64,000 nucleotides of DNA, taken from contig CM019071.1 of assembly GCA_009667805.1 (NCBI GenBank), positions 48,862,693 to 48,926,692 of the forward strand. Direction: 5' to 3'. A program made the position numbers and the translations under genes. This DNA is from Leptobrachium leishanense. Taxonomy: Eukaryota > Chordata > Amphibia > Anura > Megophryidae. The stretch's first letter is position 1. Every line of letters begins with the position of its first letter. Shown here piece after piece: positions 1 to 64,000 of this stretch. A model generated the notes under the pieces. The model saw nothing but the letters and a program-made list of their open reading frames with translations, made no database searches and was not told where the DNA came from.

Positions 1-2847
1 GAAGCTTGGTGGTTGAGGCCGCGGAGGAAGACGATGGAGACATCGGAAGCGACAAGGTCAGTGGGTTACGGAGGCATTTTTAAGGTTCATCACCTGCTGT
101 TTATGTCCGTGAGGCTCTGCCTCGTGCAGTATGGGACGGCTATGGTTATTCATTCGGCTGTTTTGGGCTAAAACTCTCCATAAGAGACATTGAGGTTAAA
201 GTCCCGCGTTGTGATGTTTTCCTGTTCGATCAGGAAGCCTTGAACCCGGTTCCGTCACTCGCTGGAAGTGGTCGCCGGACGGAAAAAGCTGCTTCAGACA
301 ACAGCCCCGCTGATTCCCAGAGCCGGAGACATACCAGCAGAGCTTTGCATCCAGCTGGAGCTTCCAGAAACTACGTGTCAGGCCTAGGAGCTGCTCCCAA
401 GGTCAGACGTTCACAAAACCATCCATGAACCTTACATTTACTTAATCTTATGTAGTTACAGGTCTATTCCCTCCTTCTCCTCTGCGCGGCCCCTCCTTCT
501 CTGCGCGGCCCCTCCTTCTCTGCGCGGCCCCTCCTTCTCCTCTGCGCGGTCCCTCCTTCTCCTCTGCGCGGTCCCTCCTTCTCCTCTGCGCGGTCCCTCC
601 TTCTCCTCTGCGCGGTCCCTCCTTCTCCTCTGCGCGGTCCTCCTTCTCCTCTGCGCGGTCCCTCCTTCTCCTCTGCGCGGTCCCTCCTTCTCCTCTGCGC
701 GGTCCCTCCTTCTCCTCTGCGCGGTCCCTCCTTCTCCTCTGCGCGGTCCCTCCTTCTCCTCTGCGCGGTCCCTCCTTCTCCTCTGCGCGGTCCCTCCTTC
801 TCCTCTGCGCGGTCCCCCTTCTCCTCTGCGCGGTCCCTCCTTCTCCTCTGCGCGGTCCCTCCTTCTTCTCCTCCTTCTCCTCTGCGCGGTCCCTCCTTCT
901 TCTCCTCCTTCTCCTCTGCGCGGTCCCTCCTTCTTCTCCTCCTTCTCCTCTGCGCGGTCCCTCCTTCTTCTCCTCCTTCTCCTCTGCGCGGTCCCTCCTT
1001 CTTCTCCTCCTTCTCCTCTGCGCGGTCCCTCCTTCTTCTCCTCCTTCTCCTCTGCGCGGTCCCTCCTTCTTCTCCTCCTTCTCCTCTGCGCGGTCCCTCC
1101 TTCTTCTCCTCCTTCTCCTCTGCGCGGTCCCTCCTTCTTCTCCTCCTTCTCCTCTGCGCGGTCCCTCCTTCTCCTCCTTCTAGCACCTATTTCTGTTACT
1201 TACTTAGTGATCTTCCATGAAGCCGCCGGCAGGACTCAGTGATTTTATGGAAACCCCCCCCCCCTCGCGGGCTCGGTGCTCACGCTCCCCCCCCCCCCCC
1301 TGGACTCGGCGCTCACGTTCTCTCCCCCTGTGGTCAGGTTTTATTCACAGGCATTACGGACTACGCTGGGGAGGAGGTGATCCAGAGTCTGGGCGGCGTC
1401 ATCGCAGACTCCGTATTTGATTGCACGCACCTGGTAACGGACCGCGTCCGGCGAACGGTGAAATTCCTCTGTGCCCTGGCACGGGGCGTCCCCATCGTCA
1501 CGCTGGACTGGATCGCCAAGGTGAGCTCTGGCCTTAATGAACCAATCAGCTCTCGGCCCCCCTTGCCGCTCTGTCCGATCCTGACCCCCGTGTCGCCCCG
1601 TTTTGCCACCCCCGCAGTGTAAGAACAACCGGTACTTCCTGTCGCCGAACGGGTTTTTGGTGAGCGACAAGGAGCAGGAGAAGAAATTCAACTTCGTCTT
1701 ATCCAAATCGCTGCAGCAAGCCAAGAGGAAAGCGCTGTTTGAGGTGCGTGCACCTGGATCTCCGTGCAGGGAACGTGAAGAGTTAATGTCGTGTCCCTAC
1801 GCTTGTCTGTGATGCCTTGGCTGGGGGGGGGGGTGAATCCAGCTGTCCCACTGCGTCCAAAGTCACCCTTATGAGGACAGACGGACTCCCAGCATCTTCT
1901 GGCCCGCCAGAGATTCACACCGCCTGAATGGGACAGACTCCTAGCGTTCCCTGGCTGTGGATCGGCAGAGGATGAGCGGACCCCGTGTGTGTGTGACACT
2001 CTGCAGGAGATTAGGCGACCCCCTAAGTGTGTCGCCAAGAGTCCATCTATCCATGGACTCTTGGCGCCCCCTGTCTGTTGCTCTGATAGGTGGATAGATG
2101 GACTCTTGGCGCCCCCTATCAGAGCAACAGACAGGGGGTGCCAAGAGTCCGTCTGTCTCGCTTTGATAGATGGACTCTTGGCGCCCCCTGTCTGTCTCGC
2201 TCTGATAGGTGGATAGATGGACTCTTGGCGCCCCCTGTCTATCGCTCTGATAGGTGGATAGATGGACTCTTGGCGCCCCCTGTCTATCGCTCTGATAGGT
2301 GGATAGATGGACTCTTGGCGCCCCGTCTGTCGCTCTGATAGGTGGATAGATGGACTCTTGGCGCCCCCTGTCTGTCGCTCTGATAGGTGCAGAGTTGAGC
2401 CGCTAGCTTTGTTTTTGCATCGGGGATCACATCTTTCCTCCTTTATTTCTCGTCTCTAAGGGTTACGAGATCCACGTGACGCCGAATGTGAAGCCGGAGC
2501 CGGAGCAGATGAAGGACATCATCCAGTGCAGCGGCGCAACCTTCCTACCCACAATGCCCAAGGCCAACAAGGTGAGGCTCAGGCCGCGGACACGTTTTGC
2601 TGCGACGTTTAAAAGGCAAAGAAATCTGAGGTTTTTTTTCCCTCTTTCGCCTCTGCAGGAGAAATGCGTGATCGTCTCGTGCGAGGAAGACGCGGCTCAA
2701 TGGAAAGGCGTCCCGTCGAATGTCCCCATCACGTCTGTGGAGTTCATCCTCAGCGGGATCCTGCAGCAGGTCGTCAATCCCAAGGCCTACCTGCTGGACA
2801 CCAGTGCGCGGCCCGCTGCGCCCACCCCGGCCAAACGCAGGCGCTGA
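1..2847 (+). CDS. MDC1: MDC1, C-terminal exons with tandem BRCT domains (5' part outside window)
   Basis: DNA-damage checkpoint mediator; in vertebrates its C-terminal BRCT pair binds the phosphorylated tail of H2AX at double-strand breaks. Exons: <1-56, 234-401, 1338-1520, 1618-1743, 2461-2571, 2659-2847 (TGA). All junctions are GT-AG and phase 0, giving 276 residues. The first two exons are an acidic tail and a low-complexity linker; exons 3-4 form BRCT1 (starts VLFTG, contains [10 protein letters not shown], then LDWIAK); exons 5-6 form BRCT2 (GYEIHVTP, then [10 protein letters not shown]). The Thr of FTG and the Arg/Lys of RRTVK correspond to residues that contact phospho-H2AX in human MDC1, so binding should be kept. 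The protein ends in a basic tail (AKRRR). It converges with CCHCR1. Identification rests on remembered similarity to human MDC1 over the whole BRCT pair; confidence is high. Confidence 0.95.
466..1181. repeat. Pyrimidine-rich minisatellite, 22-bp then 34-bp units
   Basis: Lies in the MDC1 intron just before BRCT1. The left part repeats a 22-bp unit (core CTCCTTCTCCTCTGCGCGGT). From about 850 the unit grows to 34 bp by an internal duplication of the CTCCTTCT part. One strand is nearly all C/T apart from the GCGCGG box. The long arginine/glutamate-rich reading frame on the minus strand is a by-product. Confidence 0.9.
2044..2390. repeat. 45-bp minisatellite in MDC1 intron
   Basis: About seven units of a 45-bp repeat built around GATGGACTCTTGGCGCCCC and TCGCTCTGATAGGTGGATA. 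The first units are partly inverted (GGGGGTGCCAAGAGTCCGTC around 2135). It lies between the exons that encode the end of BRCT1 and the start of BRCT2. Confidence 0.85.
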
Positions 2848-4197
2848 GCGCATTTCTCTCGCAGTGATCGTCGTGCGGGACCTCAGCGTCGGCGGCGCGG
2901 GCAGATTGTACAGAAGTAACAGGACGCTTGGCTCACTTTGCTTTATTCACATTATGGATTTTGTCTTTATTTTAACCCCTTTTCTGCCGCAATCGCCTTA
3001 ACTTGACCTTTCAAACGTCCCTGCGGCAACCCAGGACGCTGTCTCGACCCGCTCTGATTCTGGAGCCGGGCCAAGTGGTTTTTGTTCATTGCAAACGACA
3101 ACCGCAGCCCTCCCGATGACCCACAACTACATTTCCCATGATGCTGATTCAACCTAATGAAGGTCTGAGCCTCATGGCATGGGAGATGTAGTTCTTACAC
3201 AGCTGGAGGACCAAGGTTCCTGGATCCCGCCTTAAAGTTTCAGCACCTCGGACACATTCAGTGTTTGCAACACGCAGTAGTGCAGCTTGGCCAGCAGGTG
3301 GCGCTCCCTGCCAGGGCTGACTAGAAATGTGCATCGGTCACATGCAGAATGATTCCGAAACGTGTATACAATGTAACATGGTTTTACACAAAGAACACCG
3401 GCTCCTGCCAGTCGTTTGATGGAAGATCACGCGGCAGGATCACATGCCGGTTTGTGTTTCCTGTGTGCGCATCCTGAGAAAATAGTCCTACCTGACACTA
3501 TTCTCCTGGGCCGCGGGGGAGGGGTGTGTGTGTAAAATATCAAATCCCCTCCAGGTAAAACAGGCTCCAAATAAAGGAAAAAGCCCGCGGTGTGTAAAGA
3601 CGCTCCGACGTTCATATGAGAGAGATACCTGGTCTTTTTATGGATGTCGACGTCAAATTAACTTCTGAAGGGGGGAGAGTGAGATCCCAAAAACCAATAT
3701 AACGGAGGCTGGCACTGCGCTGCAGCCATTGGGGATTGTTGTTTTTTTTTTGGATGCTCTGCACCTGCTGAGTCTCCGCCGCAGCCCAAGTTATGATCGA
3801 AGCCGCGCAACGAACCCTGACCCGATGGTTTTAACCTGGCTCCGTCAGTTCCTCTGCCCCCTGAAACCTGATCGCGTCCCCTGAAACCTGATCAATTTCA
3901 TGGAGCAGTAACCAGGGCCGCGTCACAGCTGTCACTTACCGTGACGTGCGTAAATAACGCTGCCCTGGCTCCGCTGGGACAATACATTTTTTTTTTTTCC
4001 TGTTTTCTAAGAATTGGTGATTTTTTTTCTTATTTTTTCTTTTCACGCGGCCTCAGAGAAAGTCACTGGATTGACGCAGACACCGAGGCGGCTCCCGTCA
4101 GGGTGCGTCGTGTTTGTAAGGCTGTTTCGCCTCTCGACATTATTTTAAAATTTACTTTTATTTCACGGCAAAAAAATAAATGACTGCATGGGAATAA
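2848..4197. other. MDC1 3' UTR / intergenic, no gene seen
   Basis: No coding signal on either strand. About 3155-3240 contains a half-palindromic segment of the frog MITE family recognisable by its near 'CTACATTTCCCATGATGC' motif. The rest is ordinary sequence with short T-tracts (about 3740, 3990 and 4020). Confidence 0.5.
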
Positions 4198-4623
4198 GGC
4201 TAAGGTCAGACGAGCGCAGTATTAACATGCGTTTAGCCGCACTTAATCACGGCCGCGCTAGCAGCAAATGACGTCCAATGCCGGGCAGCATACGGAGAAC
4301 ATCCCCACAAAAGTGCGGCCGCGCAACGCAAGTGGCAAACTAACGCATTTTTTCGAGAACGTCAAACCGCTACTACTGACGTACAGAGTGCGCTGCGTCC
4401 GCTAGCGGCGTGTGTGTGTGATTAGGAGACGTCAGACGCTGCTAATGTCCGGCCAACATAACGTCCAGACACAAAAAGTGTTTTATTGATGATCCGTACA
4501 AAATCACGGACGAAAATGCGCATCGTATGACCGCTATCGCGTATTCCGGGAAAAAATGCGTCCATTCGTTCGAACACACTTTTTCACGGACAACGCGAAA
4601 AATGCGTTCGTCTGACCCTAGCC
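4198..4623. mobile_element. 426-bp MITE, family A copy 1
   Basis: Terminal inverted repeats GGCTAAGGTCAGAC / GTCTGACCCTAGCC, flanked on both sides by TAA (a 3-bp target duplication as made by PIF/Harbinger elements). A second 426-bp copy lies at 5390-5815. No coding capacity. Confidence 0.85.
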
Positions 4624-4988
4624 TAAATCAAGCGGATCTTATGATCGAGCGGTGATCACTTTTCGATCCCAACCCGGTGTGATCCACGAGTACGCAGAGC
4701 GTGATGCAGGAGCGGCGCGAGGTCAGGAAAATGCACACACCGGCAACAATCCTTCACCCTTCTTTTGATTTTCTTGGCACGGCCTCACCGGGAAATCGTG
4801 GCGGCAGAGGGAATCCTTCATTTTTATCGATTTGTCTTTTTATATAAAATCGACTTTCGAGGTCTCGCTGGATTTGTGCTTTTTTTGGGGGGGGGGGCCT
4901 CTGTATAGTTCCTAGAGATCCTGTCGATGATTATGCAACGTGACACGAGGTATCACCATCCTGTATATACACCTGGACTTGTGTACAT

Positions 4989-4994
4989 AATAAA
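4989..4994 (+). promoter_or_regulatory. Candidate poly(A) signal for MDC1
   Basis: AATAAA followed by a T/GT-rich stretch. It would give a 3' UTR of about 2.1 kb that includes the 426-bp MITE. An earlier AATAAA at about 4175 is an alternative. Confidence 0.4.
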
Positions 4995-5119
4995 CACTAT
5001 TTTTTTTGGTTTGTGACTTTATTTTTTTTACTTGAGTTGATGCAGCGAGTCCCGAACGGCTCAAAGCTCAGACGCGTTCATGAAGGGCCGTGCGCGGCGA
5101 TATCAAACTCTGCGTCACC

Positions 5120-5235
5120 CCCCCCCCTCTGAATGCTTTATTTTATTTATATAGCGCCTGCATATTCCACAGCGCTGAACAATGGGCACAATATAGACAG
5201 GGTTACAATACATTGAATACCGTGAGTACAAAGCG
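5120..5235 (-). mobile_element. L2 LINE 3'-end fragment
   Basis: Matches the 3' end of the L2 element at the right edge of the window (about 62925-63005): both share GACAGGGTTACAATACATTG and the AGCGC..GCATATTCC block, followed on the minus strand by an A/T-rich tail. Only the last hundred or so bases of the LINE are present. Confidence 0.75.
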
Positions 5236-5389
5236 TGGGTATAGAATAGAAAGTCTCCAACCAGGGGCGAGGATGAATACTGAACCAGATTTGGGGGGGG
5301 GGGTGACTCTATGGCAGAAATGGTTATGATGTATCATGGATTCAGTGTGACGAAAAAGTTGAAACTTAACATTTAATGTTGCCGAGTAC

Positions 5390-5815
5390 GGCTAGGGTCA
5401 GACTAACGCAGTATCAACGTGCGTTTAGCAGCACTAAATCACGGCCGTGCTAGCAGCAAATGACGTCCAATGCCAGGCAGCATACGAAGAACGGCCGCAC
5501 GAAAGTTCGTCCGCGCAACGCAATTGGCAAACGAGCGCATTTTTTCAAGAACGTGATACCACTAGTACTGACGTACAGAGTGCGCTGCGTCCGCTAGCGG
5601 CGTGTGTGCGTGATTGGGAGACGTCAGACGCTGCTAATGTCCGGCCAACATAACGTCCAGACACAAAAAGGGTTTTATTGATGATCTGTACAAAATCATG
5701 GACGAAAATGCGCATCGTATGACCGCTATCGCGTATTCCGTGAAAAAATACGTCCATTCGTTCGAACGCACTTTTTCACGGACAACGCGAAAAATGCGTT
5801 AGTCTGACCCTAGCC
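5390..5815. mobile_element. 426-bp MITE, family A copy 2
   Basis: Same length and orientation as 4198-4623 with scattered substitutions. Terminal repeats are GGCTAGGGTCAGAC / GTCTGACCCTAGCC. The flanks (TAC / TTA) no longer show a perfect duplication. Confidence 0.85.
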
Positions 5816-6106
5816 TTAAAAGGACGATTGACGGACAAGAAACAACAATGTAGCATCAGATGGGGGCTCCAGCAATTTAAAGCAACCCCCAGGTCTACAC
5901 TATCTCTGCAGATACGGGGGCTCCGAGGAATGGAGCTACCACAAGTAGCCGGGATCTAGCTTGCCTGAAAATTTACAGATCGAGATAACTCGATATCGGG
6001 AGCTGATGGAGCCTTAAATCCCGAGTTAGATATCGGCAGGGAAGGGGTTAATGCTGCAAAAAAATATAGAATGACCTGAGCAAGAAGAAGAGTTAGAAAA
6101 ATACAT

Positions 6107-6112
6107 TTTATT
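6107..6112 (-). promoter_or_regulatory. Candidate poly(A) signal for CCHCR1
   Basis: AATAAA on the minus strand, about 320 nt after the CCHCR1 stop codon. A short 3' UTR ending near 6085 would leave about 1.1 kb between the MDC1 and CCHCR1 3' ends. Confidence 0.5.
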
Positions 6113-6434
6113 TTCAAGTTTTGGCCAGGAGCAAATTATTTACAACAAAAATAATGCAGCTGCAGCTCCTCGCACGGACGTGTCCCTCTACGAAGCATGG
6201 CTTGTGTTGGTAGTGGGTACCTGGACGCTTCTAAAAAAGAGGCTTTTTTTTTTATTCCGGGGTAACTCAATGCCCAGAGCGAGACACTGGCCGCGCAGTT
6301 GCTGTAACAAACACCCAGCTCGGGGTCTGCTCCGTGAACACATCGTCCTCCATCCTAACGCATTCCCCCCGTGTCTAGCAGGAAGGTCACGCACAGCCAC
6401 ACTGGGATGATCGGATTGGCCGATACGAGCGTTG

Positions 6435-9400
6435 CTATGGGTTAAAGTGTCCGTCCTCCTCCTCTTCATCCTCCTCTTCATTCAGCAGAGTATCGCCCAG
6501 GCTCTGCAGACCGGCCAGCATCGCCGAAATACATTCTAGAAAGATAAAACATGCACATTTACAGCGGAATTAAAAAAAAAAAAAAATTTAACCATAAAAA
6601 CGTCTCGAAACGTAAAACAATATCCTATTGGCACAGAATTAAGATAAAAAATAATACGTTTCGGCTCCCTCGGAGGTATCACCTTGATAAAAACTCAGCA
6701 TGAACCGAAACGGAGATTTATAAACGATGCACCAATAAAGGATTTATTACGTTTTGGACCCACTAGTTCACAACGTTTCCAGGGTTATATATTTTTTTGA
6801 ACTAGTGCACCGGGGCATGAGTTTTCATGGAAGCCAGGAGATGTGGGAGCCTGTGTGCCACCCAGTCTGCGCTGTGTACCACCCCCGCCTGCACTGTGCG
6901 CCGCCCCCACTGTGCGTGCCATCCTTACGGAGGATGTTGGGGATGTTTATGGGGTGAGTCTTGGACCCAGGACTGGCACAATAACTACACGTACAACATC
7001 AAGGGCTCGTACTCGTCGGCCGATGTGGTGTCTACATGATCCAGTGCAACGCCTGTAACAAAGGACCTTAAACTGAATCTCAGGAGGAACCTGCACAGAC
7101 ACTCCAAGAACCACCAGGAAAATACATATTGTACCAGGTGGGACATCACTTCAATCTAACAGGCCACTCCATCCAAAACCTCAGGATTAAAATCCTCAAA
7201 AGGACATTTTAAACACCCTCTTGAACAGAAGACATTTGAAAGGAGAATGATCACATATTTTAACACTATAAAAGAAGGACTCAATGTGGATTCTGGCTTT
7301 TGAACTCACCATCTTAAGGGGTTATTAAGCAAGTATGGAAAAAAGATACCTCCAGCGCTGCAAGGAATGGTGCACTGGTGCTACCACATTTAAATAAAAA
7401 ACACAAAACAAACATTTCGGGGACACAGCCCCTTCCTCAGTGTATAGTGCCTCTCCAGCAGCAGCTGAGTATATTTTCATAAATTTTCTTAAAGAACTTT
7501 CTTTTGGGTATTGTGGATACCCAAACCCATACATAATTTTTGTGTTCCCTTAAGGGGTTATTCACAGAGCACCAAAATGGCGTTTTTCGTTACGCATTCA
7601 CCGCAGGGTCCCCGAAGTGCACCGATTCGACCAGCTGATCAAACTTACATTTTTATACACAGCTCTATCCGCTTTATTACTGTATTAATTTGCCAACTGA
7701 GAAATGCCCACCTTTGGACCCGGGCACCGCCCCGCCGTGGTCCTTTTCGCATTTTGCGGCCTGGACGGCGGCCGACCTGTTCTTCTGATACGCGCTTAAT
7801 AGTCCCTCCTGTCTCAGCGTCGCCTGGTGGGAAGAGACGCAGAAAAACCGAGAACAGAGACTCATAAGAGACTGGGTAAAAGTGCGCCACGATATGAAAG
7901 GCAAACATTAAATGAAGAAACAGATCTATCCGGGTCAAATATCATGCAAACCAAGCGACGATATTCCTAATATCTGCAGCCAGTAGAACATAATGTAATA
8001 TATAACCACACAATATGTGACATTTAATGCTGGGAATGAAGGAATCGGGAGGGGGTGTCCGTGTGATATAGCAGAGGTTGCAGATGGGATCTCAGTAAGT
8101 AAAAGCTGTCTCCCCAGCAGTGACAGTAACGGCTCCTCAACCATGAGGTTAGTAAACATCCGGAGGTCAGGCCCAGGTGGGCTAAACTGCCCTATAGGGG
8201 AATATACCCCGTGTAGAAATGGCAGACATACGATCATTAGGTTTTTGTCCCTCTCTGCGTCTCGAAGTTGACGGCTCAGCTGTTCTTCCCGCAGGCGAGT
8301 GGCTTCCTCCATCGTGTGCAAGGTCTCCTGGCTCCGAGATTTCTCCCTCTGCGTCTGCCTTTCCGATTGCCGGAGAGCGACCACTGCAAGAGGGGAGCGT
8401 GTCCCGATCAAAGGCAACCCACAAAAACAACAAGACGGTAAAACGATGGTACCAAATAACTGGTGCCACTATTGCGGCAGATTCACTGCTAGCCTCCGTC
8501 CCTGTTCAGCTTTACCTGCTTTTGTGTGCTCTCTTCGCGCCTCCAGCATATTCTTCTCCATCTGAGAGAGCTGCTGCATCGTCTTCTCTTCCACCTCGCT
8601 CGCCTTACGCTGCAGAGCTGAAAATCAAGCATTTGAACACTGAGGTCTCTGCTCTCGCAGCAACAAAACAGGGACGTCCCGATCAAATCCCTAGGATGTG
8701 GAACAAGACCCAAACGCATCATTTGTCGCGGACTGGAGACCTGCTAAATATAGTCAGATGCCCCGAGTCCAGGACCTGCCGGGCAGGAAGAGTCAGAGTC
8801 ACCCAGCAACCGCGGCGTCTTCCCTGCATGCTCGTGATTCATGCAAGAGGTAAAGACAACATTGCCAGTCTCCGGGTGTCTCTGCATTCACCTGCAACGT
8901 CTTCCCTGCCTGCTCAGCAGGCAGGGGAGACGCTGCATGAGCCACGAGTAGGCAGGAGAGACGCTGCATGAGCCGCCAGCAGGCAGGGGAGATGCTTTGT
9001 GAGAATGCAGAGGCCCTGGAGCTGCCAGTCCAGATTATATATATATATCCCCACTACAGATCTGCTACCTCTAAACATGCTATGGTGGGTTTCCCCGGAT
9101 TGCTTGCATGAAAAAACCCCAACACCCTCTACAGGAAGACCCTCACGCCTTTTCTTCTGGCGAGCAGTTTCCTCTGTAACAGGCCTTGGGTGTAGAGGTG
9201 TTTCTGCTCCTCCGTGACCGCCGTATGTCACCTTACCTGTCTCATACTCTTCCTTGAGCCCTCGGAGTTGTTCTCGGAGCTCGGCCTCGCTCTCACCCGT
9301 CTCCTGCAGCCGTCTCTCGCTTTCTGCCAGTCTCTCGGTCAGCGCATGTTCCCTCTGCTCCGCTTCTCGCAGAGCCTGGCGTAGATCTGACGCGACGTGC

Positions 9401-12400
9401 TGACACTCCACTAACTGGGCTTCCACTTGAAGAAAACCACAAAACAAGCCATGACACCTCAAACATCAGCGTAACGGACAGTGACAGTGCTGGAGATCAG
9501 GAGGACATTTGTATGATGAGCAGTCACCGCCTTGGCGTGTGATTCCATGTGGATGAGGGTCTTTAATCTCGCTGCGGGCTTAGAATCGGACGCGGACCAT
9601 TTCCCCCCCCCCCCCGTGGTTTCTCACCCATGTGCAGACCCACTCACCTCTTTCTCTGGTCTCCTTCACTTTGCCTTCAATCAGCAGAGCGCTGCGCTTT
9701 AGCTCCGAGCTCAGACGGTCTCTCTCCTCGTGTAGGAACTGCGCCTCCTTCTCCAGATCCTCGTAAGAGGGGCGGCGTCTGTCAAACGTAACTGCAACTT
9801 TTAGAACAAAAAATCTGACCTGGCTGTTTAACTCGAGCCTGACCTAAGAGGTGCGTTCTCCATTTAGTAAATAAACCCCTATTTTTATACACTTTGGTCG
9901 CCTGCATCTGTTATATGTTCTGAAACATCAGAGTTTTCAGTCAGTCAGAAGCTCCTGATAAAAGCACACGCTGCTCGACTTGATCACTTTATGTGAGGAG
10001 TGCCACTGGGTGAAGCAGGACGACTTTCCTCTATCCCACCCAACATCACCAGCCACTGGGATTTTTAATTTCCAGGCTGCCAGTCACTAGTGCTGTCACA
10101 CACAGAGAGCGGCTGACGTCAGCGGCTGGTTTGTGTTCTCTGAATAGCTGAAGCAGTGCTTTATGGGGATTTCACTGCTCTCGAACAGGCACCGAACAGG
10201 CACCGTATGTGCAGGCAATTCGTCAGGATTTGGCGAATTGCCTGCTCTCTGGATAGCCGAATGGCTAAGAAAGGTAACCGAATGCTGATTTTCAGCGTTC
10301 GGTTACCTTTCTCAAGCAATTCGGAGCTCTTTGAATAACCCTGAGTGTCCCTTTCACTTTAGGAAAGAGGTGACAGTTTGTAGCACGATTTAATTCCGTT
10401 GTGTCTAGAAAACGCTCACGTGTCACTTTCCACGGCTGTATCTTTGGGTCTCTCATCCTGCACCAGCTTCACCAGGGCCAGTCTCTGGGCCACCAGACCT
10501 AGGGAGAAAACCCTATAGGTATCACTAAGGCAAGATGCGCGCACACCATGCAAACCCTCCATAGGCATAACACAGTAACTTTAGAGCAGGGATCTCAAAC
10601 TCCGGCCCCCTGGAGATTTATTGCCTACAATTCCCAGAATTCTTTCAATGCAATAAATGGCCAGAGAATCATGGGAGGTGTAGTTCAGAACCACCGGTGG
10701 GGCAGAGTTTGTGATCCCGGCTTTAGATGCAAACAGAGGGAACAAGCAACGTAAAACAAAAAGAAAATACCCAGATAAAACGTATGTTCAGCTAAAGAGA
10801 AGGTGCGAGGACACGGGAGGGATTAGCAGGAAGAGGGACCCGAGCTGGACGGAATCAGGAGGAAATTTCACAGATATTTTGGAACTACTTTCCCATGATG
10901 CTTAGACACTGTGTTGACAGGCTGAGCATTGTGGGAAATGCAGTGCCTTGATATCTGAGAGGTTCTCCGCCCCAGTTTTGTAGCGGTGGCAACGTGTGTA
11001 ACAGCGCATCATTTCTTAGCTTGACTTTATTGCGATTTTGCGGCTGGGATATGACGACACACATTAAGCGCTCACCTTGCGTCGCGTCCACTCTCTTGGC
11101 AGCGAAGGACACCCTCTGGCCCAGGGTCACCAGGCGGGCCAGCGCGGCTTTTAGGGACCCCTCCTGTGCAGACATCACCTCGACAAATCTAACAGAAGAA
11201 CAGGAGTGTGTGTTTTATTAAGCAGGCGCAGAATCCTCAACACGACTCCAGCTACAAAACGGCAATAAATCCGGGACGTCTGTCCGTGAAAAGCTTCTAT
11301 TCATAATCTATGCAGACAGACAGCGGCGTACATCAGCACGGGACGGAAAGCCATGTCAGCCTGACCCAAGCACAGGGCTAGCGTTACAGGGCCAGAGATC
11401 AAGGACTAGCCCGACAGAGCCAGGGTCACTCATGATGGAATCTAGCACCCCGACGAGCCTACAAACCCACAGCAGGAAAGGAAGAATCTACACCCTCTCA
11501 TATCCAATTAAAGTTTCCAGCTGTGAGGAAGAGAGAGGAGCAAATACTCGCCTCTGAGTCTTTATTGAAGGCATTGCTGTGACGCAGCATTTTCCATGTT
11601 TGAAGCATCTTACCTGTCAATCATTGCTTTCAGCTGTAACGCAGCCTGCTCTGCCTTCTCGGCTTTGCTGCGCAGCTGGTCAGACACGGCGTGCGCTGCA
11701 GACGCTTCATCCTGCAGAGACTACAGATAAAAAAAAAAATGGATTTGTCCCGACTAGCGGCCACTTAACGGAGCAGCCAGGAAAAAGATAAATGCACCGA
11801 GCGCAACCAACATAATAAAATTCACAGGCCCGGTCACCGGGAAAATGCTGGCAGCGGATGGGACAGGTGTGAGTATCTCCACAATCAGCCTGTGTAAAGC
11901 AGCGCTGCAGCAGTGCAGGCCATTAACCTCAGGCTGACCCGATCTGTCAGCAGCATGACCCGATGTTAAACGCTTCCAGTATCGCAGCGAGATCCAGGTG
12001 TATTACAGGCAGTGACCAAAATATTTTCCTACAGAGACCCCCAGGAGTTTATTATTATAGCAAGAAAAGCCGTCGGATTCAGCTCATTCTCGGCGCTTGT
12101 CACCTTGCTGCGAACTCGCTCCATTTCCAGCTCGGCCGTCCGGTCTCGCAGCGAGTGAGAGAACAGGATCTGCTGATGATTACTCTCTTCCAGAGAACCT
12201 TCCAGCAAGGAGATCTGATGGGGGGGGGGGGTTGTGGAAAGAAGATATAAAATAGTAAGAGACGCTTTCCTCCTGATCACCTTTTCATTCTTTATCACCA
12301 TCCCCTGTCCTCCCTCAAGTTTCTGACGCTTTCCCAAACACTCCCCCATTACTCATCACCACTCTGCCCTCCTCCTCGCTCTGCCCTCCTCCTCCCTCTG

Positions 12401-15400
12401 CCCTCCTCCTCCCTCTACCCTCCTCCTCCCTCTACCCTCCTCCTCCCTCTACCCTCCTCCTCCCTCTACCCTCATCAGCTCTCTGCCCTCCTCCTCCTCC
12501 CTCTGCCTCCTCCCTCCTCCTCACACTGCCGTCCTCATCAGCACTCTGTCCTCCTCCTCACACTGCCGTCCTCATCAGCACTCTGTCCTCCTCCTCACTC
12601 TGTCCTCCTCCTCCTTCTCATCACTCTGCCCTCTTCATCACTCTGCCCTCTTCATCACTCTGCCCTCTTCATCACTCTGCCCTCTTCATCACTCTGCCCT
12701 CTTCATCACTCTGCCCTCTTCATCACTCTGCCCTCTTCATCACTCTGCCCTCTTCATCACTCTGCCCTCTTCATCACTCTGCCCTCTTCATCACTCTGCC
12801 CTCTTCATCACTCTGCCCTCCTCATCACTCTGCCCTCCTCATCACTCTGCCCTCCTCATCACTCTGCCCTCCTCATCACTCTGCCCTCCTCCTCCTCCTC
12901 ATTCATCCATTTAACAATGATTTTTTCCTTCATTCATGTTCACATCGCTCTCTTGAATCGCTATGTCTGCAGGTTAAACGTCCCTTATCCAGAATTTCTA
13001 AACATATTTTCCTGGACACATAATGTATTCATGCTGATGGGCTGCGCATGAAAAACACTGCCTCACAGCATGTATAATCCATACGCTGCAGATAAGAAAT
13101 CCCAGGTGACCTGCCTTGATTTCCTTCCTGCAGCATATGAATTATACATGTTGCAGGGCAGCACTTTTCCCTGTGCTCCCCCTCTGCATGAAATAGTAAT
13201 ATGTCCAGGAAAACATGGGACCAGGGTCGCCAGATCGACCGTCTCCAAGACATCCCATTATTATAATGCAAATATTCCAAAATCCCCATAAATCCCAAAT
13301 CCAGACACCGCTGCTCCCGAGCGTTTTGGATGAGGGACACGCGGCCTGTATCTCCGTCACACACGTCACTTTATTAAATGAGGCATATAGTGAAAACAGG
13401 ACGTTCCCCAGTAAAACCGTGTCAGCCTCTTTCATCCTCCTCCATCGTATTTTCTGTGTCGCTGTTCCACCCGTACTCCATTCATAATTTAACCCTCTCC
13501 TACCCGTATCCGGTACCATGCCAGGCATTTGCTCAGCCTCACTTTCTCCTTGATCTTCTGGTTGTCGTTATTCCTGTTGATCTCGTCCGATTTCATCTGG
13601 ACCAGCAAGGAGTAAACCTTCTCCCTCCAACGCGACAACAAAACCCGGGTCTTTTCTCCATCCGCGTGGACATCCTGAAAGAGACGCACCGGGTCCTCGA
13701 TCACCCTCAAGCGATCGTTGCAGGCAAAAATATTCACCCCCACCTCCTGACGGCTAAACTAAGCCTTTCAGGTTAACGAGAGGCAGCGGCTGCCGGAAAG
13801 CGAGACCTTACTGCTGCTGCGGAGCAACTTGCAGGATGCATTTCCAGCCTTTGAGCTCAGCCACCGCTTGGGTCTCCCTTTGGGCATCTCCATGCATTTG
13901 GCAGGTAGATGTCGCCATCTGCTGACCAAAAGGAGCTGCTGCAGCAGTGAGCTCCGCGCCGGACCAGCTGGGGAGATGTGTTTTAGACAGATACAGCGTT
14001 ATTCAGAGAGCACCAAAATGTCTCCTGTTCGTCGCACTTCGGCAAGTTCATTTCACCGACCATGCCCGGTGTGCGTCAAATCAACCCGCTGAACGGAATC
14101 GTGAAACCGTTGCATCGATCCGAAAAACTGACGCAAAACCGACGAATGTATCTGAAAATAGCAGCCGACCCGCCGCCGGAAAAATCCGACAAGCCGCCGA
14201 ACAAGGGTTAAAAAAAAAACACCCTGCGACTTAACCCCTTAAGGACCCCTTGCTGACATGTGCCGTCTCGCGCCGCAGATTGCGGCCCGCCCCGCAATCT
14301 GTACGCGTCATTGGCTGCAGGAGGACGGCTTGAGTTCAGACTGTCCCGCGCAGCTAATGATGCACGCCGCGAGTCGGCGCACGCAGGCTGCGGGGAGGGG
14401 CCAGGGTGGCCCCATTGAACATAGCGGGTTGTACCTGTACGCCCTGCGTCTGCAAAGCCTTCCCGCTGCCAGGACAGCATAGAATGTCCTGGCCCGTTAA
14501 GGGGTTAAAAGGCATTTTTCAAAAAACTACTTCATGAAAATACCTGGAAAAAAAAACCCGGAAACAACGTATAAAGTCCTATGAATAATAATAAAAAGTG
14601 TAAGTACGTCCTTGCTGTATCAGTGCATCGACAAGCGGCTAAATCATCCATAAAAACACATGTAACTATAGAAGATTAATTAATCCAGATCACTAATAAA
14701 TTTATACAGGATCTGATAATAAATCCCATAAACGAACAATAAAAACACAATCGTCACAATTTAGCGGCTTGTTTCCCAGTCAGGTTTCATGTAGACATGT
14801 CTGTCGCCCTCGCTGTGCGCTCGGATGTGCATTGTGGGATTTGCGTGCGGAGCGGCCGCTACCTTCTTGCACAGCTCGGCCTCCTGCAAGGCCAGGATAT
14901 TTGTGAGGGAGGACAGGCGGGTTTTCAGGAGAGATATGGAGGTCTGCAGCGTATCCCTCTCCTTCTCCAACGTCTGGAAAAAACAGCAAAAAAAAAAAAA
15001 AAGGCAAATAAAAACACTCTGAAAACATTTACCTTCTAAATACCAAAATATTATGTTCCCCCGTATAGTGCGACGCGGCGCCCTGACGCCGCAACCAGGG
15101 GGTGTGAGGAGAGCGGGAGGCCGTGTCCTAGGGACCAGTGCGTCATGTAGGATTGTTTCCCTCACCTGGATCGTGGTCTGAAGCCCTGTCCTCTCTCTCT
15201 TCTGCTCCTCCAGCCGTCTGTTATCCGGGACCAGCTCCCCAATGTATGTTCTGAGCTGCTGCACCAACGAGATCTGCGACTCCAAGTCTAGGTGACAGCG
15301 ACTGCAGGACAGAAACACAGCCGCGGGGTTTATTTTCATTCTGATGGTAAAGAAGGCCGCGTCTCACGAGGATCAGCTATAAAAGACGCCAGACGTGTAC

Positions 15401-18400
15401 GGGAATCTTCGCCCACCCGGGTCAGAATCAGGGACCTCGCTCTCTCTCTCTCTACTCAAATCCACCGCCTTAAATGCAAGAATTTAATTACGAGATTTTC
15501 CTAACGTAGCGCAGGAAAGTCGAGATTTTAATGAAAACTCGGAGGCGAGCATTTGCATTATCTCTCTTTAATGCCAGCAGCAAAGAGGTTAACACACCGC
15601 ATTAGAACGAGAAACATCTGGACGTCCTGATCTCACCTGGCGAGTAAGCCTCAGCACAGAGGTACAGATACACAATACAGGAACATGCACCCGGGTACGA
15701 GACTCACAGTCACACGCTTTGCGTCTCAGACCCCCGCACCGGCATTTCCAACGAGAGGGAGGTCCCTGCAGATCAGCATGACAGGGTCTTACATTGCTAT
15801 TTAAGACCGCATCCCCCAGGGAGGACGCCACGCCACCTTGCTTTTAGCCGTTCAGTCGCCCATCACTCGAAGCCGTACCTTAGTTGCTCGGCCAAGCATT
15901 CTCTCTCGTGATTGGCGGTCTGCAGGTCCCGTCTCAGCCGCGACGCTTCCTGCTCCTGCACCTCGCGGCTTTCCTTCAGTTCCGTTTCTAGTGTTTGTAC
16001 ATGGCTGGTGAGGGCCGCGGCCTCTGCCTTGTGTCTCTCGGATAGTTTTGCAACCTGTGAGAGGGACAGGAAAGCGACAGTCTGTGGCGACGCTGGGTAC
16101 ACGGTCACAGGGGGATCCAAGTTCACCTCACTTAGATTAAAGTCATTCAACTCTGGGAGATTCCCAAATACTTGAGGGCAGCGATGACGAACCTTGGCAC
16201 CCCATGTGTTTAGGAACTACATGTCCCATGATGCTCTGCTACCTTTAAGGCTGCCTAAGCATTATGGGACATGTAGTTCAGAAACATCTGGGATGCCAAG
16301 GTTCGTCATCACTGCTCTAAGTGTTTATTCACTAACCTCTGAATTGGCCCCGAATTGCACCGGATGGTGAATTTCACAGTTTGGGCCAATACGTCTATTC
16401 ACTAAGCTGTCGGTTCACCAAATACAGGAAAATTGACAGCAAAATACTAGGGATGCACCGAAACGGAAATTTCAGGCCGATACTGAAAATTCAGGATCAG
16501 TTCGGCCGAAAACCGATACCGAAAATCAGACATGAGAACCTGGGCCTGGAGGCTGAGCTGAGCCGGGGACTCGCCTGTTCCCGAAGGCCTGCCGAGCAAG
16601 CCGCTTAGTCGGGCCTCCAGGCCCAGGTACGCATGACTGATTGGTTGCACCTACATCCTCCTACTTCGGCCCTGAGCTCCAGCGGTGACAGTCCTCCGGC
16701 TGTCGCAGGCAACTCGGCCAGCCTCCAGGCTCAGGCGAGCACCCGGCTCGGCCTCCAGACCCTATTTTGAAAGGGAAATGTTTGGCTGGATTTTTTTCGG
16801 CTGAAATGGTGTTTTTCGGTTTCGGCCGATAATTTTCGGTGGCCGAAATTTCGGTGCATCCCTACAAAATACGGTGCAATTCTACAGCACCTAAATTATC
16901 CTGTACAATACTATCGTGTCTTCCATTCACCGAAATTTCAGTGATTCAATAAAACATGGAATATCATCATTTTTACTTTTTTTTAAAAAAAAGACCATTT
17001 TTTGCTTATTTTCTTGCGACTTTTTATTTTTTGTAAAACATGGAATATATATATATTTTTTTTAAAGACCGTTTATTCTTTTTTTTGTAGAACAGCTTTT
17101 TATATATTTTAGAAGACATTTTTGTTTTTTCTTATTTTTTTTAAGACTACTTTTTGTAAAACATGGAATTACATATATTTTTTTTAAAGACCATTTATTC
17201 TTTATTTTTTTTTGCAAAAACTCTTCATTTTTAAAAAAGACCTTGTATTTTCTGTATTCTTTTAGACGACATTTTTTTTAAAAGAGGATTTATTTTGTGA
17301 CAGACCTTTATTAATATTTTTTTTAAAGGACCTTCTTTATTATGAGACACATTCGTACTGATTTAAGCTCCTATGGCGGAGAATAGGAGACTTTTTCCTC
17401 TCTCGGTTCGGTGGAATTCGCCGATGCCGATTCGCTGCTGTTTGACAACTTTTTCGCGAGGCTTCGGCGACTCCATTTTCGTGGCTCTACGGCGACCGTT
17501 CGGTGAATAGTGAATTCACCAAAATGTCGGTGAAATGAAATCACCGAAGTGAAAAGCACTGAAATTTCCCTGAATGCCGGTGCTTTGTGAATAGACCCGT
17601 CTGTAGTCACGGCTGCTGATTGGACGAACATAATGTATATTGTATTACAGAAATATAAAAAAAAATAATAAAGTGAAATAAAAAAGACATCACACGATGC
17701 CAAACCTGCCCCCATGTCCACGGCACGGAAAAAGCAGGAGCAGACCCCCCCACTGGGACATGTTCAAAGCGAAGATACAGATTTTAAATGGCAAGTACAG
17801 GCGACACTGACAGCCACGTCAGAAAACATTATCGGCCTCCGTTCCCTCACGTTGGGGCAAAAAGCAGAATCATCTCGTAATGGGGCATTGCCGGCCTATA
17901 ACACACACACACGTACCTCCTCTTGGTGCCTTGTGGCTGCACCCTCCTCTGCCAGTCTCCTCGTGTCTTCTGCCTCCTTGCCCTCCCTCAGTGCCCGCTT
18001 CAGATCCTGAACCTCCCGCGCCAGTCTCGCCAGCTTCTCGTCTTTCTCGTGGACGTCGGCCACCGCCAGCTCCAGCCTGCGGATCTCTTGCATCTGCTGT
18101 GAAATGATTTCCAGGGCCTGCGACTCCGCGGGGGGCGCGCTTGGCGGGTGACGATCCAGGGACCTGTTTCACAAAACATGACTCGTTTATATATGTGGCT
18201 TCTGGAAGGAAAAAAATACATCTGTAGGGCCAAGGTTACACACATACACACACACACACACTTTATACCTGGCTCTCGTGCTTTCTCCTCTCAACCATCT
18301 CTTCTTCAACTCCTCGTTCTCCTTCCTGAGCTGCGACAGCTCTTCTGCCACGTCTGCCCAGGGCTCATGAACCGGAGGCGGACGAGGTGGTGGCATGGGC

Positions 18401-18862
18401 GCAGATGGGAGAGGCAGGGGCGGAGGTCTGCGAGTCTCAAAGTGCGAAGGAGTCAGTAAACCTGTGTGACCTGGATAGAAGAGGAGGAGAGGTCACCGCC
18501 ATGTAAAACAGGCAGACACGCCGTCTCCATCACAGACCTCAAACTCCAGCCCCCCCCCTTCGATCAGGGTCGTCCAACTCCAGCTCCCCCAGATATTTCT
18601 GAACTACAACTCCCATGATCCCCTGACCAACCACTGCATTGAGAGAATGCTGGGAAATGTAGGCATCAACATCTGGAGGGGCCGCAAGTTTGACAGCCCC
18701 GCATTAAGGAGTTACACGCAAGACCATTCAAACTTATTAAGCTTTATTCAACATCCACATCACCTAAATAACAGGGCGATACAACGTGCAGGGCCCTTAC
18801 CTTTACCCACAGCGGACGGGAACATGTATGGCGTGTCGGGTGCCCGCTTCTCCATGGCTGCC
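6435..18862 (-). CDS. CCHCR1: CCHCR1, coiled-coil alpha-helical rod protein 1 (complete, 17 coding exons)
   Basis: Centrosome and P-body coiled-coil protein; human CCHCR1 (psoriasis-region HCR) has about 782 residues. Coding exons, 5' to 3': 18855-18801 (exon acceptor after 18863), 18470-18269, 18163-17917, 16054-15879, 15301-15166, 14973-14863, 13746-13543, 12214-12104, 11720-11614, 11188-11076, 10498-10420, 9778-9648, 9425-9237, 8617-8516, 8383-8232, 7823-7712, 6535-6435 (TAG). Every junction is GT-AG and phase-consistent, giving 775 residues. Exon 7 has a stronger alternative acceptor (start 13674, in frame, 751 residues). After a proline-rich start (TPSHF box) the protein is almost entirely heptad-type coiled coil. 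Diagnostic matches to human include LLSRWREKV, a QGLVA block, AVVALRQ, RDKNLM and ATLRQEGLLS. The C-terminus is acidic. It diverges from TCF19, as in human. A strong minus-strand donor at 22087 may end an untranslated first exon. Confidence 0.95.
6960..7310 (+). pseudogene. Penelope-like element remnant, GIY-YIG endonuclease end
   Basis: Conceptual translation shows a YNIKGSYSS start, then VYMIQC-like and NLRRNLHRHSKNH, GHSIQNLRIKILKG and a final FNTIKEGLNVDSGF block, in the order typical of the C-terminal GIY-YIG domain of Penelope-like retroelements. Frame changes and stops interrupt it, and the reverse transcriptase part is missing. Nearby sequences of the type 'catttcggggacacagcccc' (7410-7435) and 'cgtttcggctccctcgg' (6658-6675) look like PLE or LINE terminal parts. 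Assignment is from memory of the family. Confidence 0.65.
10118..10343. mobile_element. Truncated copy of the 882-bp MITE (family B)
   Basis: Right-hand 225 bp of the element seen complete at 38123-39004: shares 'ctgaatag..gaagca', the CGAACAGGCACCG block, the GGTAACCGAA hairpin and the terminal TTTGAATAACCCTG. It sits in a CCHCR1 intron between the exons at 9778 and 10420. Confidence 0.7.
10561..10728. mobile_element. Palindromic MITE of the 'ATCTCAAACTC' family
   Basis: Imperfect palindrome: left end GGGATCTCAAACTC, right end GAGTTTGTGATCCC, with an internal ACAATTCCCAGAATTC / ATCATGGGAGGTGTAGTT core. Related hairpins occur at 18562-18702 and 26378-26524. Confidence 0.6.
12350..12895. repeat. 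17-bp CTGCCCTCTTCATCACT minisatellite
   Basis: Intron of CCHCR1. The right two-thirds is a regular 17-bp array; the left third is degenerate CTCCTC/CTCTGCC repeats. Pure pyrimidine apart from the G and A of each unit. Confidence 0.85.
13003..13217. mobile_element. MITE family C copy 1
   Basis: Terminal repeats CATATTTTCCTGGACA / TGTCCAGGAAAACATG. Internal sequence is itself semi-palindromic around repeated CTGCAG and TATACATG blocks. A second copy lies at 31652-31874 in the opposite orientation. Confidence 0.75.
14231..14508. mobile_element. TTAA-flanked DNA element (piggyBac/Kolobok type MITE)
   Basis: TTAA on both sides (14231-14234, 14505-14508) and ends CCCCTTAAGGACC / GGCCCGTTAAGGGG. 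About 270 bp, GC-rich, no coding capacity. It interrupts an older repeat that starts near 13999 (TTATTCAGAGAGCACC). Confidence 0.7.
16175..16318. mobile_element. Near-perfect palindromic MITE, 144 bp
   Basis: Arms share GATGACGAACCTTGGCA and its complement, with an inner ACTACATGTCCCATGATGC-type arm. Pieces of the same family are seen around 30190-30440, 32215-32345, and 42770-42845 continued at 45095-45118. Confidence 0.7.
16319..17605. mobile_element. Old MITE with T/A-rich interior, interrupted by a hAT element
   Basis: Starts GTTTATTCACTAA and ends in a TTTGTGAATAGACC block, which are roughly complementary. A similar element lies at 45145-45806. The interior from 16965 to 17340 is a run of T-rich degenerate repeats. 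The left half is split by the hAT MITE at 16448-16864, whose target duplication restores the older sequence. Confidence 0.5.
16448..16864. mobile_element. hAT-type MITE, TAGGGATGCACCGAAA family
   Basis: Terminal inverted repeats TAGGGATGCACCGAAA / TTTCGGTGCATCCCTA, flanked by a perfect 8-bp target duplication CAAAATAC (16440-16447 and 16865-16872). Contains two GC-rich partial palindromes. CCHCR1 intron. Confidence 0.9.
18562..18702. mobile_element. Palindromic MITE
   Basis: GGTCGTCCAACTCCAG at the left and GCAAGTTTGACAGCC at the right, with CTACAACTCCCATGAT / ATGCTGGGAAATGTAG in the middle. Same broad family as 26378-26524. CCHCR1 intron 5' of exon 2. Confidence 0.5.
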
Positions 18863-19282
18863 CTATAAAAAGCCAAGAAATTACAAATAAATACATAGTA
18901 ACACATGCACAGCTCGTGATGCGCGTCTGACGGCACCGTCCCGGAGATATCCCTCAGCTGCGCGTCAGTCATTATTTCTCTCTGTTGAGGGACACACAGC
19001 CTGATGGCGGGATCCTGCCCGGCGTGTAACGATTCGCGTGCAGGAAACTTTCACTAAACGAAGCTCATATCTGGCACTGAATGATTTTACAAAGTCTGAA
19101 CCCACAATATAAAAGTCAGTCCCCCTAGTGCCCCCGTCTTCGCAGTGACTCGCGGGGCAAGCGTTGAGTCCAGCAGTCAGCCACGTAGCGGCCGCATTGG
19201 TCCTTGATGCTCGGACAGCGCTAAAGCACCGTCCTGCGCAGCTTATCTTGGAGGTAGATAGGAATATTTACTTGTTACTGGG

Positions 19283-19668
19283 TAGGGATGCACCGAAAAT
19301 TAATCGGCCGAAAATGGAAATTCAGAAAAAAAATAATAATAAATCGGCTGAAACTTTCCCTTTGGAGGCCCGGCCAAGCCGGGGGCTCGCTGAGTCTGGA
19401 GGCCAGCCGAGCAATCTGCGACAGCCGGAGGACTGTCACCGCTGGAGCTCAGGGCCGAAGGAGGAGGATGTAGGGGAGTATGTAGGTGCAACCAATCAGC
19501 CATGCAAACCTTTGCCTGGACGAGCAGCTTGCTCGGCAGACCTTCGGGATCAGGCAAGTCCCAGGCTTGGCCCGGCCTCCAGGCCCTCATGTCTGATTTT
19601 CGGTATCAATTTTCGGCCGAACCGATCCCGAATTTTCAGCCAGAAATTTCTGTTTCGGTGCATTCCTA
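19283..19668. mobile_element. hAT-type MITE, second copy of the TAGGGATGCACCGAAA family
   Basis: Ends TAGGGATGCACCGAAA and TTTCGGTGCATTCCTA, flanked by TTACTGGG / TTACCGGG (7 of 8 matches). Older than the copy at 16448, judging by the eroded duplication. Confidence 0.85.
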
Positions 19669-20594
19669 TTACCGGGACTTTTGAAAGAAGTTGTTGTCCC
19701 AAGGCCAGAACGGTAACCCTCCCACGGCCATGCAGTTTAAGCTAATAAAATATACGTCATCACACGTGCTAAGTGTTCTTTTGCTAATTGTTTATTATCT
19801 TTGAAATCGTGTCTTCAGCATCTTTAAAGGGAGGATGTAATGTAGTAGGTTCATGATTGGTTCAGTATTGACTACACTTCAATGATTTTGACTGCTCCTT
19901 TGGAAGGCCTGCGAAGTAACCGCGCGTCTGTGTGTCTTTCACGCAACTCCTGTGTGTGACGCCAGTTCTTCTCAGGCGCCCGAGGGTGTGATCAGGCTCA
20001 GAGATGAAAGGAGCAAGCAGGTGGAAAATGATCGGTCATTGTCGATCACATTCCATGTCCATTCCCACCTGTTTCATCTCCAGGATTCACCCCTTATATT
20101 TCATATCCATTCCCACACTCCTCCCTGAGCTCCCTCTCATTTCCCAGACGCTACCTGGGAGGAAGTGACATCATCATGTCACTTTCTTCCTGCGCTCTTT
20201 GGAAGCCGCGCAGGAGGGAAGGAAGAGTATAGACAGAATGTCAGCATCCTGGTCAGTGATCATTGATACGCTAGGTACATCAGAAGTGGCTGGCTCGCCC
20301 CCCCTCCCCCGTTGATCAGGGCTTTTCCCAGTCCTCTCCCTCCCAACACTATCCTACAGTACCGCACAGCGCTGGGAGGGCTGTGAAAGCACTGTTCAGC
20401 GGTCTGCAGGAGACTAAGCCAGCCCCCACAGGTAAATGCCCAATTTGCCTTGTGACAGATACACCCCTGGAGGCCGGTAACTAGGAGCAGCAGAAATCAA
20501 CTCTCTACTCGTGTTCTATTGGCTGTTCAGCCTCCTGCTGTGGAATCTCTTACGTAAACCTCCCATTGGCGCGGGCAGCGATTGGACACGGAAT

Positions 20595-21790
20595 ATGCTC
20601 ATCTCCTATTAGCTGCTCAGTGTTCCAATTTAGAATCCTCGCATCTCCTATTGGCTGCACAGTGTTCCAATTTAGAATCCTCGCATCTCCTATTGGCTGC
20701 GCAGTGTTCCAATTTAGAAACAAGGGGGGGGGTGTTTGTGAGGGTCCTGAGAACGAGGTGGCCAGTGCTGATTACCAAGGACGTCATCCCTGCACGAGAG
20801 GTGCAGCAACCCCCGACGATCGTTTCGGCCTTATTGGACCTCGTCAGGAGGGTATAGCTGACACCCCTCTAGGCACATCAAGCAAGGGGTCCACGTCTGG
20901 ATGACCCTTTACAATTGCAGTGAGAAACAAGGGGGGGCGTTTGTGAGGGTCCTGAGGTCTGGGTGAGAGCAGGCTGATTTGCATATGGAAAATTCATCCC
21001 TGTAATGGCACATGCAAGCTAAAACCTTGTTTGTGAGACCTGAGCGGGCCCCACCGTAGAGCAGGCCATTGTGCTGTTGCTCGTTCTCAGGACCCTCACA
21101 TACACCCCCCTTGTTTCCAATTTAGAATCCTCGCATCTCCTATTGGCTGCGCAGTGTTCCAATTTAGAATCCTTGCATCTCCTATTGGCTGCGCAGTGTT
21201 CCAGTTTAGAATCCTCGCATCTCCTATTGGCTGCACAGTGTTCTGGTTTAGAATCCTCGCATCTCCTATTGGCTGCACAGTGTTCTGGTTTAGAATCCTC
21301 GCGTCTCCTATTGGCTGCGCAGTGTTCCGGTTTAGAATCCTCGCATCTCCTATTGGCTGCGCAGTGTTCCAATTTAGAATCCTCGCATCTCCTATTGGCT
21401 GCAGTGTTCTGGTTTAGAATCCTCGCATCTCCTATTGGCTGCACAGTGTTCTGGTTTAGAATCCTCGCGTCTCCTATTGGCTGCGCAGTGTTCTGGTTTA
21501 GAATCCTCCCATCTCCTATTGGCTGCGCAGTGTTCTGGTTTAGAATCCTCCCATCTCCTATTGGCTGCGCAGTGTTCTGGTTTAGAATCCTCCCATCTCC
21601 TATTGGCTGCGCAGTGTTCTGGTTTAGAATCCTCCCATCTCCTATTGGCTGCGCAGTGTTCCAGTTTAGAATCCTCGCATCTCCTATTGGCTGCGCAGTG
21701 TTCCAGTTTAGAATCCTCCCATCTCCTATTGGCTGCGCAGTGTTCCAGTTTAGAATCCCCGCATCTCCTATTGGCTGGACAGTGTTCCAA
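20595..21790. repeat. 42-bp minisatellite carrying one CCAAT box per unit
   Basis: Regular array at 21117-21790 with outlying units at 20595-20720. Unit core: CTCCTATTGGCTGCGCAGTG then TTTAGAATCCTCGCAT. Read on the minus strand each unit holds AGCCAATAGG, an NF-Y-type CCAAT box. The array lies 0.5-2 kb from the shared CCHCR1/TCF19 promoter. Because 42 is divisible by 3, long open frames run through it on both strands; these are not genes. Confidence 0.9.
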
Positions 21791-22329
21791 TGTGGAATCT
21801 GCTCCTATTGGCTGCGCAGTGAATCTGCTCTTCTCAGTTTCTTACTTGCTGGAAAGTGTTTTGGAGTGGAATCCATTCCATGCTGGCCTCCCATTGGCTG
21901 AGTGCGGTTATGAATAATGGGTTTTGTCAGATGCCCTTAAAATACCAATACTTTACCCCTCTGGTTTTTTTCTATATAAAAATAAGTTGTCATCACACCA
22001 CCCCGACCAGAAGACTCAAAGCCCCCCTCATTGCTGTCTGTCACAAACTACATTTCCCATGGTGCGTTGTGCAGCCATCCTCTTACCTCTGTGCTCCCCT
22101 ATGCCTGCAGCCTCCTCTCCGGACCCACCGACCGTTAATACAAGCAGAACCTGTCACTGGACTCCCAGTCCCCTCCCCCTGTCACTCTGCCTCCTCTCAT
22201 CACCCTGAGCAACCGAGGCCTTTCCACCACAGCCCGCGCCTGTTCACTGCCAACCCCGCGGCTACTCAATAAAGTTTTTGGTCATCCCCGCGGCAAGTCA
22301 ATAAAGTTGTTGAAATCCTACCAGGACGC

Positions 22330-22626
22330 AAAAACAACGGCAAAACCAGCCCGGGCCAATAGAATGACTACGCACCCAGCTCAGCCAATGCCGTGTAAAG
22401 TCGTATCTTCCAGGAGTGGCTGTGGGTCAGTGAGGGGCGCGGTTCCTCCCAGCCAATGAGGTCGTCGGGTTGGGCGTGGCCACGAGTACAGCGAGCAGCT
22501 GGTGAGCGCGGGAGAACACAGCGGGGTGGGCGTGGCCGGAGCGAGGTGGGCGTAGTGGGCGGCGCCCGAGTGCCAGTACGCGCCAAGTTTCAAAGGCGCG
22601 CGCTTCCTGCCTTCGGGGTTTCCCGC
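22330..22626. promoter_or_regulatory. Likely bidirectional CCHCR1/TCF19 promoter
   Basis: GC-rich and CpG-rich, between the divergent genes. Contains CCAAT boxes (GGCCAATAG about 22353, AGCCAATG about 22383 and 22451), several GGGCGTGG GC/KLF boxes, a TTCAAA (CHR-like) at 22589-22594 and an E2F-type TTTCCCGC at 22619-22626. This cell-cycle type set fits human TCF19, which is induced late in G1/S. A GTAAGA donor on the minus strand after 22087 would suit a CCHCR1 5' UTR exon. Exact start sites cannot be read. Confidence 0.6.
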
Positions 22627-23028
22627 CGATAAACCGGCGCGAGAGGAGAGGAGCCTCACCCCCCGCCTCCTTCCTCCACCTCAGTCCGAATCCCCGCCCT
22701 CTCCCGCCTCAGCAGCGCCCACAACAACGGGGAGACCGCGGCGCAGGGGACCCCCTCAAACACGAGGCCAAGGGGGGGGCGAGCTGAGCGCTGACGTCAG
22801 CAGCACGGGAGACACGCCCACTGCTCACCTGTGTTGAAGGTGTAGACCCCCTGGGTGGAGAGGTCACAGATCAGGCATGTGCAGGTGACTTGCCCTGAGG
22901 TGGGGGGGGTGTCCTGGTCCCTGAAGGTCAGGGTTGGGTGTGAGGTCAGGGTTGGGTGGGGGTGTGAGGTCAGAGGGGTCGCAGTGATTTGGTAAACCCT
23001 TTCTATTGGTCGTTGTCCTCCTGCTGCC

Positions 23029-26000
23029 ATGGTGGGGTCAGACGTCACCATGTCTCAGGTCCAGCCCTGCTTCCAGCTGCTGCGCATGGACTCCGGGGCC
23101 CCCAACACGCTGCAGGGCCCCAACTCCCAGGACCTCTACACCTTCCTGCCTGACTCCTCCCACTGCGTCTACCGGCTGGGGGCACGACCTGACCTCTGCG
23201 ATGTCCCGCTGCCCGGAAAGCCCAAGGTCCACGCCGAGATCCACGCCGAGCGGGAGCCCACGGGGGACTGGAAGGTCAAGCTGGAGAGCTGCGCCAAACA
23301 TGGTGACTATGCGCTGCACTCACACCGGCGTGTCCGGCCCGGCTCAACGTTATGATTTACACCGGCCGGTCACTCAGGATCTGACATATCACACGGACGA
23401 AGGTGGTCCCTGAGATTTGGGGTGGGGGGTGTCGCAGGAGTCCGGCGTAGCCAAAGGACTGTTCCTAGATTTATACACATTGAGCCAAACGATCGGGGCC
23501 AAAAAATGTCATTTAGAACCAGGGCGAAGCATCGAACAACATTTATTATTGTTTACGGACTCGCCGTGAGCTTCTGCGCAGCTCTGCTATACGCCTGCAC
23601 ACACAGCGACTATATGGAGGAGCCCCTAAAAAGACACCTGCGCACCTCATATACATGGAGAATACCCTAAAGACCCCCGCACACCTCATGTACATGGAGT
23701 AGACCCTAAAAAGGCACCCACGCACCTCATACGCGGAGGAGCCCTTAAAGACGCCCGCACACCTCATGTACATGGAGTAGACCCTAAAGACGCCCGCACA
23801 CCTCATGTACATGGAGTAGACCCTAAAGACGCCCGCACACCTCATGTACATGGAGTAGACCCTAAAGACGCCCGCACACCTCATGTACATGGAGTAGACC
23901 CTAAAGACGCCCGCACACCTCATGTACATGGAGTAGACCCTAAAGACGCCCGCACACCTCATGTACATGGAGTAGACCCTAAAGACGCCGCACACCTCAT
24001 GTACATGGAGTAGACCCTAAAGACGCCCCACACCTCATGTACATGGAGTAGACCCTAAAGACGCCCGCACACCTCATGTACATGGAGTAGACCCTAAAGA
24101 CGCCCGCACACCTCATGTACATGGAGTAGACCCTAAAGACGCCCGCACACCTCATGTACATGGAGTAGACCCTAAAGACGCCCGCACACCTCAATGTACA
24201 TGGAGGAGACCCTAAAGACGCCCGCACACCTCATGTACATGGAGTAGACCCTAAAGACGCCCGCACACCTCATGTACATGGAGTAGACCCTAAAGACGCC
24301 CGCACACCTCATGTACATGGAGTAGACCCTAAAGACGCCCGCACACCTCATGTACATGGAGGAGACCCTAAAGATGTCCGCACACCTCATATACAGAGGA
24401 GCCCCTAAAAATCCACCCGCACACATATACGTGGAGGCACCCCTAAAAAGGACACCCGCGTACCTCCTATACACGGAGGAGCCCCTAAGGCCCCGTTCAC
24501 ACTGTGCGATTTGAAAATCCTGCTATCTTTCCGCACGATTTTCATATTCACGACATGGTGCGATTTTGGCAAAGCACCACCAATACAAATCGCAAAAAAA
24601 AGGGTCATATACCAGCGAAATGCGACGTCGCGCGGCAAGATTTGAACAGCTCCATTGAAATGCATTGGAGAAGCTACACATCGCGATGTCACGGCAAAAT
24701 CCGCGCGATAAATCACACAGTGCGAACGGGGCCTAAAAAGACACCAGCGCACCTCATATCATGGAGGAGCCCCTAAAAAGACACCCGCGCATCTCATATA
24801 CTCGGAGGAGCCCCTAAAAAGACACCCGCGCATCTCATATACTCGGAGGACCCCTAAAAAGACACCCGCGCATCTCATATACACGGAGCCCCTAAAAAGA
24901 CACCCGCGCATCTCATATACTCGGAGGAGCCCCTAAAAAGACCACCCGCGCATCTCATATACACGGAGCCCCTAAAAAGACACCCGCGCATCTCATATAC
25001 TCGGAGGAGCCCCTAAAAAGACACCCGCGCATCTCGTATACACGGAGGAGCCCCTAAAAAGACACCCGTGCACCTCATATACTCGGAGGAGCCCCTAAAA
25101 AGACACCCGCGCATCTCATATACACGGAGCCCCTAAAAAGACACCCGTGCACCTCATATACACGGAGGAGCCCCTAAAAAGACACCCGCGCATCTCGTAT
25201 ACACGGAGGAGCCCCTAAAAAGACACCCGTGCACCTCATATACTCGGAGGAGCCCCTAAAAAGACACCCGCGCATCTCGTATACACGGAGGAGCCCCTAA
25301 AAAGACACCCGTGCATCTCATATACACGGAGCCCCTAAAAAGGCACCCGCGCACCCTGAATTTATGGAGGGGCGCCATAAGAGGCTCCATTAGGTGACAG
25401 ATGGAATCAGGCACTTGGGAGTGAGTCTCCATAGCTTCCCATGTGCATACCACCTGCCACTGTCATGTCTCGCTCCTCTTTGTGCTGTTTTGATGTGTTA
25501 ATTGACTCCGTTTCTGTCCGGCAGGTATTTACATCAATGACGTTCCCCTGCAGCATGGTCAAAGGTTGGCGCTGTCAGACGGAGACCTTCTTCACTTCCG
25601 AGAGAAAACAGCTCTTGCGTCTTCTCCGTCTATGTCCCGGGATACGTTCTTCCTCTTTCAGAAAGTCTGCGTGAAACCCCTGGACTTCTCGGCCATCACC
25701 GCTCCCCGAGCTCGTGCCACGTTTCCAGGCTTCACTCCGGTTCTGGGCACACAGCGGCTCGGCGGAGGACGAGGCAGCAGCCCTCATTACACCACGGGAG
25801 CCACGGTCATCCTCAACTCCATCGGCAGCATCAGCAAGATGAAGCGCGAGAGGATGCAAAGCGGAGGGCTGATAGGGGGAGTCGTGGAGGTGACCAAACC
25901 CGCCACCCCGGACCTGCCGTTGCCCTCTCGGACGGGCCTGGAGAGGAGGAGCAGCCGACGGAAGTCTCAGCACAAGGTGTTGTGTGAACTGGAAGAAGAG

Positions 26001-29000
26001 GGGGAGGAAGAGGAGGCCGACAGGGAGAAGAACAGACACAGACAGGAGGGAGCGACTGGGAAGAGGAAACGGAAAAGGGGAAAGAGAAAGGAGGAAGAAG
26101 AGAAGAACGTGCAGCATCACGAGGCTGGCAGGTGAGGCAGAACCAGGCATGAAAGTGATGTCAAAGCTTGGTCGGCCATTGTAGGTGTGCAGTTCCTCGG
26201 TGGTCCCCCATACACTCTTTTCTGGTCCTTTTCCTCTTTCTCATCTGTCTTTCACTTGGACTGAAATCCAAAGAGCAGGAAGACACAGTGCTCAGACGGG
26301 TTCTCCTCCTTGTCTCCTCCTTTTAAATAGGCCCATTATTTCTCATGTCCCCCCACCACCAACCTCCTGTAATAAGGCAGGAATGTCCAAAACTCTGCCC
26401 CCCCCCCCCCCCCGATGTTCCTGAACTACAACTCCCAGAAATCTCTGACTGCATTAGATGGATGGAGAAGCATGGGAGTTGTAGTTAAGGGACATCTGGG
26501 GGGGCCGGAGTTTGGACATCCCTGGTATAAGGGTATCTGATATGTCAGGTCTCCCCATCCCTCTGTTCCATCGTGGCTCCTAATAAATCCTAGTAACGGC
26601 TCCGTCGGATCAGGACACGGATTTAAGGCTAACCTTTAAAAAAAACTTGTCTGACCCAAAAGATTTAGTATAACGGCCCTGCGTGTTTAGGCGGGACACC
26701 TGCTGCCCCATTCTAGCTGTCCCTTGCAGCTCCTTGCTCTAGATCAGTGTTTCTCAAACCTGTCCTCAGGACCCCCTAGCAGGCCAGGTTTGCAGGATAT
26801 GTGATGCACAGCACAGGTGATATGATTTGCTGCTCAGTGATTGCAGGATTCAGTTTGTATTTCCCCCAAGGGAATCTGCAAAATCTGGCCTGGTTGAGGG
26901 TCCCGAGGAGCGGTTTGGGAAACACTGCTCTAAATGAACGCTTCCTAAGCTCTGTATAGGTTTGTTTAGGAAGTGTTACGGTGCAGCAGCCAGAGAATAA
27001 AGAGGGATTTCAAGGTCCTTAATTGTTCTCTCTTGCAGACAGTAATGGGGGGGGGGGGGGGGGATTGTGTTATCTATAACCAATCTGAAAGTCAGGGGCA
27101 ACAAATGGGATGGGGGGTGGCGCAAATTAAACACGAGAGGGTCAAGAAATGGGGGGCATTCATGGCAATCCCTCTTGTGCTTATTTACACACAACGTAAA
27201 CATTTGAGATAACAGCATCTTTATTAGAGCATTTTGCTATTACAAGAGTTACGTTTTATGGATACCGGCTAAAGTTTGGGAACCGCTGTTCCACACCTAA
27301 GGAATGGAAGGGGATCGATATCAGGTTACAGAGTAATAACCGCTGCACGTTAAACCATGGTGAGCATGGAAGGAAAATCAAACACCGTCAGGTGAAGCGC
27401 CTTCAAAAGGAAATGCAACCATTATACGTGCATAAAGTGTAGGGCTGAAACGACTAATCGATAATGGAAATAGTTGACGACTAATTTAATCGGTGTTGAT
27501 TAATCGTCCTGTGTGCAGCACACACTGTTTAGAGTCAGACGGAGTTAAACGTAAATAACCTCAGCGTTGGAGCTGATTGGAGAAGACGTGCCGCTGCTTT
27601 ACTCGCTATGATTTAGTTCTAGGGTTATGTCAGACACAACCAGATTGTTTTTATTCTGTTTACAACAGTAGCAGAACTATTAACACAAACCATGGGATAC
27701 TGCCACTGGGTGAAGGAGCTGTATGCCTGTGTTTTATCCTTACTTGAAGCTGGAGTCCTGTGCCACCACCCTCCCTGCTGCACCCTCTTTGGTTTGGAAA
27801 GGCCATTCCCTCCCTTTTTGGTCTGGTCCCTTTCCCCAAACTCACTCCCACACTCAGATCCGGGTCTTTTGTCCATATCCACTCCCTCTCACACTCAGGT
27901 CAAGTCACTGGAGCAAAGTCACTCCCTTCCACCTCCAGTCCCTCCTCCCACTCAGTTTGTTCATGAAATTATTTAAAAGGGACACTCTACGCACCCTGAA
28001 CACTTTAGCTTATTAACCCTGATTTCATGCTGTCATCATCCTCTATGACCAAGTGCTTGTAGCCACGTTCATTTGAGAAAGCAAACATGGGCTTAAGCTG
28101 CGCCTGCAGCATCAACCCCTCCTTCTGACCAAGCGCTCGCAGCATCAACCCCATCCCTCCGACCAAGCGCTCGCAGCATCAACCCCATCCCTCCGACCAA
28201 GCGCTCGCAGCATCGACCCCATCCCTCTGACCAAGGGCTCGCAGCATCGACCCCATCCCTCTGACCAAGGGCTCGCAGCATCGACCCCATCCCTCTGACC
28301 AAGGGCTCGCAGCATTGACCCCATCCCTCTGACCAAGGGCTCGCAGCATGACCCATCCCTCTGACCAAGGGCTCGCAGCATTGACCCCATCCCTCTGACC
28401 AAGCGCTCGCAGCATCGACCCCATCCCTCTGACCAAGCGCTCGCAGCATCGACCCCATCCCTCCGACCAAGCGCTCGCAGCATCGACCCCATCCCTCCGA
28501 CCAAGCGCTCGCAGCATCGACCCCATCCCTCCGACCAAGCGCTCGCAGCATCGACCCCATCCCTCTGACCAAGGGTCGCAGCATCACCCCATCCCTCTGA
28601 CCAAGGGCTCGCAGCATCGACCCCATCCCTCTGACCAAGCGCTCGCAGCATCGACCCCATCCCTCTGACCAAGCGCTCGCAGCATCAACCCCATCCCTCT
28701 GACCAAGCGCTCGCAGCATCAACCCCATCCCTCTGACCAAGCGCTCGCAGCATCGACCCCATCCCTCTGACCAAGCGCTCGCAGCATCGACCCCATCCCT
28801 CTGACCAAGCGCTCGCAGCATCGACCCCATCCCTCTGACCAACTGTTGCATACCTTGTATGAAAAGTACCTAAGGTACAAACGTTACGTACACTTTACAA
28901 ATTGCTTATGAAAAAGGGGGAGGGGTTGTAGCTAAGTAAACTTTTTTCCGATTTTTTTTTTTATCTGATGAATCGAAATAATAATTGGCCAACTAATTGA

Positions 29001-29537
29001 ATTTATGAGAATAATCATTAGTTGCAGCCCTAATAAAGTGTAACCCCGGCTGTTCTCCGTCGCTCCGCTGGTGTTGATTTTCGTGGTCATGTCACACGGT
29101 GCCGTCATGCTGCTCTACTCGATTGCAAAGCGAATTCAGCATTGCGTCAAATATCGGCTTCAATACCCGGCTCCGGGTGATTTTATCGGGGGGGGGGGTG
29201 TATGACGAGTAAGGGGTGAGAGATCGGTCCCCTGTGGTCTCAAGCCCTTCTGTCTATTTTGCACGTTATCCTCCCGTGTACTCATTGCTGTTTTTTTTTT
29301 TTTTTTTTTGTCAGGAAACCTCGCGGCCGTCCCAGAAAGAATCCTGTGGTCCCTCTGGTGGTGGCTCAGACGTTGTCCAGCGCGGAGCCCTGCGCCTGGA
29401 GCTTTTGCCGTCACCCCCAGGAAGACACCGTCAGCTGGGTGCAGTGCGACCGCTGTGACTCCTGGTTCCACGTGGTGTGCATTGGCCGCAGCCTCACCTC
29501 CCTGCAGGACACAGACTTCCACTGCGGCTGCACGTGA
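23029..29537 (+). CDS. TCF19: TCF19, FHA/PHD chromatin factor (complete, 3 coding exons)
   Basis: Nuclear growth-regulated factor; FHA domain at the N-terminus, PHD finger at the C-terminus that in mammals reads H3K4me3. Exons 23029-23302, 25525-26131, 29315-29537 (TGA); phases 1 and 2, GT-AG; 367 residues (human 345). The ATG at 23029 has a strong Kozak context (GCCATGG); a second ATG at 23050 is possible. Exon 1: PCFQLLRM, DLYTFLPD, YRLG and AEIHAE (FHA strands, start of the domain). Exon 2 completes the FHA (ALSDGDLLHF), then VKPLDFSAIT, VILNSIGS, a basic/acidic stretch (about residues 225-290). Exon 3: AT-hook-like GRPRKNP then the PHD (WVQCDRCDSWFH). Intron 1 is filled by a 39-41-bp minisatellite, intron 2 carries a large hAT element. 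Diverges from CCHCR1 and converges with NPDC1. Confidence 0.95.
23620..25350. repeat. 39-41-bp minisatellite filling TCF19 intron 1
   Basis: Two sub-arrays. The left one (to about 24400) repeats a 39-bp unit with GACGCCCGCACACCTCATGT and ACATGGAGTAGACCCTAAA. The right one (24760-25350) uses a related 40-41-bp unit with GACACCCGCGCATCTCATAT and GGAGGAGCCCCTAAAAA. They are separated by a MITE at 24489-24733. Confidence 0.9.
24489..24733. mobile_element. 245-bp MITE inserted into the minisatellite
   Basis: Ends GGCCCCGTTCACACTGTGCG / CGCACAGTG-type complement ending GAACGGGGCC. Flanked by TAA on both sides; removing the element and one TAA restores the repeat unit CCCCTAAAAAG. Such 3-bp TAA duplications are typical of PIF/Harbinger MITEs. 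Confidence 0.85.
26378..26524. mobile_element. Palindromic MITE
   Basis: Left CAGGAATGTCCAAAACTC and right GAGTTTGGACATCCCTG; inner CTACAACTCCCAGA / GGGAGTTGTAG arms; a C16-like tract inside. TCF19 intron 2. Confidence 0.7.
26745..26927. mobile_element. hAT-type MITE, CAGTGTTTCTCAAACC family
   Basis: Terminal repeats CAGTGTTTCTCAAACC / GGTTTGGGAAACACTG with flanking 8-bp CTCTAGAT / CTCTAAAT (7 of 8). 183 bp, TCF19 intron 2. Confidence 0.85.
27440..29032. mobile_element. hAT-type non-autonomous element, 1.6 kb, carrying a minisatellite
   Basis: Ends TAGGGCTGAAACGACTAATC and ATCATTAGTTGCAGCCCTA, flanked by perfect 8-bp target duplications ATAAAGTG (27432-27439, 29033-29040). The interior has no transposase; it includes a unique segment (27600-28080) and the 34-bp tandem array at 28120-28845. 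TCF19 intron 2. Confidence 0.85.
28120..28845. repeat. 34-bp minisatellite inside the hAT element
   Basis: About 21 units of CCCTCTGACCAAGCGCTCGC + AGCATCGACCCCAT. Variants alternate GCGCTC/GGGCTC and ATCGACC/ATCAACC. The long minus-strand frame through it is not a gene. Confidence 0.9.
29315..29537 (+). CDS. TCF19: TCF19 terminal exon: AT-hook-like motif and PHD finger
   Basis: Begins after a long T-tract acceptor (29291-29314). Encodes PRGRPRKNP, then the PHD finger. Zinc ligands visible: Cys-X4-Cys at the start, QCDRC, FHVVC, and a final C-G-C directly before T-stop. Human TCF19 ends the finger with the usual C-X2-C and several more residues, so this copy has a shortened last ligand pair and tail. 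The two Trp residues that form the methyl-lysine cage region (SWVQC, SWFH) are present. Confidence 0.93.
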
Positions 29538-31651
29538 CCCAACTGGGACCAGACACTCACCTTCTCTTAACGCTCGTTCCATCTACTAACGTGGTCCTGT
29601 CTCCACCCTGATCTCTCATTGATTGCCGTCAATGGCAGAAAGTATTGAGGCCCGATGTTAAATACCCCCTTACCTGCTCCTTTCCCCACTCTGCATCCTA
29701 ATGTCCCCCCCCCCCCCCAGCCGCAGAGCGTAGCCCTGGTCCAGTCGTAGACGATAGAATCCCAGCTTGTGTTCACCTTCCTTTTGCAACGGTTTCATGT
29801 GAGGTCTGACACCCCCTCCCCCCCCTCCTTCATTCCTTGGGTATTGAAATTGGCATGGAGGTCGTGGACAAGCACCGTGGACCCAGATCCGCTCCTGCAC
29901 ACTAATTCCTTCATTATTTAACCCGGTTAAGCTTTTTCTCGGAGTCCAGGCCTCGTCACAGCTACAATAATGCAATCTGTATCAAGGACTGCCTTCAGTT
30001 ACTGGACGTGGGGGGGTAGCCAGGGTATGGGGTGGCAGATGGGGATTTTTCTTAATGTATACACTTTTTTTTTAGATTTTTTTTTTTTCTTTTCATGATA
30101 GACCCCGGTGCAGCTCTGGCTGATACTATTTCTTGGAAAGTCTGTTTTTTTTGGTTACAGACTTTGCATCAGAAATTCTGATTTCATTGGAGTATTATAG
30201 GACGTGTCGTTTCAAAATAGCTGGGGTGCCAAGGGTCACCATCATTGTCCTGTGCCTCCTGGCATGTTACCTGGAAGCCATCTAGCTTGTGGGTATAAGG
30301 CAGTGATTGCGTACCTTGGCACGCCGGGTGTTTCGGAACTACATGTTCCATGATGCCTAGCCAGCCTTAAGCCTGCCGGAGCATTGTGAGACGTGTAGTT
30401 TCAAACCACCTGGGTTGCCAATATTCGCCATAGCTGTCCTATGTTCACCAGCTAGGTGGCATCCAGGGGGCACTATGTATTATACATCTTCTGCATATAA
30501 ATGCAAACCTTTTCTGTTTTGCATAGATTGAGCAGGTGATATGGGGGGGGGAGAGACATGCTGCCTCTCCTAGCGAGACAATAGACCCCTGTAGCTGTAA
30601 AGGTTGGTTGGTTTGCTGGTCACAGGTGGCCATCTGATTTGTGTGCTACTACAGCTCCCATGATGCTGCAGGCCGGGCTGTTGAGCCTTAAAAAGACATC
30701 ATTGCCCAAATCGGCTGATCGCCCTGAATGCACGGCATGTGGATGGGCTGTCTACAACAGGGGGTCAGCAACCTTGTCCCCCTCAGAACTACAGCTCCCA
30801 CGATGCTCAGCTTCTTATGTTGGTAGATTCGTTGGGGGAGTGCAGTTCCAAAGTCCCTGGAGGACCTTGGTTGCTGATGACCCCTGGTGTACAGGTCTCC
30901 GGCCTATTGTTCCACATAACAACCAGCGCTAATAAAAGGAGAAACCGGAGGCAAGATTTCAATTCTGTAAAATAAAGGGTGAAAAATCCCTCTGTGGAAG
31001 TGAGCGGCGGTGTCCCGGGGATTATCTCGAATTTGGACATTAAAGGCAAAGATTTTTTTTCTTTCTCTTAAATGCCCCCTCCCCCAAAAAAAACCACCTG
31101 TCAGACCAACCATCTGAGATCCTGTTACTGTGTCAATCTCAAAGGTATATTCTATTAAAAAAAAGGTCATTTTTGACTTCCATGGATTCCCTTTTTTGCA
31201 GCGTGTGGGTTAATGCCTCCACTAAAGGGTTAACACTTTTTAAATAGCATGGTTGACCACAACGGGCGCGTGGGTTGAATGCTGCTGATTCATTAATCGT
31301 CTCTCGCCAGTCATCGGCTGCGCCCTGTAACTCCGACAGGACTTTAGTTGCCTGATTTAACCCTTTGTGACGATAAAACACATGCTGACGCAGGGGCATT
31401 CAACATTGTATTGAACTGGAATATATATAATATATATCTCCATAAGACTCTCTAAAACCAGACGTTTTGGAGCCTGTCCGGATTTTAGTGCTTCCGGACT
31501 AGGGGTGCTGGGTATGATCGCTCTCCGCTCAGGAATCCGACGGCTGTGTGCTGCAGCAGCTTGCGGCACGCGCCCAGAGCATCTGGGTAGCCGTTCTGCA
31601 GGGAGTCACGCAGACTCCAGCATGTGTGTAAAGGAGTCTTGCCTGGTCGGC
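29538..31651. other. TCF19 3' UTR / intergenic, no gene seen
   Basis: Contains palindromic MITE pieces of the 'ACTACATG..CCATGATGC' family (about 30190-30440, 30650-30690, 30785-30850), homopolymer runs and a possible AATAAA at 30971-30976. No POU-domain or other coding signal is visible on either strand. Confidence 0.5.
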
Positions 31652-31874
31652 CATGTTTTCCTAGACAGACATTGCGGTTTCATGCAGAGGGGAGCACATG
31701 GAAAAGTGCTGCCCTGCAACATGTACAATTATTCTGCTGCAGGAAGGAAATCTGGGTCACCTGGGAATTTGTTTTGATTTCTTACCTGCAGCTTATGGAT
31801 TATACATGCTGCGGGGTGGCATTTTTCATGCGCTGTCCATCAGCATGAATAAATCATGTGTCCAGGAAAACATG
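31652..31874. mobile_element. MITE family C copy 2
   Basis: CATGTTTTCCTAGACA at the left and TGTCCAGGAAAACATG at the right. Internal sequence aligns, reversed, with 13003-13217 (shared blocks GGGGAGCACA, CTGCCCTGCAACATGTA, TGCAGGAAGGAAATC). Confidence 0.75.
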
Positions 31875-32571
31875 GCCGACCTGGCAAACACTGCCGTGAA
31901 GAAATGCTGCAGAGGGTGAAATCCAGAATCCCCGGAGTCACAAGAATTCCGGATAAAAGGTGCTCAGATTTCTTTCCTTTCCCCCCCCCCCCTTCCTTCT
32001 AGAATGTCCCTTTTTAACCCTTTCACTGCTGAGCCATTTCACGTCTTTAATAATAAAAAAAAGGAATTTTTTTTTTTTTTTTTCTTTACTTTAAACATGG
32101 TCATGTTTGGTATCAGTGGAAAGGCCATGCTCTGGCCGACCTTGACGTGTGCTGTCAAAAACCTATATTAAATAAATTAAAAAAATCCATCTAATCTGGC
32201 TTCAGCAAGCGGTGAGGAGTCGGCAACCCTGGGCCTCCAGATATTTTGAGACTACATCTCCCATTATGCTCAGGTACTCGCATTGGCTGAGCCTCATGGG
32301 AAATGTAGTTCCAAAACCTCTGAAGGGCCGCCGTTGCTGACTCCTCCACTAAGGTGGGTTTTAGAGGGTTTCCTGCGGGTAATTGAAGTCGCATCCCCTT
32401 TACATCGGAGGCTTTTGTGAGACTTCATACTGTTGAGCATTTGTCCAGGCGTGACCCCTTTGTTGTGAACCGTGTTTTGTAAATCCAGAATCTGTATTTA
32501 AATGGGAAATCTGGCACCCGCTACGTACAACGTGTGTAAGTGCTTCGTGTATCCACTTTTGTAAAATTGGC

Positions 32572-32577
32572 AATAAA
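32572..32577 (+). promoter_or_regulatory. Candidate poly(A) signal (TCF19)
   Basis: AATAAA in TTGGCAATAAACGC, followed about 30 nt later by a T/GT-rich stretch. If used, the TCF19 3' UTR would be about 3 kb and include MITEs. The AATAAA at 30971 is a nearer alternative. Confidence 0.35.
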
Positions 32578-32817
32578 CGCTAAGCCCTGTTTTCAAAACC
32601 TTTTCTGCTGCTTTTGGTGTAAACTGGGCTCCGTCCTGTTAATGACTGAGGGTTTATATCGTTCCTCCGCTTTTGTGTAAATCATGTGACGCGGTGAGCT
32701 CCACCAGAAAGTCTCACGCGTATGTGCTTGTTGCTCCGGGGTTCACCCTACTACGAAGCTCTAGAAATGAGCACACGTGTGCCAGGCATGATCCCAACGA
32801 CCAAAAAATAACGGATT

Positions 32818-33345
32818 TTTAAAGGACACTTAAAAAAAGAGTTGGCCCCCCCCCTTTTTTTTTTTTTTTGCCCTTAAATAATTGGGTATAAGCTGCTGAC
32901 AGCCTCTGCCCACTTACTTTATTTTTCGATTTTTGGGTGAATTTATGCCCCTTCCCCCCCCTCCTCACTGCTCCTTCTCTTCGACTCATGGACTCCCAAA
33001 CCTGGAAGTCCCTGATGCTTTTCTGTGCATTTTGTGCTCCTCTGCAACTTGCGTAGAGTAGGAACCACAGATTGCGCAGCGCTACGGGACTCGCACACTT
33101 TTTACATACACAAGTTCCGTAGCGCCTGCGCAGAGCAATGGGTCGGAGCTGCACGCGCATGCACAGATCTGATCCATCGTTGCCTCTGGGAACGCTCGCT
33201 ACAGCGATTGGTCTCGGAGGGTTCCCGGCTGCTGGTGATGCTGCGTGAGTGGAGGAAACTCCTCCACTTCACCTAGCATTTTCTCTAGATTGCGGTAGGG
33301 GGGGGGGGCACGCCTCACATCCTGACCACTTTAGTGTCCCTTTAA
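32818..33345. mobile_element. MITE family D copy 1
   Basis: Ends TTAAAGGACACTT / GTGTCCCTTTAA. Interior shares long blocks with 42185-42755, e.g. CTGCACGCGCATGCACAGAT, GTAGCGCCTGCGCAGAGC and TTTTGCCCTTAAA. GC-rich middle; no coding capacity. Confidence 0.65.
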
Positions 33346-34036
33346 ATAGCTGGTGGTAATGGCCTATCCTCAGGTCAGCCTTACATCGGGGCTGAGGGAG
33401 CTGCAGCATCGGGACCTATAGTAGGCCCCAGTGGTTTCAACCTAAAGGAGGACAAAGATACAACAGGCGTGAGAAGTCTGGGAAGAGGCACAATGGGAAC
33501 ATCCAAAATCTTCACCTGTTGATCCACTAAGACAATAATGTGGCCCTGATAAACCTGAAGGTCTCTGACACACACAGAGCTCACTGTATGATGTTTCAGG
33601 GTTTTCTAGGAGCTATGGGAATCAATCTTCAGGCGCGTTGATGCCTCTAGGTCTCACATGGTCATTATGGCCCTCGTAGTGTACGTGTGTAACTGCATTA
33701 CTGTCACACGCTCTGATTTTACTGTAAATATTTTTCCTTTTCGTCCTATGCTTTGTCCGAGGTGCCCTCTCTCTCGCTACGTCACCAAGACGCTGAGCTG
33801 GCAACACACGTAAAAAACTACACAACAACAAAACATAAAGCCCTGTGTACTCTGAGAATGCACACTTCAGTGTTAAGAGGTCCCTTTTGTGTGGTCTGCG
33901 GGGGTGTACGTGTGCCGCTGCTTTTATATCCTGTATTAAGGAAACGCGTTGGGCCGGATTCACGTTTTAATGCACGACGCATGCAGATAAATATAGAATC
34001 TATAACATTGTACAGCGCTCCACAGCAAACGCTCCA

Positions 34037-34093
34037 TCATTGCGTGGCCGGTAACGGATCGAAGAGTGGATTGTGAACCTCCATTTCCCCCAC
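34037..34093 (-). CDS. NPDC1-family last coding exon (19 codons)
   Basis: Very short exon reached from the GTGAGT donor after 37098. Acceptor CCTGCAG ends at 34094. It reads [22 protein letters not shown], which matches the conserved NPDC1 C-terminus (GEMEVRNPLFD in human) and keeps phase 0. The preceding intron (34094-37097) is nearly all tandem repeat. Confidence 0.93.
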   Translation of the reverse strand: MGEMEVHNPLFDPLPATQ

Positions 34094-37000
34094 CTGCAGG
34101 AAGAGAAAAATAAAGGAGGGGAGTTAGCCTGCATGCATTCAGGTGAGGCTCGATATTATATACAGAGGGTATAGCCTACATGCATTCAGGTAAGGCGCGG
34201 TATTATATACAGGGGGGTATAGCCTGCATTCATTCAGGTGAGGCTCGGTATTATATACAGTGAGTATAGCCTGCATGCATTCAGGTGAGGCTCGGTATTA
34301 TATACAGTGAGTATAGCCTGCATTCATTCAGGTGAGGCTCGGTATATACAGTGGGTATAGCCTGCATGCATTCAGGTAAGGCGCGGTATTATATACAGGG
34401 GGGTATAGCCTGCATGCATTCAGGTGAGGCTCGGTATTCTATACAGTGAGTATAGCCTGCATTCATTCAGGTGAGGCTTAGTATTTTATACAGTGAGTAT
34501 AGCCTGCATTCATTCAGGTGAGGCTCGGTATTATATACAGTGAGTATAGCCTGCATGCATTCAGGTGAGGCTCGGTATTATATACCGTGAGTATAGCCTG
34601 CATTCATTCAGGTGAGGCTCGGTATTATATACCGTGAGTATAGCCTGCATTCATTCAGGTGAGGCTCGGTATTATATACAGTGAGTATAGCCTGCATGCA
34701 TTCAGGTGAGGCTCGGTATTATATACCGTGAGTATAGCCTGCATTCATTCAGGTGAGGCTCGGTATTATATACAGTAGGTATAGCCTGCATTCATTCAGG
34801 TGAGGCTTGGTATTATATACCGTGAGTATAGCCTGCATTCATTCAGGTGAGGCTCGGTATTATATACAGTAGGTATAGCCTGCATGCATTCAGGTGAGGC
34901 TCGGTATTATATACAGTAGGTATAGCCTGCATTCATTCAGGTGAGGCTTGGTATTATATACAGTAGGTATAGCCTGCATGCATTCAGGTGAGGCTCATTA
35001 TATACAGTAGGTATAGCCTGCATGCATTCAGGTGAGGCTCGGTATTATATACAGTAGGTATAGCCTGCATGCATTCAGGTGAGGGTCGTTATTATATACA
35101 GTAGGTATAGCCTGCATGCATTCAGGTGAGGCTCGGTATTATATACAGTAGGTATAGCCTGCATTCATTCAGGTGAGGCTTGGTATTATATACAGTAGGT
35201 ATAGCCTGCATGCATTCAGGTGAGGCTCATTATATACAGTAGGTATAGCCTGCATGCATTCAGGTGAGGCTCGGTATTATATACAGTAGGTATAGCCTGC
35301 ATGCATTCAGGTGAGGCTCGGTATATATACAGTAGGTATAGCCTGCATGCATTCAGGTGAGGCTCGGTATTATATACAGTAGGTATAGCCTGCATTCATT
35401 CAGGTGAGGCTCGGTATTATATACAGTAGGTATAGCCTGCATGCATTCAGGTGAGGCTCGGTATTATATACAGTAGGTATAGCCTGCATTCATTCAGGTG
35501 AGGCTTGGTATTATATACAGTAGGTATAGCCTGCATGCATTCAGGTGAGGCTCGTTATTATATACAGTAGGTATAGCCTGCATGCATTCAGGTGAGGCTC
35601 GGTATTATATACAGTAGGTATAGCCTGCATGCATTCAGGTGAGGCTCGGTATTATATACAGTAGGTATAGCCTGCATTCATTCAGGTGAGGCTTGGTATT
35701 ATATACCGTGAGTATAGCCTGCATTCATTCAGGTGAGGCTCGGTATTATATACAGTAGGTATAGCCTGCATGCATTCAGGTGAGGCTCGGTATTATATAC
35801 AGTAGGTATAGCCTGCATTCATTCAGGTGAGGCTTGGTATTATATACAGTAGGTATAGCCTGCATGCATTCAGGTGAGGCTCGTTATTATATACAGTAGG
35901 TATAGCCTGCATGCATTCAGGTGAGGCTCGGTATTATATACAGTAGGTATAGCCTGCATGCATTCAGGTGAGGCTCGGTATTATATACAGTAGGTATAGC
36001 CTGCATGCATTCAGGTGAGGCGCGGTATTATATACAGTAGGTATAGCCTGCATGCATTCAGGTGAGGCTCGGTATTATATACAGTAGGTATAGCCTGCAT
36101 GCATTCAGGTGAGGCTCGGTATTATATACAGTAGGTATAGCCTGCATGCATTCAGGTGAGGCTCGGTATTATATACAGTAGGTATAGCCTGCATGCATTC
36201 AGGTGAGGCTCGGTATTATATACAGTAGGTATAGCCTGCATTCATTCAGGTGAGGCTTGGTATTATATACAGTAGGTATAGCCTGCATGCATTCAGGTGA
36301 GGCTCGTTATTATATACAGTAGGTATAGCCTGCATGCATTCAGGTGAGGCTCGGTATTATATACAGTAGGTATAGCCTGCATGCATTCAGGTGAGGCTCG
36401 GTATTATATACAGTAGGTATAGCCTGCATTCATTCAGGTGAGGCTTGGTATTATATACCGTGAGTATAGCCTGCATTCATTCAGGTGAGGCTCGGTATTA
36501 TATACAGTAGGTATAGCCTGCATGCATTCAGGTGAGGCTCGGTATTATATACAGTAGGTATAGCCTGCATTCATTCAGGTGAGGCTTGGTATTATATACA
36601 GTAGGTATAGCCTGCATGCATTCAGGTGAGGCTCGTTATTATATACAGTAGGTATAGCCTGCATGCATTCAGGTGAGGCTCGGTATTATATACAGTAGGT
36701 ATAGCCTGCATGCATTCAGGTGAGGCTCGGTATTATATACAGTAGGTATAGCCTGCATGCATTCAGGTGAGGCGCGGTATTATATACAGTAGGTATAGCC
36801 TGCATGCATTCAGGTGAGGCTCGGTATTATATACAGTAGGTATAGCCTGCATGCATTCAGGTGAGGCTCGGTATTATATACAGTAGGTATAGCCTGCATG
36901 CATTCAGGTGAGGCTCGGTATTATATACAGTAGGTATAGCCTGCATGCATTCAGGTGAGGCTCGGTATTATATACAGTGATTATGACGGTTTTAATGGTC

Positions 37001-40000
37001 TCCTTCTCCAACGGCTCCTAATAAACTCAATAAGCACAGGAATATAGCACAATATTGCGGATTCTATGTATTGGAGGAACGTGACGCTTAGACTCACCGG
37101 AGCCAGACCAGGGCACTCATACATGGTGAATTCTTCAATGTCCGCCTCCTCGGAGTCTGTGGAGAACTGCTTCTGGGGTCTCATCCCTGACCTGGGGAGG
37201 GGGGCGGCATTAAACCCGAGAAAGCAGATTGTACGTCTCTATATTTGCACATTCTGTAATTTCTTTGGCTGCGGGTCTAATGAGATCTTATAAATGCCAT
37301 CTGATGGGTGCTAACCTCTGCCAGTCTTACCCGTCCTGTGCCAGGTGCTGCTTCTTCTGGTCCTGCCACATGTAATGCGAATTGTCATTAACCGACTGCT
37401 GGGGGGGGGATTAGATAAAAAAAGGGAAAAGGCAGATTTATGGCGAGAGTAAACATGTTTTTATGTATTTCCATTCAGCGTATTGAGGGGGGATATTTCA
37501 TGCTCACCCTCTGGCACGGCTGCTGCCGGCTGCCCTTATACGCCGAGTATGCCATCTTCTGTGCCAAACGAACCTCTTGCTGGAGCCTGAATACAAAGAG
37601 GGCAGAGACGACGGTACCGTGAAGACGCTAAAGCTGCCGATGAGTGACATCATCGTGATTAAACACAAAATATGTTACACCCTGACCCTGCACACTGAAT
37701 TATCCATAAATGGGTGCTCATCCGGCAGGCAAGAAAAACGCAATATGCATAAAAGACACTAGATGGCGCAACAGCAAACTAAATGCAAGAACAATATCAG
37801 GGTTAATAAGAGAGCACGAATTGACCACGAAAATGCACCGTACGGGGAAATTCATCGTTCGGGGCACGTTCAGTGCTCTTTGAATAGCGCCTCTCTTGTT
37901 CGTGCGTTTAGCTTGCCGTTGCGCCATCTAGTGTCTTTTTTGCATATGACATCATCGTGATGCCATTGCACAAATGGTAGCCCAGTCAGCCCTGCTATGA
38001 GCCAGCCTAGATGTCCATTTCCTGGCGGCCCCCTGACAATAGAATTTGGGAAGCATTACCCAAACCATGGAATGACTAGAGGTGATGCTGCTGGACTGAC
38101 CCAAAAACATAGAAAATACATACAGGGTTATTCAAAGAGAATCGAAAACTCACTGCACGTTCGGTGACTTTTCATTCCCTGCAATTCGTTGCGATTTGGC
38201 AATCCTAGTTCGCCGACCCTGCGGTGTATTCAACAAGCACCACAGGACCGACGTACTGCAGGGAAAACCTGCCGCAAACCCGCCGAACACACACACTGCA
38301 AAACCCAACGAACGCTCACTGAAACTCGCAGAAACAGCTGGATTAATCCCGCCGGAGAAACCCGACTAGCCGCCGATCACAGAGCAGCCGCTGGAAAAAT
38401 CCCAACACACAGACGAATGAGGTGAAGAAAAACAAAAACCAGTACGCTGCAAAGTTTTAAAATTGAAACGCTGTTTGCAAAAAAAACTACGGAACGAAAA
38501 CGTCTGGAATTTACACATAGAATCCAATGAATGATAATAAAAAGGGCTGATACAGAAAAAAGAAAAACGATTAAAAAAAGTGGGGAAAATTTTTTTGCCT
38601 AAAAGATCCTAAAAAAATCTATAAATAAAAGAGACTTTTTGCTGCAGAATATTATAATGAATGGTTTATTAGATATTAAATTAAAACGGGAATATTTTTA
38701 ACATTGAAGCTTATGGGATTCTCCTGAAAAAATCTGCCGAATGAAACCACTGAACAGCAGGGCAATTTGGCAACTTTTCACTGCTGGTTTTTGTTCTCTG
38801 AATAGATGAAGCATTGCTTCTCTATGGGGATTTCACTGCCCTCGAACAGGCACCGAACAGACACCGTATGTGCAGGCAATTCGCCAACATTTGGCGAACT
38901 GCCTGCTCTCTGAATAGCCGAATGGCCAAGAAAGGTAACCGAACGCTGAATTTCACTGCTCGGTTACCTTTTGGGGCCAGATCGGCTCTATTTGAATAAC
39001 CCTGACAAGAATGAATGTTTCAGAGAAGTGATACATTCATTGAATTATAACAATTCCTTCAGCAAGACAAAAAAGCGGCCTCCTCCCCCCCCCCTTCCTC
39101 CTTCTCCCCCCTCCTCCTCCCCCCCTTCCTCCTTCTCCCCCTCCTCCTCCCCCCCTTCCTCCTTCTCCCCCTCCTCCTCCCCTCTCCCTCTCCCTCTCCC
39201 CCTCCTCCTCCCCTCTCCCTCTCCCCTCGCTCAGCGATGCTCTCCTGGGGTTCATTTGGAGACTTAGCCATAGAGGGTTATTTAGAAAACACGGAAATTT
39301 CAGTGCTTTCTCATTCAGTGCACTTCGGCGATTCCAGTTTGCCGACCCTGCGGTGAATTCAGTATTCACCGCAGGGTCCCCGAAGTGCGCCAAACTGGCT
39401 GCCGAACAGCAGGAAAAACAAACAAACACTACTATCCTTTTAAAAGCTGTTTAAAACAATAAAAATGCATGAATTGTGTGGAAATAATAAAAAAAAGGTC
39501 TTATATAAAAACCAATAAAACCGTCTGTTAACAGAATAAAAAAAAGCCTTAAAATATTTCGGAATCAAAAATTTTGCCTAAAAATTACATAAAAATCCCC
39601 GAAATAAATAACGGCATTTTGATGAAAAGAATAGACCGTTGAATTAAAATTAAAACAATATTTTTTTTTGCAATTGCATCCTATGGGATTCTCCTGTTTA
39701 AAGCTGTCAAACGGAAACACCAAAAGTCAGGGCATTTCGCCAATATTTCGGTGCTGTTCGTCGTTCTCTAAATTGATTAATCGTTACTTCTCTATGGAAG
39801 AATTTCGCTGCCACCGAAGACCGCCGAATTGCAGCGGTCCACACCGTATTTTGCTGGCACATCGCCAGAATTTGGTGAATTGACAGCTGTCTGAATAGGC
39901 GAACTGCCTTGAAATTGCACCATACGGTCAGAATCATCGTTCGGTGCATTATCGGGGGCAAGTTCAGCACTTATTGAATAACCCCTATTGTCTGAGACTT

Positions 40001-43000
40001 GATTGGACGACCCGCTGTAAAACTTAACCAAAAACTGACCAAGATCTCTGCTGGATTCCCAGCTGCCGGCCGGCCCTCTCTGTGTGCTGATCCACTATCC
40101 ACGTGCTGCTGAGGAAACATGGCACAATGATGAGAGTTCACAGAGTACTCACCGGTACCAGCACAAAGCTGCCACGAGGATGCCCGAAAATCCCGTCAGA
40201 CAGCAGATCACAATCAGAGCTTTGTGTAAAAAGAGGAAAAAATCCATTAAATAAATAGAAAAAACCCATTTTTTTTAATGTGAATGAATCTCCCTTATTT
40301 ATTCGGACCCTTAACAGGCTTTTGCAGCTGCAGACCGACATTGTGCACTGCAGCCCCAGGCCGTTATCTATCATTTCTCCCAAGCTATTCTCCAATCCCA
40401 GCACACAATGCTCGTTGCTTGTTTGTTCCTCCCTCCAAATGCAAAACCTTGCATTTTATCACAGTGAAATGGATGTCTGTATATGAAGATTCCAAAAACC
40501 AGTAAGAAAATAAAACAAAACCAGTGAATGGGACGAAGGATGGGTAAGAGGAGCTTCCTAGGGGGGTGATTACCGAGGGAGATGGTCTGGTTGAAGTCGG
40601 ACTTCCTCATCGAGCTCATTCTCCACTCGAGGCCTGAAGCAAGGTTAGTCGGAGGAGATAGCGACACCGGGCCCATCACGGTGGATTTATTGGAGCGCTG
40701 GGGTAGGAGCGGCGCAGCTGTAGAAGGTGAAGAAGCAGCCGCTTCGGAGGTGGTTCGATCAGTGGGAGAGGCTGGAAATATAAAACCTGGTTACGTGAAG
40801 CGGGTTAAAAGCATCCATTGAACAGGAAATCACTTCTGGAATCTGGTCGGGATGGGACGATTCGGCTTTTAAACGGGGATAAGGTAGGAAATCAATAATG
40901 GGTGGAAACCAGGAAATTACACTGCCCGGCCAAAAAAGAGTCACACCCTGTAATGTGTGGTTGTGTCGTCTTTTGCTGTGATTGCGTCACGCATTCGCCG
41001 CGGCGCCGTTTGGATAAGCTCATGCAATGTCACAGCATTTATTGGCGTCCAGAGTGGCATTAATTTGTGGCCAAGATCTTGTGTTGATGATGGGAGAGTC
41101 GCGGCGCTGCGTAAAGTCTTCTCCAGCACATTATCCCAAAGATTAACCTCAATGGGGTTAAGGTCTGGACTGTGCAGTGGCCAATCCATGTGTGAAAATG
41201 ATGTCTCATGCTCCCTCAACCACTCTCGCACAATTTGATACCGATGAATCCTGGCATTGCCATCTTGGAATATGCCCGCTGTGCCATCAGGGGAGAAAAA
41301 AACCCATTGATGGAAAACCCTGCTCATTCAGTATATTCAGGGAGTCACATGACCTCATTTTTTTGCGTAACCTAGACCTGACCCACTGAAGCCCCCCCAG
41401 ATCATAACAGGCCTGTACCTTATTTTTAGCCAGGCAGTGTGTTTGTTTTAACGCAAGGAATTGAAGGAGGCAATGTTGAAAAATGAACGTCGCTTTATCT
41501 GATTATATAGGCAATACCCACCTTTTGTATAATGCGATTTATTTATATCTATATACAGTATATATATATATATATATTATAAAAATAAGGAAAAAACATA
41601 GGAAATACAAGATTTAAATGGCTGAATCGTGTTTCTGGACGCATTCCGTGCTGTTACAATGTTGCGATCTCTAGCTTTCTCCTGTGTCAACACCAATAAG
41701 CGCGTGAATATATATCTGGGTACACAATATCCTTATTCTCTGCGTGTATTGTAGCAATAAATCTAGATGTGACATCTGCGCCCCGCTCCTGCAGGAAGCG
41801 CGTCATCTGGACATGCATGACCCAGCTGTGCTCTGTATACATTATGGAACGGATACGCGTAACCAATGCCAACAGGGTTTTATGGCAGAACGGCTTCCCA
41901 AGCGTCCGCTAACCGCTCGGCCTCACATCAGACCTTGAGCTCAAACATGGATCAGTTCCGCCACAAATCACTGCTTTAATGCCAGATAATTCGGAATGAT
42001 AGATTCTCCTGCATTCGCCGGCCGGGCATCATCTTCAACGTGTCCGCATAGTCTTCCATCTGGCAACACAGCCGAGGAGGTGCTCGCTGGATACACCGTT
42101 TCCCCTTTTATTTACCTCTACGTTGCGGATGTTCTTTATATGTTTCATGATAAAAAGCATAAAATGAAACTGGGATTATATACACTAACCGGGATATTCT
42201 ATTTAAAGAGAAAGTTCCCTTTTTTTGCCCTTAAACAAAACGACAGATCCTGCTGACGGCCTCTGCCCAATTTATTTACTTTTGGGTGAATTTACTCACC
42301 TTTCATCCCTCACCGTGCGCTGCCGCTCCTCCTCTTCTTCGGCTCAGGGAGTCCTAAATCCGGAAGTCCCTGAAGCTTTTCTTCAGGACTTGCATAGTGA
42401 AGGAACCGCAAACTGCGGAGCACTACGGGGCTCGCACACTTTACGTACACAAGTTCAGTAGCGCCTGCGCAGAGCGATGGATGTGAGCTGCACGCGCATG
42501 CACAGATCTGATCCATCGCTGCCTCTCTGAGAACGCTCGCAACAGCGATTGGTCTCAAAGGGTGACGTCAGCCGCTTTCTGTTTGTGACATCACTAGTGA
42601 CTGATCTGATGACAGACAGCCGGTAAATTCAAAATCCCAGCTGCTGGTGATGCTAGGCGGGGTGGAGGACACTTCTCCACTTCACCCAGTGATTTCACCA
42701 GAACGGGGACAGGGACTCCTCACATCCTGACCATTTATAAACAATAAACTGGTTGTGGCACTTTGAATCTTTCAGAACTACATGTCCCATGATGCTCAGG
42801 TTGTCTTCGGACAGGCAGTACATTGTGGGACGTGTATTTTCGCAATATGTTGGCAGGGGCGGACTGACCCATCGGGCACTGCCCGAGGACCCGCGGGTCA
42901 GTGGAGGCCCGGTTTTGTAAGGCACCACGGCGGCAGCGCTCCAGCATGCCTTCCTGGGCCCCACGTGCACCCTGCATTGATGCCGCCCCCTCACATGAAA

Positions 43001-46000
43001 CGCACGCATCACGTGGGGGCGGCGTCAATGCAGGGTGCACGTGGGGCCCAGGAAGACACGCTGGAAGGCACGCTGGAACGCCGCCGCCGCCGAGCTTGTG
43101 CTGGGGTCAGTATATATCAATGTGTGAGCTGGGCACTATATATCCATGTGTGAGCTGGGCAATATATATCTATGTGTGAGCTGGGGCAATATATATCTAT
43201 ATGTGAGCTGGGCACTATACATCCATGTGTGAGCTGGGGCAATATATATCCATGTGTGAGCTGGGCACTATATATCCATGTGTGAGCTGGGCACTATATA
43301 TCCATGTGTGAGCTGGGCAATATATATCCATGTGTGATCTGGGCAATATATATCCATGTGTGAGCTGGGCAATATATATCCATGTGTGAGCTGGGCAATA
43401 TATATCAATGTGTGAGCTGGGCAATATATATCCATGTGTGAGCTGGGCAATATATATCCATGTGTGATCTGGGCAATATATATCCATGTGTGAGCTGGGG
43501 CAATATATATCTATGTGTGAGCTGGGCAATATATATCAATGTGTGAGCTGGGCACTATATATCCATGTGTGAGCTGGGCACTATATATCCATGTGTGAGC
43601 TGGGCAATATATATCTATGTGTGAGCTGGGCAATATATATCAATGTGTGAGCTGGGCACTATATATCCATGTGTGAGCTGGGCACTATATATCCATGTGT
43701 GAGCTGGGCAATATATATCCATGTGTGATCTGGGCAATATATATCCATGTGTGAGCTGGGCAATATATATCCATGTGTGAGCTGGGCAATATATATCCAT
43801 GTGTGATCTGGGCAATATATATCCATGTGTGAGCTGGGGCAATATATATCTATGTGTGAGCTGGGCAATATATATCAATGTGTGAGCTGGGCACTATATA
43901 TCCATGTGTGAGCTGGGCACTATATATCCATGTGTGAGCTGGGCAATATATATCTATGTGTGAGCTGGGGCAATATATATCTATATGTGAGCTGGGCACT
44001 ATACATCCATGTGTGAGCTGGGGCAATATATATCCATGTGTGAGCTGGGCACTATATATCCATGTGTGAGCTGGGGCAATATATATCCATGTGTGAGCTG
44101 GGCACTATATATCCATGTGTGAGCTGGGGCAATATATATCTATGTGTGAGCTGGGCACTATATATCCATGTGTGAGCTGGGCACTATATATCCATGTGTG
44201 AGCTGGGGCAATATATATCTATGTGTGAGCTGGGCACTATATATCCATGTGTGAGCTGGGCACTATATATCCATGTGTGAGCTGGGCAATATACATCCAT
44301 GTGTGAGCTGGGCACTATACATCCATGTGTGAGCTGGGGCACTATATATCCATGTGTGAGCTGGGGCACTATATATCCATGTGTGAGCTACTGGGGGGCA
44401 ATATATATCAATGTTTTGAGCTGATGGGGGCAATATATATATCCATGTGTGAGCTGCTGGGGCAATATATATCCATGTGTGAGCTGCTGGGGGCAATATA
44501 TATCCATGTTTGAGCTGCACATTACTGTGAGTTTTATTGCTGTGGAGCTCTGTGATACACTCATACACACTGCACATTACTGTGCGGTTTATTGCTGTGC
44601 AGCTCTGTGATACGCTCATGCACTCTGCACATTACTGGGAGTTTTATTTCTGTGGAGCTCTGTAATACGCTCATATACTCTGCACATTCCAGTGAGGTTT
44701 ATTGCTATGGAGCTCTGTAATGTGCAGTGTGTCAGGATTGTACAGTATCTGTTAAAGTGATCGGCAGTTTCCCACATTTTCCACAGGGACTTTCTGTGCC
44801 GCAGCGCAGCCTTAGCTGCAATGAGTGGGTGATGGCTGCTGCAGCAGTGCGGTGGCCATCTGTAAGTATGGAGGGGGGGCACAATTCGATGTTGGGTCCA
44901 AGTGGATTTTCAAAAAAGTTATTTTTAGGAGTTCAGAAGTGAATTCTTTAGCACAATAATGTACATGTGGGTTTGCGTTGTAGGGGGTGGGGTTTTTATG
45001 GGTGTGGCCTCCTGTGGGCGCAGAACAAGGGGGGCCCCATGACCTCCTATTGCCCAGGGGCCCCATTAGTTGTCAGTCCGCCCCTGTATGTTGGGTGCCA
45101 AGGTTACCCACCACTGTCCTTAGCAGATTTCTCTCTACTCTTAGAGGGCTATTCACTAACGTCAGAATTTGCCACCAAATTGGACCAAACGATGAATTTA
45201 ACCGTATCTGCAATTTCGGGGCAATTTGTCTATTCACTAAGTAGTATTTTCCCCAAATACAGACGAACTGATGGCAAAATACGGTGCATTTTGCCGCAAC
45301 TCGGCGACATTGAAATTGTCCCGTAGAGAACTAATGATTCATCTATTCGCAGAATGCCGAATTGCATCGAAATTGCACTTTTTTTTTTTTTTAAATAAAA
45401 ATCTTTTTTTAATTTTTAAAAAACGTTGTATTTTTTTTTTACAGATATATATATATATATTTTTACTTTTTAAAATACTTTTTTCATTATTTTTTAACAG
45501 GCCTTTTTATTATTTTTTTAAAGGACCTTTTTTTTATTACTTAGACGCCTTTTAATACATTTCTATTGATTTAACCTATTCGGAGAATAGGAGACTTCCA
45601 TTTTTTTTTTTTACAGCCCGGTGGTTATTGCCGAGGCAATTTCGACACTTATTGGATGTTGGTGATAAGTGCCTCGGAGACTCCACTTTCAGCAAAGTAT
45701 GGTGAACATTAGATAAATTGTGAATTCACTGAATTTCAACAAAATGAATCACAGAAGTGAGCCGAAATGCGCAAAAATGCAAAGTGCTTTGTGAAGAAAC
45801 CCCTTACAGGGTAATTCAAAGAGAATCGAAAAGTCACCACACTTTCGGTGACTTTTCATTCTCTTCAATTCGGTGCGATTTGGCGATCCCATTTCGGCGA
45901 CCCTGCGGTGTATTCAGCAAGCACCACAGGGCTGTCGAAATGCAGGGAAAAGCCGCCGCAAACCTGACGAACACTCACCGCAAAACGAGGGCGAACGCAC

Positions 46001-49000
46001 ACCGTAACCTGCAAAAACATCTGGATTAACCCCGCCGAACACGCCGAAGAAACCCGAGCAGGAGCCTATCACACGCAGCGCAGCCGCCGGATAAAGCCGA
46101 CACCGCGGACAAATGGAGTGAAAAAAAAAACAGTTCGCTTGAATGTTTGAAAAGTGAAACGCTGTTTGCAAAGAAACTACTGAACGAAAATGTCTGAAAT
46201 TTACATATAATCCAATGAATGATAATAAAGAGGGCTGTTACAGAAAAAAGAAGTAAAGTTAAAAAAAAATCCAGAAAAATGCTTAACCCTTTCGCTGCTG
46301 AGGCTTTTCCCGCCCCTGTGCTGAGGTCATTTTTACCGGTTTTGCTCATCATGTTTAAACGTGTTTTGAAGGCTTATTTTAGTATATGACCCAGACATAT
46401 TATATATCGTTCTTTCCGTCAGACTCGGCAGATTCATAATATGTCATTATTATATGTATACGTCATGTCCTGTCTGTATATTATAACAAAAAATGCAATA
46501 AAATATGTATTTTCAATAATTTACAATGTGTAAAGTGTTTTTTTCCACATTTTAACATGCGAGCAATTGCGGTTATATTTTGTATGGGGTGCGCTTGTTA
46601 AAAAAATTAGAGATGGGGTCTCGTTACATTTTTTTTTGGGGAAAATTACACTATTTTAACAAACGCACCGCATACAAAAATCGTTAGTGCAGCATCATTG
46701 TTCACATTATAATTGAAATGGGAACAATATTGCTGCATTAACAAACCAAAAAAAATAAAAAAAAAGTGTTTATTTTTTTTTATAATTTTTTTTTAATTTT
46801 TTTTTTATTTTTAGAAAGATGTCGGCCAGCTCCGGGAAAGGATCGCGAATCGGCGCTTTTCAGCGCCGATTCGCGATCCAGCTCCCCAGCTCCCCAGGGG
46901 TTAATGCCAGGCATCATTTGGAAGGGCAGGCTGTGCCCTTCCAAATGATGCCTGGGTTAACCCCCGCAGAGCCGCCGATCGGGAGGGAGAGAGGTCCGAA
47001 GGACCTCCCCCCCTCCCTTTCAGGCGCCTCCTCCGCACATGCGGGGGGGGGCGCCTGAATTAGGTGTCATCGCGCTGCCGCGATGACACCTAATTCCGGC
47101 GGCTGTGGTCCCGGATGCGCGGCTGACATCCAGGATGTCAGCCGCGCACCGGGGGGGCCAGCGATTGGCCGGAACCCAGCCGAACGCTGACCCCAATGGA
47201 GGACGCGCTCAGCGCGTCCTCCGCATACCAGCGGGAATGCTGAGGACGCGCTGAGCGCGTCCTCAGCATCGAAGTGGTTAAAATATCCTAAAAAAAATCT
47301 ATAAATAAAGAGACTCTTTACTGCAGAATTTTATAATGAACGGTTTATTAGATATTGAATTAAAACGGGAATATTTTTAACATTGAAGCCTATGGGATTC
47401 GCCTGAATAAATCTGCCGAATTAAACCACCGAATGGCAGGGCATTAGGGGAACCTTTCACTGCTGGTTTGTGTTCTCTGAATAGACGAAGCAGTGCTTCT
47501 CTACGGGGATTTCACTGCCCTCGAACATACACCGAACAGACACCATATGTTCAGGCAATTCGTCAGGATTTGGCGAATTGCCTGCTCTCTGGATAGCTGA
47601 ATGGCCAAGAAAGGCAACCGAACGCTGATTTTCACTGTCCGGTTACCTTTCGCCAGCCATTCAGATCTCTTTGAATAACCCTGTAAGTAACCGATGCTCT
47701 ACATCCAGCCCTATCGGGGCTATTCACAGAGAGGTGAAAACCTTCAGAATTGGGAGGAGAATGAACAATCTAGACCAAATAGCCAATTTGGAAAGTGAGG
47801 TAAATGGGAGAATTTTTCTGGTTTGACTATTTTGACCTAGAATTTTCAATTCTCTAGTCATTCTCAAGGCTTTCACCTCTCTCTGAATAGCCCTGTATGT
47901 GTCCGTGTACGTACCTGTGCTTGTCTGGTTGACCCGTTGCCCTCTGGTCACTTTGGTTCCGGAGACCACCACTCGGTTGATCAAATCGATTATTTCCTCT
48001 GGGCCAACAAACTTTGACTCGTCCCCTGGATTAATAACAGGACAAAGATAAAAGGTTTGCGGCCGGCCAGTGATATGAGGTTATAATCCATGAGGAACAC
48101 AGTGTCAGACCTTCTTCTCCCCATTATCTTTCAAAACAATAAAGATTTGTCCACGTGTAATGATCACAGATTCCTCTATTCCACATCGTCTTCTATTATG
48201 TCCACAAACCTCCGCTTTCCTTCAACCTTTGGCCAAAAGCCTCCTCTGACTTTCCATTACCTACAATGACCCAAGAATCGTTTTCATACTTTCTGTTACG
48301 TCCAAAGAGTCTTCTTGCTACTCTCCACTTTCTATGATGACCAGAAAACCTTCTTGGTAGTCTCCTTCCTCTCCACTTTGACCAAAAATGTGTCTTTTGA
48401 CTTTAACTCTTCTGTAATGACCAGAATGTCTTACCCACTCGCCACCTTTTATAATGACCAGAGAGGAGACTTTCTACTCTCCTATATCCATAATGACAAG
48501 CAAGCTTCTACCTACTCTCCACCCTCTATAATGATCTGAGAACCTCATAATAGGATTCTCTACTCTCCACCTTTTATAATTTCCAGAGAGGTGTCTTTCT
48601 ACTTTGCTACGTCCATAATGACAAAAGAGCCTCCTTCCTACTCTCCACCTTCTATAATGATCAGAGAGCCTCCTTCCTTCTCTCCTCTATGCTCCACTGT
48701 CTGTAATGATCCAGGAGACTCCTTCTTGCTCACCACCTTCTAAAATGGTCCAAGAGCCTCCTTCCTACTCTCCACCTTCTAAAATGATTAGGAGAGCCTC
48801 CTTCCTACTCTCGACCTTCTAAAATGATCCAAGAGCCTCCTTCTTACTCTCCACCTTCTAAAATGATCCATGAATCTCCTTCCTAATACTCTCCACCTTC
48901 TAAAATGATCAGAGAGCCTCCTTCCTACTCTCCACCTTCTAAAATGATCCCAAAGCCTCCTTCCTACTCTCCAACTTCTATAATGATTAAAGAGCCTCCT

Positions 49001-52000
49001 TCCTACTCTCCACCTTCTAAAATGATCCAAGAGCCTCCTTCCTACTCTCCACCATCTATAATGATCCAAGAGCCTCCTTCCTACTCTCCTCTACTTTCCA
49101 CCCTCTAAAATGATCCAAGAGCCTCCTTCCAAATACTCTCCTCTACTCTCCACTTTCTAAAATGATCCAGGAGCCTCCTTCCTACTCACCTCTGCTCTCC
49201 ACCTTCTAAAATGATCCAAGAGCCTCCTTCCTAATACTCTCCTCTACTCTCCACCTTCTAAAATGATCCAAGAGCCTCCTTCCTACTCTCCACCTTCTAA
49301 AATGATCCAAGAGCCTCCTTCCTACTCTCCTCTACACCTTCTAAAATGATCCAAGAGCCTCCTTCCTACTCTCCTCTACACCTTCTAAAATGATCCAAGA
49401 GCCTCCTGCTGTCAGGATTACAACCCTGAACTTCACAGGAGTCCTGGGAAGTCCTGCAGATGAACTTGAATCCAGGCTGGTTTTTACCTGTCTATGCCTT
49501 TGTATCCGGTCTGGGACTTCCCTGCAGCTTGCCATGTCGCTGCCCACCTGACCTTCAGAGCCCTGACCCACTCCCTATTTAAGGTCAGTTCACAATCCTA
49601 GCTGTGACCTGTTGTTGAGTTCCCAGTTTGGAGTCAGTATTGCTCCTCCAGACTTCTGTTTCAAGCCTGCATCGTGTCCCATGATCCGTGCCTGCAGCGT
49701 GTCCCATGATCCATGCCTGCAGCGTGTCCCATGATCCGTGCCTGCAGCGTGTCCCATGATCCGTGCCTGCAGCGTGTCCCATGATCCGTGCATGCAAGGT
49801 ATCCTGAGACCTAAGCCTGCTGATTATCTGTGTACAGTCCTGGCTTTGGGACCAGTACTAGGGTGTGGGAAGCCCTGCTCTACCTAATCTTCATTGACCA
49901 AAACGTTGACTTCCTACTCCCCACCTTGTGAAACGAGCAGAGACCTTGTATATTTCTGCCATGTGCATTCTGTGACTCCCCCTCCCTCGCTCGCATCCAC
50001 AATAAATACCTTGCATTCTTATTTCACAGTTGCCAGAGGGGCGCTCCATGTAGTGGGGCATGCAGCTGCCGCAGCCGTCGCTCTCGGAGGTCGTGCAAGA
50101 CAACCTCCTCTTCAGCATGCAATTTAATTTCGGCTGACATTTCCCCTCCACTGCAAGGGAACAGACTGACAATGTAACTATTCCGCAGGCGCCACAGACG
50201 CAATAATGTCATCATTCCAGAGTCCCCCTAATCAGCCATACATCGTTCACTAATATATATATACACATCGTGGGGGTCACTCACTAATATATATATATAT
50301 ACATCGTGGGGGTCACTCACTAATATATATACAGCCAGTACAGAAAAAATGGCGTCGCGCCCATACTCACCGGAGCGGCAGCAACTGCCAGGAGTAACAG
50401 CCCAGTTAATGTATAAAACATAACAAGGAAAAAAGGTGTCATCGGCTGTTACTCCTGGCAGTTGCTGCCGCTCCGGTGAGTATGGGCGCGACGCCATTTT
50501 TTCTGTAATTATGTATATCATGCTTGTAACACCAGTCCGTCGTTCTGCAGCTGTTCCTCTTTCCATGTTTTTGTTTTTAATCCCAAATGGGAAGTGTTTG
50601 GTGCGTGTATAAATAAAACCTACCATCTCTGCCTCTCCTTGGCTGAAAAGCAGCAGGAGGGGCTTGGAGCTGCTCAGTAGAGCGGCCTTTTGGTACATGT
50701 TAGGTACTCACTCTGTAAAGAGGTGCCGTGAAGTGGCGAGTGAGCTTACGTTACAATGGCCATTGAAACAAACAAAAACCATAGTGTTTTGTTGTACATG
50801 GAATACATAGAAACGAGAGCAGATGACACCTTTTTTCCTTGATATATACAATCAGGTCCAGAAATATTGGGACATTGACACAATTGTAACATCTTTGGTT
50901 CTATACACCACCACAATGGAGATGGAATGAAACAAACACAATGTGCTTTAACTGCAGACTGTCAGCTTTAATTTGAGGGTATGTACATCCAACTCAGGTG
51001 AACGGTGTAGGACTTACAGCAGTTTGCAGATGTGCCCCCACTTGTTAAGGGACCAAAGGTAATGGGACAGAATAATAATCATAAATCAAACTTTCCCTTC
51101 TTAATACTTGGTTGCAAATCCTTTGCAGTCAATCACAGCCTGAAGTCTGGAACACATAGACATCACCAGACACTGGGTTTCATCCCTGGTGATGCTCTGC
51201 CAGACCTCTACTGCAACTGTCTTCAGTTCCTGCTTGTTCTTGGGGCATTTTCCCTTCAGTTTTGTCTTCAGCAAGTGAAATGCATGCTCAATGGGATTCA
51301 GGTCAGGTGATTGACTTGGCCATTGCATAACATTCCACTTCTGTCCTTCAAAAACTCTTTGGTTGCTTTTGCAGTATGCTTTGGGTCATTGTCCATCTGC
51401 ACTGTGAAGCGCCGTCCAATGGGTTCTGCAGCATTTGGCTGAATGTGAGCAGATAATATTGCCCGAAACACTTCAGAATTCATCCTGCTGCTTTTGTCAG
51501 CGTCACATCATCAATAAATACAAGAGAACCAGTTCCATTGGCAGCCATACATGCCCAGGCCATGACACTACCACCACCATGCTTCACTGATGAGGTGGTA
51601 TGCTTAGGATCACAAGCAGTTCCTTTACTTCTCCATACTCTTCTCTTCCCATCACTCTGGTACAAGTTGATCTTGGTCTCATCTGTCCATAGGATCTTGG
51701 TCCAGAACTGTGAAGGCTTTGTTAGGAGTTATTTGGCAAACTCTAATCTGGCCTTCCTGTTTTTGTGGCTCACCAATGGTTTACATCTTGTGGTGAACCT
51801 TCTGTATTTACTCTGGTGAAGTCTTCTCTTGATTGTTGACTTTGACACACATACACCTACCTCCTGGAGAGTGTTCTTGATCTGGCCAACTGTTGTGAAG
51901 GGTGTTTTCTTCACCAGGGAAAGAATTCTTCATTCATCCACCACAGTTGTTTTCCGTGGTCTCCCGGGTCTTTTGGTGTTGCTGAGCTCACCGGTGCGTT

Positions 52001-54982
52001 CCTTCTTTTTGAGAGTGTTCCAAACAGTTGTTTTGGCCACACCTAATGTTCTTGCTATCTCTCTGATGGGTTTGTTTTGTTTCTTCAGCCTAATGATGGC
52101 TTGTTTCACTGATAGTGACAGTTCTTTGGATCTCATCTTGAGAGTTGACAGCAACAGATTCCAAATGCAAATAGCACACTTGAAATGAACTCTGGGCCTT
52201 TTTATCTGCACATTGTAATTGGGGTAATGAGGGAATATCACACACCTGGCCATGGAACAGCTGAGAAGCCAATAATCCCATTACCTTTGGTCCCTTAACA
52301 AGTGGGGGCACATCTGCAAACTGCTGTAAGTCCTACACGTTCACCTGAGTTGGATGTACATACCCTCAAATTAAAGCTGACAGTCTGCAGTTAAAGCACA
52401 TTGTGCTTGTTTCATTCCAACTCCATTGTGGTGGTGTATAGAGCCAAAGATGTTAGAATTGTGTCCATGTCCCAATATTTCTGGACCTGACTGTATATAC
52501 ATCGTGGGGGTCATTCACTAATATGTATATATATACAGCGTTGTTGCAACCACGATAAACTTCCGCGACCACGATGGAGAAAATCAAAGAGAGGCAGAGG
52601 ACGTTTCTTCTGCCGTTGTTATATTTCAGGTCCGGCGATCACTATCGTGAGCGCAACAACGGCCTGTAATATGTAATATGAATTATATTTAATAATCCTT
52701 TACAATTCGCCTTGTGTTCCCAGACAGATATTGTATCACTTTTACAAACTGCCCTTGTTTTTCTCTTGTTTGTTTAGTTAAGAAAATATTTTCCTCTATA
52801 TATGTCACTGGGTGCATCCATTGTGTGATATTTTCCTCTATATGTGTCACTGGGTGCATCCATTGTGTGATATTTTCCTCTATATGTGTCACTGGGTGCA
52901 TCCATTGTGTGATATTTTCCTCTATATGTGTCACTGGGTGCATCCATTGTGTGATATTTTCCTCTATATGTGTCACTGGGTGCATCCATTGTGTGATATT
53001 TTCCTCTATATGTGTCACTGGGTGCATCCATTGTGTGATATTTTCCTCTATATGTGTCACTGGGTGCATCCATTGTGTGATATTTTCCTCTATATGTGTC
53101 ACTGGGTGCATCCATTGTGTGATATTTTCCTCTATATGTGTCACTGGGTGCATCCATTGTGTGATATTTTCCTCTATATGTGTCACTGGGTGCATCCATT
53201 GTGTGATATTTTCCTCTATATGTGTCTCTGGGTGCATCCATTGTGTGATATTTTCCTCTATATGTGTCACTGGGTGCATCCATTGTGTGATATTTTCCTC
53301 TATATGTGTCACTGGGTGCATCCATTGTGTGATATTTTCCTCTATATGTGCCACAGGGTGCATCCATTGTGTGATATTTTCCTCTATATGTGTCACTGGG
53401 TGCATCCATTGTGTGATATTTTCCTCTATATGTGTCACTGGGTGCATCCATTGTGTGATATTTTCCTCTATATGTCATTGGGTGCATCCATTGTGTGATA
53501 TTTTCCTCTATATGTGTCACTGGGCGCATCCATTGTGTGATATTTTCCTCTATGTGTGCCACAGGGTGCATCCATTGTGTGATATTTTCCTCTATATGTG
53601 TCACTGGGCGCATCCATTGTGTGATATTTTATTCTATATGTGTCACTGGGTGCATCCATTGTGTGATATTTTCCTCTATATGTGCCACAGGGTGCATCCA
53701 TTGTGTGATATTTTCCTCTATATGTGTCACTGGGTGCATCCATTGTGTGATATTTTACTCTATATGTCACTGGGTGTATCCATTGTGTGATATTTTCCTC
53801 TATATGTGTCACTGGGTGCATCCATTGTGTGATATTTTAATCTAAATGTGTCACTGGGTGCATCCATTGCGTGATATTTTGTGTTATAAACTGCCCCCCC
53901 CCCACACACAGTATCTTTCCATCACTTGCTCCTCACTGTGTGGTCAGATCGTCTCTCTCTGAATAACCCTGTAAATGAACATTCTTGTGCAGTGCCCTAA
54001 AACATATATATGTGAATAAAGCATGAGGGGGGGGTCAAGTCGACGGGGAACACATGGAATGCAGTCCCACTTCCTCCCTATTTTTGCAGGGTGAGCTAAG
54101 TTCCCATTGGTCCCACACACTATAAAGCTTGTACTCGGGAGATCAAACATACGTTTCTTTGTTAAATAACAATAATCCTATTTATCATATTTTTACCCAA
54201 AACCAGCCCATATGTATAACATTTTGAGAGTGCAGGGGGTTAAGGGCAAGATGGCAATCGATTATTGAGGGGGAGAAATCTTGGAGAGTTCCCACACTTA
54301 TTTTATTTTAGAACTTAACCCTTTCATAAAACCCTGGAGTATGATCCTAATTGTGTATATATATATATATATAATCTCCTTTGAAAGGTGTAGAATCAGT
54401 GGGTGCAGAGATGCTGCTCGACAGCACTGAGATAGTAACATGCAGGTCCCTGATACAGAGATGCTGCGCACCAGTATACAGCTTTTTCCTGCGCTCCTCC
54501 GAAATTCTGTTCCTATCCAAACGCCTGTACAGTGTGCGAACTATAAAGGACGACAAAGACTATTTCCCACCTTTTCCACGACCTGCGCATCGAGACACGC
54601 AGTAAAAAGGTTGCATATTTGTATCGTTAGTGCGTACATTCCATGTAAATGCTCGTAACCCGTATCCATGGAAACAGCATCAGGGTCTGGGTACCAGGAA
54701 ACAGTGAACAGGTTAGGAGCGAGTGGCTGAGCCAATCAGGGATCGTCAGCAACAGGAGGTTTTAGGTCAAAATAGCCAAAACGGGCAAAATTCCTCCACT
54801 CGGATCATTTTGCTGCTCGGATATTTTAAGATGACGAAAATCGCTGTTTCTGGTTGACGCACGACAATTCCGGGTTTAGTGATTAACGCACAAAGTATCG
54901 CAACACAAACCCGTATACACAGCACAGACTTACCTGTCAGGGCTACGAAGAGCACCAGGATGTGATGGGCGACAGCTGCCAT
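34037..54982 (-). CDS. NPDC1-family single-pass membrane protein (complete, 9 coding exons)
   Basis: NPDC1 is a neural/vesicle type I membrane protein that in mammals down-regulates proliferation and binds E2F1 and cyclins. Exons: 54982-54934, 50150-50010, 48025-47915, 40771-40574, 40219-40153, 37586-37508, 37398-37331, 37191-37098, 34093-34037 (TGA). All GT-AG, phases 1,1,1,1,2,0,2,0; 864 nt, 287 residues (human 325). Signal peptide 1-18 ([15 protein letters not shown]); Cys-rich ectodomain with CMLKRR and GCGSC (20-60); acidic PEEIIDLI motif (about 70-78); Ser/Thr/Pro linker; membrane helix about 168-188 ([19 protein letters not shown]) followed by [17 protein letters not shown]; conserved tail [13 protein letters not shown] and GEMEV-NPLFD. 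Introns 1-3 and 8 are swollen by repeats. It could be NPDC1 itself or a paralogue, so no symbol is assigned. Confidence 0.93.
34110..36979. repeat. 47-bp minisatellite, about 60 units, with a 16-unit higher-order repeat
   Basis: Unit: GCCTGCATGCATTCAGGTGA, GGCTCGGTATTATATACAGT, AGGTATA. Variants (CATTC for CATGC, CCGTGAG for CAGTAGG, CGCGG for CTCGG) mark units. The variants CCGTGAG at 35706 and 36458, and CGCGG at 36021 and 36773, are both 752 bp apart (16 x 47), so a 752-bp block was duplicated in tandem. Fills the last NPDC1 intron. Confidence 0.95.
37743..37947. mobile_element. Palindromic MITE, ATATGCA..GACACTAGATGGCGCAAC
   Basis: Left arm AAAGACACTAGATGGCGCAA and its complement at the right (TTGCGCCATCTAGTGTCTTT), extended outward by ATATGCA / TGCATAT. 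205 bp, NPDC1 intron 5. Confidence 0.8.
38123..39004. mobile_element. 882-bp MITE, family B, complete copy
   Basis: Starts CAGGGTTATTCAAAGAGA and ends TATTTGAATAACCCTG. Same element as 45807-47683, which has a 1-kb insertion, and as the truncated copy at 10118. A/T-rich middle, palindromic GGTAACCGAA block near the right end. No coding capacity. Confidence 0.8.
39080..39232. repeat. CCT/CTCC polypyrimidine tract
   Basis: About 150 bases of nearly pure C/T (CCTCCTTCTCCCCCTCCTCC, then CTCCCTCTCC). Lies between two MITEs in NPDC1 intron 5. A purine-rich strand of this length can form triplex structures. Confidence 0.8.
39273..39988. mobile_element. MITE related to family B
   Basis: Left GAGGGTTATTTAGAAAAC, right TTATTGAATAACCCC. 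Contains a hairpin CCCTGCGGTGAATTC / GAATTCACCGCAGGG around 39360, and T/A-rich tracts. Weakly bounded. Confidence 0.5.
40920..41439 (-). mobile_element. Tc1/mariner fragment with transposase C-terminus
   Basis: Terminal inverted repeats CACTGCCCGGCCAAAAA / TTTTTAGCCAGGCAGTG; a TA precedes the left end. On the minus strand the residual frame (41327-40941) shows the DDE-domain end: DGNARIHR, then [13 protein letters not shown]. The N-terminal DNA-binding part and the first catalytic region are deleted, so it is dead. Confidence 0.85.
42185..42755. mobile_element. MITE family D copy 2
   Basis: Shares long blocks with 32818-33345 (TTTTGCCCTTAAA, GGCCTCTGCCCA, GTAGCGCCTGCGCAGAGC, GCACGCGCATGCACAGATCT). 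Ends are less clear than in copy 1. Confidence 0.6.
42854..45086. mobile_element. hAT-type non-autonomous element, 2.2 kb, carrying minisatellites
   Basis: Ends CAGGGGCGGACTGAC / GTCAGTCCGCCCCTG with perfect 8-bp target duplications TATGTTGG (42846-42853, 45087-45094). Inserted into a palindromic MITE whose halves lie at 42770-42845 and 45095-45118. Inside are a GC-rich inverted segment (42930-43075), a 26-bp array (43105-44515), a short array of about 57-bp units (44514-44730) and unique sequence. No transposase. Confidence 0.9.
43105..44515. repeat. 26-bp minisatellite
   Basis: More than 50 units of GAGCTGGGCAATATATATCC + ATGTGT, with variants GGGGCA, CACTATA and TCAATG. Units become longer and irregular after 44380. 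A larger block (about 43215-43545 against 43575-43870) appears duplicated, since the order of variants repeats. Confidence 0.9.
45145..45806. mobile_element. Old T/A-rich MITE, relative of 16319-17605
   Basis: Starts GAGGGCTATTCACTAA and ends GTGCTTTGTGAAGAAACCCC. Interior T-rich with TATATATATA around 45445. Directly abuts the family B element. Confidence 0.5.
45807..47683. mobile_element. Family B MITE interrupted by a TTAA element
   Basis: Ends CAGGGTAATTCAAAGAGA / CTTTGAATAACCCTG with flanking TA. Minus the insertion it is about 882 bp, the same as 38123-39004. The sequence around the insertion (GCTTAA..AATATCC) matches the uninterrupted copy (GCCTAAAAGATCC). Confidence 0.85.
46287..47277. 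mobile_element. TTAA-type DNA element with a tandem series of perfect hairpins
   Basis: TTAA at both sides (46283-46286, 47278-47281); ends CCCTTTCGCTGCTGAGG / complement of CCACTTCGATGCTGAGG. The left 550 bp is A/T-rich. The right 440 bp is a row of separate perfect hairpins (arms 17, 22, 7, 10, 18, 16, 12 and 14 bp) between 46840 and 47271. No coding frame. Likely a piggyBac/Kolobok-type non-autonomous element. Confidence 0.85.
48290..49410. repeat. Degenerate about 40-bp minisatellite
   Basis: Units read AAAATGATCCAAGAGCCTCC + TTCCTACTCTCCACCTTCT, regular on the right and diverged on the left. NPDC1 intron 2. Confidence 0.8.
49411..49860. repeat. Possible LTR or repeat fragment with 25-bp tandem units
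   Basis: Starts TGCTGTCAGGATTACAACCC and includes a CTATTTAAGGTC TATA-like box, as in some Ty3/gypsy LTRs, but no second end is recognised. At 49665-49795 a 25-bp unit (GCCTGCAGCGTGTCCCATGA..) repeats about five times. Confidence 0.3.
50341..50505. repeat. Perfect 60-bp inverted repeat with 45-bp spacer
   Basis: Left arm 50341-50400 and right arm 50446-50505 are exact complements (62 bp with the outer TA). The spacer part at 50423-50442 recurs, reversed, at 50822-50841. NPDC1 intron 1, about 190 nt from exon 2. Transcription would give a 60-bp perfect stem. Confidence 0.95.
50849..52493 (-). mobile_element. Tc1-like transposon, 1645 bp, dead transposase
   Basis: Terminal repeats CAATCAGGTCCAGAAATATT / AATATTTCTGGACCTGACTG, flanked by TA. 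Transposase on the minus strand from ATG 52136: paired-like HTH (MRSKELSLS.., then a GRPRKT hook), then DDE parts WTDETKI, DNDPKHT and [11 protein letters not shown]. The frame is broken into pieces by several shifts and a stop after the HTH. The ends themselves are well preserved. NPDC1 intron 1. Confidence 0.93.
52786..53890. repeat. 42-bp minisatellite
   Basis: About 26 units of ATTTTCCTCTATATGTGTCA + CTGGGTGCATCCATTGTGTG + AT. Low divergence to the left, more variants to the right. The unit length allows long open frames on both strands (up to 358 codons); these are not genes. NPDC1 intron 1. Confidence 0.95.
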
Positions 54983-55930
54983 CCTGACAACAACACACGG
55001 CGAACACACAAGCACAAAACTAACACAACAGCGCAACACAAATGTATCTGAGCACAACACAAACGGCAAGTTATCTTGGGGGAAAAACACCCGATATGCG
55101 AACACAAAACAATTGTGGGTTGACAGCTGGAAATACAAAACTCAACACAACCACAAAATAAATATTTACACAACTTACACAGGGATATGGTCAGGCAACT
55201 GTATCATACAATCTGAACACAGCAACAGTTACACAACAACATCCCAAAGCCGAATATCAACACAATCACACTACAAACCCGTCACACAATGATATAGTAA
55301 GTCAACAATCACACAATGTGAGGTAGGCACACTGTGACAAACCCTCAGTACATTGACACAGTCATACTACCACAATGCAAGACAAACCCTCAGTACATTG
55401 ACACAATCTTGTTAACACAATGTATGACAGTAACAAAACTGTAAATTCACAGTCAGTAACACAATATAGAATGATGATAAACACAATGAGGCGGCAAGAC
55501 AGCACAACTTTCCCCAGATGACAGATCAGCAGCACATCACCGATTACCACCCACCTACATTAGGATACACAACAGCATCGCACACACACACACACACACA
55601 CAACCAACATCACTCACTGACACAAGAACCCGCAGAAACACAGTCTCAAAGTCCCATTTTTACAAATAAATGCACACAATCACACGCAATGACTGCACGC
55701 ACAAACACAGGATGCACACACACAAATATTGCGATTTACAACAAACACGACACAGTTCAGCAGCATGAACGACACGCAATGTGTGTACACAGAGTTAAAT
55801 TAGTAATAACGTGCGGCATGCATGGCGGTTGTGTACTCGCACAGTAAGTTGTGTACATGCAACTACAACTGTGCACACAGATGTGACTGTTTGAAGTTAT
55901 GTGCGCACAAGACAGAAGCGTGCAGCTTGC
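54895..55930. repeat. A/C-rich strand-asymmetric region around NPDC1 exon 1
   Basis: About 1 kb in which the plus strand is dominated by A and C (ACAACACAA, CACACAATG-like words) without a fixed unit; the NPDC1 coding strand is correspondingly G/T-rich. Includes a (CA)n run at 55580-55602. It covers the first coding exon's upstream side, where the promoter would be expected; no TATA box or CpG island is obvious. Confidence 0.5.
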
Positions 55931-56439
55931 ACAGACAGCGGTGTTGCACACGTATACTATGTCTCTTGTAAATAATTGTCTTCTTCTGGTGTCGTGTCCA
56001 CCGGTGCTGTCCGGTATCAGTCTATCTCCATCCTTGGGGTGTCAGGATGTCCCTCTCCATGCAGGTGATGCCTCCTCTCCGTCGGTCTCTCAGGATGCTC
56101 TGTCTGTCTGCAGGTGTCTGTCTGTCATTCCCGCGCTGGAGCCCCGCTGAGGTGCATTACAGACACTGCGCACGGACAGATCTTTATGAATGGAGCGCTG
56201 CGTGGGAGGGGGGAGTCACTGTCTGCGCCAGCAAGATTGTCTCATCTGGTACAGAGACCAATGGGAGGCCGGAGAGCGAGGGATGGGAGGCCGGAGAGCG
56301 AGGGATGGGAAGCCAGAGAGCGACAACAAGCAGAAAAACAGAGGTGACAGAGACACAGAAAGACAGGCGAGCCTGCGGGAGAACTGGAATAGTTAAAAGA
56401 AGGCAGGATGGGCAGGCAACCTGGAATAACCTCCCAGTG

Positions 56440-57244
56440 GGGGCAGTAACAGTGATATATAAAGGGTAGTAGATACATGGAATAGCCTCCCAGTGGGAGC
56501 AGTACAGTGATATAGAAAGGGTAGTAGATACATGGAATAGCCTCCCAGTGGGAGCAGTAACAGTGATATAGAAAGGGTAGTAGATACATGGAATAGCCTC
56601 CCAGTGGGAGCAGTAACAGTGATATAGAAAGGGTAGTAGATACATGGAATAGCCTCCCAGTGGGAGCAGTATCTACTACCCTTTCTATATCACTGTTACT
56701 GCTCCCACTGAGAGGATATTCATGTAACAGTGATATAGAAAGGGTAGTAGATACTGCCCCATGAGGTTATTCCATGTATCTACTACCCTTTCTATATCAC
56801 TGTTACATGGAATATCCTCTCAGTGGGAGCAGTAACAGTGATATAGAAGGGTAGTAGATACTGCCCCCACTGGGAGGTTATTCCATGTATCTACTACCCT
56901 TTCTATATCACTGTTACATGGAATATCCTCTCAGTGGGAGCAGTATCAGTGATATAGAAAGGGTAGTAGATACATGATATAGCCTCCAAGTGGGGGCAGT
57001 AACAGTGATATAGAAAGGGTAGTAGATACATGGAATAGCCTCCAAGTGGGGGCAGTAACAGTGATATAGAAAGGGTAGTAGATACATGGAATAGCCTCCA
57101 AGTGGGGGCAGTAACAGTGATATAGAAAGGGTAGTAGATACATGGAATAGCCTCCAAGTGGGGGCAGTAACAGTGATATAGAAAGGGTAGTAGATACTGC
57201 CCCCACTGGGAGGTTATTCCATGTATCTACTACCCTTTCTATAT
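56440..57244. repeat. 56-bp repeat in both orientations
   Basis: Unit AGTGATATAGAAAGGGTAGT + AGATACATGGAATAGCCTCC + CAGTGGGAGCAGTAAC. Direct copies at 56440-56670 and 56945-57190, inverted copies at 56670-56910 and 57190-57244. The ERV is inserted in the last inverted copy. Confidence 0.85.
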
Positions 57245-57912
57245 TGTTACCGGAATCCACTTGGTTCACTCGGGACGAGGCCGGACCGGACACGAGCAAG
57301 GATTGTCTGGACACGAGTCTCTTCAGGAAAGGTAAACTTTATTGTGACGTCACACAGAATGTTCAGACAGGATTGAATCGCAAAGACTGAGCCCCGAGTT
57401 CCCCCCGACAAGGGGTCTTATACCCCGAATACATAATTAGGTACATCCCAATTAGCCCACCTCCCGGTGACACTATCCCACCCCACGTGGGTTAATACCA
57501 CCCTTAGTCTAATATAAAGACATTCCATTAAATTGGCAAACTTCATGTTAGTTTCAACAGATCATGATTAGTTATTACATCCAGTCCGGGCTGTGCTCGC
57601 CTCCCTAGCGCCTGTGCTCATTTGTTGCAGGTAGCACCTGGTCTATCTTCTATGCTTCCCTTTGTCTTGCTGGGGTCTCTGTGACCTTGATGTATCCACT
57701 TCTCATTCTATCCCTTCGTGCCAGGAACAGCCTCGATCTTTCTCAGGTTTTAATTGCTTTTCTGCTAATCTAACACATTCCTAAATTTCTACGTATGCTT
57801 CATTCTAGTTTCAGCTAAAACCTACCTAGTTATTTTCAAGTGAACCAATATTCTGAACAAGATGGCCGCCTGGCTTATAATGGCGGCCAGCTTCCAGGCT
57901 GATTCCACTTCA
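57245..57912 (-). mobile_element. ERV 3' LTR
   Basis: 668 bp. On the minus strand it begins TGAAGTGGAATCAGCC and ends CCGGTAACA. GGTATAAG (57424-57417) is a TATA-like box and AATAAAG (about 57344-57338) the poly(A) signal, so R/U5 is short. It follows a polypurine tract. The 5' LTR lies outside the window, so the age cannot be estimated here. Confidence 0.85.
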
Positions 57913-57924
57913 TTCCCCCCTTGG
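57913..57924 (-). promoter_or_regulatory. ERV polypurine tract
   Basis: AAGGGGGGAA on the minus strand directly before the LTR start, the primer site for plus-strand DNA synthesis. Confidence 0.8.
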
Positions 57925-58060
57925 CTCAAGCCTCAGGTTCTGAACCTGAGAATTGTAGCCATTACACCTCACTACTATTATTCTCAAGTTCCTCATACTT
58001 TGGGGGACCTATTATTGCTGGGAACATCTCTTGTGGGATAATCAGTGGTATCTTCTGTGT

Positions 58061-59528
58061 CTATGTGGGTGTCAGTGCCCTCTTGCATAGTGGCCAGAGA
58101 CAGAGCCCTATGCCGTACAGTAGTGTCCCTACGACCAAGATCACCACACCATCAGAATCATGGATCCAATCTGAGATAAATCTCAGAATGGATCCGAACC
58201 AATCTCCGATTGCTCCGAACCCACGGAGTGGATTCCAGCCTTCAGCAGCGATCCTCCTTGCTGTGTTCTGCAACTGTGCTACCTTCTCCTGGTGATCTTG
58301 GATTACCTGGTAATAGTCAGGGACGTAATGTGTAGTGTTCTTGATGAAAGTGCAACATTCATAATGCATCGTCATCTCACACAATCCATTCAGAGCCGCA
58401 CTGATCTGTTCCAGTGCCATATCATGTATTATTTGTACCTTTCGTATCTCCAGTACTTCCAGATTCAGCAACTGAATATCCCAACTAGTCTTATTCAAAA
58501 TCTCATCCATCAAACTGACATAACTGTTCATTCTTGCCATCAACTCTCTTCCCCATCCAGTCCATGCTGGAAGCCATGCCCATATTCGATCCGCTTTCTT
58601 GAATAGCTCTCTCTTCTGTCTTTCAAACACCAGTGGGTACCTAGGGTGAAGTGTCGTGTCTGAATTAGTGTCTTCTCCCCTCACCCTCTGGATTGGGATC
58701 AATTTAGCCAGATAACACATTCCCGTTACTGTAGGTGGTACCCATGTGTAACACACCCTTTCACAGCACACCTGGTACCCTCCTTTCACTATAAATGGTG
58801 ATGAATATAGTGTTCCCTTTGTTATCTCTATCGCAAGTTGTCTCAGCTGTCTCATCATATCCACTGCATCCTGCCTTCCATTGGTCGCATTCGCAATCAC
58901 CTCCTCTTGCTCTCTAGTGAGTTGCCTGCACCGTATATAAAAATATATAATGCGCCTTTTAGTCCTGTTCTGAATATATAAATATATGATGTCCAGTTGA
59001 ACTGACTTGAGTTACATAACCCACCCTAATTGAAAACACCATTCTGGTTGGTACACTGGTCCTATTATGGGGTGCCCGGGACTGAATGATTCTGGTTTCT
59101 CCCTCGATGCATCGACTGCTTGTATTGTGACATTCCCTGATGCAAACATACTCAAATTCATTGGGACAGAGGTAAATGGTATATGAATTGTCTCTGGGTG
59201 TAGTCTACTACACACCCAGCATGCAGTTTGCCCAGACTTTTTAGCATAGTCATATTTAAATTGCACAAGTAAGTGTCCTCTTGGGCTGGTTCCAGATAGT
59301 ATGGTTCTCCATCACCGGGTGCGTACCATTCCAGATCTGGGAAATTTCCACTTTCTTGGTGGTGCTTGGGCACCTGGGGCATGCTCCACGTGATAGTCCA
59401 TGGATCAAATGTGCAAGAAACAAAATCAGTACCAGAATTGCCCCAACTGTCAAAAACCCTTGGGCAATTCTCTTCATAGTCACATAAACCCACTCCCTCC
59501 CCGCCGGAATTTCAAAAACAAAAGACAT
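58061..59528 (-). pseudogene. ERV env remnant (gamma-type, broken)
   Basis: Envelope protein of a gamma-type retrovirus. A leader with a hydrophobic stretch begins near 59528; the surface part shows a CWVC motif (about 59220), the CXXC type that makes a disulfide to the TM subunit. The last piece (58900-58061, 279 codons) holds a furin-type RQKR site (residues 94-97), a cysteine motif C-X7-CC (174-183), and an anchor helix (about 252-271) with a very short tail. Breaks: a frameshift near 59260 and a stop near 59012. The CC motif has one residue more than the classical C-X6-CC, and the surface subunit is short. Its 5' end overlaps the 3' end of pol in sequence space. Not functional. Confidence 0.8.
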
Positions 59529-59664
59529 TTCCGGTTGATCACGGGTCGGGCCGGGTCCCTAAAAATAACCCTTTCGGCATCCCTCATCAGGGGATAATCA
59601 GACCTCGTTGTATCCATCAAAACACCCACGGGTTGAGTATCTTGGATGCTTTCAGTCGAATCTC

Positions 59665-62600
59665 TCAGGGGCTCATGACTGTGGTCTTTGTTTGCTTTAG
59701 CCTCAGTGGATTGGTCTCGTTGGTGACGACCTTCCATACTGGTTCAGGATTGGCTGCAGCTACCTTCAGTCTGGAGTGATGTATCCACGGGACCACCTCG
59801 GCAACCTTTACTGCTGTAGGGGTTGATAACAGGACAAAGTAAGGACCTCTCCATTTTGGGCCTAGTGGATCATTTTTCCACTCCTTCACCCATACTGAAT
59901 CACCTGGACAATACTTATGCAGTGGGGGATACAGAAAGTGAGGTATATTATCTCCCACCCAAGTATTTAATTTCTGCATTGCTTTACCCAACAGCACAAC
60001 CTGATCATTTAATTTAGTTTCCCCCAATGCCCGAAGGTTCCCCCCTTATTCCATTAATCAGAGGGGTAGGCCATCCAAACACGAGTTCGTACGGACTTAG
60101 CTTCAATTAGGGGATTGGCCTGCACCTAATGTGCAATAGGACTATCGGCAGCACATCCAACCAGCCTAGTGACGTCTCTTGGCACAGTTTGGACATCAAA
60201 GTCTTTAGGGTGCGGTTCATTCTCTCGACTTTTCCCGAGCTTTGGGGCCTGTAAGCCGTATGTAACTTCCAGGTGATGCCCAATAGTCAGGCAAGTTGCT
60301 GTAAACAGTTCTGTATAAATGCGGGGCCATTGTCCGACCCTATTTCGAGAGGAAGTCCATAGCGTGGTATTATTTCCTTCATCAGACTTTTCACCACTTC
60401 CACTGTTTTCTCCGTTCTTGTTGGGAAAACTTCTACCCATCCTGTACATACCATTACCAGTATTTATATCCTTTGCAGGGCGGCAGTACTGTAAAGTCTA
60501 TCTGTAATGATGCCATTGGGGACAGCCCGATCGGCTGCTTCCCCGGAGGTTGAGATGGGCCTGTTCTTGGATTATTTTTGGCGCATGTCACGCACTGCTG
60601 GGCTATTGCTTTGCAGACTACTGACAGTCCTGGCACATAGAAATGTGGCTCCAATTGCTGTTCCATCGTTTCTCTTCCTCCATGGGTACTTGCGTGGAGC
60701 ATTCTTATAATCTCAGGCGCCAGTGTTGCTGGTAGAACTATTTGTCCATTCTTCAACTGGAACCATCCGTCATCTCCATATCCGCCTTGTTCTTCTGACA
60801 GCCATTTCTTCTCTTTCTCTGAATATACGGGTGTCCATTCACTCAGTGGCGCCGGTAGGAGTGCAGCCACCACTGGTTTTGCTTTGTATCGTGCCAATTT
60901 TCCATGGTTTCCCCAGATAAATTCTTCTTTCGGGAAATAATATCGCCAGGCAAAGAACAGCAGATCTGGTCTTTCCTGTGAATCTCTCACTGCTGGTATA
61001 AAAAAGTTCATCGCACTTTTCTTCATGCTTGGCAGTTTGTTTTTGATAAGGATCTCCTTGAGGAAGAACCTCACCAATGGGGCTTGGTATTCTTCTGCTC
61101 CCAATTCTCCCAAATTTAGCAGTATTCGTGTAATTCTCAGATTATTATGAGGGTTGGTGGTTAGATTTTCAAAACGTGAGGCAAAATTTTCTGCTCGTTC
61201 AACTTCAACTTCGGTTACTTCTGAATCTTCTCCACACTCCCCCATTAATTTTACGCCGAAGAATTTCAGCATCATTTTGTATGCTCTGCGGAGTCCTTGC
61301 TGAACTTCTGAGGTGTTAATCATAAGACGTGTCTCTTGAGGGTTCAGAGGAATGGAGTAGAAATTTCGGCCTTGGGACCGGGTTGGGAAAAGCCATTGGA
61401 TGTAATCATGATTGAGTTCTAATAGTTCATAATCATTGTGCCATTTGTGCAGAATAATTTCAATAAATTTGCCTTTGGGTGCAAATTTTCTCCAATTCAT
61501 GTAGAACTCGTAATTTGGCATGGGAAGTTGAGCCTCTTGCTTGCAGAGCAGGACCTTGGCTTGATGAGTTGTTAGCAATGGTTTTGCAGCCGCTTTTGCG
61601 GCCTGGTCAGCGTGCCTGTTGCCTTTTGGGATTTCATCATGACCTTTCTGGTGGCCACGACAGTGCATAATACTGACAGCACTTGGTTTCCATACAGCCT
61701 CTAGGAGGGCTGTTATTTCAGCTGCATACTTGATTTGTTGTCCTGAGGAAGTAAGTAGGCCTCTTTCTTTGTAGAGTGCACCATGTGCATGGACAGTCAT
61801 AAAGGCATATTTGGAGTCAGTGTAGATATTCACTCTTTTGCCTTCGGAAAGTTGTAGAGCCCTGGTTAGGGCTGTTATTTCAGCCAGTTGTGCAGATGTA
61901 TGGCCTGGTAGAGAATTTGCTTCAATAATCTCTTCTGCTGAGACGACTGCATAGCCGGAGACTTTCTTCCCATCATCCATATAACTGCTACCATTGGTGA
62001 ATAGCTGTAGATCATATTTGTCTAGGGGTACGTCTTTCAAATCTGGCCTGCTACTGAACACTTCTTCCATGACTTGGAGGCATTCATGATCTGGATCCTC
62101 TTCACAGTCAGGCAGTAAAGTAGCAGGGTTCAAGGTAGCGATGAGGTCCAAATGAACCCGTGGATTCTCACACATCATAGCTTGGTACTTTGTCATCCGG
62201 CTGTTGATGAACCAGTAACTTCCTTTTACATCAAGCAGGGCTTTGACAGCATGGGGCACCTTGACATGAAGAACTTGTCCAAGGGTCAGCTTGTCTGCTT
62301 CTGCTATCAGCATTGCGGTGGCTGCCACAGCTTTCAGGCATGGGGGTAGGCCGCAGGCCACAGGATCAAGTTGCTTGGAGAGATAGGCCACAGGCCTTAG
62401 CCAGGAGCCAAAACTCTGAATCAGCACTCCTGTAGCTGTTTGATTGTGTTCATGCACGTACAGCTGGAAAGGCTTGCTGTGATCTGGCAGTCCCAGCGCA
62501 GGAGCTTCCATTAAGAGAGTCTTTAATTTTAGGAAAGCTGCTGTTTGCTCTTCTTCCCAGAGGAAGGGGTCATGCTCTCCTCGTTTGGTGGCTTGATGGA

Positions 62601-62909
62601 GGGGCTTAGCAATATCTGCGAAGTTGGGGATCCACAGGCGGCAGAAGCCTGCAGCTCCCAAGAATTCACGGACTTGTCTCCTTGTCTTTGGTTGGGGTAT
62701 GCGGCATACTGCTTCTTTTCTCTCTGCCCCCAGTGCACGCTTGGTACCTGTTAATTGAAAACCTAAATATTTCACAGTCTGTTTGCATATTTGTGCTTTC
62801 TTTTTGGACACTCTGTAACCTGCAAGGCATAGCAGATGTAGCAGGGCTTTTGTGGCAGAGAGAGTGTCTTGGTCTGTGGGAGAAGACCAGTAATAAATCA
62901 TCTACATAC
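59665..62909 (-). pseudogene. ERV pol: RT end, RNase H, OGFr-like insert, integrase (broken)
   Basis: Gamma/epsilon-type Pol. The RT YVDD site (62908-62897) is followed by a frame change, then an uninterrupted 815-codon frame (62901-60454): RT thumb/connection (1-290), RNase H (296-440), an OGFr-like domain (462-674), and integrase N-terminus with the zinc residues H736, H740, C770, C773 and first catalytic Asp (D802). Downstream the integrase core continues in other frames with an in-frame stop, and its C-terminal GPY/F part (GPYFV) lies at 60027-59665. RNase H Asp is replaced by Asn (FTNGSS, codon 61995-61993); E341, D362 and D432 remain. The 5' half of pol and gag are beyond the L2 insertion. 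Confidence 0.9.
60880..61518 (-). CDS. OGFr-like conserved domain captured inside ERV pol
   Basis: About 213 residues in frame between RNase H and integrase. The order of motifs matches the N-terminal conserved domain of opioid growth factor receptor (OGFR/OGFRL1): NYEFYMNWRK, HDYIQWLFP, RAYKMMLKFFG, NNLRITRILLNLGELG, YQAPLVRFFL, SAMNFFIPAVRD, FAWRYY..FIWG. In vertebrates this domain belongs to a nuclear-envelope/nuclear receptor for met-enkephalin that restrains cell division; its biochemical activity is unclear. There are no introns or stops within it, which fits capture from an mRNA. Gamma-type Pol normally has only a linker here. Assignment is by memory of the family, without a database search. 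Confidence 0.85.
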
Positions 62910-64000
62910 TTTATTATTTATTATTATTAATCTTTATTTATAAGCGCCAGCATATTCCGCAGCGCTGTACAATAAGCACAGTATAGACAGGGTTACAATA
63001 CATTGAACAACATTTGACAAACAGTACAGGAGGAGATGAGGGCCCTATTCCCGTAGGAACTCACAATCTGGGAGGGTTGGGGTTGGAAACAGGAGGAGAG
63101 GACTGTAAGGTGAGAGTGATTGATGGTTGCGTCAGTGAGTTGGGTGGTAGGCTTCCTAAATAGGAATGTTTTAAGGGAGCGTTTGAAGGAAGAGAAGTTA
63201 GGGGAAAGTCTGACAGTACGAGGGAGAGCGTTCCAGAGAGTGGGGGCTGCGCGTGAGAAATCCTGCAGTCTATCATGGGAAGAGGTGATGCGGGGAGAAG
63301 CTAGGCGCAGGTCACTGTTTGACCTTAGGGAGCGGGCTGGGGTGTATTTGGTGATTAGTGAGGACAGGTAGTGGGGAGCTGAGTTAGTGAGGCTTTTGTA
63401 GTAAGGATAAGGATTTTGAACTTAATTCTGCAGTGGATGGGGAGCCAGTGAAGGGACTCGCAGAGGGGAGCGGCAGAGACAGAGCGGCGGGTGAGGTGAA
63501 TTAGCCTGGCGGAGGCGTTCAGGATGGATTGTAGGGGGGAGAGGTGGGACAGAGGGAGGCCAGATAAGAGATTATTGCAATAGTCGAGTCGGGAGATTAC
63601 CAGGGCGTGTATGAGTTGTTTTGTGGCGACAGCGGTAAGAAATGGCCGAATTCTGTAAATATTACGCAGTTGGTATCGGCAGGAGGAGGAAAGAGACTTG
63701 ATGTGGGGGATGAAGGAAAGAGCAGAGTCAAGTGTAACTCCAAGACAGCGAACTTGGTTTGATGGGGAGATGGTGATACCCTCCACCGTGATCGAGAAGT
63801 CAGGAGGTGGGGCGGCATTAGAGGGAGGAATAAGTAGGAGCTCAGTCTTTGACATGTTGATCTTTAGGTGGTGGGAGGCCATCCAGGAGGAGATGCCAGA
63901 TAAACAGTCACTGACTTTGGAAAGGACAGGGGAGAGAGATCAGGGGTAGAGAGGTAGATCTGAGTGTCATCAGCGTAGAGGTGGTAATTAAAGCCAAAGC
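62910..64000 (-). mobile_element. L2-type LINE inserted in ERV pol (3' part, runs off the window)
   Basis: Minus strand. The RT YADD box is at 63977-63966, followed by a frameshift, then 63882-63355 encodes the RT end with KINMSKTELLL, VRCLGVTLDS, ALVISRLDYCNNLLSGLP and LHWLPI, as in L2/CR1 elements. The 3' UTR ends ATAAAGATTAATAATAATAA, immediately before the YVDD codons of the ERV. A second copy of the 3' end is at 5120-5235. Confidence 0.9.

What the first reader, a model, noticed from the sequence alone, without database searches (positions are those of the whole stretch)
60880..61518. Host OGFr domain captured in a retroviral pol between RNase H and integrase
Seen: an 815-codon open frame runs from RT through RNase H, then about 213 residues with the ordered OGFr motif set (YIQWLFP, LRITRILLNLGELG, QAPLVRFFL, FAWRYY), then the integrase HHCC finger. 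Known: the RNase H-integrase junction is where non-primate lentiviruses carry dUTPase, so this site tolerates captured proteins. Inferred: the domain came from a spliced OGFR or OGFRL1 mRNA and was part of an active virus, because it is in frame while the env and integrase end have decayed. It could modulate host growth control or nuclear targeting of the viral complex. I know of no described retrovirus with this architecture, but have not been able to search.
Basis: partly seen in the sequence, partly recalled or inferred. Interest (0 to 1): 0.95.

Follow-up and report, generated by a model that had tools for sequence, protein, structure and literature searches.

The report
Toad retrovirus carrying a host protein
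An ancient retrovirus in this window, like a family of related copies in a moustache toad, carries a piece of an animal protein (the opioid growth factor receptor) inside its polymerase gene, and the family seems to have kept that piece working while it diversified.

Summary
Confirmed. The 815-codon minus-strand frame (60454-62901) reads end of RT, RNase H, OGFr_N (E 6.7e-69) and integrase zinc finger. It is not a one-off: 29 Leptobrachium leishanense protein clusters carry a close OGFr domain, 26 with at least one pol flank and 11 with both. P0002 (49 members) is one unbroken RNase H-OGFr-integrase frame. OGFr-free relatives have a short linker there: the empty site. Nine carrier RNase H rows form one clade (100/98), so one gain is likely. 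RT-RNase H is gammaretrovirus-like. The best tree joins the domain to pelobatoid-frog OGFR (96/92), but AU tests reject only fish OGFR. Sublineages differ mainly where host OGFRs vary, and 45 of 53 host-conserved sites are kept: purifying selection, although the domain changes faster than its neighbours. Most likely mechanism, inferred only: a virion-packaged OGFR mimic blunting an interferon-responsive, growth-restraining host factor. Ten paper searches listed no such virus. New variant of a known kind (foreign domain inside pol, as lentiviral dUTPase).

The parts
60454..62901 (-). pol remnant: 815-codon open frame, end of RT to integrase zinc finger
62752..62880 (-). end of RT (RVT_1 residues 8-50, below the Pfam cut-off)
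   Evidence: RT-RNase H piece matches RT/RNase H p80 with 477 bits
61585..62010 (-). RNase H (residues 298-439)
   Evidence: Pfam RNase_H E 1.6e-24
61522..61584 (-). linker RNase H to OGFr (residues 440-460)
   Evidence: position; linkers compared
60877..61521 (-). captured OGFr domain (residues 461 to about 675)
   Evidence: Pfam OGFr_N residues 461-668; model with mean pLDDT 89.2
60565..60732 (-). integrase zinc finger (Integrase_H2C2, residues 724-779)
59668..60027 (-). piece of the integrase C-terminal end (MLVIN_C), separate from the frame above
   Evidence: E 3.5e-18
58061..59011 (-). env-like open frame, probable transmembrane subunit
   Evidence: position after pol; weak GP2-type match E 0.013
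57913..57922 (-). polypurine tract (probable)
   Evidence: by inspection
57245..57912 (-). 3' LTR (probable; TG...CA, AATAAA at 57338-57343)
   Evidence: by inspection; no second LTR in reach to confirm
62907..64000 (-). LINE-like element abutting the 5' side of the pol remnant
   Evidence: RVT_1 E 0.0048, below cut-off; repeat tail by inspection

Best explanation
SHOWN: gammaretrovirus-like endogenous retroviruses, here and in many copies in Leptobrachium leishanense, carry the conserved domain of the opioid growth factor receptor (OGFR) in frame in pol, between RNase H and integrase, where OGFr-free relatives have only a short linker. STRONGLY INFERRED: the domain was gained once, most likely from a frog OGFR, and kept under purifying selection while the carriers split into at least three sublineages, so it did something useful for the virus. 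The confidence below is for these two steps. INFERRED ONLY (about 0.35): it was made as part of Gag-Pol, packaged with Pol, perhaps freed by the viral protease, and acted early in the newly infected cell as an OGFR mimic, competing for an OGFR partner or ligand and so lifting an interferon-responsive brake on cell growth, which would help an MLV-like virus that needs dividing cells.
For: OGFr_N E 6.7e-69 in frame between RNase H and the IN finger. 29 L. leishanense clusters (91 member sequences) with the domain, 26 with at least one pol flank and 11 with both. Empty site in OGFr-free Pol such as P0244: 23 residues where the window has 251. One clade of nine carriers on RNase H, 100/98, against 37 OGFr-free rows. 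ERV domains one clade 100/100, joined to Leptobrachium and Pelobates OGFR at 96/79 and 96/92. Site variability follows that of hosts (Spearman 0.52 over 218 columns; clade consensus differences 11, 31, 50, 69% by host-entropy quartile). 45 of 53 host-conserved sites kept. Confident fold, pLDDT 89.2. For the mechanism: OGFR described as inhibiting G1-S (PMC8363427, passage), called an ISG in trout (PMC6009034, passage), raised by poly(I:C) in yellow drum (PMC10178140, passages).
Against: The domain changes faster than RNase H and IN in most copies compared. AU tests do not reject Xenopus, neobatrachian or other tetrapod OGFR as nearest kin, nor OGFRL1 (p 0.062); support for the pelobatoid grouping was lower in the 76-row tree (85/95 and 80/70). 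Named carriers come from one species' protein set. No dN/dS, no expression, no protein data. No direct evidence for packaging, cleavage or an OGFR partner. P0160 shows no pol flank; P0010 and P0129 show none by BLAST.
Confidence: 0.8

Rival explanations
1. The domain works inside the virus rather than against the host: a folded extension of RNase H/RT or of integrase that tunes reverse transcription, complex stability or target-site choice.
For: It lies between two enzymes of the same complex, in frame with both; parts of the flanking linkers recur across sublineages.
Against: Sites conserved in host OGFRs are also those kept in the virus, which suggests the old binding function was kept; OGFr-free relatives have the same enzymes without it.
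Confidence: 0.25
2. The domain spread as cargo of an intracellular element: captured after the virus had become a genome resident and amplified by retrotransposition in Leptobrachium, with little role in infection.
For: All named carriers found are from L. leishanense; P0002 is a cluster of 49 members.
Against: An env-like frame is still open in this copy; the pattern of change shows constraint on the domain.
Confidence: 0.2
3. Neutral passenger: the domain was inserted and tolerated without function.
For: It changes faster than the flanking enzymes.
Against: Differences between sublineages fall in host-variable sites (11% in the most, 69% in the least conserved quartile); 45 of 53 host-conserved sites kept.
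Confidence: 0.05
4. Assembly chimera or chance insertion confined to this locus.
For: None found.
Against: 29 protein clusters, 11 with both junctions; OGFr identity to the window 53 to 88% in the 21 compared.
Confidence: 0.01

Closest known systems
dUTPase within pol of non-primate lentiviruses (PMC1224870, passages)
   Same: A foreign domain carried inside Pol; the exact place between RNase H and IN is recalled.
   Different: Lentivirus, and an enzyme; here an MLV-like virus and the non-enzymatic (as far as known) OGFr domain.
Crocodilian ERVs with captured KIT-ligand (CrocERV29) or nectin3 (CrocERV31) (PMC4299795, passages)
   Same: Host gene captured by an ERV lineage, multi-copy, under purifying selection; KIT-ligand without loss of viral domains.
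   Different: Separate frames between pol and env, or in place of env; here an in-frame domain inside Pol.
Host OGFR (opioid growth factor receptor), pelobatoid frogs P0055, P0135-P0137, P0140
   Same: Same Pfam domain; nearest kin of the viral clade in the best tree.
   Different: Host proteins have other N- and C-terminal parts; the virus keeps only the conserved domain.
Giant-virus OGFr proteins: Marseillevirus LCMAC202 model A0A481YX38 and viral contigs L001-L005
   Same: OGFr domain carried by a virus.
   Different: Distant (27 to 34% in the best segment), on contigs of DNA-virus size; one is fused to NADAR, none to Pol in the translated frames.

Membership tests
OGFr_N domain (PF04664) | Score above the curated cut-off over most of the profile | tested here: met
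   232 bits against 22, profile positions 6-206 of 208
Class I (gammaretrovirus-like) endogenous retrovirus | RT-RNase H nearest to the MLV group | tested here: met
   477 bits to RT/RNase H p80 (4hkq); 100 bits to the next group, Pr125Pol; virus labels of these entries partly recalled
Class I (gammaretrovirus-like) endogenous retrovirus | MLV-type integrase C-terminal domain (GPY/F) | tested here: met
   MLVIN_C E 3.5e-18; also listed for P0002 and P0008
Class I (gammaretrovirus-like) endogenous retrovirus | Paired LTRs and target-site duplication | tested here: inconclusive
   one probable 3' LTR by inspection; the 5' end is not in the window
OGFR as a functional receptor | Binding of met-enkephalin; nuclear import; growth inhibition | not testable with these tools
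   no binding or cell data; only the conserved domain is present
Captured host gene in an ERV | Domain nested phylogenetically within host genes | tested here: met
   ERV domains sit among tetrapod OGFRs in the best trees; exact host branch not settled by AU tests
Captured host gene in an ERV | Related ERVs with the empty site | tested here: met
   P0244 and six other OGFr-free Pols aligned
Captured host gene in an ERV | Host introns absent from the viral copy | not tested
   the viral frame has no intron, but no host gene DNA was held for comparison

The most novel reading that the evidence does not exclude
A retrovirus lineage turned an interferon-responsive, growth-restraining host factor against its host by packaging that factor's own domain in the virion as a decoy. 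With OGFr domains also on large viral contigs, OGFr would be a recurrent viral counter-defence module and OGFR an unrecognised antiviral factor.
Probability: 0.25. Interest if true: 0.93.

Novelty: new variant of a known kind. Interest (0 to 1): 0.82.

Why it matters
Foreign domains fused inside retroviral pol are few; dUTPase is the standard case. This adds a quite different cargo in an MLV-like lineage, kept through diversification. It points to OGFR, an interferon-responsive gene of poorly known biochemistry, as something a retrovirus found worth mimicking, and offers a natural, minimal form of the domain with which to look for its partner.

Tried and rejected

Ten paper searches listed nothing that describes OGFr in a retrovirus; listings are capped (20 of 7,047 shown, 20 of 36), and the library lacks most subscription papers and bioRxiv, so this is no proof of novelty. 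PMC10435555 (2004 vertebrates mined for recent ERVs) names Leptobrachium once, in a figure legend on threatened species, and has no hit for opioid, captured, accessory gene or dUTPase (find only).

Rows dropped: one search used 76 of the 86 rows (partial and long-branch rows left out). One search used 54 rows, with 12 ERV and 2 Leptobrachium host rows, and left out P0017 and P0146 too. One search used 37 of the 117 OGFr-free proteins and 8 of 29 carriers plus the window. One search used the window and 16 of 29 carriers; one search compared 21 of 29. P0135-P0137 and P0140 were taken as host OGFR genes from their N-terminal stretch (P0135-P0137) and tree place. Searches listed 120 of 943, 186 and 569 hits.

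Full report
What is there. The minus-strand frame 60454-62901 is open for 815 codons. Pfam reads it as the end of RT, RT_RNaseH, RNase_H (298-439), OGFr_N (461-668, E 6.7e-69, 232 bits against a cut-off of 22) and Integrase_H2C2 (724-779). In the PDB the RT-RNase H part is closest to RT/RNase H p80 (4hkq, 477 bits; an MLV-group entry by recall), far above the next group, Pr125Pol (100 bits). Downstream lie a separate MLVIN_C integrase end, a 316-codon env-like frame with only a weak match in the PDB, a polypurine tract and a probable 668-bp 3' LTR (57245-57912, by inspection). Upstream, a LINE-like element abuts the RT remnant, so gag, protease, most of RT and the 5' LTR are not readable in the window.

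It is a family. Searching the junction region and the domain alone found 29 Leptobrachium leishanense protein clusters with the domain (13, 16; 91 member sequences; only the representative's species is shown). By BLAST of the window's own flanks, 17 of 29 carry the RNase H flank, 20 the integrase flank, 11 both and 3 neither; many are partial gene models. P0002 (882 aa, cluster of 49) runs RNase H-OGFr-IN, with the IN core and C-terminal domain, in one frame. P0011 joins RT, RNase H and OGFr. The window's own species is not established.

Empty site and single gain. Among the 120 listed relatives by RT-RNase H, 3 carry OGFr, all L. leishanense. OGFr-free P0244 (68% identical there, one continuous 1198-aa Pol) has 23 residues between the RNase H and IN matches where the window has 251, so about 228 are extra; sequence on the IN side is recognisably shared. 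On an RNase H tree of 46 rows the nine carriers form one side of a branch, support 100/98, one change of state, in 100% of 200 bootstrap trees.

Source. Domain trees put the ERV domains in one clade (100/100). In the 54-row tree it joins Leptobrachium host-like OGFR (96/79) and then Pelobates fuscus OGFR (96/92); in the 76-row tree these groupings have 80/70 and 85/95. AU tests: fish OGFR rejected (p 0.023); OGFRL1 marginal (0.062); Xenopus, neobatrachian and other tetrapod OGFRs not rejected (0.188, 0.158, 0.204); pelobatoid hosts apart from the ERVs not rejected (0.208). A pelobatoid source is therefore the best guess, not a proof. Intron loss could not be checked.

Kept by selection. Three sublineages carry the domain: a main clade, clade B (P0018, P0019, P0134, P0139) and clade C (P0129, P0160). 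The domain changes faster than its neighbours in most copies (P0139: OGFr 54%, IN 73%; P0019: RNase H 70%, OGFr 53%), but not at random. Variability by site correlates with that of 44 host domains (Spearman 0.52, 218 columns), and the consensus of the main clade and of clade B differ at 11, 31, 50 and 69% of sites from the most to the least host-conserved quartile. 45 of 53 host-conserved sites, and 17 of 19 polar, W or Y ones, are kept in at least 80% of ERV rows; Y548 and G563 are replaced in all 17 rows. Gene prediction favours open frames, so openness alone is not counted. The OGFr segment has lower G+C (0.405) than its neighbours (0.456 to 0.497). Without DNA of other copies no dN/dS could be made.

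Fold. AlphaFold2 gives a mainly helical domain at mean pLDDT 89.2. No solved relative was found by sequence or with confidence by fold. The one clear match among viral models is an 'Opioid growth factor receptor' of Marseillevirus LCMAC202 (E 6.1e-6). A scan of viral contigs gave 24 pattern matches, 5 confirmed, on contigs of 15.5 to 435 kb, all with OGFr_N above cut-off, one fused to NADAR. OGFr has thus probably been taken up by viruses more than once.

How it probably works. As part of Pol the domain would be made at low level, packaged and delivered with the entering complex (established for Pol products; recalled). Some linker residues recur across sublineages and may mark protease sites (inference). 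OGFR is described as inhibiting the G1-S step (PMC8363427, passage). ogfr is called an ISG in trout (PMC6009034, passage), is raised by poly(I:C) in yellow drum (PMC10178140, passages) and appears in macrophage gene lists, whose definitions I did not read (PMC2846935, passages). A bare OGFr domain could act as a decoy that lifts this brake; MLV-like viruses need dividing cells (recalled). I give that mechanism about 0.35 and a role within the RT or integrase complex about 0.25, and leave the rest open.

Compared with what is known. Domains within pol are known for dUTPase (PMC1224870, passages), and captured KIT-ligand and nectin3 in crocodilian ERVs (PMC4299795, passages). None of the ten paper searches named in Tried and rejected listed an OGFr-bearing retrovirus. 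It is a new variant of a known kind.

Noticed in passing
L001:5308-6438; also L002, L003, L004, L005: OGFr_N domains on large viral contigs; in L001 the frame also holds a NADAR domain (E 4.1e-38) before the OGFr_N (E 1.8e-22), a possible hint at what OGFr works with.
   Followed up: partly
P0012-P0017 (fish and dart frogs): Host-like proteins with two or three OGFr domains in tandem, for example Phyllobates and Ranitomeya (two each) and Labeo (three).
   Followed up: no
window 1221-2847 (+), 14764-15363 (-), 25506-29589 (+): Pieces of BRCT domains and of an HCR coiled-coil protein, and a frame that looks like an FHA domain without a Pfam hit; by recall this resembles the MDC1-CCHCR1-TCF19 neighbourhood of the MHC region.
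   Followed up: partly
window 56337-57281: Array of a 56-base repeat, with inverted copies, starting right at the outer edge of the probable 3' LTR.
   Followed up: no
window 40944-41327 (-): Fragment of a DDE_3 (Tc1/mariner-type) transposase.
   Followed up: no
window 52689-53845, 28093-28869, 21019-21917: Repetitive stretches that give long open frames on one or both strands.
   Followed up: no
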